Positions 1 to 64,000 of a stretch of DNA of 64,000 nucleotides are shown piece by piece (position 1 is the first letter of the stretch; the number at the start of each line of letters is the position of its first letter). Made by a program: the position numbers and the translations under genes. The DNA comes from Mesostigma viride (taxonomy: Eukaryota; Streptophyta; Mesostigmatophyceae; Mesostigmatales; Mesostigmataceae): assembly GCA_009746045.1 (NCBI GenBank), contig RPFO01000104.1, forward strand, positions 2,200,448 to 2,264,447. The letters run 5' to 3'. Below the pieces are notes generated by a model. The model was not told where the DNA came from. It searched no databases and saw nothing but the letters and a program-made list of their open reading frames with translations.

Positions 1-88
1 CCAGAAATCGGGAGAATCCGGACCATGGTAGCTCGAGCCTGCCGTTATCTTTTCCGCGTTTTCGAGTCGTTCAGGATGATGAAGATGA
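1..88 (+). repeat. Copy of a short interspersed repeat (also at 16450-16530 and 19015-19104)
   Basis: The first ~60 bases (CCAGAAATCGGGAGAATCCG, then a stretch ending CTGCCGTTATCTTTTCCGCG) recur nearly unchanged on the minus strand at 16450-16530 and 19015-19104. This copy and the one near 19 kb also share the following ~30 bases (GTTCAGGATGATGAA). The 16.4-kb copy is a clean 81-bp insertion. This copy is cut by the window edge, so its full length is unknown. I cannot assign a superfamily. Confidence 0.6.
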
Positions 89-261
89 ATTGTGCATTGA
101 AATTATGGCTGGCTTACTTGTGGAGCGACTAGATGACCTAGACGGTGGGGCCGGAAACAGCATGCTTGATCAGGGCGTGTGTTTCGAGCCTAACTGGCCG
201 GGAGTGTCTAGTGGTGAGCACCATTGCTGCGATCGCTCTCCCACCATTTACGAGGAAATAG

Positions 262-1366
262 ATAGACCGTGGCGGCGTGCATGGCCATGTATACATGTAC
301 GCCTCCTACAGGCACTATACCAGCTGACTCACGAGCATTATTTAACCATTACACACAGATCTCGAGTGATTTATCTAGTACCAAATCCGAAAGGCTTGCA
401 TCACTCCCCGGACAGGAGAACTTTTGCGGATGACTGTAGGTGTAAGTTGGCGATGCCATGGTAACCGGAGACGTCCGTCCTATAGTCAGCAAAATTGGTG
501 CGAGAGGTCCCCAGTTCGATTCCGGTCGGATTCATTTGCAGATCGCGTTTTCCGCGTTTTCCGCGGCCCGGCACTGAACGCAAAGGTTTTCACCTTTGCG
601 GAGTGTCTGATCAGAATATACGCTTGGCTGATTTCGATAGTACCGGCTACGCCCCCTTCTAAAGAAGGATTCAGCCGTGTTCAGCCCGTCTCACGGTGCG
701 AGACTGAACAAGTCTCGCGTGCAGACACGTGTGTAGTACTCCTACACACAGATCTCGAGTGATTTATCTAGTACCAAATCCGAAAGGCTTGCATCACTCC
801 CCGGACAGGAGAACTTTTGCGGATGACTGTAGGTGTAAGTTGGCGATGCCATGGTAACCGGAGACGTCCGTCCTATAGTCAGCAAAATTGGTGCGAGAGG
901 TCCCCAGTTCGATTCCGGTCGGATTCATTTGCAGATCGCGTTTTCCGCGTTTTCCGCGGCCCGGCACTGAACGCAAAGGTTTTCACCTTTGCGGAGTGTC
1001 TGATCAAAATTATTTAACCATGTACGTGTGTGCCTATGATGTGCCACACTCCAGACCGCGATGCCTAGTTTTATTTAGTTCAGCTGTGCCCATGCAGAGA
1101 GCTGCTCTCTGCTGAGAGGCCACGCCTAGCTTTTGTATAGCTATGCTGATCTTCCCCCCCATGACAGGCTCCCCCTTTAATAGCTGGGCATAGCTTGATA
1201 GATCATGGGGCTGCAGGTGCCCTGGGGCACCTAGAGCAAGTGTCGTTTACATTCCCACCCTTGCAAGAAGTAGCTTAGAATGTATTAAAAGCCATATGCC
1301 CCTTCTCTGGGATATGTGCTACATATTCTCCCAACGGAGTTATGTTACAATTCAATTCAATTCAAT
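262..1366 (+). mobile_element. LINE 3' untranslated region with hairpin and (CAATT)n tail
   Basis: The stretch from the motif TAGATAGACCGTGG to 1366 matches the other LINE 3' ends of the window (for example 9263-10000 and 7703-8190 on the minus strand). It ends in the family hairpin CTCCCAACGGAG at 1329-1340, then TATGTTA and three to four CAATT units. The copy is 5'-truncated and split by a SINE dimer at 350-1008. With that insertion removed, the flanks read through continuously and match the uninterrupted relative at 9890-9930. Confidence 0.75.
350..1008 (+). mobile_element. tRNA-like SINE dimer with 13-bp TSD
   Basis: Two head-to-tail copies of the same ~380-bp unit. The first (350-615) is 5'-truncated and the second (629-1007) is full length. 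The pair is flanked by ATTATTTAACCAT at 337-349 and again at 1009-1021. Each unit has a B-box-like GTTCGATTCC inside a partly foldable tRNA-like segment (TCCG...CGGA acceptor-like pairing) with no anticodon arm, and a 3' hairpin CGCAAAGG-TTTTCA-CCTTTGCG before GAGTGYCTGATCA. The two units are almost identical over their overlap, which suggests a young insertion. A third full copy is at 40637-41022. The short ORFs in this stretch read through the tRNA-like region and are not genes. Confidence 0.8.
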
Positions 1367-1586
1367 GGGGCTCGTGTCGTTGCGTCATGTTGTGAAGGGC
1401 TCTCATTTTTCCCACTGCGTTGTACTGCGTTGTGTTTGTGATGCTAATGAAAAATAGCTCTGAGTGGCCCAATGGTGGGCCTGAGTTTTGTTCCACAAAG
1501 CCTGCATATGTTGCCCATAGTAGCTCGTGCAAGAAGCCAGATTTTTTCATGAACCGTTTGTGAATTAGCACATGACTTGTGACCTA
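1367..1586. other. No recognisable feature
   Basis: Unique-looking sequence between a LINE tail and an ORF1 remnant. I see no coding signal, repeat or terminal repeat. Confidence 0.4.
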
Positions 1587-2260
1587 GCCGGCCTCACCGC
1601 TCAGGCGGTGAAGGACATCGCCGCCCAGCCGGCGCCTGCTGGCCCGGCCGGCGATGCTCCCTCCAGCTCAGTGAGCGGACTTGCTTAAGCAGCATACCAC
1701 CTCCACCACCTCCACCATCTCGGCACAACTCATCAAGCAACAAGCCCTCGACCTTCGCGAGGAAGCCGACATCGCCCGGCGCAGCCACAATGTCATCGTC
1801 AAGCACTTCGACCAGCCGGCAGGTGAGACCTCCACGAGCCTTCTTGAGGCATTTTTGCCCCCATGCTACTCACTGGTGAGCTGGACATGTCGGCTGTCCG
1901 CCTCCCCCGCGCGCGGGGGAAGGCTGGCCCGGCCCCCGTGCTCCTCACCTGGGGTTAAGTACATGGCGGACAAGCTGGCGTTCCTGCTGGGGTTAAATGC
2001 CGCAAGAAGGTCTCGAGGACTCGCTTCACGCTGGACGACGACTTGACCCTCAGTGGCCCAGCAACAGCGGCGACGCGAGCTATGGCCGGCCGACCTACCT
2101 TCAGCTCCGGCAGAGCGCAGGGGGGAAGCCGGTATACTGGAGCCCTGGGGCGGTCATATCCACGTTGACCACAAGCCCTGGCAGCCCCCTCCTGCCACCT
2201 CAGATTAGGAAATCCATACCAGTAGGGTAGATTAGTCAGGCTTAGCCTAGCATGTGGCCC
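1587..2260 (+). pseudogene. LINE ORF1 remnant
   Basis: Broken reading frames match the ORF1-like protein seen at 8190-8857 on the other strand: first LTAQAVKDIAAQPAPAG, then ALDLREEADIA with a DNVIVKHF-like stretch, then FTLDDDLTLS near 2030-2060. The order agrees with an RNA-binding LINE ORF1 that ends in the DDLT...RR...LWP type C-terminal domain. Several frameshifts and a deletion separate the blocks, so it cannot be translated as one protein. The piece runs into the tail of an opposing LINE at 2268. Confidence 0.6.
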
Positions 2261-2267
2261 ACGCGTG

Positions 2268-2640
2268 CATTAATTAATTAATTAATTAATTATCAACATC
2301 ACTCCGTTGGGAGTAGATGTAGCACATAGCCCTGAGAAGGGGCATATGGCTTTTAATACATTCTAGGCTACTTCATGCAAGGGTGGGAATGTAAGCTACC
2401 CCTGCTCTAGGTGCACCAGGGCACCCGCACCCTCATGGTCTATCACGCTATGCCCGGGTAAGGGGGGAGCATGCCTGTGAGGGGGAAGATCATCATGGCT
2501 ATACAAAAACTAGAGCGTGGCATCTCAGCAGAGAGCAGCTCTCTGCATGGGCACAGCATTACTAAATAAAACTAGGCATCGTACTAAATAAAACTAGGCC
2601 CACGCGCATGTGCGCCCATAATGGCCCCCATGCATGGATG
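2268..2640 (-). mobile_element. LINE 3' end, (TTAA)n tail
   Basis: Read on the minus strand this is a 3' UTR ending in the hairpin ACTCCCAACGGAGT (2301-2314), a short spacer and a TTAA tail of about 25 bases (2268-2292). It is nearly identical to the copy at 9246-9570, is 5'-truncated and has no coding part. Positions 2590-2790 hold more pieces of the same 3' UTR family (GCGCATGTGCGCCCATAATG). Confidence 0.75.
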
Positions 2641-2790
2641 TTGCCTTCATAATTTAGCCACGCCATGCCTATAATGGGACCCCCATGGATGTTGCATTAA
2701 GAAATTAGCCATGCTATGCCTATGCAGAGAGATGCTCTCTGTTGAGAAGCCATGCCCTAGCCCTTGCATGTATAGCCATGATGCACATCA

Positions 2791-3782
2791 GTCCGACGCC
2801 GCGCCTTGCGCACCCCGGTAATTCCCGCGCGAAATTTGACGAAATTCGGTGTGCCGTGCAATGTTGACTGAAATTCGGTGTGCACGGCTATGGTGACGCG
2901 AAAATTTATTGCGAGCTGATTACGCAACCATTTTGGACGTTATTTCGCTTGTTCGGACGGCAATTACATAAGGAAAATTATCGTACATTAAAAAACCTGA
3001 AAAACAGTTTCTTTTTTTTCTGCAGCGAGGGCACGTGGGCAGCAGGCGGGCGTTTTGCACACCAACCGGCCCGACCCGTGTGTGTGCAAGGTAAAACACA
3101 GACAGGAAAAACATGCTCTCGTTGGTTATGGACACATTCTACCAGTTCCTAACATCATTTCAAAGAAACCCAGCGATGGATTTCCCTTAATTTTGCGTTT
3201 CCGATTTTTACGCCCCTTCCGCGAAAAAGTGAGAATTATAGGAGCGCTGACAGGGGCAACACTGCATGTCGTGCTTTTAATCGCTTTTACGTCTTTTCTT
3301 GCAGCTATATGACTTACCTTGGGCGCAGCAACATCGCCCGGTGTTTATCCTGCGGGCGGGGCTTGCTGGCCCCGTCCGGAGTGTGCTCGGGGTGCGGGAA
3401 AAACCACAGCTACTGGTTTATAACGTCGACAACCCCCCATTTTCTGGTCATTAACCGGCGTATTCTTGTTGTTTAAGCTTCCGGCGACGGGCGAAAAGAG
3501 CTCTTACCATGACGGCATGCTCTGGGGAGGCGTTCCGAGAAGGACTGGGGCGGGCAGGCAAATTTACACGCGACAGTGCCCGCACGTCGCCTGCGCACCC
3601 CGGCGTACAAGGGAAAGCGCAGTGTTTCCCTCCTGGACGGCCCATCGCTGCCTTTGCCGGGCGGCATGTTGGGGAGGCGGCTCCTTCTTCCTTTCTTACC
3701 GCCCGTTTCATAGTTCATACCCCGTGAGTTTCCCAACGGAGGCGTGTTAATGATGAGCGGCTGCATGCATGAATGAACGGGT
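2791..3782. other. Unassigned GC-variable spacer
   Basis: About 1 kb without a convincing gene. The short ORFs overlap in all frames and match nothing I recognise. There is a repeated AAATTCGGTGTGC motif near 2840-2885 and a short poly-T run near 3010. It could be an old mobile element or the edge of a host gene. I cannot say which. Confidence 0.3.
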
Positions 3783-4895
3783 GTATGAATGAGGGAGGGG
3801 GAGGGAGGGAGGGAGGGAGGGAGGGAGGGAGGGAGGGAGGGAGGGAGGGAGGGAGGGAGGGAGGAGGAGGAGGGAGGGAGGGAGGGAGGAGGGAGGGAGG
3901 GAGGGAGGGAGGGAGGGAGGAGGGAGGGAGGAGGGAGGGAGGGAGGGAGGAGAGGGAGGGAGGGAGGAGGAGGGAGGGAGGGAGGAGGAGGGAGGGAGGG
4001 AGGGAGGGAGGGAGGGAGGGAGGAGGGAGGGAGGAGGGAGGGAGGGAGGGAGGGAGGGAGGGAGGGAGGGAGGGAGGAGGGAGGGAGGGAGGGAGGGAGG
4101 AGGGAGGGAGGGAGGGAGGGAGGGAGGAGGAGGGAGGGAGGGAGGGGAGGGAGGGAGGGAGGAGGGAGGGAGGGAGGGAGGGAGGGAGGAGGGAGGGAGG
4201 GAGGGAGGGAGGGAGGAGGGAGGGAGGGAGGGAGGGAGGGAGGGAGGGAGGAGGAGGGAGGGAGGGAGGGAGGGAGGGAGGGAGGAGGGAGGGAGGGAGG
4301 GAGGAGGGAGGGAGGGAGGAGGGAGGGAGGGAGGGAGGGAGGGAGGGAGGGAGGGAGGGAGGGAGGGAGGGAGGGAGGGAGGGAGGGAGGAGGGAGGGAG
4401 GGAGGGAGGGAGGGAGGAGGGAGGGAGGGAGGGAGGGAGGGAGGGAGGGAGGGAGGAGGGAGGAGGGAGGGAGGGAGGGAGGGAGGGAGGGAGGGAGGGA
4501 GGGAGGGAGGAGGGAGGGAGGGAGGGAGGAGGGAGAGGGAGGGAGGGAGGAGGGAGGGAGGGAGGGAGGGAGGGAGGGAGGGAGGGAGGGAGGGAGGGAG
4601 GGAGGGAGGGAGGGAGGGAGGGAGGGAGGGAGGGAGGGAGGGAGGGAGGGAGGGAGGGAGGAGGGAGGGAGGGAGGGAGGGAGGGAGGGAGGGAGGGAGG
4701 GAGGGAGGAGGGAGGGAGGGAGGGAGGGAGGAGGGAGGGAGGGAGGAGGGAGGGAGGGAGGAGGAGGGAGGGAGGGAGGGAGGGAGGGAGGGAGGGAGGG
4801 AGGGAGGGAGGGAGGGAGGGAGGGAGGAGGGAGGGAGGGAGGGAGGGAGGGAGGGAGGGAGGGAGGGAGGGAGGGAGGGAGGGAGGGAGGGAGGG
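3783..4895 (+). repeat. (GGGA)n / (GGA)n polypurine microsatellite, ~1.1 kb
   Basis: Essentially uninterrupted GGGA units, broken at intervals by GGA. The strand is almost pure purine. Open reading frames on both strands (Arg/Glu/Gly or Ser/Leu/Pro repeats) are by-products of the repeat, not genes. Arrays of the same motif occur at 25790-26260 and, as TCCC, at 59960-60246. Confidence 0.97.
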
Positions 4896-5170
<275 letters not shown>

Positions 5171-5559
5171 TCTGCTTAGGCGTTGGAGCACACGCATGTA
5201 CTGTAGGAAGGGGGTGATGAAAACCCAGACCAACTGTCGCACCCACGGTCCCCTCCACCTTCACCAAGCGTAAGGCCAAGCGTGCCATGGGGGTAGGGTA
5301 GCTGACGCAAGTCACCAACGTCAGGGTGCTCACCAGGCTGGTGGATGAGAAGGTGGGGGCAGGCCCCTGTCAGATGCAGAGAAGAAGAAAAGGAAAAGGA
5401 TGCAGGGCCGTGAGAACGTGCCCCCGGGTGTGGCATTAGCCACTATATAGCTAGCTAGCTGGCTAGAGCTTTGTTATTAATGCATTGTACTATAGGCATG
5501 TGCCCCCAAGTATGCCTTCCTGCATTGTAAATATGATGCATAATGTAATGATGTGTTGT

Positions 5560-6345
5560 TTGGAACCTTCTGTACACCAAGGTGGAATGATTGCCATGAA
5601 ACCCTTGGAAGAACATAGAAAGCTGCTTTTTCTGTGGTATTTATGCTAGCATCTGTCACCAATTTGTTATCCAACCAGCCTGAAGCTTTGTGGGCAGGCT
5701 GCATGGGATGTGTTTCGAACATGTGCCAAGTTCCAGGTCCAACTGAGTTCATTTGATGTCATTATATATGCACATGTGTGATGAAACCCTTGAAAACCAT
5801 GAAAAACTGCATTTTTGTGGTATTTATGCTAGCATTTGTCACCAGTTTGTCATCCAACCAGCCTGAAGCTTTGTGGGCAGGCTGCATGGGATGTGTTTCG
5901 AACATGTGCCAAGTCCCAGGTCCAACTGAGTTCATTTGATGTCATTATATATGCAAATGTGTGATGAAACCCTTGGAAAACCCTGAAAAACTGCATTTTT
6001 GTGGTGTTTATGCTAGCATCTGTCACCAATTTGTCATCCAACCAGCCTGAAACTTTGTGGGCATGCTGCATGGGATGTGTTTAGAACATATGCAAAGTTC
6101 CACGCCCAACTGAGTTCATTTGGTGTCATTATATATGCATATGTGTGATGAAACCCTTGGAAAACCCTGAAAAACTGCATTTTGGGGTATTTATGCTAGC
6201 ATCTGTCACCATTTTGTGATCCAACCAGCCTGAAACTTTGTGGGCATGCTGCATGGGATGTGTTTATAACATGTGCAAAGTTCCAGGCCCAACTGAGTTC
6301 ATTTGATGTCATTATATACGCATACATGCCAGAAAGTGCTGAAAA
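5560..6345 (+). repeat. 183-bp tandem array, relic related to the foldback-element arrays
   Basis: The word GCTGCATGGGATGTG recurs at 5698, 5881, 6065 and 6248, a 183-184-bp period with four clear units. Shared words in the same order (GAAAAACTGCA, TGTCACCA, GTGGGC, ATGC, GAGTTCATTTG) link it to the 173-bp unit at 44540-46200. I see no terminal inverted repeats around it, so it is probably a decayed fragment. Confidence 0.8.
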
Positions 6346-6534
6346 TTCGGTATTTTTATGCTAGCAAATGTCACCATGTTACCATGCTGCCGACTCCCAA
6401 AAAATTATTTGACCACATGCCACCATAAGATATCTGATTAGGCACCTTGGTGCCAAATTTGAGGCCAAACTAATCATTAGCCTATCCTAGAATAATTTTC
6501 AGGGTGGAAAAATGGCTTTTTGGAATGATGTGTG

Positions 6535-6766
6535 ATCTTCCTCCCCCGTGCCGGGATCCCCTTAGTTGGGTTGCCGGAACCCGAGATCGACAGCATGGTG
6601 GTGCCGGTGCCCTTGAGGCACCTATAGAGCAAGTGTTGCTTACATTCCACTCTTGCAGGAAGTAGCCCAGAAGAATGTATTAAAAGCCGCATATGCCCCT
6701 TCTCCGGGATATGTGCTACATGTACTCCCAACGGAGTCATGTTTCTAATTAATTAATTAATTAATT
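6535..6766 (+). mobile_element. LINE 3' end, (TTAA)n tail
   Basis: Family 3' UTR (GATCTTCC..., GAATGTATTAAAAGC) ending in hairpin ACTCCCAACGGAGT at 6724-6737 and a TTAA tail at 6746-6766. It is 5'-truncated and non-coding. Confidence 0.75.
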
Positions 6767-6927
6767 GTGACCTAGGGTCAACAAATCGCGGTCATGGTCA
6801 GACCCCCCTGTATTGAAACCAGTGTATCTCTCTAATGAATTAGCATGTTGTAAGTCTGAGTAGCTAAAAACAAACTTTGATTTATGGGCTTTCAGGAAAG
6901 TATAATATACATGACTGCTTATCTTTG

Positions 6928-7643
6928 AGAGCCCAGCGGATAAGATTTCGTTTCTCAGACGCCGCAAGCGGCTCGAGAAGACTCACTTCACCGTGGACGA
7001 CGACTTGACCCTGGCACAGCACTGCAACGGCGACGGGAGCTATGGCCGACCTACCTCCAGCTGACGGGCAGACCAAGGCGGGCCAGCCGGTGTACTGGAA
7101 GGGGGCGGCCATCTACGTCGGCCACAAGCCCTGGCACGCGACCCCCTCGAGACCACCGCGGCCCCAGCAACTCCAGCCCCAGCCTAGGGGAATCAGCAGC
7201 AGTATAGTGTAGAATAGTTAGACATGCAGTGGCCTTGTACATGCCCGCCTACTACAGGCACTATACCAGCTGAGGCCTAGCCTTTTTAGTCATGTACATG
7301 TGTGCCTATGATGAGCCACCCTCCAGATGCTGCCTACTTTTATTTAATTATGCCGTGCCCATGCAGGGAGTCCCTCCCTGCTGAGAAGCCATGCCCTAGA
7401 GCTCTCTCGTATAGCCATGATGATCTTCCCCCACCTGGCATGCTCCCCCTTTACTGGGCATAGCGTGATAGACCATGAGGGTGCAGGTGGCCTGGTGTGA
7501 CCTAGAGCAAGGGTAGCTTACATTCCCGGCACCCTTGCATGAAGTAGCCTAGAACTGTATTAAAAGCCATATGCCCCTTCTCAGGGATATGTGTTACATT
7601 TACTCCCAACGGAGTGATGTTGATAATTAATTAATTAATTAAT
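6928..7643 (+). mobile_element. 5'-truncated LINE: ORF1 C-terminus plus 3' UTR
   Basis: Starts inside the ORF1 block DKISFLRRRKRLEK and continues through a DDLT...LQL...VYWKGAAIYVGHKPW segment with frameshifts (to about 7180). The 3' UTR follows, with hairpin ACTCCCAACGGAGT at 7602-7615 and a TTAA tail at 7624-7643. It shows directly that the orphan 3' ends of the window belong to an element that encodes this ORF1. Confidence 0.75.
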
Positions 7644-7702
7644 ATACATGACCATGAAAAAAAAATTCCTTAGGTGCTATACGCGTTCTAAAAAAAGCTT
7701 AC

Positions 7703-8857
7703 AACGCGATATTAATTAGGAACATAACTCCGTGGGGAGTATATACATGTAGCACATAGCCCTTGAGAGGGGGCGTATGGCCTATCATACATTCTAAGCT
7801 ACTTCCTGCAAGGGTGGCCGGAATGTAAACACACTTGCTCTAGGTGCCCCAGGGCACAGGTCTGCACCCTCATGATGTATCACGCTATGCCCAGCTATTA
7901 AAGGGGGAGCATGGCATGTGGGGGAAGATCATCACAGCTATACAAAAGCTAGAGCGTGGCATCTCAGCAGAGAGCAGCTCTCTGCATGGGGTCGGCATAA
8001 CTAAATAAAGCTAGACATCATCTGGAGTGTGGCACATCATAGGCACATGTATGTACATGGCTAAATGAGACTCGTGAGTCAGCTGGTATAGAGCCTGTAG
8101 GAGGCTTACATGTACATACATGGCCACGGTCTATCTATTCTGCACGCACTACTACTGCTGTACATATTCCCCTAAGCTGGGGCGTCTGGAGTCGTTGGGG
8201 CCGGCCGCGGGGGTCGGGCCTGCCAGGGCTTGTGGCCGACGTAGATGGCCGCCCCCTTCCAGTACACCGGCTGTCCCGCCTTGGTCTGCCGGAGCTGGAG
8301 GTAGGTCGGCCATAGCTCCCGTCGCCGTTGTTGCTGCGCCAGGGTCAAGTCGTCGTCAAGGGTGAAGAGAGTCTTCTCGAGCCGCTTGCGGCGTCGGAGA
8401 ATTTAAGAAATCTTGTCCGCCGGGTTCTTAAAGGTGAGAAGGAGCGGGGGCGCCCCTGCCTTACCGGCCCGCGCGCGGGGAAGGCGGCGGGCGACCAGCT
8501 CGATCTCACCAGTAAGGCCCATGCGACCAAGGATTTCTCTCTCAAACGCACGCGCAAGCCGTTCTCGGAATTCTCACCTTCCACCAGGTCGAAGTTCTTG
8601 ACAATGATCGACCGGTTGAGGCTGCGCTTGACGAGCTCGGCCTCCTCGCGGAGGTCAAGCGTCTGCCGCTGGAGCTGGGCTGCGACGGCGGAGGAGGTGG
8701 AGGTGGTGTGCTGCATGTCCGCCCAGGTCGTAATGGGAGGAGCATCGCCGGCCAGGCCAGCAGAGGCTGGCTTGGCGGCAATGTCCTTCACCGCCTGGGC
8801 GGTGAGGCCCGCGGTGTTCTGCAGGACCTCGATAGCGATGGCATTACAACGCGACAT
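7703..8857 (-). mobile_element. 5'-truncated LINE: ORF1 remnant plus 3' UTR
   Basis: On the minus strand an ORF1 remnant (8857 to about 8190) is followed by the 3' UTR and hairpin ACTCCCCACGGAGT (7727-7740), with a short TTAA tail. ORF1 blocks in order are LTAQAVKDIAAKPASAG, LDLREEAELVKRS, SIIVKNFDLVEGE, then after a frameshift LTGEIELVAR, DKISFLRRRK, FTLDDDLTLAQQQRRREL and VYWKGAAIYVGHKPW. The final block resembles the LINE ORF1 C-terminal domain (LD.DLTP..Q..R...W). The reading frame is broken, so no functional protein is expected. Confidence 0.75.
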
Positions 8858-9245
8858 TAATTAATTAATTATTTAACTATCTTGACATCACTCCGTTGGG
8901 AGTAAATGTAGCACATATCCCTGAGAATTAAGGGGCATATGGCTTTTAATACATTCTAGGCTACTTCATGCAAGGGTGGGAATGTAAGCTACCCTTGCTC
9001 TAGGTGCACCAGGGCACCTAGGTAAGCTGCACCCTCATGGTCTATCACGCTATGCCCAGTTAAGGGGGAGCATGCCAGGTGGGGGAAGATCATCATGGCT
9101 ATACGAGAGCTAGGGCATGGCTTCTCAGCAGGGAGGGACTCCCTGCATGGGCACTGCATAATTAAATAAAGCTAGGCATCATCTGGAGGGTGGCTCATCA
9201 TAGGCACACATGTACATGATTAAAAAGGCTAGGCCTCAGCTGGAT
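8858..9245 (-). mobile_element. LINE 3' end, (TTAA)n tail
   Basis: Minus-strand 3' UTR ending in hairpin ACTCCCAACGGAGT (8890-8903) and a TTAA tail at 8858-8872. It is non-coding, 5'-truncated and abuts the next copy at 9246. Confidence 0.7.
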
Positions 9246-9573
9246 ATTAATTAATTAATTAATTATCAACATCACTCCGTTGGCCGGAGTAGATGTAGCA
9301 CATAGCCCTGAGAAGGGGCATATGGCTTTTAATACATTCTAGGCTACTTCATGCAAGGGTGGGAATGTAAGCTACCCCTGCTCTAGGTGCACCAGGGCAC
9401 CCGCACGGCCCTCATGGTCTATACTATCACGCTATGCCCGGGTAAGGGGGGAGCATGCCTGTGAGGGGGAAGATCATCATGGCTATACAAAAACTAGAGC
9501 GTGGCATCTCAGCAGAGAGCAGCTCTCTGCATGGGCACAGCATTACTAAATAAAACTAGGCATCGTCTGGAGT

Positions 9574-9874
9574 TATTTAATTATGCAGCACTTGCCCATG
9601 CAGGGAGTAACTCTCTGCTGAGACGCCATGCCCTAGCTTTTTGGTATAGCTATGCTGATCTTCCCCCCCATGACAGGCTCCCCCTTCGCTGGGCATAGCT
9701 TGAAGATCATGGGGATGCAAGTGCCCTGGTGCACCTAGAGCAAGGGTCCTTTACATCCCCACCCTTGCAGGAAGTAGCTTAGGATGTACGATAGGCCATG
9801 TGCCCCCCTCTCAGCCCTGGGCTATGTGCTACATATACTCCCAACGGAGTTATGTTACAATTCAATTCAATTCA
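9574..9874 (+). mobile_element. LINE 3' end with 12-bp TSD, (CAATT)n tail
   Basis: A 301-bp 5'-truncated 3' end (hairpin ACTCCCAACGGAGT at 9837-9850, CAATT tail). It is flanked by ATCGTCTGGAGT at 9562-9573 and 9875-9886. It sits inside an opposing LINE 3' UTR. Confidence 0.8.
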
Positions 9875-12592
9875 ATCGTCTGGAGTGTGGCACATCATAG
9901 GCACACATGTACATGGTTAAATAATGCTCGTGGCTCAGCTGGTATAGTGCCTGTAGGAGGCGTACATGTACATGGCCACGGTCTATCTATTCTACACTAC
10001 TACTGCTGTATTCCCCTAAGCGCATGGGGCGTCTGGAGTCACTAGCTGGGGCCGCGGGGGTCGCCTGCCAGGGCTTGTGGCCGACGTAGATGGCCGCCCC
10101 CTTCCAGTACATCGGCTGCCCCGCCTTGGTCTGCCGGAGCTGGAGGTAGGTCGGCCATATTTGATCGGCCATATAGCTCCCGTCGCCGTTGTTGCTGCGC
10201 CAGGGTCAAGTCGTCATCAAGGGTGAAGAGAGTCCGACTCCGAAGCACATCACCTAAAAACGGCCTTTTTTGTTACATGGGGTCATATCTCCCACACATA
10301 TAGTCAGATCGGGGTGCCTTTCTGGACTTAAGGTCCCCCTAGGACCCTGTTCACATCACATAAATTGGGGGGCCAACTGACCTATTTTTAGCATCAAACC
10401 GTGACGTGGAAAAGTGCAAAAAACGATGTTTTCCAGGCATAAGGAGGCATAGCAGCCACACACAAGTAGTAAATGTAGTCCAATTCAGCTGGAAATGGTC
10501 ATGCTTATTAATTTATATCCAAAGACAAAAACCGCCCTTATAAGTATGCAATGTAGGACCAAACTATGTGCTATAATTCTGGCATACATGAGCCAAAACA
10601 CCGTTTTAGTGCATTATTTTCAAACTTATGAAGCCCCTGCCAGCACATATGCGGCCCAATCATGCCAGAATTCGTCACATTAATAGCACAATACTTGAAT
10701 TTACACTAGAACACAAGTTGGACATATTAGGACCACTGCCGGCCCACTAAAAGTGACGGATGCAAGCAGAAATAGAGCGATTTTTGCAAAAATACTCCAT
10801 ATTCTGCGCCATTGTCTTGGAAAACTTTGCATTCTTCACTCAATTATCGTCATGGCTGTCATGGGATTCATATACATGCCACTGGGGCTGGATACATTAG
10901 CCAACACAGACTAAAAAAGCGATCATCAAGGGATAAAATCACCATCAATCACAGTAGATGCTGGCATTCGGAACAAGCACCATAGTGCCTACAAGCCTCA
11001 AGAAGGGGAGCTTGGCTGACCAGTCGTGCCTGTCGGCTGACCAGTCTCTTTTCTAAACGGGCCCCGCTCGGCAGCACACACAATCTCCTTTGCAGTACTT
11101 GGCCCACTCTGCTGGGCACCCCTGCTGTGCGTGTCTTATAGCAGCTAATCCAAATATATATCTGCCAGGTGCCTCTCTGCTACATGGAAATACAAAGCGC
11201 AATCAAGGACAGCAGTGGCTTGGGCTGCTATTCAATTGAGCTCAGCACCTAGCTGCTGTACAACATAATTCTGCATCAGTGCCTGTCCTAATTGCGCCCC
11301 CCCGCCCCCTTGCCATCATCGTCATGCTCATCATAGTCTTTGGAACGTGCACTGAACTCCAACCCTTGGACAGTCCATAGGTCATTAAGAATCTGTGCAT
11401 GTAATGCTAGCTCTTCTCAGTTGAACTCATCTACCACCCTCTCATGGTCGTGTCATCTCTCATGTAATCCACCTAGGTTTATCGTGGCCACTGATCTTTC
11501 AGCCCCTCCTGACATCAAAATCTGGGCAAACACACTGTTGACATCGCCCTTCCGTTTTAGCCTGCATGGCTCCTCATGTTTACCCTTATCTCATCCCTCA
11601 ACACACCTATAACTGTCTATTCATCCCCCTTGCATAGGCGGTGCATAACTGCGGCATGATGGGGGCTTGCCAAAAATAGGTGTAAAATGCATGGGATGGC
11701 ACGGGGAGGCTCACACTCATCGGTTTACAATCACACTCATGTGCTAACAGTGTCCCTCTCTGCTTTTGACACTGCATGCACATGCATTTCCTACCGGCTA
11801 TATCAAGCCTTTAGTGTGGTTTGGTGCATCAAGAGAAATGGCAGGTCAGCTGAGTGCATCAGACCACATTTGTGTTAAGTGTACGCTTGCAACGCTGTTT
11901 GCCCACCGCATGGAGCTCCCCTTTCGGACAGTGGCGCAAGTAGCACTTACACCTTACTCCCAGCCGCTCACCCTGCCCATGCTAGCAACAAGAACAAATG
12001 CATGGTCCCCATCCCAACGTAAGGTGCATCACATGGATGGCCCTGCCATCACCTAGCAGTGTGCCACCCCTCTCCACCTCAACCTACTCTGAAAGGCCAG
12101 GGCCCCAACAAACCTTTCAAGACATGGCACTCCTCAAAGAAGGCAACCCCTCAAAGAAGGCGAGGCAGTTTAGGTCTAGGGGGGCTTTGGGTAAGTTAAA
12201 AGATGATAGAGTTCACTAACACATGCCACGGCAACGACAACCTGCCTCACCCGCTGCATCCATACATCACAAGCCATAAACTGCACAGCCTCGCATGATT
12301 GCCTAAGGGTCACGTGATCCAAGGTGCCCTTCAGGCTCACCCCAGCACACCGGCCCATCCTCACCACCCCACTGGTCATAGTCATCTACAGTGGCATCAA
12401 ACTCCTCTAGGACAGAGTGCAGTAAAGGCAACATAGACGTCCTGACACAATTGAATAAGAACGTGGCTGCTACCTACTGCCCTTAATAAAAAATGTCCAT
12501 GGCTTGCACAAATACGCATCCAATTCTTCAAGCAAGCATGCTAACACCTTCACAGCACATCCCAAGGTTTATATCCATCGAGCTTTGTCAAC

Positions 12593-14329
12593 CAGAGTGA
12601 GATCGTACGTTATACGCGTTATACGGTCACGGTGGAGTATAATGTATAATACGGTATAATACGGTATAATACGGTATTATACGTTTTCGTACGGACACAC
12701 TCAGAATACTCTGATTTTACACATTTTAAGACACCCACCATCAATCCACATGTTTTTAACACTGTTTTGGACATAATCCAAGGTTGCCCTACCCTCGGCT
12801 ATACTCTATACGGTGGATATTGTGGACACGATCGATGTATTGCATGTAATACTGAGAATGTAAACGTGCGCATGCATAATTGTGTGTATGTATATATATG
12901 TGGCTTTATATTGGTTATGTTTACTTGGGTGCCTTCACTTTGATGCAAGTAATTATATATTTTAATATATATATGTGGCTGTGCATGCACGCAAATACTA
13001 CAGTAGTATACAATTAATGCATGTAGTATGTTTGCATGGTGCGATGCTATGTGAATATACTGAGCTGCATGTGACTACAGGTGTGTGACTCGTGGTGTGT
13101 ATTAATTAATTAATTAACTGAATTAATTAATTAATATTAATTAATCTCGTGTCCCCGTTGGGGAACCACGGAGGCTAAACAGGTGGGGATGTGATAAGTA
13201 ACTCACATATTCTCACCTTCCATACAACAACCTTGTTTTCCAGCAGGCTGAAGAGCATGACAGGCGTCTATGAGCTCGCCAGCTCCTTGCAACGGTGATG
13301 CCGCTCCCAGGCAGCTAGGGTCCTTGACTACGCAATATAGAATGTCTACCGTGTGAAAACCTCCATACAGGAAGCGTAGCAAAGCCAGATAACTGCCCGA
13401 TCAATTCTGGGTAGCTTTAGGAAGCATGGCATACGCAGCGTAAGGAAAACCATTGAAAGCTGCGGAAAATCTGATAGCACAACTGCAACAAGTGGAGAAC
13501 AAAATAGCAAGAAAAACCCAGAAACGGCGCAAAAAGTTTCATGCCAGGTTCATTAAGAGCGCAAACAGACTGGGCGGTGACATGCGGCAAATCAACGTAC
13601 CACGGCCGGCATTATTTCCTACCCAGGCGCGCAAGAAAAGCCAGCCAGCCATGGATGGATTAACCGCGGATCGCGCAGGCCTGAACGAAATCATTTTAGA
13701 AATGACAGGAAATGGCCGCAGATCGAAGATGCTTAGGTTATTTTCATGGTGTCCGTTACTAAACGGCTCTTGCTGCATCAAAATAACCCACGAATGTCGA
13801 GTTCTACCGTCGCAGGCACACATGCTAGATTATTCATCGCGGCCAAATTGACGTTGGATGAGACCCCCGTGCAAATCGGTACCAACAAAGGCAGCGAATT
13901 TGCAAATAGTGCAGATCTTGCTATGAAACATCATAATAGAACATCACTTTTAACCATCGGCTTAATTTTTTCGCCTGTCGCCCGCTGGATTAGCCATATT
14001 TTAACGGAACGCACGTCGCCATGGCCACCTCCGCACGGTGCGCGCACTGTGCACCACAATGTCAAAATAAGATCGCGTCGAATTGTGAAAGTTCAGACGG
14101 GTCAGTACTTAGTAGAGATACGAAATCTGTGGCTTCAAATCGTTGCCCTGTCGTTCTGGCATCCTAGCCGCGCAAAACGTAAAAAAAACGCGGAAAACAC
14201 GGCATTATACGGTATTATACGTCATTATGCGCTAAAACGTATTACGTATGAAAAATTATACGCTAAAAGCCAGCGTATTACGTATTATACCGTATTATAC
14301 CGTCTTATACGGCGTATGATCTCACACTG
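12593..14329. mobile_element. hAT-like element with 8-bp TSD
   Basis: Element of 1737 bp flanked by TTGTCAAC (12585-12592 and 14330-14337). The empty site with a single GTTGACAA is present in copy 2 of the host element at 38752-38759. Termini CAGAGTGAGATCGTACG and, inverted, CAGTGTGAGATCATACG fit the CAG(A/T)G start and 8-bp TSD of the hAT superfamily. Both subterminal regions are full of short ATACG/TATAC words, as expected for transposase binding arrays. No full transposase is visible. Confidence 0.85.
13453..13851 (+). CDS. Small ORF inside the hAT-like element, unknown function
   Basis: A 132-residue frame with a basic, coiled-coil-like start (AAENLIAQLQQVENKIARKT, then KRRKKFHARF) and no domain I recognise. 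It could be a leftover of a transposase or chance. No promoter or splice signal supports it. Confidence 0.2.
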   Translation: MKAAENLIAQLQQVENKIARKTQKRRKKFHARFIKSANRLGGDMRQINVPRPALFPTQARKKSQPAMDGLTADRAGLNEIILEMTGNGRRSKMLRLFSWCPLLNGSCCIKITHECRVLPSQAHMLDYSSRPN

Positions 14330-15681
14330 TTGTCAACAAGCATGACTTCCTGAAGCAAACTTAGCTGTCAAGCTAGGAGGAGGAAAGCTAGGTAAAGAGG
14401 TGAGATAGACCCCCCCACAGCACCTCATTCCTGCACCAAAACCATGACAATATCATCCAGAGCTTGCTAAATACGTACAGCTAGCCGGTAGCGGGCGACC
14501 TTGCAGTCCAGGTTCAGCGCGAACATCTCCGTCGTGTCAGCACCCGGCGGAGATGGCGGACGCGAACCCACAATGCTATAAAAGCGAGTCATAAGACTAT
14601 TTCGGGGAGCGGTGAACGGCTTGGAACACCGAAGGTATGCCGCGACAAAAGCCTGAAGTTTTTCTCGGAAATACACGCCTGGATGTGGATTAGGGCACCG
14701 TTGTCGTGCTTGTGCTTGCGTTGCGAGCAGGCAACCAGTGTTTCTTGCAGTGTCGAGCAGTAACAGATGGTGGCGCGAGAGCAATATGTGACTTTTAAAT
14801 CATGGCTACACAGCTTACACCTCCGCAGGCATGTTGGAACAAGCCCCGCCATGCCGTGAGCCGAAAAAAAGGAAGAAACGCATCAAGCAATTAGGACGGT
14901 CGTAAACGTCACTGAAAACAGCAAAATCTGACCTGCCGGCAGGTAATGCGACAGCCTGGAAAATGTGATTCGTTTCTCGAAAAACTGATTAGCGCTCGTG
15001 AAAGTAGACTTGAAGCCCATTCGGATTCCACCTTTTGGGAATTGTGAGCTTCCAACAAAAAAGTTTCCCCCACAATTAATAAACATGCATTTTCGCTGCC
15101 AATTCCAGATCTGGCCGACACAAAAAATCAGCGTCTCAGTTTGCGAATTATTTTGACGCATGAACATACGCGAATAATATCTACCATGCATCATCGCAAA
15201 GCAGGAGAGTTTACGCGTCGTTTGCATCCATCGCAGCGACTTAACATGCATAATTGACTTTTGACTGATATTCCGGCGGACATAGGGTCGACAGCCATGC
15301 GAGGTGGAATTTTTCTGGTCCCGTCGTCCTCAACGCGACGCGTTCGCGCCAAAATTCCCAGGATCTCATGTAACCGGACGGACCGATTTTAGGTGATGTG
15401 GGCTTCTCGAGCCGCTTGCGGCGTCTGAGAAAGGAAATCTTGTCCGCCGGGGTCTTAAAGGTGAGAAGGAGCGGGGGCGCCCCTGCCTTACCCCGCGCGC
15501 GGGGAAGGCGGTGGGCGACCAGCTCGATCTCACCAGTAAGGCCCATGCGGTCAAGGATTTCTCTCTCAAAAGCGCGCGCAAGCTTCTCGGAATTCTCACC
15601 TTCCTCCATCTTGAGGTTCTTGACAATGACGTTGAGGCTGCGCAGCTGGATATATCGCGTTCTAATTTTAAAAACACGGGT

Positions 15682-17655
15682 TAAGTAAGTAAGTAAGTAA
15701 GTACTTGCGTGTCATGCGCAAAGGCATGCCACGGAGTACTATGCTAATCTCATTAGAAAAATAATTACACAAAAGTTTAAACAAATATCGTCTGCATCAT
15801 CCCCCAACCGTGAAGCACTAGATGGGGATGTAATCATCATCCGAGCTGTCCTCTACTGTAATGGCAGACGAGGCGGTAGTGTAGCGGCTATCCTCAGGAC
15901 CAATAACCTCCACCTGCGGACTTCTACCCTGGCTAGCAACGGGCCGCGGGGCCCGTGGGGAGAAAACAGGAGCATACCCCTCGGGAAGGTGCTTATCGCA
16001 GATGGCAGCCCATTTCTCCTTGTCAATCATGCGGGCGCGGAGTACGGATAGTCCCAGAAGCGCTGCATCTTCAAGCAGTTGTGTCACATAGGTCCGGGTC
16101 GCGCCGCGCCGGTGCCCGGCGCGCGCAAGTTTGCCAGTGGGTTCAGTCGATGGGACAAGGGGACCCTGCCATAGGAGGAGGTGTCTACCTGGTTGGCCCG
16201 TCTTAAGCCCCCCGGCAGGGCCCACATCGGTATTCACCTGGTCTGTGCGGGCAAGATGGCCGGCAAAGAGGAGGCGGCGGTGTCGGATGGTATGGGTGAC
16301 AAGAGGGAGCTCGCAGTAGAGCTCGGCCCGGGTGCGGCGTTCTTAATTGGTAGCGGACGCCGAGGATATGACGGAGCATTCGAGTGACGGTGCCGTCAAG
16401 CTGCTGGCTCAGCGCCTGGTCCAGGGTCCACGCCTCGCAGCCATAAAGGCGGAAAAGATAACGGCAGGCTCGAGCTACCATCATTGGTCCGGATTCTCCC
16501 GATTTCTGGCCTGCGCTGGTTGTCTCTTTGATAAAGGAGGATGCTGAGGACAAGGGCCTTGAACAGAATGCGCTTGCGTCGCTCACTCAGGTAGCGACAG
16601 GTACAGAACCTGTCGAGGCGGCGGAGGGCCGCCCAGGCCTGGCCAATGCGGGTGTTGATGTCGTCGGCCGTGGAGGGAAGCCAGCTGCCAAGGAGCTTGA
16701 AGCGAGTCGCCGGGGGGACGGGGCTGCCGTCCAGCAAGAGGAGGGTGGGTGGGGCTATCCCAGCAGGGAAGCCGATGGCCATGACCTCCGTTTTCTTGCT
16801 GATCATAAGCCCCACCGCCCGCGCTTCCAGTGATAAGCTGTCTAGCCACAGTTGGGCTGACTCTGGGGTTTCCACGAGTGTCGTGTCATCAGCGTAGATC
16901 AGATCGCTCAGGCGGTAGGGTGGGTCAACCCCGCCGTAGCTGGCGTACTCCGTGATCTCGATCCCCGGCGGGCGCCCCTCCACCCGGGCGAAGCGGGCTT
17001 GTGCACGCCGCATAATATAGTCCACCATAATGATGAATAGATATGGGGAGAGCACACAGCCCTGCCACACCCCGGTGTGCAGGGGGAACGCCGGAGTGAC
17101 GCCGTCGGCGGTACGGACCTGGGCTTGGGACCCTTCATAGAACTGGCGGATGATCTCAACGATGTACGATGGGACACGGAACAGGTGAAGGACCACCCAC
17201 AGGGCGTCCCAGGTAACCGTATCGAATGCCTTGGTGTAATCCACGAAGATCAATAGCAATGGTGGCAAGAGGCCGGGGGCCAGGCGACCCACTTCCTCGA
17301 TCAGGCGGCGCGCGGTAATAGTGACCATAACACAATTGCGACCAACACGGAAGCCCATCTGGGACTCACCTAGGTGGGGATCGAGGCTGGCGCGCATGCG
17401 GTTCAGCAGGAGACGCATGAAGACTTTCAGCACGCAGCTTTGGAGGCATACGCTGCGGTAGTTGCCGGTATCCGCGGCGGACCCCTTGCCCTTGTAGAGC
17501 ATGACCCGTACAGCGGTCTTCCAATACGTCGGTGGGGGGAGGCCATCTCGTAGAATCCGGTTGCAAACACCCCGGAGGAAGGGCTCAAGCTCAGGCATCT
17601 TAACCACCTCCGGTGAAATATTGTCCACTCCCATGGCAGCATCATTGCGGACACG
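15682..17655 (-). pseudogene. LINE ORF2 (reverse transcriptase) with 3' UTR
   Basis: Minus-strand RT domain: MGVDNISPEVVK, NYRSVCLQSCVLK, GFRVGRN, FVDYTKAFDTVTWDALW, GVWQGCVLSPYLF, then the catalytic LIYADDTTLVE and the downstream LLGSWLPSTADDI block (about 17650 to 16540). After an 81-bp insertion the C-terminal part continues at 16440-15818 (QPGRHLLLWQGP, LGLSVLRARMIDKEKWA) in shifted frames. The 3' UTR ends in a (TTAC)n tail at about 15682-15700. The endonuclease part is missing (5' truncation). Two or more frameshifts make it inactive. Confidence 0.85.
16450..16530 (-). mobile_element. 81-bp short insertion with 7-bp TSD
   Basis: Interrupts the RT frame between LSILLY and GCEAWTLDQAL. 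The flanks carry ATAAAGG at 16443-16449 and 16531-16537, so removing 81 bp plus one repeat restores the RT reading. The body matches the repeats at 1-60 and 19015-19104. Ends are weakly similar when inverted (GGAAAAGATAAC and AAAGAGACAAC). Confidence 0.7.
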
Positions 17656-17725
17656 GGTTAAAAGCCATATTGCCCCTTCTCTGGGATATGTGAGCACTAC
17701 ATATACTCCCAGTCGGGGTAAAATT
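17656..17725 (+). mobile_element. LINE 3' end fragment in inverted orientation
   Basis: Plus-strand 3' end sequence (TTAAAAGCCATATTGCCCC, hairpin-like ACTCCCAGTCGGGGT) directly abuts the 5' side of the minus-strand RT. This could be a 5' inversion made during retrotransposition or a second insertion. Confidence 0.5.
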
Positions 17726-18350
17726 GGCTCTTTTTTAGAAAATTTAGCAAATTAGCAAATTAGCGGAGGCCGGGGGCCGAGATTAATTAAGAGGTACCTT
17801 GACATTAACCAAGTGGCATGGCTCTATCGAGATATATGTTTGGAGGCGAGTTTGTATTGGCGTTAATTTGTAGTATTGTACTCGTGACAACATGTCAAGG
17901 GTGACGGAAAGTACTGAAATCGCGGAAGTGTCGCGGAGACGTTTCTACTTTCTAGATCAATTGCGCATTCGACGGTTAAAAGGCAGAGGTGCGGTCGACT
18001 GGCAGTACTGTACGACGGTGTTGGACGGAATTTCCGGTCAGCGATGCGGTCTAAAGCTTTGCATCTCACGTTGTCGGATCTTAGCCCTTGCGTCGCGCTG
18101 TGCTGTGGCGAACTTATTCTCCGCCGTCAGATTGCACCGTCGATGAGCGTCGATGCTCGTCGATGAACCCAACGCAAGCCATGTGACGAAACGAAGTAAA
18201 AATTGGTGCGGCGGCAACTAAGGGCGAGTTTGGTAAGTTACGGAACTTGTATTGTAGCCCGGCGACTCCGCGTCAAGCAGTCCGCAGGTAGTCCGCCGGC
18301 GTTAATTTGTTAACTGGGAACAACCTACGGAGTTATGCTCCCAATTACAA
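17726..18350. other. Unassigned spacer
   Basis: No repeat family, TIR or convincing coding frame. A three-fold AAATTAGC run lies near 17742-17765 and a CGTCGATG triplet near 18137-18170. Confidence 0.3.
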
Positions 18351-18354
18351 ATGG

Positions 18355-18960
18355 AAAAAGAAAAAAGAAAAAGAAAGAAAGAAAAACGAAAAGAAAATGT
18401 AAATGGTACCTAATGATACAAGCAATAATATATAAGGACAAAGTAAATAGTAATAATTATAATAACAAAAGAAAAAATGAAATAAAGGGAAGGTCATTGC
18501 TGGGATGTGGTGAGGCACAGGGATGTTGGAGTATGGGTCAGGAGTTCGATTTTTCAGCCCCCATGGTGCCTGGCCGGGGGTCTCCTATCCAACAGGGTCT
18601 AAAGCCTCGTGCCCAGCTCACTCCAATGAAAAAGTGTAAGGTGAAAAGGGGTAGGCAGTGAAAAAAAAGATAAAAAGAAAGAAAAAAAAAGACAGGATGA
18701 ACAAACATCACAGTGAGAGTAATAAAGAGGAGTTAAGGCACAAAGAGAAGTGGTAAAGGAGAGAAAAAAGGAAAGCAAGCAAGAAAATAAAAAATAAAGA
18801 ATAAAGTAATAAAATAATGATAACAATGAAATGAGAAGAAGAACAAAGTATGACATATGAAAAAAAATTGTTGAATAGGCATACATAAGAAAGACAAGAA
18901 GAACAAGTAAAGTAAAAAAGAAAAAATGAAAAAGAAAATGAGGTGGGGATGGAAACCACT
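18355..18960 (+). repeat. A-rich tract, possible SINE-like body inside
   Basis: Most of the stretch is AAAG/GAAA-rich purine sequence. Embedded at about 18490-18625 is a higher-complexity block with a B-box-like AGTTCGATTTTT and a GGTGAGGCACAGGG word, followed by A-rich sequence. That layout is compatible with a tRNA-derived SINE and its tail, but I find no TSD. Confidence 0.35.
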
Positions 18961-19014
18961 TGCAACAAACATTTCCATCTCCATGGATTCATATTCATCA
19001 TCCTGAACAAATTG

Positions 19015-19104
19015 AAAACGCGGACAAGATAGCGGCAGGCTCGAGCTACCATGGTCCGGATTCTCCCGATTTCTGGCCTGCGCTGGTTGTCTCTTTGACA
19101 CTAC
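19015..19104 (-). repeat. Copy of the 81-bp interspersed repeat
   Basis: Nearly identical to the insertion at 16450-16530 and to the repeat at position 1, and shares extra flank with the latter. Confidence 0.65.
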
Positions 19105-19156
19105 AAGAGGGGGGGGGGGTCCGCCCAGGGAGGCACAGACCCTGCCGCGCACCTGG

Positions 19157-19372
19157 GCAGTGCCTAGCTGTCGAAGGCACTCAACAGGCCCAATCATGCA
19201 ATATAACATTGAGACCACGCACACAGTCACTCTTGCAAGTGCCATAAGTGGAATGCCCCGTGACGCAGTGCCTAGCTGTCGAAGGCACTCAACAGGCCCA
19301 ATCATGCAATATAACATTGAGACCACGCACACAGTCACTCTTGCAAGTACCATAAGTGGAATGCCCCGTGAC
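19157..19372 (+). repeat. 108-bp tandem duplication (2 units)
   Basis: GCAGTGCCTAGCTGTCGAAG begins units at 19157 and 19265. The two units differ at very few positions. Confidence 0.9.
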
Positions 19373-19534
19373 ATGCCCACGCAAACGGCACGCAAGTACT
19401 TCTGAGCAGGGCACACGTTACGGTGGAAGGCGGAAGGCGTGGAGTACTTGTGGCTAAGAACTTCATACATAGTCATGAGTAACCTACTTACCAACTTACT
19501 TACCAACCAACTCACTTACCAACCTAACAGTAAC

Positions 19535-19763
19535 CATTTTGTTTGGCCAATACCTCCACAGCATCAGTCTGTACCATGCCACTGAGGCGTACGCATCCCA
19601 GTGTGGCCGCAGCATTGTCCCCCGATTCTCGTCGGCTCCAACTGACCAGTTCGAACACTGCCTGCAATCCCGCGTCTCGACGGCGCTCGGCGTACCACGC
19701 ACTACAGAGGGCACGGTGTATCCGTGCATTAAAGAGTGCAGGGCATATCCAACACATTAGCAT
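19535..19763 (-). CDS. Putative coding exon, unassigned
   Basis: The minus-strand frame reads AVFELVSWSRRESGDNAA then TLGCVRLSGMVQ and AVEVLAKQNG, a composition like a helical (ARM/HEAT-type) repeat. It is preceded by TTGCAG near 19665 and followed by GTTACTG. Just downstream, TTGGTAAGT (a near-consensus splice donor) is repeated three times at 19493-19526. It may belong to the same gene as 20452-20748. No family is assigned. Confidence 0.3.
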
Positions 19764-19862
19764 AGAGTGCAGGGCATATCCAACACATTAGTATAGAGTG
19801 CAGGGCGTATCCAACACATTAGTATAGAGTGCGGGGCGTATCCAACACATTAGCATAGAGTG
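19733..19862 (+). repeat. 31-bp tandem repeat (4 units)
   Basis: Units of AGAGTGCAGGGCATATCCAA plus an ACACATTAGCAT-type end, four copies with single-base differences. Confidence 0.9.
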
Positions 19863-20451
19863 TGCAAGGCGCACCAGACGCCGTGGTATAGAGTCAGTCA
19901 ACCACTGGGCTCACTGCCAAGTATCGCACGAGCGGTAAGGCCACAGTATCACACGAGCGGTAGCGGATCACTCCCCTCCAACCCCAGGGAGAAAACATGC
20001 GCAAGCAAGACACCACTATACTACAGCGAGCATGATAGGAATGAGACAGCTAGCGCTGGCCGGGAAGGACATGTGGCAGCCTGACGCATGCCCCAGCCCG
20101 GCTGCCAAGCCACCGATGGATCGACATGTGGCACCCCGCAAAACATGCACAACATTTTACCATGCCTACTATCAAGGAGACAATATTATAGCCTATTATC
20201 AAGGAGACAACTATTATAGCCTAATATAGTCAACCCTATATTGTGAAATGCTTCGTGGTGATTTGTTTTACCATAATTGTAGTCAGTGCTGGGCATGGCA
20301 TGCGAACTCCATTTCCACACGCACTTCAGCCAGGCCGACTACAGCCGAGCAAACATGCACAGGGGGGTGAAGAGGGGGGAGCTGCATGCAAACCTCGGAA
20401 TGGAAACAAGTGTAAGGAAAGGACAGTTCCTTAAGAAGGACAATGGCTTAC

Positions 20452-20748
20452 CTTCTGGACTGCAGATGATGCAGGACCTGCTTCACCACAGGAAGCAGAC
20501 CCCTCATCAGCACCAGGTACACTATACCATGGTAGAGTGACCGTAAGGACACTGTAAGAGGAGGCTATGCCCCGTATAGCGGACCCCAGCGTAACCGCGT
20601 GCCTGGCTCCCTCCATGTCATAGACCCATCTGACTGCACTGCTAGTATCCACGTACCTCAAGTAACCAGACTTCCTCAACACATCTCCAAGTTTGGCAGG
20701 GAGCTCCCCAAACCTGTCCCATGCTTGTCGACAATTGAGCAGCCCCAA
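20452..20748 (-). CDS. Putative coding exon, unassigned
   Basis: The minus-strand frame contains GELPAKLGDVLRKSGYLRYV, then SSAVRWVYDMEG and TLGSAIRGIASSYSVL, and ends at a consensus donor (CAGAAG|GTAAGC, exon end near 20452). The composition looks protein-like, but I do not recognise a family. The 5' boundary is not defined, and 20748 is only the upstream limit of the open frame. Confidence 0.35.
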
Positions 20749-21118
20749 ATTTACTGCCCATTACCATCGACTATATAAAGCAGCAGTGTCCACAGCCTGG
20801 CAATCGGCCGTCACCAGAAAGATGTCGAACGCGGAGCGTAGTACGTCAACCAGCGGCAACCTGTCCGGTACTCGAACGCACTGGGAAAAGGAATCATAGA
20901 ATCCCTACACCGACATGGATTGTAACAGAAGAGAGTCAGCATTGTAATCAAAACTACGGAATACACCAAAGAAAATCCATTCCTGCAGGGCGCTGCGGAG
21001 CTCTGATCCCATGAAACACGCAACTAAATTCAAACCAAAAAGACGTCAACAAAGGACAGCCAACCGCCTGGGGCTCCATTCTGGGCGGAATGGAGAGAAC
21101 GATCATCTTTAAGATGGT

Positions 21119-21136
21119 GGTGTTTAAAGAAACACC
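21119..21136 (-). terminator. Histone mRNA 3' stem-loop
   Basis: On the minus strand GGTGTTTCTTTAAACACC forms a 7-bp stem with a CTTT loop about 30 bases after the H2B stop and is followed by ACCA. This matches the layout of the stem-loop that ends replication-dependent histone mRNAs in animals and green algae, although this stem is one pair longer than the usual six. Confidence 0.75.
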
Positions 21137-21165
21137 ATGTAAAGAGATTTGAGGCGCTGGAAAAT

Positions 21166-21534
21166 TTACGCGGAGGTAAACTTGGTCACAGCCTTGGTGC
21201 CCTCAGACACGGCGTGCTTCGCCAGCTCACCGGGGAGGATGAGGCGGACAGCGGTCTGAATCTCGCGAGAAGTGATGGTGGGCTTCTTGTTGTAGCGAGC
21301 CAGCTTGCTGGCCTCAGTGGCGAGCTTCTCGAAAATGTCGTTGATGAAAGAGTTCATGATCGACATGGCCTTGGAGGAGACGCCGGTGTCGGGGTGCACC
21401 TGCTTGAGCACCTTGTAGATGTAAATCTTGTAGGACTCAGTCGACTTCTTCTTGTTCTTCTTGCCCTCCTTCTTGACGGCGGGCTTCTTCTCAGCCGGCT
21501 TCTTCTCGGCCTTCTTGGCAGCAGCGGGAGCCAT
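21166..21534 (-). CDS. Histone H2B
   Basis: A 122-residue intronless H2B, a core histone that pairs with H2A in the nucleosome. The lysine/alanine-rich tail (residues 1-28) is followed by the histone fold. The blocks [57 protein letters not shown] and the C-terminal helix [16 protein letters not shown] are all intact and of the plant/green-algal type. The length is normal for a short-tailed algal H2B. The start ATG follows a short leader, with a TATA-like box about 85 bp upstream and a histone 3' stem-loop downstream, so it is probably replication-dependent. No divergent H2A partner lies next to it. Confidence 0.97.
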
Positions 21535-21616
21535 GGTTAGGGAAGAGGAGGGTAGCTATGGAGGAAACTGGGTGTGTTGGGGCGAAGGACTTGGCTGAGT
21601 TCGAGCGGGAACCTGC

Positions 21617-21624
21617 TTTTTATA
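21617..21624 (-). promoter_or_regulatory. TATA box of the H2B gene
   Basis: Minus-strand TATAAAAA lies about 85 bp before the H2B ATG. An ATTGG (CCAAT on the plus strand) sits about 40 bp further upstream near 21664-21668. Confidence 0.55.
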
Positions 21625-21889
21625 TTGGGAGCGCGCAGGGCGTGACGCCCAAAAACCGGGCGGCCAATCAAATGCGAGGATTTGCGAGAATGGGTTCGAG
21701 CTCAACCCCTTCAATTGCCAGCGCCGCGCCGCCCCGGGTCTGCGTGCCGAACTCTTGTGGAGTTGGATCAGCAGGACCCTGGACCTGGGCCGGGCAGGAC
21801 CAGGGCTGTCCGGGGCCGTCCGGCCGTCCGGGCCCGTGGAAAGATCCAAACTCAGTGTGAAGATCCAAACATTGATGCTGTCACGACTC

Positions 21890-23280
21890 ACGAGTCAAAT
21901 TCCCACACCTCATTGACCTCAACTCCTTCGGACCCGCGGGAATAAACTTTCCGGGTAAATGGGTATTTTTTATTAGCCAATAGGAATATCGGTAGGTTAA
22001 GAGGTACCACGTATCGACCAGCTGGTTACCCGCGGGAATAAACTCAACTCAACTCAACTCAACACCTGACACCGGTCGTTGCTTAGTTGTTGTTGTTGAC
22101 GTTGTTGAATGTTGACGCCGACGCCGCACACGGGCACCAGAGATTTTTTTTTCAGCGGTACCCCAGCTGCACCAGAGAATCTTTCTGCGGTACCCTGCAA
22201 CGTTACTGGGTACTTTCCCGAGTTTGTGACACTACTTGTACGCAGTGTAGAGCGGGCCTTTGTACGCACGCCTTTGACCTGACACGCGAGGTCCCGCGCG
22301 CATCGTTACCAAAATCTGACACGTTATTCTACGTGTATCGGGTAAGTGGGTATTTTATCAGGCGGAGCCAATTTTCGGAAGAACCGTCAGGTTCGCCAGA
22401 ATTGGCGAAGCTTATAAGGCCGTACACGTGAGAAAACATAGGAATAGGGGATGAAAATCCGTCAATCCATCCATACATACATCCATCCATACATACATCC
22501 ACCGAATTTGTCCCGAATTTGCAAGCATAAGGGTGAGGTTCTTCCGAAAATTGGCTCCGCCGTAGAGTTTCAACGGGCAAGTTGCAAACACGCACGTTAC
22601 TTGATTATCCAATTATAATTGGACCAGAGGGCATAGATGTAAAATCTGGCCATGATTTATTACCAGTTTTACCACCACGTGCCATGGTATGAGCTCACGA
22701 TGTCTTCAGTCGAGCAACAGATCTGTGCAAATAGCAACAGAACTGTGTGAGCAAATATGAAATGTACGGAAGTTGTGAACCAGAAGTCCAGAACACCGTT
22801 CTAGTTAGGTTCTAGTTAGACTTCCGGGGCGAATTTGGGCAGCTGTTGTCAGCACCGTTGTTTGCAGTGGATCTGAGCGGCTGAAATCAGATCCCGCCCA
22901 TCGAACGGAGCATTTTTCTGACCCAAGTTCAGCAAACACTGCCAAAAGTCTTTGGGAATGCGGATCCGCGAGTCAAAAAAGCTGCTCTAGGGCGTGTAAG
23001 GTTCAAAAACTGGGCATGGCCGACTGCGTTTCTCACCAGACCATATTCACGAAGTAAATGGCCCGAGGTGACTGTCCAACAGATTAGAACCTCCATTCGA
23101 AGGCGTGGAGATACACTTGACTCCGCCTCGATCGAGACGCGAGTCCAAAGTGTCTGCATTGCGATGGCCTGCGCTCTGGAATAGCTGTCCGGCAAGGAAA
23201 CGTCTGCTAATAATTCAAAAGTAAAGTAGTACTGTACTCGAGCTCTCCTCTTTCTTCAATTTTCAAGAAGTTGCATATAC
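21890..23280. other. Intergenic region between H2B and the channel gene
   Basis: Contains CAACT repeats (22038-22062), a TTG run near 22085-22105, CATC/CATA microsatellite (22470-22502) and the 25-bp inverted repeat listed separately. No coding frame is convincing. Channel promoter elements are not obvious. Confidence 0.4.
22361..22561. repeat. 25-bp perfect inverted repeat, 151-bp spacer
   Basis: GGCGGAGCCAATTTTCGGAA plus GAACC at 22361-22385 is exactly inverted at 22537-22561. No TSD flanks it (left TCA, right GTA), so it could be a MITE that lost its TSD or a structured RNA or hairpin. Confidence 0.8.
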
Positions 23281-23289
23281 ACCAGCATA

Positions 23290-26200
23290 ATGGGGCTCGC
23301 GGGCTTTATCTCAGCGGTAGTGCTCAACGGCAGCATTGCCGGTGTAGTTCTGATCATATATGCAATTTTGAGGAGATTGGACAGCCAATCACATGTCTAT
23401 TTTCCTAAGCAGAAAGAAGCTGGTGAAGACACAAAGCGGGCTCAAAAACAAAGCTTGCTAAAATGGGCGGAAGAGATGCTCAGGACGGATGAGGAAGAAG
23501 TAAGGAAAACCATGGGTTTGGACGGAGTGTCCTTTATCCGCATGTTCCGATTCGGGGTCGAGTTCTTCATATTCGCGACCATCATATGTATCGGCATCAT
23601 CATCCCCGTCAATGTCACGGACGAAGGTGTCGAGGTATGTTTCTCTGCTCGCGCCTCCCCACTCCAACTTCAGTCCACGGGTAAGCATCTGGCAGTGTTC
23701 CAGCCTGCACCGCCTCTTAACGACGCGGTGTTGTCGGACGAGTAGGAAATGGAAATCTTCTCGGGATGGCTGATTAATCATTTGTCTGTTTGTTTCTTTG
23801 TTTAAAGGATCAGAGATTGCCCCTCTTGCCTAGCTTGACTGTATCCACCTTTCCAGGCGTCTCAAGCCCGAATTCGATCACCTCAGGCACTAGGGCGCTA
23901 ACTAGCATGCTGCAGACACTCCGATTATCAATCCGCGTCTCATATTGGCCACGCGGTTGCAGTTTCATACATGTTCGATAGACTTTGCATTCACTCTGCT
24001 TCAATGACTCTTTCTTTTATCATTTTCTACGTATGTCAGATGTATCTTCTCACAAAGTCTAGGATAGATGGCGTGGCCTCGTTCTGCAGCAGCAGCCGTG
24101 GGTCATTCCCGAGATTGCTCCCATCCCGGCAGACCACCCATGATCAAGCACGGCTCCCTGGTGGCATCTATGCTTGCAGCACATTGCCCCGCCGGCACTT
24201 TGGTTGTGCCAGGCATGATTGCACGCCCATTCCTCGTAGCTTCCATGCCACTGCACAACTTGTATCCTGCCACCCACACATCGCACCCCTCCACCCCACG
24301 CACTCCCACGCTATCTCTCTCTATATTTATCTGCCTGCCTGCCTGCCCGCCCGCCCGCCCGCCCGCCCGCCCGCCCGCCCCGCCCCGCCCACCCCGCCCG
24401 CCCACCCCGCCCGCCAGCCAGCCAATACAGACGGCATCTCTCTTTTCCCAAACCACCACCAAGCTTGCTCCCTCACGCATTGATTCCCTCCCCCCACCCC
24501 CGCCCCCCTTCCCCCTTCCCTCTCCATCCCTCTCCGCCCGACCCTACCCTGTCTTTGCTTACATGCTCCCCTACCATTCCCATTCCGGTCCCACCCCCGC
24601 CCTTCCTTCCCCACACCCCCAGATCACCAACCGCGAGCTGACCACCCCGCCGCCACCACCCCTCTTCGTTGAGCCGGACAACTGCACATGCGCGTGCTTT
24701 GACGAGATCTGCCCTGCGCCCGAGTCCAACAGCACCAAAAACAGCACGGCTGAGGTCATCCTCCTCGACGACTTTGACAAGCTGTCCATGTCCAACATCC
24801 GCAAGGACTCCGAGCGCCTGTGGGCGCACTTCTTCTGCACGTGGCTGCTCACCCTGGCCGCCTTTTACCTCCTCCACAAGTACTACAAGCTGTACGTGGC
24901 CGACCGGCTCAAGGAGCGCTGCGACCCGAACGCGGCCGTTGAGTCTTATTCCATCTATGTCACCGACATGCCCAAGGAGATATTGGCCAAATCTGACGAC
25001 ACCGACGGCGAGCTGGCGGCCTATTTCAGGAGCCTCTACGGGAACAAGTACGTAGACTCGGTCGCGTGCCGGAACTACGCCGCGCTCGTGAAGCTCGTGG
25101 GCAAGTTGCGTGTTATGGAAGCGAAGCTCGAGAAGGCGCAGTGGGTGCTGGAGAACAAGAAGGAGACGCCGCAGCACAAGACCAAAGCGCTCGGGCTGTG
25201 CGGGCCCAAGGTGGACTCGATCCCGTACTGGGAGGAGGAGATCACGAAGATGAAGGGGAAGATCGCGGAGGAGTACGTGGTCGTTGTTGGGGAGAAGAAG
25301 AAGACGCCCGCCGGGTTCGTCACGTTCAGCGCGCGGGCGACCGCGTCGGTCGCCGCGCAGACGATCCACAACGCGGACGTGTACAGCTGGCGCACTGACG
25401 TCGCGCCGGAGCCGAGGGACGTGCACTGGCCCAACGTGCACTTGCGGTGGGTTGGGGGGAACCAGGTTTTCTGTGCGGGGGGGGGGGGGGGGGGGGTTGA
25501 AGGGATGAGGGCATGGCCGAACGTGCACTTGAGGTAGGTGGGCGGAAGGAAGGGGGGCTGGGGTAGGACAGGGGGCAGGGGCGTGCATGACAGGAGGGTG
25601 GAAGTGGGGAGGGAAAAAAAAGTTTATTTGACTGCGTGTAGGTGTGTTGCAGGCAGGGGCAGGGGCAGGGTTCGCGGTGGGGGAAGGGGAGAGACTGGAG
25701 GTGAGTGGTCCTTGTTGGCTCTCCTCTCATGGGTGAGTGGGAGGGGAAGAGCCAGAAGAGGGAGGGGGGGAAGGGGCGAGCGAGCGAGGGAGGGAGGGAG
25801 GGAGGGAGGGAGGGAGGGGGAGGGAGGGAGGAGGGAGGGAGGGAGGGAGGGAGGGAGGGAGGAGGGAGGGAGGGAGGGAGGGAGGGAGGGAGGGAGGGAG
25901 GGAGGGAGGGAGGGAGGGAGGAGGGAGGGAGGGAGGGAGGGAGGGAGGGAGGGAGGGAGGGAGGGAGGGAGGGAGGGAGGGAGGGAGGGACGGAGGGACG
26001 GAGGGACGGAGGGACGGAGGGACGGAGGGACGGAGGGACGGAGGGACGGAGGGACGGAGGGACGGAGGGACGGAGGGACGGAGGGACGGAGGGACAGAGG
26101 GACGGAGGGACGGAGGGACGGAGGCACGGAGGGACGGAGGCACGGAGGGGCGGAGAGACGGAGGGGCGGAGGCACGGAGGGGCGGAGAGACGGAGGGGTC

Positions 26201-29200
26201 GAGGGGCGCGGAGGGGCGGAGAAATGGAGGGAGGGAGGGAGGGAGGGAGGGAGGGAGGGAGGAGGGAGGGACGGAGGGACGGAGGGACGGAGGGACGGAG
26301 GGACGGAGGGACGGAGGGACGGAGGGACGGAGGGACGGAGGGACGGAGGGACGGAGGGACGGAGGGACGGAGGGACGGAGGGACGGAGGGACGGAGGGAC
26401 GGAGGGACGGAGGGACGGGGGACGGGGACGGACGGGGGGACGGGGACGGGGGGACGGGGACGGGGGGACGGGGGACGGGGGACGGGGGACGGGGGACGGG
26501 GGGACGGGGGGACGGGGGGACGGGGGGACGGGGAGACGGGGGGGCGGGGGGACGGGGGGACGGGGGGACGGAGTCAGGCAAGTCCAGCAAAGGCAATGAA
26601 AGAGACTGCACTCGGACAGGCGTAGACCCCCGTTGGTGTGCGGACAAGGATGCAGATCCACTCTCTCAGCGGTTCCTTTGTTTCTTTCTCGTGCTGTACC
26701 CCGTTGATCCCCCCCACCCCCTTCCCCTCCCCGTTTTTGCTCCCCATTGCCCACCCATGCCCTGTTATGCAGGTTCCAAGTTGCCCAAGTATATGTACAT
26801 TTCTTTCCCGCTCATTCCGTGATTGCCACCCCATGCTCATTCCCTGGCCGCCACCTCACACTTTTGTTCTGTGATCCTCGGATGATTCTCTCCTGGGCCG
26901 CCACATGGCAGGTACCTGGAGCGCACCACGCGCATGAAGATGGGCGCTGTCTTCCTGTTCTTGCTTGTCATTTTCTTCATGGTGCCCATCGCCTTCATCG
27001 CGGGGCTGAGCACGCTGGACAACCTGCGCAAGGCGATGCCCTTTATCGACACCATCCTCATCAAGTGCGTGCGCTTATATACTGTAGTAACCGCTACAGT
27101 GACCGCTGTACTGACCACTGGCATAGATAGGGGCTGAGCATGCTAAACAACCTGCGCAAGAAGATGCCGCTCATCGACACCATCCTCATCAAGTGCGCGC
27201 GCTAACCTCCTGCAGCAATACGGTCCGATATCTTTTGGCTCCCGACTGTGCTAATTTCCACAACGACCCCTGTTGATGCTGGCCCCTCAGTCATGTTGGT
27301 TCCCCTTCTCATTCATGCTTCTCCCTCATTGTAGCGGATTCTTCCCCCCACAGCGACGCCTGCGGGTGTCTGTTGCCCTGAGGCTTGCGCTGATCCTCTC
27401 ATTACTTTTGCTCGAACAATGTGTTGTCCACTTGTTCGTGCGGATCCTTACAGTGACACCGTCAAGGGCATCGTGGAGGGCATCCTCCCCACACTCGCAC
27501 TCCTCATATTCATGGCCTTCCTGCCGGCCATCTGTGTCGCCCTTGCCAAGGTAGACGGCTACCCCTCCCTCTCCACGATCGACCGCGCGGCCTTCTCCAA
27601 GCTCTACTGGTTTGTCGCTGTCAACATCTGGTTTGGCCAGATCGCGGGCGGCAGCATCCTTAACAAGATTGAGGAGATCACGGAGAACGTGAGCGACCTG
27701 CCCCGCATCCTGGGCCAGGCGATACCGACAACCGCGACCTTCTTCATCGACTTCACGCTGCTCAAGACGCTGGGCGTGCTGCCCATGGAGGTGCGGGGGG
27801 GGGGGGGGGGTTCGACATAGCTTTGATACTAGCATCGGTTAATTGCATGGATTAATCAGCCCTTCATGCTGCTCAGGATGCTGGGCGCTGGGTGTGCTCC
27901 CTTTGGAGGTGGGTTGGGGCGTTGATTTCGCTCGTTAGGCGTCACTAGTGTCACTCACGCAATGGGATCAGTCTCATCAAGTAATGGGATTAGTTAACCG
28001 CTACTAGTATCAGTCACGCAAGGGGATTAGCCGGCCCTGCACGACGCTCAGGACGCTCGGTGCGCGGGGCGTGGAGCTTGGTCGGGCCGCGGATGATGGA
28101 GCCACGAGCAAGGAAGGGGGTATAGTGTTTTCGTGGGTTTCGTGTCCTGCCACTATCGTGGGTGTGAGTGCGGGGGAGGGGCGCAATGGGCATAATCACA
28201 AGTATGTAGGGTTACTGTACTCATCAACGTGATTATTTGTTTCTATGTTATTATTACTGGCACTAAGTAATTATAATTAGCAGGTGGGAATATCCACACC
28301 TGATATGTCTAGGCTTCCCGAAGGCGGCCCCCCAGAGGGACCAGATTGCCTAGTTCTGGGCTGACTACTTGCCCCCTGTGCCTGTGTTACTACATGGGTG
28401 CCTGTGTTTGTGCGTGCGCGTGAATAACAAGCCCTCCTCATCGGCCTCGCCATCATCCGTCACGCACATGTCACTGTTCCGACGTTACTCCGTGGATGTG
28501 GGGGTCATGTGTGTGCGTGGGCTCGCTTATTGGGCGAACCTCATCGGCCCTGCCATCACATCTGGGATCAAGCTCACTTCACGGGTTCAGCTCACTCAGT
28601 TCACCGTATGTATATATATATATATATATTTTTCTTCAGGGTTCTTCTTCTTTTCCGGATTTTCCTTGTGTTGCATGCCCCTCTCACCTCTGTAACTTAT
28701 CATTCTCAATGAATATATATATATATTAAAAATTATAAGTGCTTACATCAGAGTGAAGGCACCCAATTAAACATAAACAAAGCCAACGCTAACAAGAGAT
28801 ACCACGACAAAATAACTGCAGCCGGCATGGGACACTCGATCCACACCTCGGAATGAAGCAAAACAGCAGGTATATATACACCTGGTCCTATTCTACTGTG
28901 TGCAATGTGCGGCTCTTCCCTGGCTTATCTCTTCGCGGTCGCAGGCACTCCTGATCGGCCCCGTCATCGTTTCCAAGATCAAGCTGAAGTTCCTGGCCAA
29001 GACAGAAAAGGAGATTGCCGCCGTCTGGGCACCCACGCCCTTTGCCTACGTGAAACACGCATCCAACACAATGCTCTTCTTCCTGCTGGTGAGGGACGCG
29101 GTCCCTTGGCACTGTTGTGTAATGCTGGCATTTTGGTGTAGGATGCAATTAGGCGCTCTGTCATGTCGTGTAAAGGACGTGTCCAACAACAATGCTCCTC

Positions 29201-30469
29201 TTCCTGCGGGTGAGTGGCGCACGCTGGCGAAATCAGTCACCTAGCACTGTGGTTTAATAGAGAGTTCTAGCTTGGTCCTTGATTTCGTTTTCACATTCAC
29301 TTTGGCATCAACGTTCCTGTGCTCCCCGGTCTGATAACGATCTTCCATCTATCTCAATCTTTAACTTCTAAATCCATTTCTCACATGTACCTTAAGTTTA
29401 TGTGGGCCATTATATCTATGTCTACCTTCATCGCTCTTCTCTTCATCCTCTTTCCCCCCCCCCGCAGGGCTTTGTCTACTCGGTCATCAACCCGATCATC
29501 ACGCCGCTGACGCTGCTCCACTTTGTGCTTGGTCTCATCGTCTGGAAGAATCAGGTGAGGCGACGAGTGCCGTAGGCAGTGCAATCGTGATGACAAAGGA
29601 ATTAGGTGAGACGACGAGTGCTGCAGGCAGTGCAATCGTGATGACAAAGGAGTCAGGTGAGGCGAGGAGTGCTGTAGGCAGTGCAGCAGCAATGCTAGAA
29701 GCTTGCCCTGCCCCCCACCCCCCGGCCCCCCTGATACCCTTTGATACCAGGGTAGTAGCTTGGTAGCTACTACCAGGTAACATTACGTTGACTCCCACTT
29801 CACGTCACGGGCATGTGCTCGATTGCCTCCCCCCCCCCCCGTGCCTACACTTGCTGCCCCTTATACCTTTGTGCTCATGACCACGCCACCCAGTATCTGG
29901 TGCCTGACATGATGCTGTCCCCATCGCACCCGTGGCTCTGTCGCATCCCCAGCTGCTGCCGATGGTTGCCCCCTCCTAGCCCGTGTGCCCACGTTTGCCT
30001 CCTCTCCTGTTGTGTGCCTACGATTTTTCTTTGCCTGTGGTCCTCCCCCCTATCCCACCCCCGACTTTACCCCCTATTCCTTCCCCCAAACCCCCAGCTG
30101 CTGCGCGTGTACACGAACGTGTACAATGGCGGCGGCGCTCTGTGGCCGATGATCCACAAGCGCATCCTCGTCTCCTTGCTGCTCATGCAGTTGACCATGT
30201 GCGGCCTGTTCTTCATCAAGTACACGTCACAGCCGATTGCGGGCATCCTGACCATCCCCCAGTTCCCTCTCACCCTCATCTTCCACCTCTGGACCAAGGA
30301 GCGTTTTGAGGACACGGACGGTTACATCCCGCTGGATGTCGCCAAGCTTCTGGATGATGACGGTACGGAGCCCGCTGGCAAGCTTGTGGCGGCGTACCAA
30401 CCAGATTTCATGAAGGAGGCCGAAAACTACAAGCCGGTCCCTGTGGACGAGGTCAAGGAGGTGCCGTGA
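23290..30469 (+). CDS. OSCA/CSC1-type (DUF221) mechanosensitive cation channel
   Basis: Seven exons with GT-AG introns and matching phases: 23290-23634, 24623-25446, 26912-27064, 27454-27790, 28945-29088, 29468-29554 and 30098-30469, giving about 753 residues, normal for the family. OSCA/CSC1 proteins are membrane channels opened by hyperosmotic or membrane stretch and pass calcium. N-terminal membrane segments ([57 protein letters not shown]) are followed by the cytosolic domain ([27 protein letters not shown]). The DUF221/RSN1_7TM core then starts at [20 protein letters not shown] and includes [13 protein letters not shown] and [20 protein letters not shown]. The start ATG is the first in frame. 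Introns are 372 to 1465 bp. Intron 2 holds microsatellites, and five introns hold decayed exon-end copies. The gene appears intact. Confidence 0.88.
25510..25548 (+). repeat. Decayed copy of the exon 2 end plus donor, in intron 2
   Basis: CATGGCCGAACGTGCACTTG followed by AGGTAGGTGGG copies the end of exon 2 (CTGGCCCAACGTGCACTTGC, then GGTGGGTTGGG) about 85 bp downstream, including the splice donor. Confidence 0.8.
25790..26575 (+). repeat. (GGGA)n, (GGGACGGA)n and (GGGGGAC)n microsatellites in intron 2
   Basis: Three successive polypurine-rich arrays within intron 2 of the channel gene: GGGA to about 25988, GGGACGGA to about 26420 with an interruption at 26130-26270, then GGGGGAC to about 26572. 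The long frames here are repeat artefacts. Confidence 0.95.
27131..27203 (+). repeat. Decayed copy of the exon 3 end plus donor, in intron 3
   Basis: GGGCTGAGCATGCTAAACAA and the following sequence to CATCAAGTGCGCGCGCT copy 27003-27077. The copy still reads [20 protein letters not shown] in frame and keeps the AA|GTGCG donor. It is preceded by TAGATAG, so an alternative 3' piece of the exon is conceivable. Confidence 0.9.
27848..27916 (+). repeat. Decayed copy of the exon 4 end plus donor, in intron 4
   Basis: CTTCATGCTGCTCAGGATGC, then TGGGCG...GGAGGTGGG copies CTTCACGCTGCTCAAGACGC and the GGAG|GTGCGG donor at 27750-27797. A second, more diverged copy lies at 28022-28085 (CGACGCTCAGGACGCTCGG, then GTGGAGCTTGGTCGG). 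Confidence 0.8.
28433..28592 (+). repeat. Two decayed copies of the exon 5 start, in intron 4
   Basis: CTCCTCATCGGCCTCGCCAT (28436 on) and CTCATCGGCCCTGCCATCAC, then GGGATCAAGCTCACTTC (28539 on), both resemble the start of the true exon (CTCCTGATCGGCCCCGTCAT, then AAGATCAAGCTGAAGTTC at 28948). Neither has a usable acceptor or open frame. Confidence 0.7.
29168..29221 (+). repeat. Decayed copy of the exon 5 end plus donor, in intron 5
   Basis: GTGTCCAACAACAATGCTCC, then TCTTCCTGCGG|GTGAGT copies GCATCCAACACAATGCTCTT and its CTG|GTGAGG donor at 29060-29094. Confidence 0.85.
29551..29690 (+). repeat. Triplicated donor region of exon 6, in intron 6
   Basis: Three ~54-bp tandem units beginning ATCAGGTGAGGCGACGAGTG, ATTAGGTGAGACGACGAGTG and GTCAGGTGAGGCGAGGAGTG. 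The first contains the real exon 6 donor (CAG|GTGAGG), and the third repeats a full consensus donor. Confidence 0.85.
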
Positions 30470-30689
30470 GGGGTTCCGCGATGCCGCAGGGAAGAACGCG
30501 TGCGGAGAGATCCCACTAGTTGCATCATCTTGTGTTATTATCGTGTTAAAGTTTTTATTTTATTTTGGAGAATCGAAGAGTGTATGCTCAGGATCCTGGC
30601 TGCTCAGGACCCCGGCTGCTCAGGACCCTGACTGTTTATTGAGAGAGCTGACAATCAATGTGTGCACCCAGTTTCAAGAAACTGGATGG

Positions 30690-30800
30690 AGGTGACGGTC
30701 TCGGCGCGAATTTTTTGGCGCTGATAAAAATTGTGGTTCCCGTCTGTACCGTGAAAAGGTGGTGCACAGTGTGCGCACCCTTATCGGAGATGGCCGCAGT
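30690..30800 (+). repeat. Copy of a ~100-bp GC-palindrome repeat
   Basis: TCGGCGCGAATTTTTTGGCG, a TACCGTGAAAAG word and GGTGCACAGTGTGCGCACC recur at 33236-33350 and partly at 13999-14056. This copy lies in the 3' flank of the channel gene. Confidence 0.55.
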
Positions 30801-31107
30801 GGACGTGATTCCAGGCAAAAATAGATAAGAATAGCATATGAAATGGAGAAAAAGTGCATGCATCTAAAAGATTATCGTTGTGGTGTTGTTGTTTTTTAAA
30901 GTGGACTTTGCGTGTTTTGCACTGTCAAACATTTTATTGATGACCATCACTACAGGGGTCCTATATGCATATTTTGTCGCGAGAATGAGGAGGGGTGCCC
31001 CATCAGCCATTTTGCTCGTTCGGGTGCCATCCCCGTCGTTCCAATTTAGGACAGGGAGGGGCCTCTTGGTTAGCCCAAAATGGGTTTCGTCGGCCAGATG
31101 TGGGAAA

Positions 31108-31278
31108 GTAAGTACTTGCGTGTCATGCGCATGGGCATGCCACGGAGTACTATGCTAATCTCACTAGAAAAATAATTACAAAAAAGTTTCAAATATATCG
31201 ATCATCTGCATCATGCCCCAACCATATAATCGTGTAGTACTAAGTAAGTACTTGCGTGTCTTGCGCATGGGCATGCCA
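31108..31278 (-). mobile_element. Two LINE 3' end fragments of the (TTAC)n-tail subfamily
   Basis: The block TAAGTACTTGCGTGTCATGC, then GCATGCCACGGAGTACTATG matches the 3' end at 15690-15830. A second partial copy at 31241-31278 stops exactly where plus-strand RT sequence begins. Confidence 0.65.
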
Positions 31279-32640
31279 CGGATGGTCATCAAAGCCTTCG
31301 ATTCGGTTTTCTGGCCTGCGCTTTGGGACATCCTCGAGTTGTTCCGGATCCCCCGCCCCCTGATTGCTGTCATCCGCAACCTGTATGAAGGGTCCACCAC
31401 TTCGGTGCGCACTTCTTACGGGACCACGCCCCCATGCCCTTTACAGAAGGGTGTGTGGCAGGGCTGCGTGCTGTCGCCCTACCTGTTCATTATTGTTGTC
31501 GAATACGTAATGATTCAGGCGCGCTTGAGCGATTTGCCCGCATCGTGGGCAGGGAACCAGGAGTGCAGGTTGCTAACAAATTCTGGCATGGCGGTGCGGA
31601 CACGGAGATTCGGCTAGCAGACATCATTTACGCAGACGACACCACCCTCTTCGAGGACACTGAGCACGTGCAGACATGGCTTGACTGCCTGGCTCTCGAG
31701 GCCCGTGCAGTGGGGCTTGAGGTCAGCAAGAAGACAGAGGCCCTGGCGGTAGGGCTCACCAACCCAGCGCCGCCCCTCTATCTCCTAGACGGCTCTCGAG
31801 TCCTGTATCGGGACCGCGTTAAGCTGCTGGGCAGCCTGCTCCCTAGCTGCGAGGTTGATGTGGACCACCGCATCTCCCTCGCCTGGCACGCTTTACGCCA
31901 GTACCGGGCCCTGTGGCGCAAGCCCCTGGGCAAGATCGAGAAACAGGACCTGTTCAAGGTCCTCGTCCTTCCTGTTCTCACGTATGGCGCCGAGACGTGG
32001 ACCCTCACCGCCGACCTGGCCCGCAAGCTGGACGGCGCGGTCACCAGCATGCTGCGTTCCATTTTCAGAGTAGGATATGCTGCTCATGTCCGCAATGAGG
32101 ACCTGTACCAGGGCATGCCCTATATCACCAGCACAATTAAGCAACGCCGCCTGCAGCTAGTAGGGCACCTAGCTCGCACCAACCAGGTAGACACCTCACG
32201 TGGCCCCCCCGCAGGACTGCGACCAGCCCAGCCTGGCCGGCACCTCCTGACGTGGGCTGGGCCCATTGATGTTAGACGCCGCAAGGCCCGCACCTTCAAG
32301 GAACAGCTAGTAGAGGACATGGGGGGCCTAGGCCTCTCCGTGATTTGGAAGAAGATGATGGACAAGGCCAAGTGGGCCCAGGTCATAGAGGACAACGAGC
32401 CCCCCCCAGTGGGGAAGCGCCCGCGTGTGCAATCCCGCGGGAGGCACGCTAGATAGCTCCCCCTAGGGCAGCGTGCGGCTGCCTAGATAGATGTTGTAGT
32501 TAGTAGATAGATGTAGTATGTAGCCAATGTAGATAGATTAGACCGGTAGGAATGTGTGCACCCATCCATCCATCCATCGGGGTTAATGCTCCGTGACTCC
32601 CCAACGGGAGCACGAGTCTAATTAATTAATTAATTAATTA
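31279..32640 (+). pseudogene. LINE ORF2 (RT) with intact C-terminus, 3' UTR, hairpin and (TTAA)n tail
   Basis: Starts inside the RT domain (VIKAFDSVFWPALWDILELF) and runs through GVWQGCVLSPYLF, a frameshift near 31500-31530, IIYADDTTLFEDTEHVQTWL (YADD motif), KVLVLPVLTYGAETW and QPGRHLLTWAGP to a stop at 32456. The 3' UTR contains (CATC)n and ends in GCTCCGTGACTCCCCAACGG, then GAGC and a TTAA tail at 32616-32642. The copy is 5'-truncated with one clear frameshift. It is the best view of the ORF2 C-terminus in the window. Confidence 0.85.
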
Positions 32641-33033
32641 ATGCCACGGAGTACTGTGCTATATAATCTCATTAGAAAATAGAAAAATAATTACACGAAA
32701 GTTACAAATATATCGTCTGCATCATGCCCCAACACCATATAGTCAGATGTAGATTAGATAGGCTTAGCCTTTGCAAGTGGCCCACGCGCATGTGCGCCCA
32801 TAATGCCTGGCCCCCATGGATGCTGCTTTCAGTATTTAGCCGCGCCCAGCCTACAATGGGACCTCCCATGGATGATGCATTAAGAATTTAGCCATGCGAT
32901 GCCTATGCAGGGAGTTACTCTCTGCTGAGATGCCATGTGTACACCAGCTATAGCCTAGCCACATACCCTCCACCCCATATGTCATGCAGGCCTTCTAGGC
33001 CCTCTCCTTAAGCCCCCCCTGGGTGCCTGTGCT
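32641..33033. mobile_element. Mosaic of LINE 3' UTR pieces
   Basis: 32641-32745 is a minus-strand (TTAC)-subfamily end (GCCACGGAGTACTGTGC). 32750-33033 is plus-strand 3' UTR (GCGCATGTGCGCCCATAATG..., GTGCCTGTGCTT), homologous to 35140-35400 inverted. Confidence 0.55.
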
Positions 33034-33036
33034 TGT

Positions 33037-33230
33037 TAATTAATTAATTAATTAAAATCATAGCTCCGTTGGGAGCATATGTAACACATAGCCCTGAGAA
33101 AGGGGCATCTATGGGTTTGTAATACAATCAGGGCTACAACCTGCAGGTGGAGGATGTACAACTGTCACCTGCTCTGGGTGCACAAGGTGCACCTGCACCG
33201 CCATGATGGTTCATGCCCAGGCTCGGCGCG
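33037..33230 (-). mobile_element. LINE 3' end with GCTCC/GGAGC hairpin
   Basis: Minus-strand 3' UTR ending in GCTCCCAACGGAGC (33063-33076) and a TTAA tail. The outer hairpin pair is G-C instead of the A-T seen in most copies, a compensatory change. Confidence 0.75.
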
Positions 33231-33235
33231 GCGAA

Positions 33236-33350
33236 TGCTGACTCGGCGCGGCGAATATTTTCCGCGCCAAAAAAATTCCGCGGTACCCTCCGTACCGTGA
33301 AAAGTGGGTGCACGGTGCGCGCACCCCTTGCGGAAGTGGCCATGGCGACT
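33236..33350 (+). repeat. Copy of the GC-palindrome repeat
   Basis: TCGGCGCGGCGAATATTTTC, TACCGTGAAAAGTGGGTGCA and GGTGCGCGCACC, as at 30690-30800. The end (GTGGCCATGGCGAC) also matches 14020-14056 inverted. Confidence 0.55.
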
Positions 33351-35129
33351 GCTTTTAGACGAAACGTGACAAATCTGGCTCGCGGAAAGCAGAAAAAATG
33401 CTCGATTCTTGGAGAAAATTAGTTAGTGATTCTAATTTATGGTGGGATAGTTGCGATCTATAATGTCGCGGGCTCTTTTTCTTTACCATCGGCAGGGGGG
33501 GTCCGGCCTGAATTTCTGTCGGGATGAATAAAGTATAATGGATGCCTGCAGGTGTGATTGTCGATTGTTGCCAGTTTTGATGGTCCTAATGGAAGCTAGT
33601 TTAATGATGTTTCTAAAGCCGTAAAAATTCCAGCTGCTATCTTTACCTTTCCCGTCATTTTTCGGTAAGATAACATTAGGCCTGCGCGATGCGCGCCCGA
33701 CCTCTCCATGAAAGGGTGGCCTTTCTTGTGCGCCTGGGCACGAGTAAATGCCCGTTATGGTACGTTCTTGTATTAAACGTCCTAAGATAGCGCTTTCCTG
33801 CTTTCTTAGCTCGTTGAGCGTAAGCTTTTTGCCTTCTTTCCGGCCAGATGCAGCCATGAAGTTGCGGGTCCTGGCGCTGCATCGCTGGATTCCTGGATGT
33901 TTTTTAGCAAGTTCGTCTGTGACGTGGCTGGCTTGCTGCAGCGCGTGGCCCACAACCTGTCGGGAAGGTGTAATGCTTTTATTTCCATGCTTCTCTGAAA
34001 TTTCTTTTGCTTTATAGACAGTTGTGTTCGAGGAAATTCACGCGGTCTTCCTAAGCAGCGGCATCATTTTCCCCAGACACTGACGAGCTGGCACCTGTCT
34101 CCTAAAGAAACTGGCTCGTGCTTGTTAGAAAGGAGGCAGTGTGCATTTTGCGGGACACAATGCTTTGGTGGCACATGCGTCAGGTAGGTTGTTCCAATGG
34201 TCTCTTCACCTTTCCCACTGAGTAAATGATAGCCTTTGTCATGCTAACCAGAGCAGCTAGCCACAGGTTGGCTGGATAAAAAGTCAGCTTATTTTCTCTT
34301 TATATACTGCGTGTGTGGTCCTCCACATGTCCGGCTTGTTGGGCATTTTGGAAGAGGGTTTTTAATGTGTTGTTGGGTGGAACAACTTGGTTGTTGGCCA
34401 GCACAAAATAACACATTATTAGCCTGAGATAGGCATGACATATGCTGCTCAGGCGTGTCGTCCTACCAGCCTTGTTGTTAAGGGTAGACTCACAAGGCTG
34501 GCTGTGCCGATGGAGGGGTGGGGCGTATGACGCTCCGGACATCCTCCTCACACCCCGTGATCAAAGTGGGCATGTTTTTGGGTGTCTAGGGTAGCAAAAC
34601 AGATGTCATTTTGGCTCAGCACTAGCTCAATTCTCTTTTAGCGTCTACCCAGGTGGCATCACAGGAAAATCAATAACTTGAGCTACGCTTGTCAGAATGA
34701 GCTCAAACTTTGGGGTTGTGTTTCCCCCCACTCAGTGGAATTTAAAATGTATGGATGACCCAATCTGATGTGTCAATGATTTGATTTTTTTTTTTGGCTC
34801 AAAAAAGTACCCATTTTGCGGGAAAATTAATAACTCAAACAAATGTGACCATTTTGGCCATGTAAATAGCCCAGCTTTTAAAAAAGTGGGGGAACTTTGC
34901 AAAAATGTATGGGCAGGTCATTTGGATAAGTGGTTTGTCTTGGGCAAAATATCCCATAAATAGCGTCTTTTTCTGTTTTTAGCTCGCCACCGGTGCGTGG
35001 TTGGGGGTAGTACCCCCAACAAGTGGTGGCATGAATGTCCAAACATCATATTTATGGTACTCAATCATCACTAGATGGTTCCCGAGTGCCCATTGGAACT
35101 GATATTCATTAAAGTCAGTTTTTCAGGCT
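33351..35129. other. Unassigned 1.8-kb region
   Basis: AT-rich, mobile-element-like sequence without a recognised family. A 156-residue minus-strand frame (33953 to 33483) has basic stretches (GRKEGKKLTLNELRKQE) but no domain I know. It is flanked by LINE 3' UTR on both sides, so this may be one old insertion, but I could not find matching termini. Confidence 0.3.
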
Positions 35130-35421
35130 TTTGGACGTGCGAGTCAGCACAGGCACCCAGGGGGCCGGGGGCTTGAGGAGAGGGCCTAGAAGGCCTGCAT
35201 GACATATGGGGTATGTGGCTATAGGCTATAGCTGGTGTACACATGGCATCTCAGCAGAGAGTAACTCCCTGCATAGGCATCGCATGGCTAAATTCTTAAT
35301 GCATCATCCATGGGAGGTCCCATTGTAGGCTGGGCGCGGCTAGATACTGAAAGCATCATCCATGGGGGCCATTATGGGCGCACATTATGTGCTTTTTTCC
35401 ATGGGGGACATTATGTGCTTG
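35130..35421 (-). mobile_element. LINE 3' UTR piece
   Basis: Inverted relative of 32880-33033 (GGCACCCAGGGGG..., CTGCATAGGCATCGCATGGC). It is non-coding and interrupted on its right by the TIR element at 35426. Confidence 0.6.
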
Positions 35422-35425
35422 TTAA

Positions 35426-37147
35426 CTCGTCGTCTGTCCCACTACCTCTGGAGAGGACTGAGTTTTTCTCAGTCCTCTCCTGAGGACCGAGTTTTGAGGT
35501 TCTGTACAAAATTCGTCCCGGTCAGAATGTTTGACAAAAAAATTCTCTCAAAATTTATTCAAATACTACGTGAAAAGATCTTTCTTGGACATATTTTTGG
35601 GATTTTTTTGGATTTGGTATGAGCGGCTAAATGTACGGTCAAAGTACAGGTGGTAAGGGTACTTTTCCACGTGAAACGCGAGTTCCGGAAATGCACGACC
35701 TAGCCATGGCGGCTCGCGCCCATGCATGCAGTTTACGTTTGCGGACGAGTTAGCTGTCCAAACTCAGGAAATAGATTTTATATGTCCTATAAATGATAAA
35801 GCCTAATTTTTAGCTCGCGGGGATGCGATTTACCCGGTGTCGGCCCTGTTCTTGCTGGAAAAAACTGCGATAAGGCAGGTCGACGGAATTGATGACTGCG
35901 CTCGCTTTCCGGCCCAATTTCAATGGCTGATGGGTTTCTTTCTACATTTTAACATGTATTGTATTAGAATAAATTGAGTGACAGTATAGATTTGATGATT
36001 TCGACCACTCTGTCACGTCATGGTCTATGTGCCGCAAAGTGCCACTTTTGCGGGCACCGCCTGGGCCAAGGTAACGCCAGCCGTGCCAGGTAAAGCCGGA
36101 TAATCGTTGCCTCTTCGTTTCTTGATGTTCTTACATAAGTTTAAGCTTGCCAGGCGTTGTCAGGTTCAAGTCTTGATGCTCTTTCTTGACCGTTGCCTGC
36201 CCCTCTCTAAACCCCCCTTTTCAGATGATGTTAGCAGGCATTTGCCTTGACCCAGTGTAGTTGTGCAGGGTTTTAGGAGCTGTGCAGGTTTATACACCTT
36301 CATAGATGTTAGTTATTCTTTTGCTACGTTCATACTGCATGATTGTGTGGCCACGGGCTGCGTCAAGGGTGCTTTCAAGCTTATTATACGGGTGAGTGAA
36401 AAGTCTTGGTGACAAACCACTGCCATCATGTGCCAGCAACTATGTTGGCCACATCATGGCAAGGCAAAACAGTTATAGTCATCTCTATTGTTGTTAGAAA
36501 CAATGGAAAGATGCTAACCTACCCATTATATTGGTGGTTGACACTTATAACATAACCCTTTGTTGGTAGGTATCCAAGCCCATTCCCTACGTGAATGCAT
36601 AGGCTCTCACTACATGATAAGGTATGATACAACTGCAGTATGATGATGCAGGTGTGTTGTCCTGTTACGCTTGAAGGGAAATGAGGTGATTGGGATGGTT
36701 GGTGGCCATGGTGGTGTGTAGTATGACCGCACTTACATGCTAGCAAAGTTAGCAAAAGCCCCATTCCTCTCCTGAGGACTAGGAGTTTTTTCATTGTTTC
36801 AGGCAGTGGCAGTGGCCAAATTGAGCCCAGTTTTTTGCCACGTTTCAAGAACTATATTGTTTACATGCCTATATTTTTCTAACGTGCACCATGATTTGAT
36901 TAAATTTTCCCCACTCGCTCTTATCCCGAAAAATGCAAATTCGCCGAGGGTGTCATATGTCCGAGTAATTTCCAGGTGTTTGGGTCAAGTTTTCACTAAC
37001 GCAGTATTTTTTCCAGCAAAATGACATCAAATACACCCTCGATCCACATCAAAACATTTGGGATGGACCCCCCACCTAGTCGCTACACGCGGTTGAAAAA
37101 GGTCAACTCAGTCCTCTTTTGAGGACTGAGTTGGGACAGACGACGAG
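35426..37147. mobile_element. TIR element with TTAA (or TA) target site
   Basis: 1722 bp with perfect terminal inverted repeats CTCGTCGTCTGTCCCA, each followed by a hairpin built from GAGGACTGAG/CTCAGTCCTC. It is flanked by TTAA at 35422-35425 and 37148-37151. TTAA points to a piggyBac-type insertion, but because the site is palindromic a TA duplication with ACTCG ends (Tc1/mariner style) fits equally. No transposase is visible. Confidence 0.75.
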
Positions 37148-37151
37148 TTAA

Positions 37152-37262
37152 GGAGGCATGAACCATCATGGCGGTGCAGGTGCACCTTGTGCACCCAGAG
37201 CAGGTGACAGTTGTACATCCTCCACCTGCAGGTTGTAGCCCTGATTGTATTACAAACCCATA
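37152..37262 (+). mobile_element. LINE 3' UTR fragment
   Basis: GGCATGAACCATCATGGCGG to ACAAACCCATA is the plus-strand counterpart of 33110-33215. It lacks its hairpin and abuts an opposing LINE tail. Confidence 0.6.
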
Positions 37263-40200
37263 ATTAATTAATTAATTAAACTCGTGCTCCCGTTGGGGAG
37301 TCACGGAGCACCGAAGTGCTTTTAATCCCTGTGTGTGCACTACAGGAGAAAGGGCAGAGACCCCCAGTCTCCTTCATGCCAAAGGCATGCCACAGCTGCA
37401 ATCGGGCGCGGCTAGCTAAAAGGACAGGCTAACGATCCGGCAAACTGTGGGTGCAATAAGACCCATGTGAGCATATCATAGCAAGGAGCGTGGGCAGGTA
37501 ATCTGAACATAGCCAGGGCGTGGCATGGCTGTACTAGGACTAGGCTAAGGCTATGGCTGGTTGTGTACCGTGCGTTGGCGGCACGTGACTAGGTGTGTTG
37601 GCACAGCTAGGCAACATTCTAGGCATGGCTGCCTTAGCGGCAGTGACGCCAATGGTTACAAGCTAGGGCTATTGCTATTCTAGCCCGCTGGGGGCGTCCA
37701 CATCACCTAAAATCGGTCCGTCCGGTTACATGAGATCCTGGGAATTTTGGCGCGAACGCGTCGCGTTGAGGACGACGGGACCAGAAAAATTCCACCTCGC
37801 ATGGCTGTCGACCCTATGTCCGCCGGAATATCAGTCAAAAGTCAATTATGTATGTTAAGTCGCTGCGATGGATGCAAACGACGCGTAAACTCTCCTGCTT
37901 TGCGATGATGCATGGTAGATATTATTCGCGTATGTTCATGCGTCAAAATAATTCGCAAACTGAGACGCTGTTTTTTTGTGTCGGCCAGATCTGGAATTGG
38001 CAGCGAAAATGCATGTTTATTAATTGTGGGGGAAACTTTTTTGTTGGAAGCTCACAATTCCCAAAAGGTCGAATCCGAATGGGCTTCAAGTCTACTTTCA
38101 CGAGCGCTAATCAGTTTTTCGAGAAACGAATCACATTTTCCAGGCTGTCGCATTACCTGCCGGCAGGTCAGATTTTGCTGTTTTCAGTGACGTTTACGAC
38201 CGTCCTTGCTTGATGCGTTTCTTCCTTTTTTTCGGCTCACGGCATGGCGGGGCTTGTTCCAACATGCCTGCGGAGGTGTAAGCTGTGTAGCCATGATTTA
38301 AAAGTCACATATTGCTCTCGCGCCACCATCTGTTACTGCTCGACACTGCAAGAAACACTGGTTGCCTGCTCGCAACGCAAGCACAAGCACGACAACGGTG
38401 CCCTAATCCACATCCAGGCGTGTATTTCCGAGAAAAACTTCAGGCTTTTGTCGCGGCATACCTTCGGTGTTCCAAGCCGTTCACCGCTCCCCGAAATAGT
38501 CTTATGACTCGCTTTTATAGCATTGTGGGTTCGCGTCCGCCATCTCCGCCGGGTGCTGACACGAGATGTTCGCGCTGAACCTGGACTGCAAGGTCGCCCG
38601 CTACCGGTTAGCTGTACGTATTTAGCAAGCTCTGGATGATATTGTCATGGTTTTGGTGCAGGAAGGTGCTGTGGGGGGGTCTATCTCACCTCTTTACCTA
38701 GCTTTCCTCCTCCTAGCTTGACAGCTAAGTTTGCATCAGGAAGTCATGCTTGTTGACAAAGCTCGATGGATGTCAACCTTGGGATGTGCTGTGAAGGTGT
38801 TAGCATGCTTGCTTGAAGAATTGAATGCGTATGTGTGCAAGCAATCGACATTTTTATTTAAGGGCAGTAGGTAGCAGCCACGTTCTTATTCAATTGTGTC
38901 AGGACGTCTATGTTGCCTTTACTGCACTCTGTCCTAGAGGAGTTTGATGCCACTGTAGATGACTATGACCAGTGGGGTGGTGAGGATGGGCCGGTGTGCT
39001 GGGGTGAGCCTGAAGGGCATCTTGGATCACGTGACCCTTAGGCAATCATGCCAGGCTGTGCAGTTTATGGCTTGTGATGTATGGATGCAGCGGGTGAAGC
39101 AGGTTGTCGTTGCCGTGGCCTGTGTTAGTGAACTCTATCATCTTTTAACTTACCCAAAGCCCCCCTAGACCTAAACTGCCTCGCCTTCTTTAGGGGTTGC
39201 CTTCTTTGAGGAGTGCCATGTCTTGAAAGGTTTGTTGGGGCCCTGGCCTTTCAGAGTAGGTTGAGGTGGAGAGGGGTGGCACACTGCTAGGTGATGGCAG
39301 GGCCATCAATGTGATGCACCTTACGTTGGGATGGGGACCATGCATTTGTTCTTGTTGCTAGCATGGGCAGGAGAGCGGCTGGGAGTAAGGTGTAAGTGCT
39401 ACTTGTGCCACTGTCCGAAAGGGGAGCTCCATGCGGTGGGCAAACAGCGTTGCAAGCGTACACTTAACACAAATGTGGTCTGATGCACTCAGCTGACCTG
39501 CCATTTCTCTTGATGCACCAAACCACACTAAAGGCTTGATATAGCTGGTAGGAAATGCATGTGCATGCAGTGTCAAAAGCAGAGAGGGACATTGTTAGCA
39601 CATGAGTGTGATTGTAAACAGATGAGTGTGAGCCTCCCCGTGCCATCCCATGCATTTTACACCTATTTTTGGCAATCCCCCATCACGCCGCAGTTATGCA
39701 CCACCTATGCAAGGGGGATGAATAGACAATTCTTGGTGTGTTGAGGGATGGATAAGGATAAATATGAAGAGCCATGCAGTAGGCTAAAAAGGACGGGTGA
39801 TGTCAACAGTGTGTTTGCCCAGATTTTGCTGTCAGGAGGGGCTGAAAGATCAGTGGCCACGACAAACCTAGGTGGATTACATGAGAGATGACACGACCCA
39901 TGAGAGGAGTGGTAGATGAGTTCAACTGAGAAGAGATAGCATTACATGCACAGATTCTTAATGACCTATGGACTGTCCAAGGGTTGGAGTTCACTGCACG
40001 TTCTAAAGACTATGATGAGCATGACGATGATGGCAAGGGGGCGGGGGGGCGCAATTAGGACAGGCACTGATGCAGAATCATGTTGTACAGCAGCTAGGTG
40101 CTGAGCTCAATTGAATGGTAGGCAGCTAGGTGCTGAGCCCAAGCCGCTGCTGTCCTTGATTGCGCTTTGTATTTCCATGTAGCAGAGAGGCACCTGGCAG

Positions 40201-40636
40201 ATATATATTTGGATTAGCTGCTATAGACACGCACAGCAAGGGTGCCCAGCAGAGTGGGCCAAGTACTGCAAAGGAGATTGTGTGTGCTGCCGAGCGGGGC
40301 CCTTTAGAAAAGAGACTGGTCAGCCGACAGGCACGACTGGTCAGCCAAGCTCCCCTTCTTGAGGCTTGTAGGCACTATGGTGCTTGTTCCGAATGCCAGT
40401 AAGTACTGTGATTGATGGTGATTTTGTCCCTTGATGATCGCTTTTTGAGTCTGTGTTGGTTAATGTATCCAGCCCCAGTGGCATGTATATGAATCCCATG
40501 ACAGCCATGACGATAATTGAGTGAAGAATGCAAAGTTTTCTAAGACAATGGCACAGAATATGGAGTATTTTGGCAAAAATCGCTCTATTTCTGGTTTCAT
40601 CCGTCACTTTTAGTGGGCCGGCAGTGGTCCTAATAT

Positions 40637-41022
40637 TTGATCAGGCACTCCGCAAAGGTGAAAACCATTTGCGTTCAGTACCGGGCCGCGGAAAACGCGG
40701 AAAAACGCGATCTGCAAATGAATCCGACCGGAATCGAACTGGGGACCTCTCGCACCAATTTTGCTGACTATAGGACGGACGTCTCCGGTTACCATGGCAT
40801 CGCCAACTTACACCTACAGTCATCCGCAAAAGTTCTCCTGTCCGGGGAGTGATGCAAGCCTTTCGGATTTGGTACTAGATAAATCACTCGAGATCTGTGT
40901 GTAGGAGTACTACACACGTGTCTGCACGCGAGACTTGTTCAGTCTCGCACCGTGAGACGGGCTGAACACGGCTGAATCCTTCTTTTTAGTAGAAGGGGGC
41001 GTAGCCGGTACTATCGAAATCA
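40637..41022 (-). mobile_element. Full-length tRNA-like SINE, 10-bp TSD
   Basis: 386 bp, from TGATTTCGATAGTACCGG (5' end, at 41022) to GAGTGCCTGATCAA (3' end, at 40637). Flanked by GTCCTAATAT at 40627-40636 and 41023-41032. It contains the B-box-like GTTCGATTCC and the 3' hairpin described for the dimer at 350-1008. Confidence 0.85.
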
Positions 41023-41140
41023 GTCCTAATATGAGGGGATTCATAAGTGTTTGCTCAATTTCATAAATTTTACTCAATTTTTCCACATGTGATTAAATCC
41101 TTATATTTGTCAATAAAGCAGGGGTCATCCAGCCTTCAGA

Positions 41141-42450
41141 CCATGAAAATAGACCACCCACAAAAATTGGGCTCATTCTGAGCTCAAATGGTGACATGTG
41201 ACAGCATACATGTGCAGTTTTTCGTCATTTTCCCCCTTTTCTTACATGAAACAAATATGAATAGTGAACAAATGAACTCATATCAGGCTGGATTCTTGCA
41301 GGCAGCATCTAGACCATGAAAATAGACCACCCACAAAAATTGGGCTCATTCTGAGCTCAAATGGTGACATTTGACCGCATACATGTGCAGTTTTTCGTCA
41401 TTTTCCCCCTTTTCTTACATGAAACAAATATGAATAGTGAACAAATGAACTCATATCAGGCTGGGTTCTTGCAGGCAGCATCTAGACCATGAAAATAGAC
41501 CACCCACAAAAATTGGGCTCATTCTGAGCTCAAATGGTGACATTTTTGTATAGCTATGCTGATCTTCCCCCCCATGACAGGCTCCCCCTTCGCTGGGCAT
41601 AGCTTGAAGATCATGGGGATGCAAGTGCCCTGGTGCACCTAGAGCAAGGGTCCTTTACATCCCCACCCTTGCAGGAAGTAGCTTAGGATGTATGATAGGC
41701 CATATGCCCCCTCTCAAGGGCTATGTGCTACATATACTCCCAACGGAGTTATGTTACAATTCAATTCAATTCAATGGTGACATGTGACAGCATACATGTG
41801 CAGTTTTTCGTCATTTTCCCCCTTTTCTTACATGAAACAAATATGAACAGTGAACAAATGAACTCATATCAGGCTGGGTTCTTGCAGGCAGCATCTAGAC
41901 CATGAAAATAGACCACCCACAAAAATTGGGCTCATTCTGAGCTCAAATGGTGACATTTGACCGCATACATGTGCAGTTTTTCGTCATTTTCCCCCTTTTC
42001 TTACATGAAACAAATATGAATAGTGAACAAATGAACTCATATCAGGCTGGATTCTTGCAGGCAGCATCTAGACCATGAAAATAGACCACCCACAAAAATT
42101 GGGCTCATTCTGAGCTCAAATGGTGACATGTGACAGCATACATGTGCAGTTTTTCGTCATTTTCCCCCTTTTCTTACATGAAACAAATATGAACAGTGAA
42201 CAAATGAACTCATATCAGGCTGGGTTCTTGCAGGCAGCATCTAGACCATGAAAATAGACCACCCACAAAAATTGGGCTCATTCTGAGCTCAAATGGTGAC
42301 ATGTGACAGCATACATGTGCAGTTTTTCGTCATTTTCTCGGTTATCTTGGTTATGAAACAAATATGAATATTGAACAAATGAACTCAGATCAGGCTGGAA
42401 ACTTGTAAGCAGCATGTAGACCATCAAAATAGACTGTTTACAGCTCAAAA
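41141..42450 (+). repeat. Left 173-bp tandem array (7 units)
   Basis: CCATGAAAATAGACCACCCA starts units at 41141, 41314, 41487, 41900, 42073 and 42246, with a diverged one at 42421. The 413-bp gap is one period plus a 229-bp LINE end and its 11-bp TSD. Confidence 0.95.
41544..41772 (+). mobile_element. 229-bp LINE 3' end with 11-bp TSD
   Basis: 5'-truncated end (starts TTTTGTATAGCTATG, hairpin at 41746-41759, CAATT tail) flanked by AATGGTGACAT at 41533-41543 and 41773-41783. It lies within one 173-bp unit. Confidence 0.9.
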
Positions 42451-42607
42451 GGTGACAAATGAAAGGAAAACAATGCAGTTTGATGCCATTGCCACTGTTC
42501 TCTTGAATAAAACATTTTTGTGCGACCAAATGAAATTCATGGGCATTCATTGACAATCCTCGAGGTTGAATCGTGCAGTCTGAATTTCGTACAACGGTAG
42601 TATGAAG

Positions 42608-43586
42608 TTCAGACTGGACGGGCAGTCTCGGGTCTTCGATGAATGAATTCCAGTGAATGCAAGATGAATTGCCGAGACCGACCTGTTAGCAAGGAAATTC
42701 GTCCTTTTCGTATGTTCAGACTGGACGGGCAGTCTCGGGGCTTCGATGAGTGAATTCCAGTGAATGCAAGATGAATTGCCGAGACCGACCTGTTAGCAAG
42801 GAAATTCAAGTCCTTTTCGTATGTTCAGACTGGACGGGCAGTCTCGGGGCTTCGATGAGTGAATTCCAGTGAATGCAAGATGAATTGCCGAGACCGACCT
42901 GTTAGCAAGGAAATTCAAGTCCTTTTCGTATGTTCAGACTGGACGGGCAGTCTCGGGGCTTCGATGAGTGAATTCCAGTGAATGCAAGATGAATTGCCGA
43001 GACCGACCTGTTAGCAAGGAAATTCAAGTCCTTTTCGTATGTTCAGACTGGACGGGCAGTCTCGGGGCTTCGATGAGTGAATTCCAGTGAATGCAAGATG
43101 AATTGCCGAGACCGACCTGTTAGCAAGGAAATTCAAGTCCTTTTCGTATGTTCAGACTGGACGGGCAGTCTCGGGGCTTCGATGAGTGAATTCCAGTGAA
43201 TGCAAGATGAATTGCCGAGACCGACCTGTTAGCAAGGAAATTCAAGTCCTTTTCGTATGTTCAGACTGGACGGGCAGTCTCGGGGCTTCGATGAGTGAAT
43301 TCCAGTGAATGCAAGATGAATTGCCGAGACCGACCTGTTAGCAAGGAAATTCAAGTCCTTTTCGTATGTTCAGACTGGACGGGCAGTCTCGGGGCTTCGA
43401 TGAGTGAATTCCAGTGAATGCAAGATGAATTGCCGAGACCGACCTGTTAGCAAGGAAATTCAAGTCCTTTTCGTATGTTCAGACTGGACGGGCAGTCTCG
43501 GGGCTTCGATGAATGAATTCCAGTGAATGCAAGATGAATTGCCGAGACCGACCTGTTAGCAAGGAAATTCAAGTCCTTTTCGTATG
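42608..43586 (+). repeat. 109-bp tandem array (9 units)
   Basis: TTCAGACTGGACGGGCAGTC starts units at 42608, 42715, 42824 and then every 109 bp to 43478. Inner units are virtually identical. Each unit contains GTCTCGG and, about 50 bp on, CCGAGAC, so each can fold. Confidence 0.97.
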
Positions 43587-43641
43587 TGCGCGAAACATGA
43601 GGGGTGGGAAAACGGAATAAGCACAGAAAACGGAATCAGCG

Positions 43642-43932
43642 ATGGCGGAGAAGACGGCGATGGCACTTTTCAAATCGCATGTCATGGACGTGCACGAGCC
43701 GGAATGGTTGGTGGGGACCCCGGTATGCAAGATATTTTCAGGCCCAAACTCAGGGGAGAAGCGGTATCATGCCCATGTGACGGCGTTTAATAAGGAGCAC
43801 AACATGGTCCATGTGCTCTACACAGACGGGGACGATGAAATAGTAGGGTTAGATGAGGTGCGAGCTGCGCTTTGCGCATGCCCAGGTGTAGAGTTACCCA
43901 ATCTGCCACCCGACTCGACTGCGCGAGGTTAG
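43642..43932 (+). CDS. Small Tudor-like domain ORF inside the foldback element
   Basis: A 96-residue intact frame from an ATG in good context (GCGATGGCG). Residues about 24-75 read VGTPVCKIFSG, then RYHAHVTAFNKEHNMVHVLY and TDGDDEIVGLDEVRAAL. The pattern G..V.K.F....Y.A.V...D.E....V.Y.DGD.E resembles small plant/algal Tudor or Agenet-type domains that read methylated histones. The family match is by eye only. It sits between the 109-bp and 66-bp arrays and may be a captured host fragment or an element-encoded protein. No promoter is evident. Confidence 0.5.
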   Translation: MAEKTAMALFKSHVMDVHEPEWLVGTPVCKIFSGPNSGEKRYHAHVTAFNKEHNMVHVLYTDGDDEIVGLDEVRAALCACPGVELPNLPPDSTARG

Positions 43933-44139
43933 GCGGAGATAGTAGAGTGCGTTCGGATCGAAGCAGGTCGCACACCGGGGCACGGCTAGCAAGCAAGCGA
44001 AGGCGACCCCGCGCCACAAGCGCCGCCCTCCCCACATAATTGATGACTCAGACTCAGACTAGCCTTATTGATGTGAGTTTAAATTTTTCAGTTTTAGATC
44101 CCAGCGTGCAACATACAGGGATGAAAAGCACTTTAACAT

Positions 44140-44215
44140 GTATTATTGTGCTCTGCGACTCCCCAATAGGAGCGCGTGTTTTATCAATGAATTATTTAAT
44201 TAATAATTTTTTCAG
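44140..44215 (+). mobile_element. Decayed LINE 3' end
   Basis: GTGCTCTGCGACTCCCCAAT, then AGGAGCGCGTG and an AATTATTTAATTAAT tail is a diverged version of the GCTCC...CCCCAACGGGAGC subfamily end. Confidence 0.5.
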
Positions 44216-44327
44216 TTGGAAATGACGTCAAAACTGGGCTGAGTTTAAATGTTACTTATATATATATACTGTCCTGAGCCAGTAGACATCGCGCCTTACG
44301 CGGATCCGCGCTTTTTACGTTTCAGTT

Positions 44328-44530
44328 CAGACAACTGGTCTCAGACATGCACGGGGCTCGGCGTGCCATGCTTCCACGTTTGTTGTCTCTTTTCAGACAA
44401 CTGGTCTCAGACATGCACGGGGCTCGGCGTGCCATGCTGCCACGTTTGTTGTCTCTTTTCAGACAACTGGTCTCAGACATGCACGGGGCTCAGCGTGCCA
44501 ATGCTTCAGTCCACGTTTGTTGTCTCTTTT
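44328..44530 (+). repeat. 66-bp tandem repeat (3 units)
   Basis: CAGACAACTGGTCTCAGACA begins units at 44328, 44394 and 44460. Confidence 0.95.
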
Positions 44531-44539
44531 CATATACTG

Positions 44540-46200
44540 TCACATGTCACCATTTGAGCTCAGATCGAATGAGCCCAATTTTTGTAGGTGGTCTAGTATT
44601 ATGGTTTAAATGTTGCTTGCAAGAATCCAGCTTGATATGAGTTCATTTGGTCATGATTCCTATTTGTTTCATGTAAGAAACCGGTGCAAATGGCGTAAAA
44701 CTGCATATTCATACTGTCACATGTCACCATTTGAGCTCATAATGAGCCCAATTTTTGTAGGTGGTGTAGTATTATGGTTTAAATGTAGCTTGCAAGAATC
44801 CAGCTGGATATGAGTTCATTGGTTCATGATTCCTATTTGTTTCATGTAAGAAACCGGTGCAAATGACAAAAGGTTGCATATTTATACTGTCACATGTCAC
44901 CATTTGAGCTCATAATGAGCCCAATTTTTGTAGGTGGTCTAGTATTATGGTTTAAATGTAGCTTGCAAGAATCCAGCTCGATATGAGCTCATTTGGTCAT
45001 GATTCCTATTTATTTCGTGTAAGAAAACGATGAAAATGGCGTAAAACTGCATATTTATACTGTCACATGTCACCATTTGAGCTCATAATGAGCCCAATTT
45101 TTGTAGGTGGTGTAGTATTATGGTTTAAATGTAGCTTGCAAGAATCCAGCTGGATATGAGTTCATTGGTTCATGATTCCTATTTGTTTCATGTAAGAAAC
45201 CGGTACAAATGACAAAAGGTTGCATATTTATACAAAAGGTTGCATATTTATACTGTCACATGTCACCATTTGAGCTCATAATGAGCCCAATTTTTGTAGG
45301 TGGTGTAGTATTATGGTTTAAATGTTGCTTGCAAGAATCCTGGCAGCTCGATATGAGTTCATTTGGTCATGATTCCTATTTGTTTCATGTAAGAAACCGG
45401 TGCAAATGACGAAAAGCTGCATATTTACACTGTCACATGTCACCATTTGAGCTCAGAATGAGCCCAATTTTTGTGGGTGGTCTATTTTCATGGTCTAGAT
45501 GCTGCTTGCAAGAATCCAGCCTGAAATGAGTTCATTTGTTCACTATTCATATTTGTTTCATGTCAGAAAAGGGGGAAAATGACGAAAAACTGCACATGTA
45601 TGCTGTCACATGTCACCATTTGAGCTCATAATGAGCCCAATTTTTGTGGGTGGTCTATTTTCATGGTATAAATGCTGCCTGCAAGAATCCAGCCTGATAT
45701 GAGTTCATTTGTTCACTATTCATATTTGTTTCATGTCAGAAAAGGGGGAAAATGACGAAAAACTGCACATGTATGCTGTCACATGTCACCATTTGAGCTC
45801 AGAATGAGCCCAATTTTTGTGGGTGGTCTATTTTCATGGTCTAGATGCTGCCTGCAAGAATCCAGCCTGAAATGAGTTCATTTGTCCACTATTCATATTT
45901 GTTTCATGTAAGAAAAGGGGGAAAATGACGAAAAACTGCACATGTATGCTGTCACATGTCACCATTTGAGCTCAGAATGAGCCCAATTTTTGTGGGTGGT
46001 CTATTTTCATGGTCTAGATGCTGCCTGCAAGAATCCAGCCTGAAATGAGTTCATTTGTCCACTATTCATATTTGTTTCATGTAAGTAAAGGGGGGAAATG
46101 ACGAAAAACTGCACATGTATGCTGTCACATGTCACCATTTGAGCTCAGAATGAGCCCAATTTTCGTGGGTGGTCTGTTTTCATGGTCTACATGCTGCCTG
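44540..46200 (-). repeat. Right 173-bp tandem array (10 units), inverted relative to the left array
   Basis: ATGG anchor words occur at 44601, 44774, 44947, 45120, 45313, 45490, 45663, 45836, 46009 and 46182. The spacing is 173 bp except one 20-bp internal duplication (TTTATACAAAAGGTTGCATA near 45230) and one 177-bp step. Outer units are closer to the left array than inner ones. Confidence 0.95.
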
Positions 46201-46941
46201 CAACAGTCCAGCTTTAGGTACCCTCAGATCTGAAAGATTTTTTTTTTACTCATTTGAAGACTTGTGAAATTGAGCAAACACCTATGAATCCCCTCTATGT
46301 CCAACTTGTGTTCTAGTGTAAATTCAAGTATTGTGCTATTAATGTGACGAATTCTGGCATGATTGGGCCACATATGTGCTGGCAAGGGCTTCATAAGTTT
46401 GAAAATAATGCACCAAAACGGTGTTTTGGCTCATGTATGCCAGAATTATAGCACATAGTTTGGTCCTACATTGCATACTTAAGGGCGGTTTTTGTCTTTG
46501 GATGTAAATTAATAAGCATAACCATCTCCTGCTGAATTGGACTACATTTACTACTTGTGTGTGGCTGCTATGCCTCCATATGCCTGGAAAACATCGTTTT
46601 TTGCCCTTTTCCACGTCACGGTTTGATGCTAAAAATAGGTCAGTTGGCCCCCCAAGTTATGTGATGTGAACAGGGTCCTAGGGGGACCTTACGTCCAGGA
46701 AGGCACCCCGATCTGACTATATGCGTGGGAGATATGACCCCATGTAACAAAAAAGGCCATTTTTAGGTGATGTGTCCACATCTTGTGGTTGATCATCAGG
46801 TCCCCGCCCCTCCAGTACACCTTGGGCTTCTGGGGGTCCTGCTTATGGCGGAGGTATTCCGGCCACCGGTCGCGTCGCTGCTGTTGCTGAGCGGGGGTGA
46901 GGTCGTCATCCAGCGTCCAGGTGAGGTCGTGCAACCGATAC

Positions 46942-47034
46942 AAACCCATAGATGCCCCTTTCTCAGGGCTATGTGTTACATATGCTCCCAACGGAGCTAT
47001 GATTTTAATTAATTAATTAATTAATATAGTCAGA
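46942..47034 (+). mobile_element. LINE 3' end with GCTCC/GGAGC hairpin, opposite to adjacent ORF1
   Basis: GATACAAACCCATAGATGCC to hairpin GCTCCCAACGGAGC (46984-46997) and a TTAA tail. It directly abuts a minus-strand ORF1 fragment, as in a 5' inversion. Confidence 0.65.
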
Positions 47035-47100
47035 TCGCGTTTTCCGCGGACCGGCACTGAACGCAAATGGTTTTCACCTTTGCGGCGTGCCAAATCAGAA
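47035..47100 (+). mobile_element. 3' fragment of the SINE
   Basis: TCAGATCGCGTTTTCCGCGG to CACCTTTGCGG matches the last ~65 bases of the SINE, including the 3' hairpin. Confidence 0.75.
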
Positions 47101-47187
47101 TATAGTCACTATCGGGGGATATAATCCTCATCTGAGCAGTAGTATACGAGAATGCTCATAACTTTTTATTCAGGTCATGAAATTACA

Positions 47188-47442
47188 GAGCCACGCTTTA
47201 GCCTTTGTATAGCTATGCTGATCTTCCCCCCCCATGACAGGCTCCCCCTTCGCTGGGCATAGCTTGAAGATCATGGGGATGCACGTGCCCTGGTGCACCT
47301 AGAGCAAGGGTCCTTTACATACCCACCCTTGCAGGAAGTAGCTTAGGATGTATGATAGGCCATATGCCCCGGCCCTCTCAAGGGCTATGTGCTACATATA
47401 CTCCCAACGGAGTTATGTTACAATTCAATTCAATTCAATTCA
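47188..47442 (+). mobile_element. 255-bp LINE 3' end with 11-bp TSD
   Basis: Flanked by ATGAAATTACA at 47177-47187 and 47443-47453. It has the family hairpin and a CAATT tail, and carries a 4-base GGCC insertion near 47370. Confidence 0.85.
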
Positions 47443-47963
47443 ATGAAATTACACCGGGTTGGTTGCAATAGAATCGTCTTCTCAAGACGAACACGTTGAT
47501 ATCATTTCCGGCAGCCATCGCCCAAGATTTCGCAAGCTATCAGAAAACTCGGCTCAGGCGAAGTTCGTCTTTTCCAGATCCAAGCTATGGTGGAATCACA
47601 GCCAGCAGCCTCCCACCCTCACGCAGATCGGGAGGAAACTGCGCCTACCACCGCGGCCATTTCGCAGCTGCTCGCAGATGTGGAAAACCTAGCGACACAG
47701 CCACCGGCTGACGGGGCGGCCATTACCGCCCCCTCCAAGCGGCTTTGCACCGGCCCAGCCGACGAGATGGACAGCTAGCCAGATCCCTCCGCCATTGGCT
47801 GCATTTTCCAGCGAGGTAATCGGCCGTGAGGAAGCCCCCCTGGACGACGCTATCGACGGTACGCTGTTTTTAACCCAGCGTCTTTCATGCCCACGGAGGT
47901 TGTATCCGAGCACGAGTTCTTTTCGCTTACCGCCGAGCAGGCGCAGGCCTTCCTGCGCTACAT

Positions 47964-49602
47964 TAATTAATTAATTAATAGACACGTGACTGCGTCACGT
48001 GAGCATAAGTCCTTGAGCAGTGGGAGGGGAACATGGGATGCGGAATGGATGGTATAAGCTATCTAGGTCCTAGTTACAGGGGTGTGGGCACCGCGGCCCG
48101 AATCCCTATGAATGCCATACTTGGTCACGTACGCGGAGCCCCCACAGGCTTGGGGGTGGTCTCCTTCATCACGACTTGCCATCTGTCCTTGCGCACCATC
48201 TGCCTCCTTATTACAGACAAACCAGGAGGCTGCCCGGCCCCTGCCCGGGGGTGAGCCCGTCACGTCTAGTGTAGCACATGTCCATGCCGAGTCGATCTAT
48301 CACGAAATGTCCACGGGTGCATGGCGGCCCTGCCGCGCGCGGCCGGGGGCACGCCAGGTTAGGACATATCGCCCAGGCTGGGCGGGCTTGGTGCCAGCTA
48401 GTCTATCTGAGGTATCTACCTGATCTGTGCGGGCCAGGTGCCCGGCTAGACCCAGGCGTCTGTGCCTAATAATGTGGGAAACATAGGGCAAATCAGCGTA
48501 CAAATTCTCATTACTACTGATGTGCAAACCGAAGGGGATGTTAAGGGCCTTGCGCAGCATCTTGGTGACGGCGCCGTCGAGTCGTTGCTCCAGCGCCTGC
48601 GTCAGTGCCCACGTCTCGGCGCCGTAGGTCAGGATCGTCAGAATGACGACCTTGAAGAGGTCACGCTTGACGATCCGGGGTAGGGCGGGGTTGCTCCACC
48701 AGCGGCGGTGGTCATGGAGGTGCGCCCACGCCATGCCGATCCGTGTCGTCATGTCGTCCTCGCAGTCGGGAAGCCAACTGCCGAGCAGCTTGAAGCGGCC
48801 TGAAGGAGGGCCGGTAGTTGACCTCGGCATCGTCTAAGAGGCGGAGTGTGGTTGGGGGCCCTGCCATGCCGAGGGCCAGGGCCTCCGTTTTGGGGCTGAT
48901 TTCTAGACCATGCAACCGCCCGAGCCTCGAGCGCCAGGCAGTCCAGCCAAAGTTGGGCAGACTCCGGCTTCTCGATGAGCGTGATGTCGTCGGCATAAAT
49001 GAGGTCAGCTAGTAAATTCTGCTGGTTAGTCGGCCCCCCTTCTCCAGGCTCGTTCGTGATCGCTAGGCCAGGGGCACGGCCTGCAATGCTAGCAAAGCGA
49101 GCACGTGCCTGGCGCATAACATAATCCACTACAATAATAAACAGGTACGGCGACAGGACGCAACCCTGCCAGGCGCCGGTCTGCAGTGGGCATGGCGGGG
49201 TAAAGCGGTGTTGAGTGCGCACCGAAGTGGTCGACCCCTAGCTCATCATACAGCGTGCGGATGACGGTAATCAGGAGAGTGGGGACGCGAGCGCGAGCAA
49301 GTACAGCCCATAGAGCGTCCCAGAGGACAGAATCAAAAGCCTTGATGAAGTCGACGAAGATCAGGATGGCGAGAAACTCACCAGGTTGCAGGAGAGCGAT
49401 TTCGTCGAAGAGGCGACGCGCGACGAAGATGGCCATGACGGTGTTGCGCCCAGGACGGAAGCCCATTTGACTTTCCCCAAGGTGACAGTCGAGAGCAGAA
49501 CGAAGGCGGTTGAGGATCATGCGCATGAACAACTTGAGTGCGGCGCTCTGGATGCAGACTCCTCTGTAGTTGGCAGGCCGGTCGTCAGGGGAACCTTTGT
49601 TT
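47964..49602 (-). pseudogene. 5'-truncated LINE ORF2 (RT) with 14-bp TSD
   Basis: Flanked by TTCCTGCGCTACAT at 47950-47963 and 49603-49616. On the minus strand: CIQSAALKLFMRMILNRLR, GFRPGRNTVMA, FVDFIKAFDSVLWDALWAVL, GAWQGCVLSPYLF, LIYADDITLIEKPESAQLWL, LLGSWLPDCEDD, ILTYGAETWALTQAL, QPGRYVLTW. At least two frameshifts (near 49220 and 48880). The TTAA tail is at 47964-47977. It interrupts ORF1 of the surrounding LINE. Confidence 0.9.
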
Positions 49603-51349
49603 TTCCTGCGCTACATGGCCGCCCGCAAACTTGTGATCTATGCACCAGGCAGGCCAGGCGACACCATCCCAGTAGAAGACATTGCCGACATGGATCGAGG
49701 AGCCACCGCTTCGACTTTCTGTATTCTTGAGCCACGCGCAGGCCCCCAGCCTCCGGGCACTCATTGCCGCCTTAGATACCAAGATGGCAGCCGAGCACGG
49801 CCCCGCCAACACTCCTAGCGCTTCCCCGGAAGCGGACCTGCAACAGCTCAACCAGAAAGTCGCGGACATGGCTGCCCAGCTAGGCGACCTGTCAACTGCA
49901 TCTCTGCGCCAGGACACCGCCAAGAGCTACGCACCAGCATGGCTGAGGTGAAGGCAGCCCTGGCCACCTCGCCCCAGCAAGCCGCCCCATCGCCTCCCAT
50001 GGCTAAGTCGGCACGTACCATGGTGAAGCAGGCGGACATTGCTAACATGATGGCGGACGCTGCACGGCGGGCCGGGGGCAGCGGCCCACAAGACCGCAGT
50101 TGAGGACGACCAACGATCACGCAGTATTGTGGTATGTTGCTTCGAGGCCGTGCCGGTCCCCAGGAAACGGACCTCATGCTTGCACAACGCCTGCACCGGA
50201 GCCTCATAGATAGTGGGCCGGCTGCAGTTGGGCAACGAACGCATCCGCATTCAGTCGGCAGCATGGATGGCAGGCCAACCTGGCCCCATCTGGGTGACCT
50301 TCACGGCGGTGTGGCCAGCAAGGTGAAAGTCCTCAGTGCAGGCCTGCAAGATCCTGGGCGGGCGAGGAGCGCCCAGCATCGACGTACGATCTACTCTCCC
50401 CAGCCCAGCTCGTCATCAAGAACGGCAGCCTTGCTGGGCAGCGAGGCAGCGGTCCAGGCCAGGCACGACCGCATTCGCACCTGCGTCCGCGCCTTGTCAA
50501 CGACACCCCCGTTCTCTTCATTAACGGGAAGCGCACGGACTGTGCAAGCTCCGAACAAGCGGCACAACTGCCACGCTCCCAGCCAGCCCCAGCTGCATCG
50601 TCGTCGTCAACGCACGTCCCCGGTATGGAGGGCGCCTGGTAAGGGCACACCCTCGCGGCCTCGCGGTACAATAGGCTTTGGGCACAGCCTTTATTAATAA
50701 ACAAGCCCCTTTCCATCCCCATGTCGCACCGTGCGAGCATTATCAGGATGCAAGGTCGCCAGGCACGCCACGGTCAACCCTTCCGCCAATTTACCAGCCT
50801 CGATCACACGCCTCCTGGGCCGCCTTGCATGAGCGGGATGAGGCTCAGTCAACACGCCAGCGACCCCAGACAGGACGGAGACGACGCATATCCGCCCTGA
50901 TGAAAGAAAGACTCCATGCGCTGAAAAGCATGAACCCCAATCGCCACCCTCCTCCCCCCCCACCCCCACCTCCAGCACTACCCTTCTCCACCCCCACCTC
51001 CACCCCCCGGCAGCCCCCCGCTAATTAATATAGGGCAACAGCCCATTCTTGGTATTGCAAGCTTTAATGTGCGCCCCCTCCCTGCAGATCCTTCTACGAG
51101 CGGCGGCACCCCAGCACGCCAACGCGTCGATGAGCTGATCGCCTTGTACGTGCGCCGACAACAAGATCGATCGCCCGGTCCTCTTCGACAACAAGCCATG
51201 CCCTAGCTCTTGTATAGCCATGATGATCTTCCCCCCCATGACAGGCTCCCCCTTAGCTGGGCATAGCTTGATAGATCATGGGGGTGCAGGTGCCCTGGCG
51301 CACCTAGAGCAAGTGTCGCTTACATTCCCACCCTTGCAGGAAGTAGCCC

Positions 51350-53167
51350 CAGTGTTTCTGCTAACGCACCGGTACCGGTAATTCTCCGGTAATTACCGGT
51401 GCCCCCCCGGCCGACCGGTATGCTATATGCCAAGCAGGAAACCCCCCCGGCCGACCGGTATGCTATATGTCAAGCAGGAACCCCCCCCCGACCGACCGGT
51501 ATGCTGTGTTCAGAGCAGGAACCCCCCCCCGGCCGACCGGTAAGCCATGCCCGGGCTGACCTGGTCGACCGGGAAGCAAATAATGCCGGCCGAGGTTCCC
51601 CTGTTTCCCCGTCAGACAAACCCGGTACTTATATACTGACTATTACAAAATATCAATTTCGATTAGTATATGTTACTATTCCCGGCACTTGCAAATAGTT
51701 TGCACATTGCTGCCATGCTAACACCTCCACCGAATGTAAATTCCGACACAGCAGAGCCCTACTGAATGCCCGACGAAAACCAGTGCGCCAGGGCATGGAA
51801 TCTCGCGCGACGGTCCTATCGTAGCTACAAGATACCTTACTGATGAGGTTAAAATAGTATAGTGCGTGACCCTCAGATGCAGTATTAAAAAAATAATCAT
51901 GGGCAACGGCTCGTCAAGGCTAGGCGAATTTGCACAAACATTGCTCGCTCGCGACTTGAGTTGTCGTTGTTGTTGCCCACTTTTAATACCGGCCGGCGTG
52001 AGCTTGACCAGCACAAATCTCGTTGTTGTTGATGTTGAGTTGAGTTGAGTTCTTGGACGTGCTAACAACTACTGTTGATCGAGGAGGGGCTAAAGTTTCA
52101 ACTTCAATTTGTGAGCAAATAGATTATCCGTACCCAAGTAACAAAAGGCGTGGCGCGGTGCAGATCTGACGTCCTATAACGAATGGGTCAGCACTCAGCA
52201 CTTGGCAGCCGGCAATTCCAGTCTGTCAAGTGCGTAGACTTGAGCGGGTAACAAATGCGCTGCAGAATGCCTGCAGCAGTAGGTACGCAACACGATGTAA
52301 AGGTGCTGAGCCGCTAGACGATGCATAAAGTTCACGGCAGTCGAGCCAGCTGACTTTGTTTTGCGTGTTTTCTAATCCTACATTTTTCGATAGTGCGCTA
52401 GAGAAGTGAATCATGACGAAGAAGAAAGAGCCCCCGATTCCCCTGGGCTACAAGTTCAAGGACCATTTCACATGAGGTGGTGGCGTTTTGACCTTGGCTG
52501 GCAGTACGAGCGGTCGCCGGGCTTTGGGCACGGTCGTTACACACCAGGCGCAGGCAGGCAACGAGTTAGAAGGGGACGACACTGATAAGACGAATGGGGA
52601 TGAGGGTGCCGTAGAGCAGGGCGATGCAGGTGGCTCGGCGCACCCACAGCGCGAAATTCATGGCGGTGATGTTCCGGAGCAGGCCATGTCGGAGCAGGTT
52701 GTTTCGACTCCGGCCTATGGGTGTATACGGTGCATGCAAACCCTAAGGCGGCATCGTGTGAGGTCACGCCAATAATGTATGGGTGAGCTACTGTGAGCTA
52801 CATAGCCTACAAGTGATGACAACTATGTTTTGTAACCTCCTATTGTGACTAGGCATGCTTGTATGCATGCTAAATTATCATTTTCGTATGTTTTATTAGG
52901 GAGCCCTGCGTATGCCAAGGCTATGTGAATCAGGAGTCAGGGCACAAGCAGCCCACTAAGGCAAGGCTTCAAAGTTTAGGATAAATTATATAACTGTATA
53001 AGAAATCCTATTGGGTTTTTATTTTTCTAAAAAAAATTCGCCAACATCCGGGGGGGGTGGAGCCCCCCCCGGCCCCCCCCCCCGGCCCCGGCCGCTTCGC
53101 GGCCTCGGCCGGACCCCCCCCCCTACCGGAGTTACCGGAACCCCCCCACCCCTTAGCAGAAACACTG
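51350..53167. mobile_element. hAT-like element with 8-bp TSD
   Basis: 1818 bp. Ends CAGTGTTTCTGCTAA on both sides (inverted). TSD AGTAGCCC at 51342-51349 and 53168-53175, inside the LINE 3' UTR word GAAGTAGCCCAGAATG. Subterminal regions carry CCGGTAATTACCGG-type and CCGGCCGACCGGTATGC repeats. A frame at 52412 (MTKKKEPPIPLGYKFKDHF) stops early and could be a transposase relic. A second frame at 52488-52775 is acidic and unassigned. Confidence 0.85.
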
Positions 53168-53536
53168 AGTAGCCCAGAATGTATTAAAAGCCATATGCCC
53201 CTTCTCAGGGATATGTGCTACATGTACTCCCAACGGAGTTATGTTCCTAATTAATTAATTAATTAATTAATTAATGCAGAACAGCTCCTACTTCTTGCCT
53301 AAATGTTATTGCGCTTACTGTGTACAACCCCCCGACATTACAAAAACAAGCTGGCCTTTGACATCGAGCACTAAGCTCACTCATAGCTGAGAGGTCCCCT
53401 GCCAGGCATTCTATACGGCACGCAGCAATAACAGCTGCCCCTCTTGGATCCCCCAGGCAGTGAAGAGGCCGCCATCCTCTCCTCAGTCCTCGTAATGTGC
53501 ATGGGGATCCTCTATGCCAACAGCATGGTGTGGCAG

Positions 53537-53757
53537 ACAGGATCCCCCTGTGGGCAAGCCACCTCCCGGCCACCTCCCGGCCCCCAAGCGGAGGCGGCGT
53601 TTTGATGAGTAGTGTAGTTAGGATTTTTCTATACTAGATAGCTTAGAGTTAGGTTACTTCGATTACGCGGCTCCCTCCACTCCACCCATCCATCAAGGAA
53701 TATGTGCTACATGATCTCCCAACCGAGGCATGTTATAATTTAATTTAATTCAATTTA
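53537..53757 (+). mobile_element. LINE-like 3' end inserted in the MFS gene's last exon
   Basis: 221 bp flanked by ATGGTGTGGCAG at 53525-53536 and 53758-53769. It ends with a degenerate hairpin (CTCCCAACCGAG) and an AATTT/CAATT tail. It is antisense to the gene, and its tail supplies the present stop codon. Confidence 0.8.
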
Positions 53758-56670
53758 ATGGTGTGGCAGCGCCCCTGTCCCCCCAGGAACCTTACTGTTC
53801 CCACTAAGAACATGCTCATCCCTGCCGGCAAGTAGTTGTGTTCCTGCTTCGTTCTCTACGGCAGAAGAGCTCGTCTTCTTTACAACTTTTGGTGATCCAT
53901 GCTCATCCAAGGAGTCGTGGCACACAGGGAGCATGGCGAATCCCTCAGCCACAGGTCTCCTGGATCTCAGCACATGGACAAACGCGAAGTAGGCCCCCAG
54001 GGTCACCAGCACAGCGATGGCCAGGCCGCGGAACATGGTGGCTGAGGGGTGATCAACAGGCACAGCACGCAGAGAATATAATAACAAAAATCAAAGTGAA
54101 TGACGCATCATTAGGTCAAGGAGACATGTTAACATTGAAGAAGATGGTAGCTGAGAGTGTGTGCACGCATTATATGCATCAGACAAGCAGCGAAATGAGG
54201 TATGGGCCGCGGGAATTATATGCATCAGACAAGCAGCGAAATGAGGTATGGGCCGAGGGAAAACTTTTATCTGTCATGGAGGAACTTTCCGATGATAATG
54301 GCGGCTGAGGAGGGAGGATTACCATGTCCATCATAGACATAGGACTATCAACAATATCCACAATAGGATCAATCAACAAATATGGTGTGTGGGTCATTCA
54401 GTGGACATTGCACAAAAACATGGCGGCTGAGGGAGGCGTGCGCATATTTAATCTAGAGTATTGTGAACCACTCATAATTGTTATACACACAGGAAGCACG
54501 ACCAGATCGGAAACCACCCCCATGTTAAGGTCCCCTGAAAAGGGCTGCCTTCCGAGGCGGTAGCAACACAATGATGCGCATGGGTCAAGGAGAAATTTCT
54601 ACATGAAGATGGCAGCTGAGACGGTGTGCACGAATAGGTTATACAGGGAGCCACAAGACTGCACCAAACCAGAAAATGTTGACGCCAAACCAGTGATGAA
54701 AATGAGTCCATGAACAACCAAGTTCATCCGACAGATACATTTATAATCCTTAGAAACATCGGAGACATATGATAAAGAAGAGATCATGGATACACAATCT
54801 TAAGAAACCACCAACAGAGAGGTATGATAAAGAAGAGATCATGGATACACTCTCTTAAGAAACCACTAATAGAGACATATGATAAAGAAGAGATCATAGA
54901 TACACTATCTGAAGAAACCACCGACAGCCCAACACTACGCACTTTCCCGCAGAAATTATATAATGCCCCTGCAGTCCAGGAAGCATATTTTCTTCAGACA
55001 GTAACTGCCAGCGACGATACATACAAGGCCTGACACTACGAATCTCAAGCAAGAGCGATGTTTCGTACCTTGCAAGTATTGTCTCCCTGTCTAGCATGAG
55101 CCATGGGAATAGCGCACGCCGCCCATCAGGGTTAGTGCTCCGTGACTCCCCAACGGGAGCACGAGTTTAATGAATTAATGGAAAACGCTAAGCCTAAGTT
55201 GCAGCTAATCCACACACACAACGGATTGTAACCGCCACAGAACTAGTATGTAGCGCAGCATACAAACTGTTCCACAACTTGCAACCTTTATCCACTCCAC
55301 TGCAACCACCTTCGTATCACGCTGCTTTCTGATCATTGCCTCTGCCAAATACTCATCCAACCAGCCGGCCAAATTAGCTATTCACCTTGTCCAACTGGCT
55401 TCCCCTGCCACGGGCGCCAGCAGTATCGTTGCGCAAGCTAGGCAGCCATGTCTCAGGTTGATTGCTATCCACTGACATCAGTGCTTCCCTGTGGCTCCGA
55501 GAGACTGAGCCATATCTCCAAACCATGGCCATATCTCCAAACCAGGTGTCCGCTATCCCTGCCTCACCTCCGCCAAACCGTTTGTAGACGAACCCAGCGA
55601 TGAGAATGCCCGTGCCGTTCCCGTACCCAAAATAGATCGATGTGAAGATGGACTGGCGGGGTGTAACGCGGAGGGGTTTTATGTGGCAGGGTGTTACGTT
55701 GCAGGGGCCATGGCGGGGTGTTGCATGGCAGGGTGCTGGTGGGAGGGTGTTAGTGGCGGATTGTTGATGCAGGGCAGGGTGTCCGTGGCAGGGTGTTGAG
55801 AGCATGCACGATTCGCATGGTCCCTTCAACGTGTCAGTAGAAAAAGATTAGGGATCACGGGCGCCTGCTCATCGTCGGCCTGGACGAATCCAATCATTGT
55901 CGGAGCAAATACTGTCCTCTCATTGTCGGAATAGGAGGACTGAGACTGATTGATGCCTGATGCCTGATGCCTGATGCCTGATGCCTGATGCCTGATGGCT
56001 GATGACTGATGACTGATGCGTTACAGCGATCAGGTTCATGCCGTCTCCTTACGATGTGGGGAGGAGCACGCGACCACTCAACCCAAAAATGTAAAATAAT
56101 AATAATAACAATTATTATAATTATTATTACAGTCATAATAATAGTAATAATAATTCAACAACGTAACACAACAGCGTGCTGCAAGAACTTCAAATTGTAT
56201 GCTCCAGGACAAGTAATAGCAGGTTCTGCAGCTGGGCAAAAAAAATGCACAGTGCACCAGAGAGCCTGAATTCGAAAATTTCTTCACATACATCGCCTGC
56301 ATGCCCTTGAGTACACCCTCATGCCCATGAACATTGAATATCCTAATATACGTGCCAAGTAGTTCCCATAAGCATCATTAGCCGTACTTTCCACGAATCC
56401 CACTATATCTAGCAAAATTCTCTCCCTATAGTATTGAATATTCTAATAACCAATTAAAAGACTCGGGTCGAACACGCGGGCCGCTAACATGGCGGGCACA
56501 CAGAGCTCGGCGATAATAGCATTCGCGCGTCCGGAAGTTGCCACCCGCTCGGAAGGCCAGAAATTTCTGTGCTTGGAGAAGAAGAGCAATGCTTGAACTG
56601 GAAATATTGCAAGGCGTGACAGGAACCGTTACAAACGTCGCGGATCTCTTTGTTGATTTGCCGTCAGTCA

Positions 56671-56707
<37 letters not shown>

Positions 56708-59700
56708 TCAGTGTATTACCACGCTGGTTAACTTACCGTGTCACACGATCCCGGACTATTGGGAGCTCCCCACCTTAAGTACGCGACTAATCTAAAACGA
56801 GGAACTGGCTGCTGGGCCAATCCGCGCGAAGCGCTCAGCGTGCCGGCAAGCGCGCGGCCGCTTCAGCGGCCTCCTCTCCGGAGCGCAGCAAAGGAGCACG
56901 TTACTCCGAACTACGCGTTGGCCTAAAACCTACAGCAGGGGCACCGCGGGCAGAGTAGCAGCGGGTAAATGGGCACGGGTGGCGTGATGGCCAAGGGTAA
57001 CCTTTGGGGCATCGCCAAGCAGTGCAGCGCCAGCGGGTGGCCGCGGGGGAGGGGGGGGGGCGGGACTGCGGGACTGCGGGCGCCGCGCGGCGGGCAAACA
57101 GGTGGCGTACCTGGCGGGCCAGCACTTAGCATGGCGGGCCACGGCGGGGCCTGAGGGCGGGCCAGCCTGCCGCTGCGGGAGGGCCCCGGGCGACCGGACG
57201 CTGTGTGGAGCCAGCGGGTCGAACTAGTATACTTGACTAATTTAGCTTTAGCCAAGCTAAATTAGTATACTTGACTAATTTAGCTGTGTGAGCCCATCGC
57301 AGACAATTGGGAGAGCACCTCAAGTACGCGACCAATCCACAGAGGGGAGAAAACAGCGGGCCAATAGTGGACGGATCCCAAATCAACGACCAATCCGGGC
57401 GCAATACACTAAACCGCGGGCTGCACGCGGGTTGCTTGGTTGCTTGCACTGACAATTTACGCTGGTCAGAGCCATGCAGCGCCGTCACTCTAATCCTAAT
57501 CTATGTCATGATTAGCCGCAGTTCCCAAGCATACAGAAAAAACAAACAAATGGGGGTGAAATGGTTTCCTCTGACGCTTCCAGAACTGCACATATCACCC
57601 TGCACATCCATCGATCAATTATTGATGCAATCAATTGTCCAACGCTACCCTTATCGACAGGTATCTGCAAACAAGGCATCCTGTTGTTAGTCAAATAGCA
57701 GATAGTAGAAACTAAATGCTGCTGGCATGTACCGTGACTAAATGCTGTGGCAACCCCATCATCTGGTTCTGAAATACAACGTCTCTCCCCCCCCCCCCCC
57801 CCCCCTGGGTTTAGTGCAACACAAGGTTCCGTACAGCAAAGGGTACTGCACGCCCATGGCTGACGGGGAGCAGCCAGCGGCGGCATTCTGACTGAGGACA
57901 TGTCATTGGGTCTCAACAACTCAAGCATCGTCCTCAACTCATCGTCCTCAACTAACTTAATCGTCCTCGATTAATCATCCTCAAATGGACCATAAAAAGG
58001 TTCGCACAAGCACTGCACCTGTAAACCACTGTACCTATGTGGCCTGGTATATGTACTGTACTGTACTGTACTGTACTGTACTGTAAACCACTGTACCTGT
58101 ATACCACGTAATTAAGCGTCATTAATGTAGATAGAGATATTAGTAGCTATTCGTGTAGATTTACCCCCCTGGTACCAACCTGGACGGTGTTGGCCAGTTG
58201 TGGGGGCGCCACCTGCTGCAGATGCAAAGTGCCTGTAAAGGGGGAGTGCCATGCACCACGCGCGACGCACAGGCCTGCAAGCATGTGAGCACGGTGTCGG
58301 CGATTTGAACGTGGCCGTCTTTTCTTGGTGCCTGCCATGAAGGGCACTGGAAGTGAATCAAAAATTAGAAAGGCTCAATCAGCCTCGAGTGAGTAGAAAG
58401 CAGGGCGCTTCGCCGCGTATCCTTAGGCCAATTGGGATACCTGCCAGGGAGCCACGTCACCAACCTGCTGCAAAAACTCCATCCCAGTCCATATAGCATT
58501 CCCCAAGATGATCCCTGATGGATTATATTAGTATTTTTTTAGCTATCTGCTCATTTTATAGATATGTTGCGGCGGGCTCAAAGGGGGCCGATCTGCGGCC
58601 TGTAGCGTAGCTCTACCGTACGTCACCTACACCATGTGAAGGTCCTTGTGTGACATACCACGAGAGTAGAAGGGGAACGGCATTGCGCCGGTACTAGTGC
58701 CTACTGTCAACCCGCCCTTTTGAGGGGGGTGCGGCGCCTTGAGCCATGTGCTTTGTTATTCATTTTCGCACCTTGGAGTGGTGTTGTGAACGTAGGGACG
58801 CCTTTTTGCAGCTCCCACCCACCCACCAACCCTCGCTGCTGTTGGGGAGAAGACTGGACCAAGGGGGCATGTGCTGGGCCCCAGCATGGTGAACTGGCCT
58901 AGCTTGACAATGATTTCTACAATGATTTTGAGGGCGTGGCTAGGCTCAACTGTTTACGCCCGCACACACTTATTGTAATGAACTTGTTTCTCTGGTAGGA
59001 AGGCACTCCAACGGACCTTCGCTCCAGCACCTATACCAGTGTTTGAATCAAACGCATGAGTATCGCTACCATGAAGAGGTAAGAGCACTCTCGCATTGCA
59101 GGTGAAGCTGGCATCTGCCCCTTTACGGGTCGCCGAGTGGCTGCCCAAACCATGACCTACGAGGAGTTCAGAACTATTTGCTTACTGAGTAGTAGTTGCA
59201 GTATTTGTGGTATCCGTGGCATGCCTTCAGTTCATGTTCACGCACTTACTTACCTACTTACCTATGTGTCGTATCACACCGAATTTGGCACTTGACCCCA
59301 CACTCCCATGCCACATATCCACGCATCTTAACATGAACTTCGTTTTAAGCTATATCCATATTAAGGTAATGATGAGATCACGTACCGGCCGTGTAGGCAC
59401 AACCAAACGTAACACCATGGAGGACCTCCACCGGCAGCACCGCCCAGGGGGTGGTCAGCAGGGAGTAGTAGCCAGCCCTGGGACATTTGGGGCAGGAAGG
59501 TCGGCACGTGGCACCCAAGGCCAGCGAAACGCATGTCGAAAACAAAGAAAAGACATTCTTTGATCGTTGAGCGAAACACAGATTAAGAGACATTATTAGA
59601 GGCAAATTGAGAGGCATTATTTAGAGGCAGAATATTCTCGGAGACCGTTGGATGTCTTGCAGCGGAGATCAGAAATACAAAACAAAAATAAATAAATAAA

Positions 59701-62197
59701 AGGCAGCTCCACAAAAAAAAGGTTATGAGAGCGGCGACAAGAGACAAAGGCTGGGCTGCCCACAGATAAATATTTTCACAAGAAGTTGCGATAAAAAAAA
59801 CCGAATGGCTGCGAGCGCGATGCACTTGTGAGTTCTGCAAAACGACAAGTGCAACGTGGGAAGTGGCAAGATGCAAAAGCCACAAGCTGCAAACACACGA
59901 GTGGCGAGATATGAAATGGACTCGGCATCCTCCATGCATTCCAAACCGCTCCCTCCCTTCTCTCTCTCCCTCTCTCCCTCCCTCCCTCCCTCCCTCCCTC
60001 CCTCCCTCCCTCCTCCCTCCCTCTCCCTCCCTCCCTCCCTCCCTCCCCTCCCTCCCTCCCTCGCTCCTCCCTCCCTCCCTCCCTCCCTCCCTCCCTCCCT
60101 CCCTCCCTCCCTCCTCCCTCCCTCCCTCCCTCCCTCCCTCCCTCCCTCCCTCCCTCCCTCCCTCCCTCCCTCCCTCCCTCCCTCCCTCCCTCCCTCCCTC
60201 CCTCCCTCCCTCCCTCCCTCCCTCCCTCCCTCCCTCCCTCCCTCCCTTGCGTTTCCGTCCCTTCCCTCGCCTCCCTGCCGCTCTCCCCTTTCCCCTCGTC
60301 CCTAACCTCAACGAAAATTGCAGGGACTAAAGAACCATCCGTGCCTGTGCGTGCAGTCGGGTGATGTACCCAATCCATGGCCACATCCAGACAGGCGCTG
60401 ACATCATGATTCGTTCATACCAGGCAGAAGACACCCCATCTCATCAGACGCTGGCGTCGTGACTGGATGCGGTGAACCCAAAGTGGAACGAAGAGTGTTT
60501 TCTTACAAGGCTTTTTTCTCTCCGGAACCCCCTTAGAAGAAACAATACAGGCTGGTGGACCAAGTACCCATGTCCAACCAAGGCTGGCTGACCAAGTACC
60601 CATGTCACAATAGGGCTGCTCGACCCATACCCGCCAACAATGCCGCAAAGCAAAATGAGCACCAAGCACAAAACACGTTCACAGCAAGTGGCAAGTTTTA
60701 CACTAGATGTTTAGAATACATACAGGTTTACAATACATACAAGTGGCAAATAGTTAGATAGATACTGCTATCTCCTTGACAGGGCTGATTACTCGATTCC
60801 CATCTCCTGATCAAGAAACAAACAAGCACTGCGAAGCAGACACTTGGGTCGTAAGTACATTCACGCCTTCGGGTCGACCCGATTAATCCGGCGAACCCAA
60901 CTCAATGCGGGAATGACTGTAGTGGATTTTGCATCCTTATTTGGTTTTCGGCAACATGTCCCCAATATTCCTGTTTCAAGGCTCGTTGACCTATCCCCAC
61001 CTCCCCCACCTCATCGCGGAGGAGATTAGCACAAGGAACCAGTCATTAGTACCCTAAACGGTAGGGTTTCTTTATATGGATCCACCCTTCCTCTCCCCCC
61101 CAGCCGTAGCTCGACATAAACGAGCACCAGGAGCCTGACACATGTACCATACTTGGGGGGGTTGGTTGACCCCCCCCCACCCCAACCCACCCCCCCCCAC
61201 ACACAACCCCCACCCCCACCACACACCTGATCACAAAGCAAATAAGCAAGAGGAACCTGACACTCAAGTACTGTACTTGGTGGTTTGGGTTTTGGTTGAC
61301 CCCCCCCCCCCGAAACACACCTGATCACAAAGCAAATAAGAACAAGGAACCAGACACACAACCCCACCCCCGACACACACCTGATCACAAAGCAAATAAG
61401 AACAAGGAACCAGACACACAACCCCACCCCACCACACACCTGATCACAAAGCAAATAAGAACAAGGAACCAGACACACAACCCCACCCCGACACACACCT
61501 GACCACAAAGCAAATAAGAACAAGGAACCAGACACACAACCCCACCCCCGACACACACCTGATCACAAAGCAAATAAGAACAAGGAACCAGACACACAAC
61601 CCCACCCCCACCACACACCTGATCACAAAGCAAACAAGAACAAGGAACCAGACACACAACCCCACCCCCGACACACACCTGATCACAAAGCAAATAAGAA
61701 CAAGGAACCAGACACACAACCCCACCCCCGACACACACCTGATCACAAAGCAAATAAGAACAAGGAACCAGACACACAACCCACCCCACCACACACCTGA
61801 TCACAAAGCAAATAAGAACAAGGAACCAGACACACAACCCCACCCCCGACACACACCTGATCACAAAGCAAATAAGAACAAGGAACCAGACACACAACCC
61901 CACCCCACCACACACCTGATCACAAAGCAAATAAGAACAAGGAACCAGACACACAACCCCACCCCCACCACACACCTGATCACAAAGCAAATAAGAACAA
62001 GGAACCAGACACACAACCCCACCCCCACCACACACCTGATCACAAAGCAAATAAGAACAAGGAACCAGACACACAACCCCACCCCCGACACACACCTGAT
62101 CACAAAGCAAATAAGAACAAGGAACCAGACGCCGTCGACGCCCAGCTTGTCGATCAGTCGCCCCGAGAAGAACATGGCAGGGATCTCGGCCGCACAT
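53755..62197 (-). CDS. MFS_1-like transporter, 3' half, in eight or more small exons
   Basis: Minus-strand exons with meshing phases and GT-AG borders: 62197-62131, 60450-60421, 60326-60307, 59477-59386, 59089-59070 (weakest acceptor), 58215-58180, 55652-55568, 54041-53755; about 211 codons. They spell CAAEIPAMFFSGRLIDKLGV, RLMRWGVFCL, SLQFSLR, AGYYSLLTTPWAVLPVEVLH, GVTFGCAYTA, QVAPPQLANTVQ, SIFTSIYFGYGNGTGILIAG and ATMFRGLAIAVLVTLGAYF, followed by a cytosolic tail. This is the order of the C-terminal half of the MFS_1-like (LacY/nucleoside-permease-like) family: EIP..FFSG.L...G, NPW..LP.E.LHG.TFG, APP.L..T.Q, YFG.G.G.G.L..G. The substrate is unknown. Upstream exons (membrane segments 1-6) were not found. 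A frame at 62344-62290 (MERIVLFLVLLKAATSP) is a doubtful candidate. The 58.2-kb acceptor is CAGCAG, so one Gln may be optional. The last exon is shortened by a retroelement. Confidence 0.65.
54173..54910 (+). repeat. Small tandem duplications in the last MFS intron
   Basis: A 46-bp duplication (TTATATGCATCAGACAAGCA...) at 54173-54264, and three ~57-bp units starting with GATAAAGAAGAGATCAT at about 54770-54910. Confidence 0.85.
55125..55182 (+). mobile_element. Short LINE 3' end
   Basis: GTGCTCCGTGACTCCCCAAC, then GGGAGCACGAG and an AATGAATTAATG tail. It is the GCTCC...GGGAGC hairpin subfamily. Confidence 0.6.
55945..56155 (+). repeat. (TGATGCC)n and (AAT)n microsatellites
   Basis: About nine TGATGCC/TGATGAC heptamers at 55948-56018, and AAT/ATT-rich sequence at 56093-56155, both inside the 55.7-58.2-kb region. 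Confidence 0.85.
56200..58179. other. MFS intron with unassigned repeats
   Basis: (CAGC)n at 56665-56712, a diverged direct repeat (TTGGGAG...AAGTACGCGAC) at 56758 and 57308, a 25-bp tandem duplication (AGTATACTTGACTAATTTAG) at 57230-57285, a C run at 57787-57805, and (GTACT)n at 58055-58083. I see no gene here. Confidence 0.5.
59955..60246 (-). repeat. (GGGA)n microsatellite in an MFS intron
   Basis: TCCC units on the plus strand with CTCC and CTCT interruptions. The long frames over it are repeat artefacts. Confidence 0.95.
60858..60919. mobile_element. Diverged Tc1/mariner-like MITE
   Basis: 62 bp between TA dinucleotides. Left end CATTCACGCCTTCGGGTC, right end (inverted) CAGTCATTCCCGCATTGAG. 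It is related to the larger MITE at 62900-63076. Confidence 0.5.
61210..62130 (-). repeat. 59-60-bp minisatellite (15 units) at an MFS splice donor
   Basis: GATCACAAAGCAAATAAGAA recurs from 61229 to 62098 every 59-60 bp (the first interval is longer). On the gene strand each unit reads GTCTGGTTCCTTGTTCTTAT, then TTGCTTTGTGATCAG, i.e. a pyrimidine-rich run ending in CAG followed by GTGTGT. The array starts exactly at the donor of the exon ending at 62131. Open frames across it (for example VPCSYLLCDQ repeats) follow from the 60-base period. Confidence 0.9.
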
Positions 62198-62899
62198 CTG
62201 GCAGGGGGGCGGGGGACATCATTGGCGGGCGGGACGGAAGACAGGCAAGGGGGCGGTGGCGGGGCTGTGAGTTTGGGGGGGTTGAGCACCTGGGAGAGGT
62301 TGCCGCCTTGAGAAGCACGAGAAAGAGGACAATCCTCTCCATGCTTTCCACTATACCAAGTACATGGTAGTACTAGTGGTAGTATTAGTATACTACCAGG
62401 TACCAGCTAGTGCCATATTAGTATATCTTGATAGTAGTATTAGTGTATCAAGGGTTCCACCTTATTGGCATTACGTGAATCATGTGCTGGGTTAAGGAAT
62501 CAATCAGACAACTAGCGCATATACTACGATATGAGAGCTTCATGGCAGTAGAAATATGCCCAGTTCCACAAATCGAATACCCTGTTGCTGAGTAAGGCTG
62601 TTTGAGAGGGACAGGATGGGCCAGGGCAACGAGTTACGAGGGGCAGGGGGGAAATGGGCGGGTGGGGGGAGGAGTGTGGGGCAGGGGGGCTGCGGTGGGA
62701 CATGGAAATGTGGAGCCTATAAACACTGTTGCAGCCAACAGGCTGGAAAAAAGACATAATAATAATAATAACAACAATAATAATAATAATACCGGTGTGC
62801 CCTCGATAAGCCTTACCACAAAGACCCCATAAAGGCCCCACAAAGCCAAACTGGACCAGGCTGCCAGCGACTCAAAGTCAAGAAGAGGGAGCAATGGTA
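62198..62899. other. Region upstream of the first recognised MFS exon
   Basis: Contains GTAGTA-type short repeats (62370-62440) and (AAT)n at 62757-62792. Missing 5' exons may lie here, but none can be recognised. Confidence 0.3.
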
Positions 62900-63076
62900 C
62901 AGTCATTCACGCCTTAAGTTGGGTTCGAGGGTTTACTCGGGTCAACCCAACTTAAGGCGTGAACCCAACTTATGGCTCTCAGAACTACTTTGAACTTAGA
63001 ATGCCGAAATACTATGCGACCCAACTTAACGCGTGAACACAACTTAAGCCAACCCAACTTAAGGCGTGAATGACTG
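62900..63076. mobile_element. 177-bp Tc1/mariner-like MITE, TA target site
   Basis: Terminal inverted repeats CAGTCATTCACGCCTTAAGT (plus TGGGTT) on both ends, flanked by TA (62898-62899 and 63077-63078). It contains further internal AACCCAACTTAAG copies in both orientations. Confidence 0.8.
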
Positions 63077-63078
63077 TA

Positions 63079-64000
63079 CATTATTCGAGGAGAGTGAGTT
63101 AGATTTGGAATGTATGAGAATTTGACATGGTAAACGCGCCATGGTAAACGCGCAACAACAAGTGATGCCAGGGAGCAGAAGGAACCCTTCCAGACGCAGT
63201 CCACACAGCAGCCAAGGACATCGGCGCGACAGCCAGAAGCATGCAGCGACGACGTGGCATCCTACGGCTATACAAGGCAACCGTTCGCAAGGTTGGTTTC
63301 CACTCTTGTTGTCCAAGAAGGGGGCAGGGCGTCCAAGAAGGGGACATGGCATCCAAAAAGGGGGCAAGGCAGCACAGAAGGGGGCGACCGGAGCGACCCT
63401 GACCTATGTATAGATTGGGGGGTTGATGCAGGACAACACGGGAGACAAGAAGAGCGACAAGTAGGCTTTACAAGGGGAGGCCCTGCGTCTAAAGGGGTCG
63501 AATTCCTTAGCCCTAGAATGGACCCTGGTGGCAAGATGTGGCCGAGAAAAGGAGGTGGGGGCTACCATGATTGCAAGATGTGGCTGAGGAAAGGGAGTTT
63601 AGTGCGGCAAAGAGGGAGCGTAAGTGCTGGCTTACATTGGAGCGAAGGCCTATTCAAAGGTAGCCAGCTATCAAAGAACACTTGCTCATGTCACCGTGAA
63701 GGTCGGTTGACAGAGGCCCAGCTGGGCAAGATGGAGCTACCTTGCTAAAAACGATGGCTTCTGTCTGCTTTAAGGGAAATATAGCTTGCTGTGAAAAATA
63801 TGGCTCAGGCCATGGCCCAAATCAGTCAAAAGGGGCCTAGCTATGACAAAGCACGATGGCTTACGTCACGGTGAGGGTCAGCCCCATGAGCAGCTTTGAG
63901 CCCCCCATTTCTTCCAGGTACAAGAACAGGTGTGCTGACGAGGCAGGGCAAGGTAGTCAAACGCGGTACAACACACACACACACACTCACAGAGGGGGAG
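63079..64000. other. Unassigned terminal region
   Basis: Four ~18-bp GTCCAAGAAGGGGGCAGG-type units at about 63318-63385, a 12-bp duplication (CATGGTAAACGC, 63127-63151) and a (CA)n run at 63970-63986. No gene is recognised. Confidence 0.4.

Follow-up and report, generated by a model that had tools for sequence, protein, structure and literature searches.

A non-autonomous foldback element of Mesostigma viride and its probable origin from a DUF7869-encoding DNA transposon

The window analysed here is a 64,000-nucleotide stretch of the Mesostigma viride genome (contig RPFO01000104.1). It contains a mobile element at positions 41033..46295, which very likely derives from a terminal inverted repeat (TIR) transposon encoding a DUF7869–Tudor-like protein, the putative transposase, and represents a non-autonomous foldback form that was amplified recently. 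We favour this origin because the ends, a 173-bp tandem array and gene remnants of the element are held in common with longer elements that carry a DUF7869 gene.

Architecture and mobility of the window element

The ends, target site duplications (TSDs) and internal arrays of the element were mapped. It is flanked on both sides by the 3-bp TSD TAT (41030..41032 and 46296..46298, unstranded) and bounded by TIRs of about 34 bp, at 41033..41066 on the plus strand and 46262..46295 on the minus strand, which confirmed the 3-bp TSDs and short TIRs described in a first-pass annotation. The first 51 bp are identical to the left end of a DUF7869 element on C1813, and against this left end the right end of the window element is 94% identical over about 34 bp. 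Tandem Repeats Finder located the 173-bp repeat in two arms. The left arm, inverted relative to the right one, lies on the minus strand in two parts (41138..41545 and 41773..42434), split by an unrelated passenger, a 228-bp SINE-like insertion with an (ATTCA)n tail (41545..41772, plus strand). The seven left units and ten inverted right units claimed earlier proved to be genuine arrays with somewhat different counts: the two left parts together hold about 6 units, and the right array (44533..46214, plus strand), which is also present in DUF7869 elements, holds 9.6. The claims of nine 109-bp and three 66-bp units in the centre agree with the 9.0 units at 42607..43587 and 3.1 units at 44326..44532, both on the plus strand. 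No Rfam family was found in 40800-46600. In all 11 derivative copies covered end to end, the window included, the 66-bp array has 3.1 units; the left 173-bp array is down to 0.7 unit in one of them (L029). The window element thereby shows the long inverted tandem-repeat arms around a middle domain that characterize foldback elements, and it is non-autonomous with ends common to a coding element.

With at most 3 mismatches allowed, a 31-bp pattern of the TIR gave 149 + 144 = 293 matches in the 440-Mb source genome; since the reversed control gave 0 and 0, this abundance is not due to chance. A genome-wide search of this kind had been suggested as a check on uniqueness, and the TIR pair is clearly not unique. 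The two 3-bp TSD copies of an element are identical to each other in 12 of 12 elements covered at both ends, and the TSDs have no common motif. Empty sister sites were found for L023, L024, L026 and L029, three of them exact and one off by a single TSD base. The element has the TIRs, fixed-length TSD and empty sites of a TIR DNA transposon, and it presumably moves by cut-and-paste chemistry. The TIR and TSD counts support the earlier view of a foldback-type element that is truly mobile and present in many copies. With regard to the satellite seeding proposed in the first-pass annotation, the 173-bp unit gave at least 259 matches from the 40 regions scored of 134 candidates, and no long separate array was evident among the matches listed from these regions.

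Coding relatives that carry DUF7869

The element on C1813 (L045 plus L042) is a complete relative of 6100 bp, with TIRs of about 35 bp and the TSD TGA. It consists of a 120-bp array, a DUF7869 gene and a 173-bp array, in that order, and thus has 173-bp units on just one side of the gene. Its 5' 120-bp array resembles the 109-bp units of the window element at about 66%. Furthermore, a 42-bp DUF7869 coding remnant at 43584..43625 (plus strand) matches L042:1617-1658 at 93%, and 43639..44090 (plus strand) matches the 3' end of the gene (L042:3324-3772) at 82.7%. In the longer elements that have the ends of the window element, the DUF7869 gene product terminates in the Tudor-like domain. The first-pass annotation missed this coding relative.

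On the contigs covered by the perfect TIR matches listed, 10 of 12 same-clade DUF7869 matches have a correctly oriented TIR within 15 kb upstream and 5 of 12 have one downstream; none of the 57 other-clade matches entered from the same contigs has a TIR on either side. Several observations count against the proposed derivation. Two of the 12 same-clade matches have no listed TIR nearby, the Tudor part of the window is only 83% identical to its closest coding relative, and no long frame carrying the window's own Tudor sequence was found among the scored matches. In addition, the Tudor part of L043 occupies a separate 227-aa frame. Judged by frame length, such a separate frame occurs in 19 of 26 rows of the L043 clade, and the length or sequence of L042 departs from that of L043 in a G-run where the Tudor frame splits off.

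Coding elements range from 6 to 16 kb among the 11 covered at both ends, and their long ORFs match Pfam PF25273 (DUF7869), a family named without function, above the curated cut-off. Other DUF7869 clades include some with frames of 1219 and 1729 aa. The best 150 of 275 DUF7869 candidates were scored in the source genome, and 0 were found in 14 control genomes. Viral contigs searched for relatives yielded no pattern match in one search and 30 matching stretches in another, of which 0 were confirmed. A motif pattern gave 3 matches: in L048, with all frames checked, the motif lies off a long unrelated frame, and the other two were judged from a short translated stretch only. No paper mentioning DUF7869 was found in the literature searched.

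A second DUF7869 family (L044) encodes a protein 35% identical to that of the first and likewise terminates in a Tudor-like domain. Its ends, not found within about 2 kb on each side of L044, were located later from copy boundaries. The right end is common to ten other copies, and the inverted ends again read GAG...CTC, with a 3-bp TSD in 8 of the 10 copies examined. The end pattern has 34 + 33 matches in the genome against 0 for the control. Two points here also count against the overall explanation: two of the 10 copies lack matching 3-bp flanks, and the alignments of C1591 and C1635 end before the common right end.

These relatives bear on a further possibility, namely that a chromatin-reader gene of the host was taken up into the element by transduplication, independently of any transposase. 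The best Pfam match of the Tudor-like frame is indeed to the PTM/DIR17 Tudor family, whose name is taken from host proteins. However, both in the same-ended elements and in the second family the DUF7869 frame ends in this domain, and the DNA beyond the Tudor-like frame is also homologous to the DUF7869 gene. We rejected host-gene capture as highly improbable, given that the long protein of these elements itself has the domain as its tail.

The 96-codon Tudor-like frame

The frame at 43642..43932 (plus strand) matches part of the DUF7869 protein C-terminus. It hits Pfam PTM_DIR17_Tudor with an E-value of 4e-5 and 23.7 bits, below the curated cut-off of 27.2 bits. Foldseek matched a single-sequence AlphaFold model of low confidence (mean pLDDT 63.7) to the Tudor domains of SMN, SPF30, PHF1 and PHF20 with a probability of about 1 and target TM-scores of about 0.6-0.7, at E-values of only about 0.03-0.1 and none at or below 0.001. 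A PDB sequence search with the frame returned one irrelevant match (E 0.86). The frame begins at a Met internal to the DUF7869 protein, ends about 42 codons early and is without the acidic tail of its relative. Thus, of the intact Tudor-like frame first described, the Tudor likeness is supported by the below-cut-off Pfam match and the low-confidence model, which would fit a possible Tudor beta-barrel, whereas the frame is not intact relative to its coding relative, being shorter than the DUF7869 gene at both ends. The related notion of a cargo gene spread for the element's own use is not supported, as the frame corresponds to a C-terminal portion of the DUF7869 protein that longer same-ended elements encode.

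It is nevertheless conceivable that the 96-aa peptide is a functional product, for example a trans-acting repressor or a chromatin-targeting helper by analogy with truncated P-element transposases, and that it was kept for helping copies spread. Consistent with this, 53 of 55 full-length copies at 99% identity or more have no internal stop, and raw substitutions between the window and 29 other copies are fewer in the frame (3/8414 aligned bases) than in non-coding DNA (15/11679; Fisher p 0.03). However, the 15 non-coding differences fall on just 6 sites, which means that the copies are too young for selection in the recent burst to be informative. Counted by changed sites, the densities in the frame and its non-coding flanks are about equal (3/291 versus 6/447), and the three changes in the frame comprise two nonsense and one missense. 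The comparison of changes among recent copies, proposed earlier as a way to detect selection on the frame, accordingly gave no sign of conservation. As for the proposed count of copies keeping the ORF, a sister derivative clade (20 rows, 76% over residues 43-96) has a stop in 20 of 20. This clade multiplied despite the stop and beside the same ends, 11 of 13 rows lying within 10 kb of a perfect TIR copy among the matches listed on the contigs covered. Over the longer distance between the window and L042, the Tudor segment has a dN of 0.094 and a dS of 0.371, with 16 amino acid differences versus 26.7 expected and 0 of 5000 simulations as low. The segment was therefore constrained somewhere between the two, which is again in line with a functional peptide. 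Weighed against the youth of the copies, the sister clade and the lack of the acidic tail, a functional peptide appears improbable. Most likely, the 96-aa frame was simply inherited as a remnant and is not a gene maintained for a function.

The putative transposase and its place among known elements

As judged from sequence, DUF7869 with its Tudor-like tail probably serves as transposase in a lineage of DNA transposons, because the second DUF7869 family also has GAG...CTC ends and 3-bp TSDs. DKID, DGGSEN and GHTHxDxD stretches are invariant between the two families and only suggestive of a DD(E/D) catalytic signature. Searching PDB with a profile of the DUF7869 core gave nothing credible, only G-protein-signaling modulator 2 at a best E of 1.3, and the full two-sequence alignment (A1) gave 44 matches, all of them confined to columns of the acidic or low-complexity tail. 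In our putative model, DUF7869 would act as a DD(E/D)-type transposase that recognizes the GAG...CTC ends, the 173-bp units probably supplying extra binding sites, and would move gutted copies in trans. The Tudor-like tail would probably tether the protein to histone marks.

Alternatively, DUF7869 might be an accessory protein of elements that belong to a known superfamily, such as EnSpm, Harbinger, Zator or Academ, with the transposase encoded elsewhere or unrecognized. Academ elements have 3-bp TSDs too, and EnSpm/CACTA elements have long proteins and subterminal repeats. According to the passages cited, 3-bp TSDs are also found in EnSpm and PIF/Harbinger (PMC12730594) and in Zator (PMC10045372), and the brown alga Ectocarpus has giant elements of the EnSpm and KDZ types (PMC12477816). 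However, a Pfam scan of the ORFs (E<=1) found no credible transposase domain, neither an EnSpm/CACTA (CMC)-type transposase nor a Harbinger-type DDE domain, the credible matches being DUF7869 and a weak Tudor only; of two long ORFs scanned in the C1813 element, the one with a recognized domain carries DUF7869. MULE, P and hAT elements have TSDs of about 7-10 bp, unlike the 3 bp here. EnSpm/CACTA termini are given as CAC...GTG (PMC12730594), whereas both DUF7869 families have GAG...CTC, and PIF/Harbinger (PHIS) is described as targeting TNA or ANT (PMC12477816), while just one TNA and one ANT occur among our 12 TSDs. An accessory role is hence unlikely. The lineage matched none of the superfamilies compared by these features (EnSpm/CACTA, PIF/Harbinger, MULE, P and hAT) and is possibly an undescribed kind of DNA transposon. 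We only tentatively suggest, with slightly less than even confidence, that DUF7869 proteins act as transposases for a eukaryotic superfamily yet to be described, marked by GAG...CTC ends, motif-free 3-bp TSDs, a C-terminal Tudor-type reader of its own and foldback derivatives.

In the literature searched, no published element was recognized as the foldback element of the window. As described in the passages cited, Tetris, Galileo and Tm1 resemble it in their inverted tandem-repeat arms of varying copy number, the Tetris and Tm1-HH copies are likewise non-autonomous, and some Galileo repeats contain extra transposase binding sites (PMC4079207, PMC3688188, PMC3169594). Galileo, however, is assigned there to the P superfamily and Tm1 to the Mutator type, and Tetris has 8-10-bp TSDs, in contrast to the 3-bp TSDs and DUF7869 relative of the window element. 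The only Tudor-bearing mobile element found in the literature searched is the retrotransposon Gypsy-10_Ec32 of Ectocarpus, whose protein similarly has a C-terminal Tudor domain and which its authors presented as the first reported to their knowledge (PMC12477816). That element is an LTR retrotransposon, whereas the Tudor-like domain described here belongs to the DUF7869 protein of TIR DNA transposons.

DUF7869, a domain of unknown function abundant in this genome, thus gains a mobile context, being carried here by TIR transposons. Among DNA transposons the lineage may be the first to carry a reader of the Tudor type, and it allows a test of chromatin-mark targeting of the kind thought to operate in chromodomain retrotransposons. 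Moreover, the case illustrates how a coding element that persists in the genome can give rise to a foldback relative with satellite-like arrays.

Layout and mobility of the element

At positions 41033–46295 lies a foldback-type element whose overall layout agrees with the first-pass annotation. It has paired terminal inverted repeats (TIRs) with TAT target-site duplications (TSDs) on both sides, 173-bp arrays that face each other, nine 109-bp units, three 66-bp units and a 96-codon frame (43642–43932). The left 173-bp array, previously taken as an uninterrupted run of units, is present but split by a 228-bp SINE-like insert (41545–41772) that has an (ATTCA)n tail and is flanked by a target duplication of about 11 bp. 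Further copies of this repeat are located at 47204–47436 (97%), 9641–9873 (96%) and 1132–1363 (91%), and more diverged ones occur elsewhere in the window. Across 11 derivative copies of this element type, the total length is 3456–7463 bp, with 0.7–8.1 units in the left and 6.4–11.3 units in the right 173-bp array and 6–11 units in the 109-bp array; the 66-bp array is invariant (3.1 units in 11/11). The window also contains two LINE-like reverse transcriptase frames on the minus strand (Pfam RVT_1; 16396–17751 and 49089–49610). The plus-strand pieces at 24908–27820 (Pfam PHM7_cyt and RSN1_7TM) are probably a host gene, which we take to encode an OSCA/TMEM63-type channel. At 61026–62218, open frames built from a short repeat unit are tandemly repeated on both strands.

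The element is mobile, and its insertion makes a 3-bp duplication. In the eukaryotic source assembly (440 Mb, 2243 contigs), its 31-bp end is not unique: with up to three mismatches it gave 149 + 144 matches in the two orientations, versus 0 for a reversed-pattern control. Twenty copies were fetched at 10 kb each; ten had both ends within the stretch, and the remaining ten were left out of the TSD analysis. Together with the window element and one coding element, identical 3-bp flanking repeats were found in 12/12 elements with both ends read (TAT, CAG, AGA, CCG, CTT, TTT, CAC, GTT, AAA, AAT, GCT and TGA). Furthermore, four copies (L023, L024, L026 and L029) have unoccupied sister sites (L033, L032, L036 and L037, respectively) in which the 3 bp are present once; these sites are exact in 3/4 cases, and the L023/L033 pair differs by one base.

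Probable derivation from a DUF7869 element

A translated genome search for relatives of the 96-codon frame scored 150 of 703 candidates. Among those scored, all 96 residues are identical (100%) in at least 50 copies, counting that of the window, and at least five further full-length copies reach 99%; 53 of the 55 full-length copies of ≥99% identity keep the central frame free of internal stops. The same scored set contains a second clade (at least 26 matches, 83% identity) inside longer frames of 227–923 aa, a third clade (at least 20 matches, 76% over residues 43–96) with a stop in 20/20, and remoter relatives (36–45%), whose frames reach about 1500 aa.

The 923-aa frame of L042, a coding locus on contig C1813, matches Pfam DUF7869 (E = 3e-14) and carries the Tudor-like segment as its C-terminus. 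L042 and its upstream neighbour L045 form a complete 6100-bp element (TSD TGA) in the order end, 120-bp array, DUF7869 gene, 173-bp array, end; the 120-bp array is about 66% like the 109-bp array of the window. In DNA alignment with L042, the window element retains a 42-bp scrap of the DUF7869 gene and the gene's 3′ end at 82.7%; the right end is common to both elements, as is the 173-bp array, with blocks of up to 98%. The TIR matches listed comprise the first 100 of the 293, every one of them perfect. On the contigs they cover, a correctly oriented TIR lies no more than 15 kb upstream of 10/12 same-clade DUF7869 matches. Five of these ten also have a downstream TIR, with an overall spacing of about 10–15 kb; of 57 other-clade matches entered from the same contigs, none has either. 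On the listed contigs, 11/13 third-clade matches have a perfect TIR copy no more than 10 kb away. Given the gene remnants, the shared array and ends, and the TIRs flanking same-clade DUF7869 matches, the window element is most likely a DUF7869 element that has been gutted, with an inverted copy of the right array added beside the left end.

The 96-codon frame

The first-pass annotation proposed an intact gene by which the element spreads a histone-binding peptide. However, the frame is truncated relative to its coding DUF7869 relative: its starting Met lies within the DUF7869 protein, and it stops at codon 96, 42 codons before the relative ends in an acidic tail. It is probably a leftover of the DUF7869 C-terminus. 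Between the window and L042, the Tudor-like segment has a dN of 0.094 and a dS of 0.371, with 16 amino-acid differences observed versus 26.7 expected (0/5000 simulations that low), which argues that it was constrained somewhere between the two. Across a 738-bp core, 29 copies of the recent burst differ from the window by three substitutions (two nonsense, one missense) in 8414 aligned bases within the frame and by 15 in 11679 outside it. The raw Fisher test (p = 0.03) counts shared changes more than once; the 15 outside changes fall on just six sites, so the density of changed sites is about equal (3/291 versus 6/447). Within the burst, the frame shows no sign of conservation. We regard it as a remnant inherited from the coding relative; the copies are young enough that it might still serve a function.

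In L042, DUF7869 and the Tudor-like segment share a single frame (L042:972–3740); in L043 (1573–2253), a copy of the same clade, a G-run one base shorter places them in separate frames. A separate 227-aa Tudor frame occurs in 19/26 coding-clade matches among the 150 of 703 scored. The split may reflect assembly error, decay or a true two-product arrangement. The 96-aa frame may fairly be called Tudor-like: its Pfam Tudor match (E = 4e-5) lies under the family cut-off, and its single-sequence model has low confidence (mean pLDDT 63.7). Foldseek gave no match of this model at E ≤ 0.001; ranks 1–3 are other proteins, and rows 4–50 include many SMN, SPF30, PHF1 and PHF20 Tudor domains (probability about 1, E 0.03–0.1) intermixed with ribosomal and other proteins.

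A candidate transposase and its lineage

A genome search for DUF7869 scored 150 of 275 candidates, and the scored matches lie over the cut-off; 14 control genomes gave 0 matches. The 1469-aa frame of L044, which represents a second family, is 35% identical to that of L042, rising to 47% in the core. It retains the Tudor-like segment as well as the DKID, DGGSEN and GHTHxDxD stretches. The right end of this family is at 788–791 of the stretch L049, where ten other copies stop aligning in common; two further copies stop sooner, near 501. The 24-bp end has 34 + 33 genome matches (control, 0). Ten paired copies of 9.9–15.8 kb have the ends GAGTTGTTGCG...CAACCACTC, with a DUF7869 match within each by coordinates (10/10) and matching 3-bp flanks in 8/10 (mismatches on C1690 and C1502). 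Thus, GAG...CTC inverted ends and 3-bp duplications are common to two divergent DUF7869 families. Paired GAGGTGTTGC... ends 2.6–4.2 kb apart were also seen at G000:C1835:268677–272912, C1921:41089–45236 and C1567:94451–97008; these short elements are probable derivatives of the second family.

Because both families share ends and TSDs, and Pfam found no other transposase domain in the DUF7869-element frames scanned, DUF7869 is the best candidate for their putative transposase. Its core profile gave nothing credible against the PDB. A DUF7869 relative at L041:6231–9980 (G000:C1107) contains a 22-residue unit dozens of times in a 2726-aa open frame. In a putative model, the DUF7869 protein of coding copies would act in trans on element ends, and the 173-bp units would supply extra binding sites, by analogy with some Galileo repeats that add such sites (PMC3688188). 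The Tudor tail, with its predicted binding, might anchor the transposition complex to a histone mark.

Academ elements have TSDs of 3–4 bp. Zator also generates 3-bp TSDs (PMC10045372). EnSpm ends are CAC...GTG (PMC12730594), in contrast to GAG...CTC here, and the Harbinger targets TNA/ANT (PMC12477816) occur in only 2/12 TSDs; neither fits. Foldback structure has been proposed to arise independently from separate lineages (PMC4079207). A 2025 Ectocarpus study describes Gypsy-10 as the first transposable element reported to have a Tudor domain, as far as its authors know, and the words "foldback" and "DUF" are absent from its text (PMC12477816). We found no mention of DUF7869 in the literature searched. 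Given this absence and the EnSpm and Harbinger misfits, and with Zator and Academ compared by TSD description only, the parent lineage has a substantial chance of being an undescribed superfamily.
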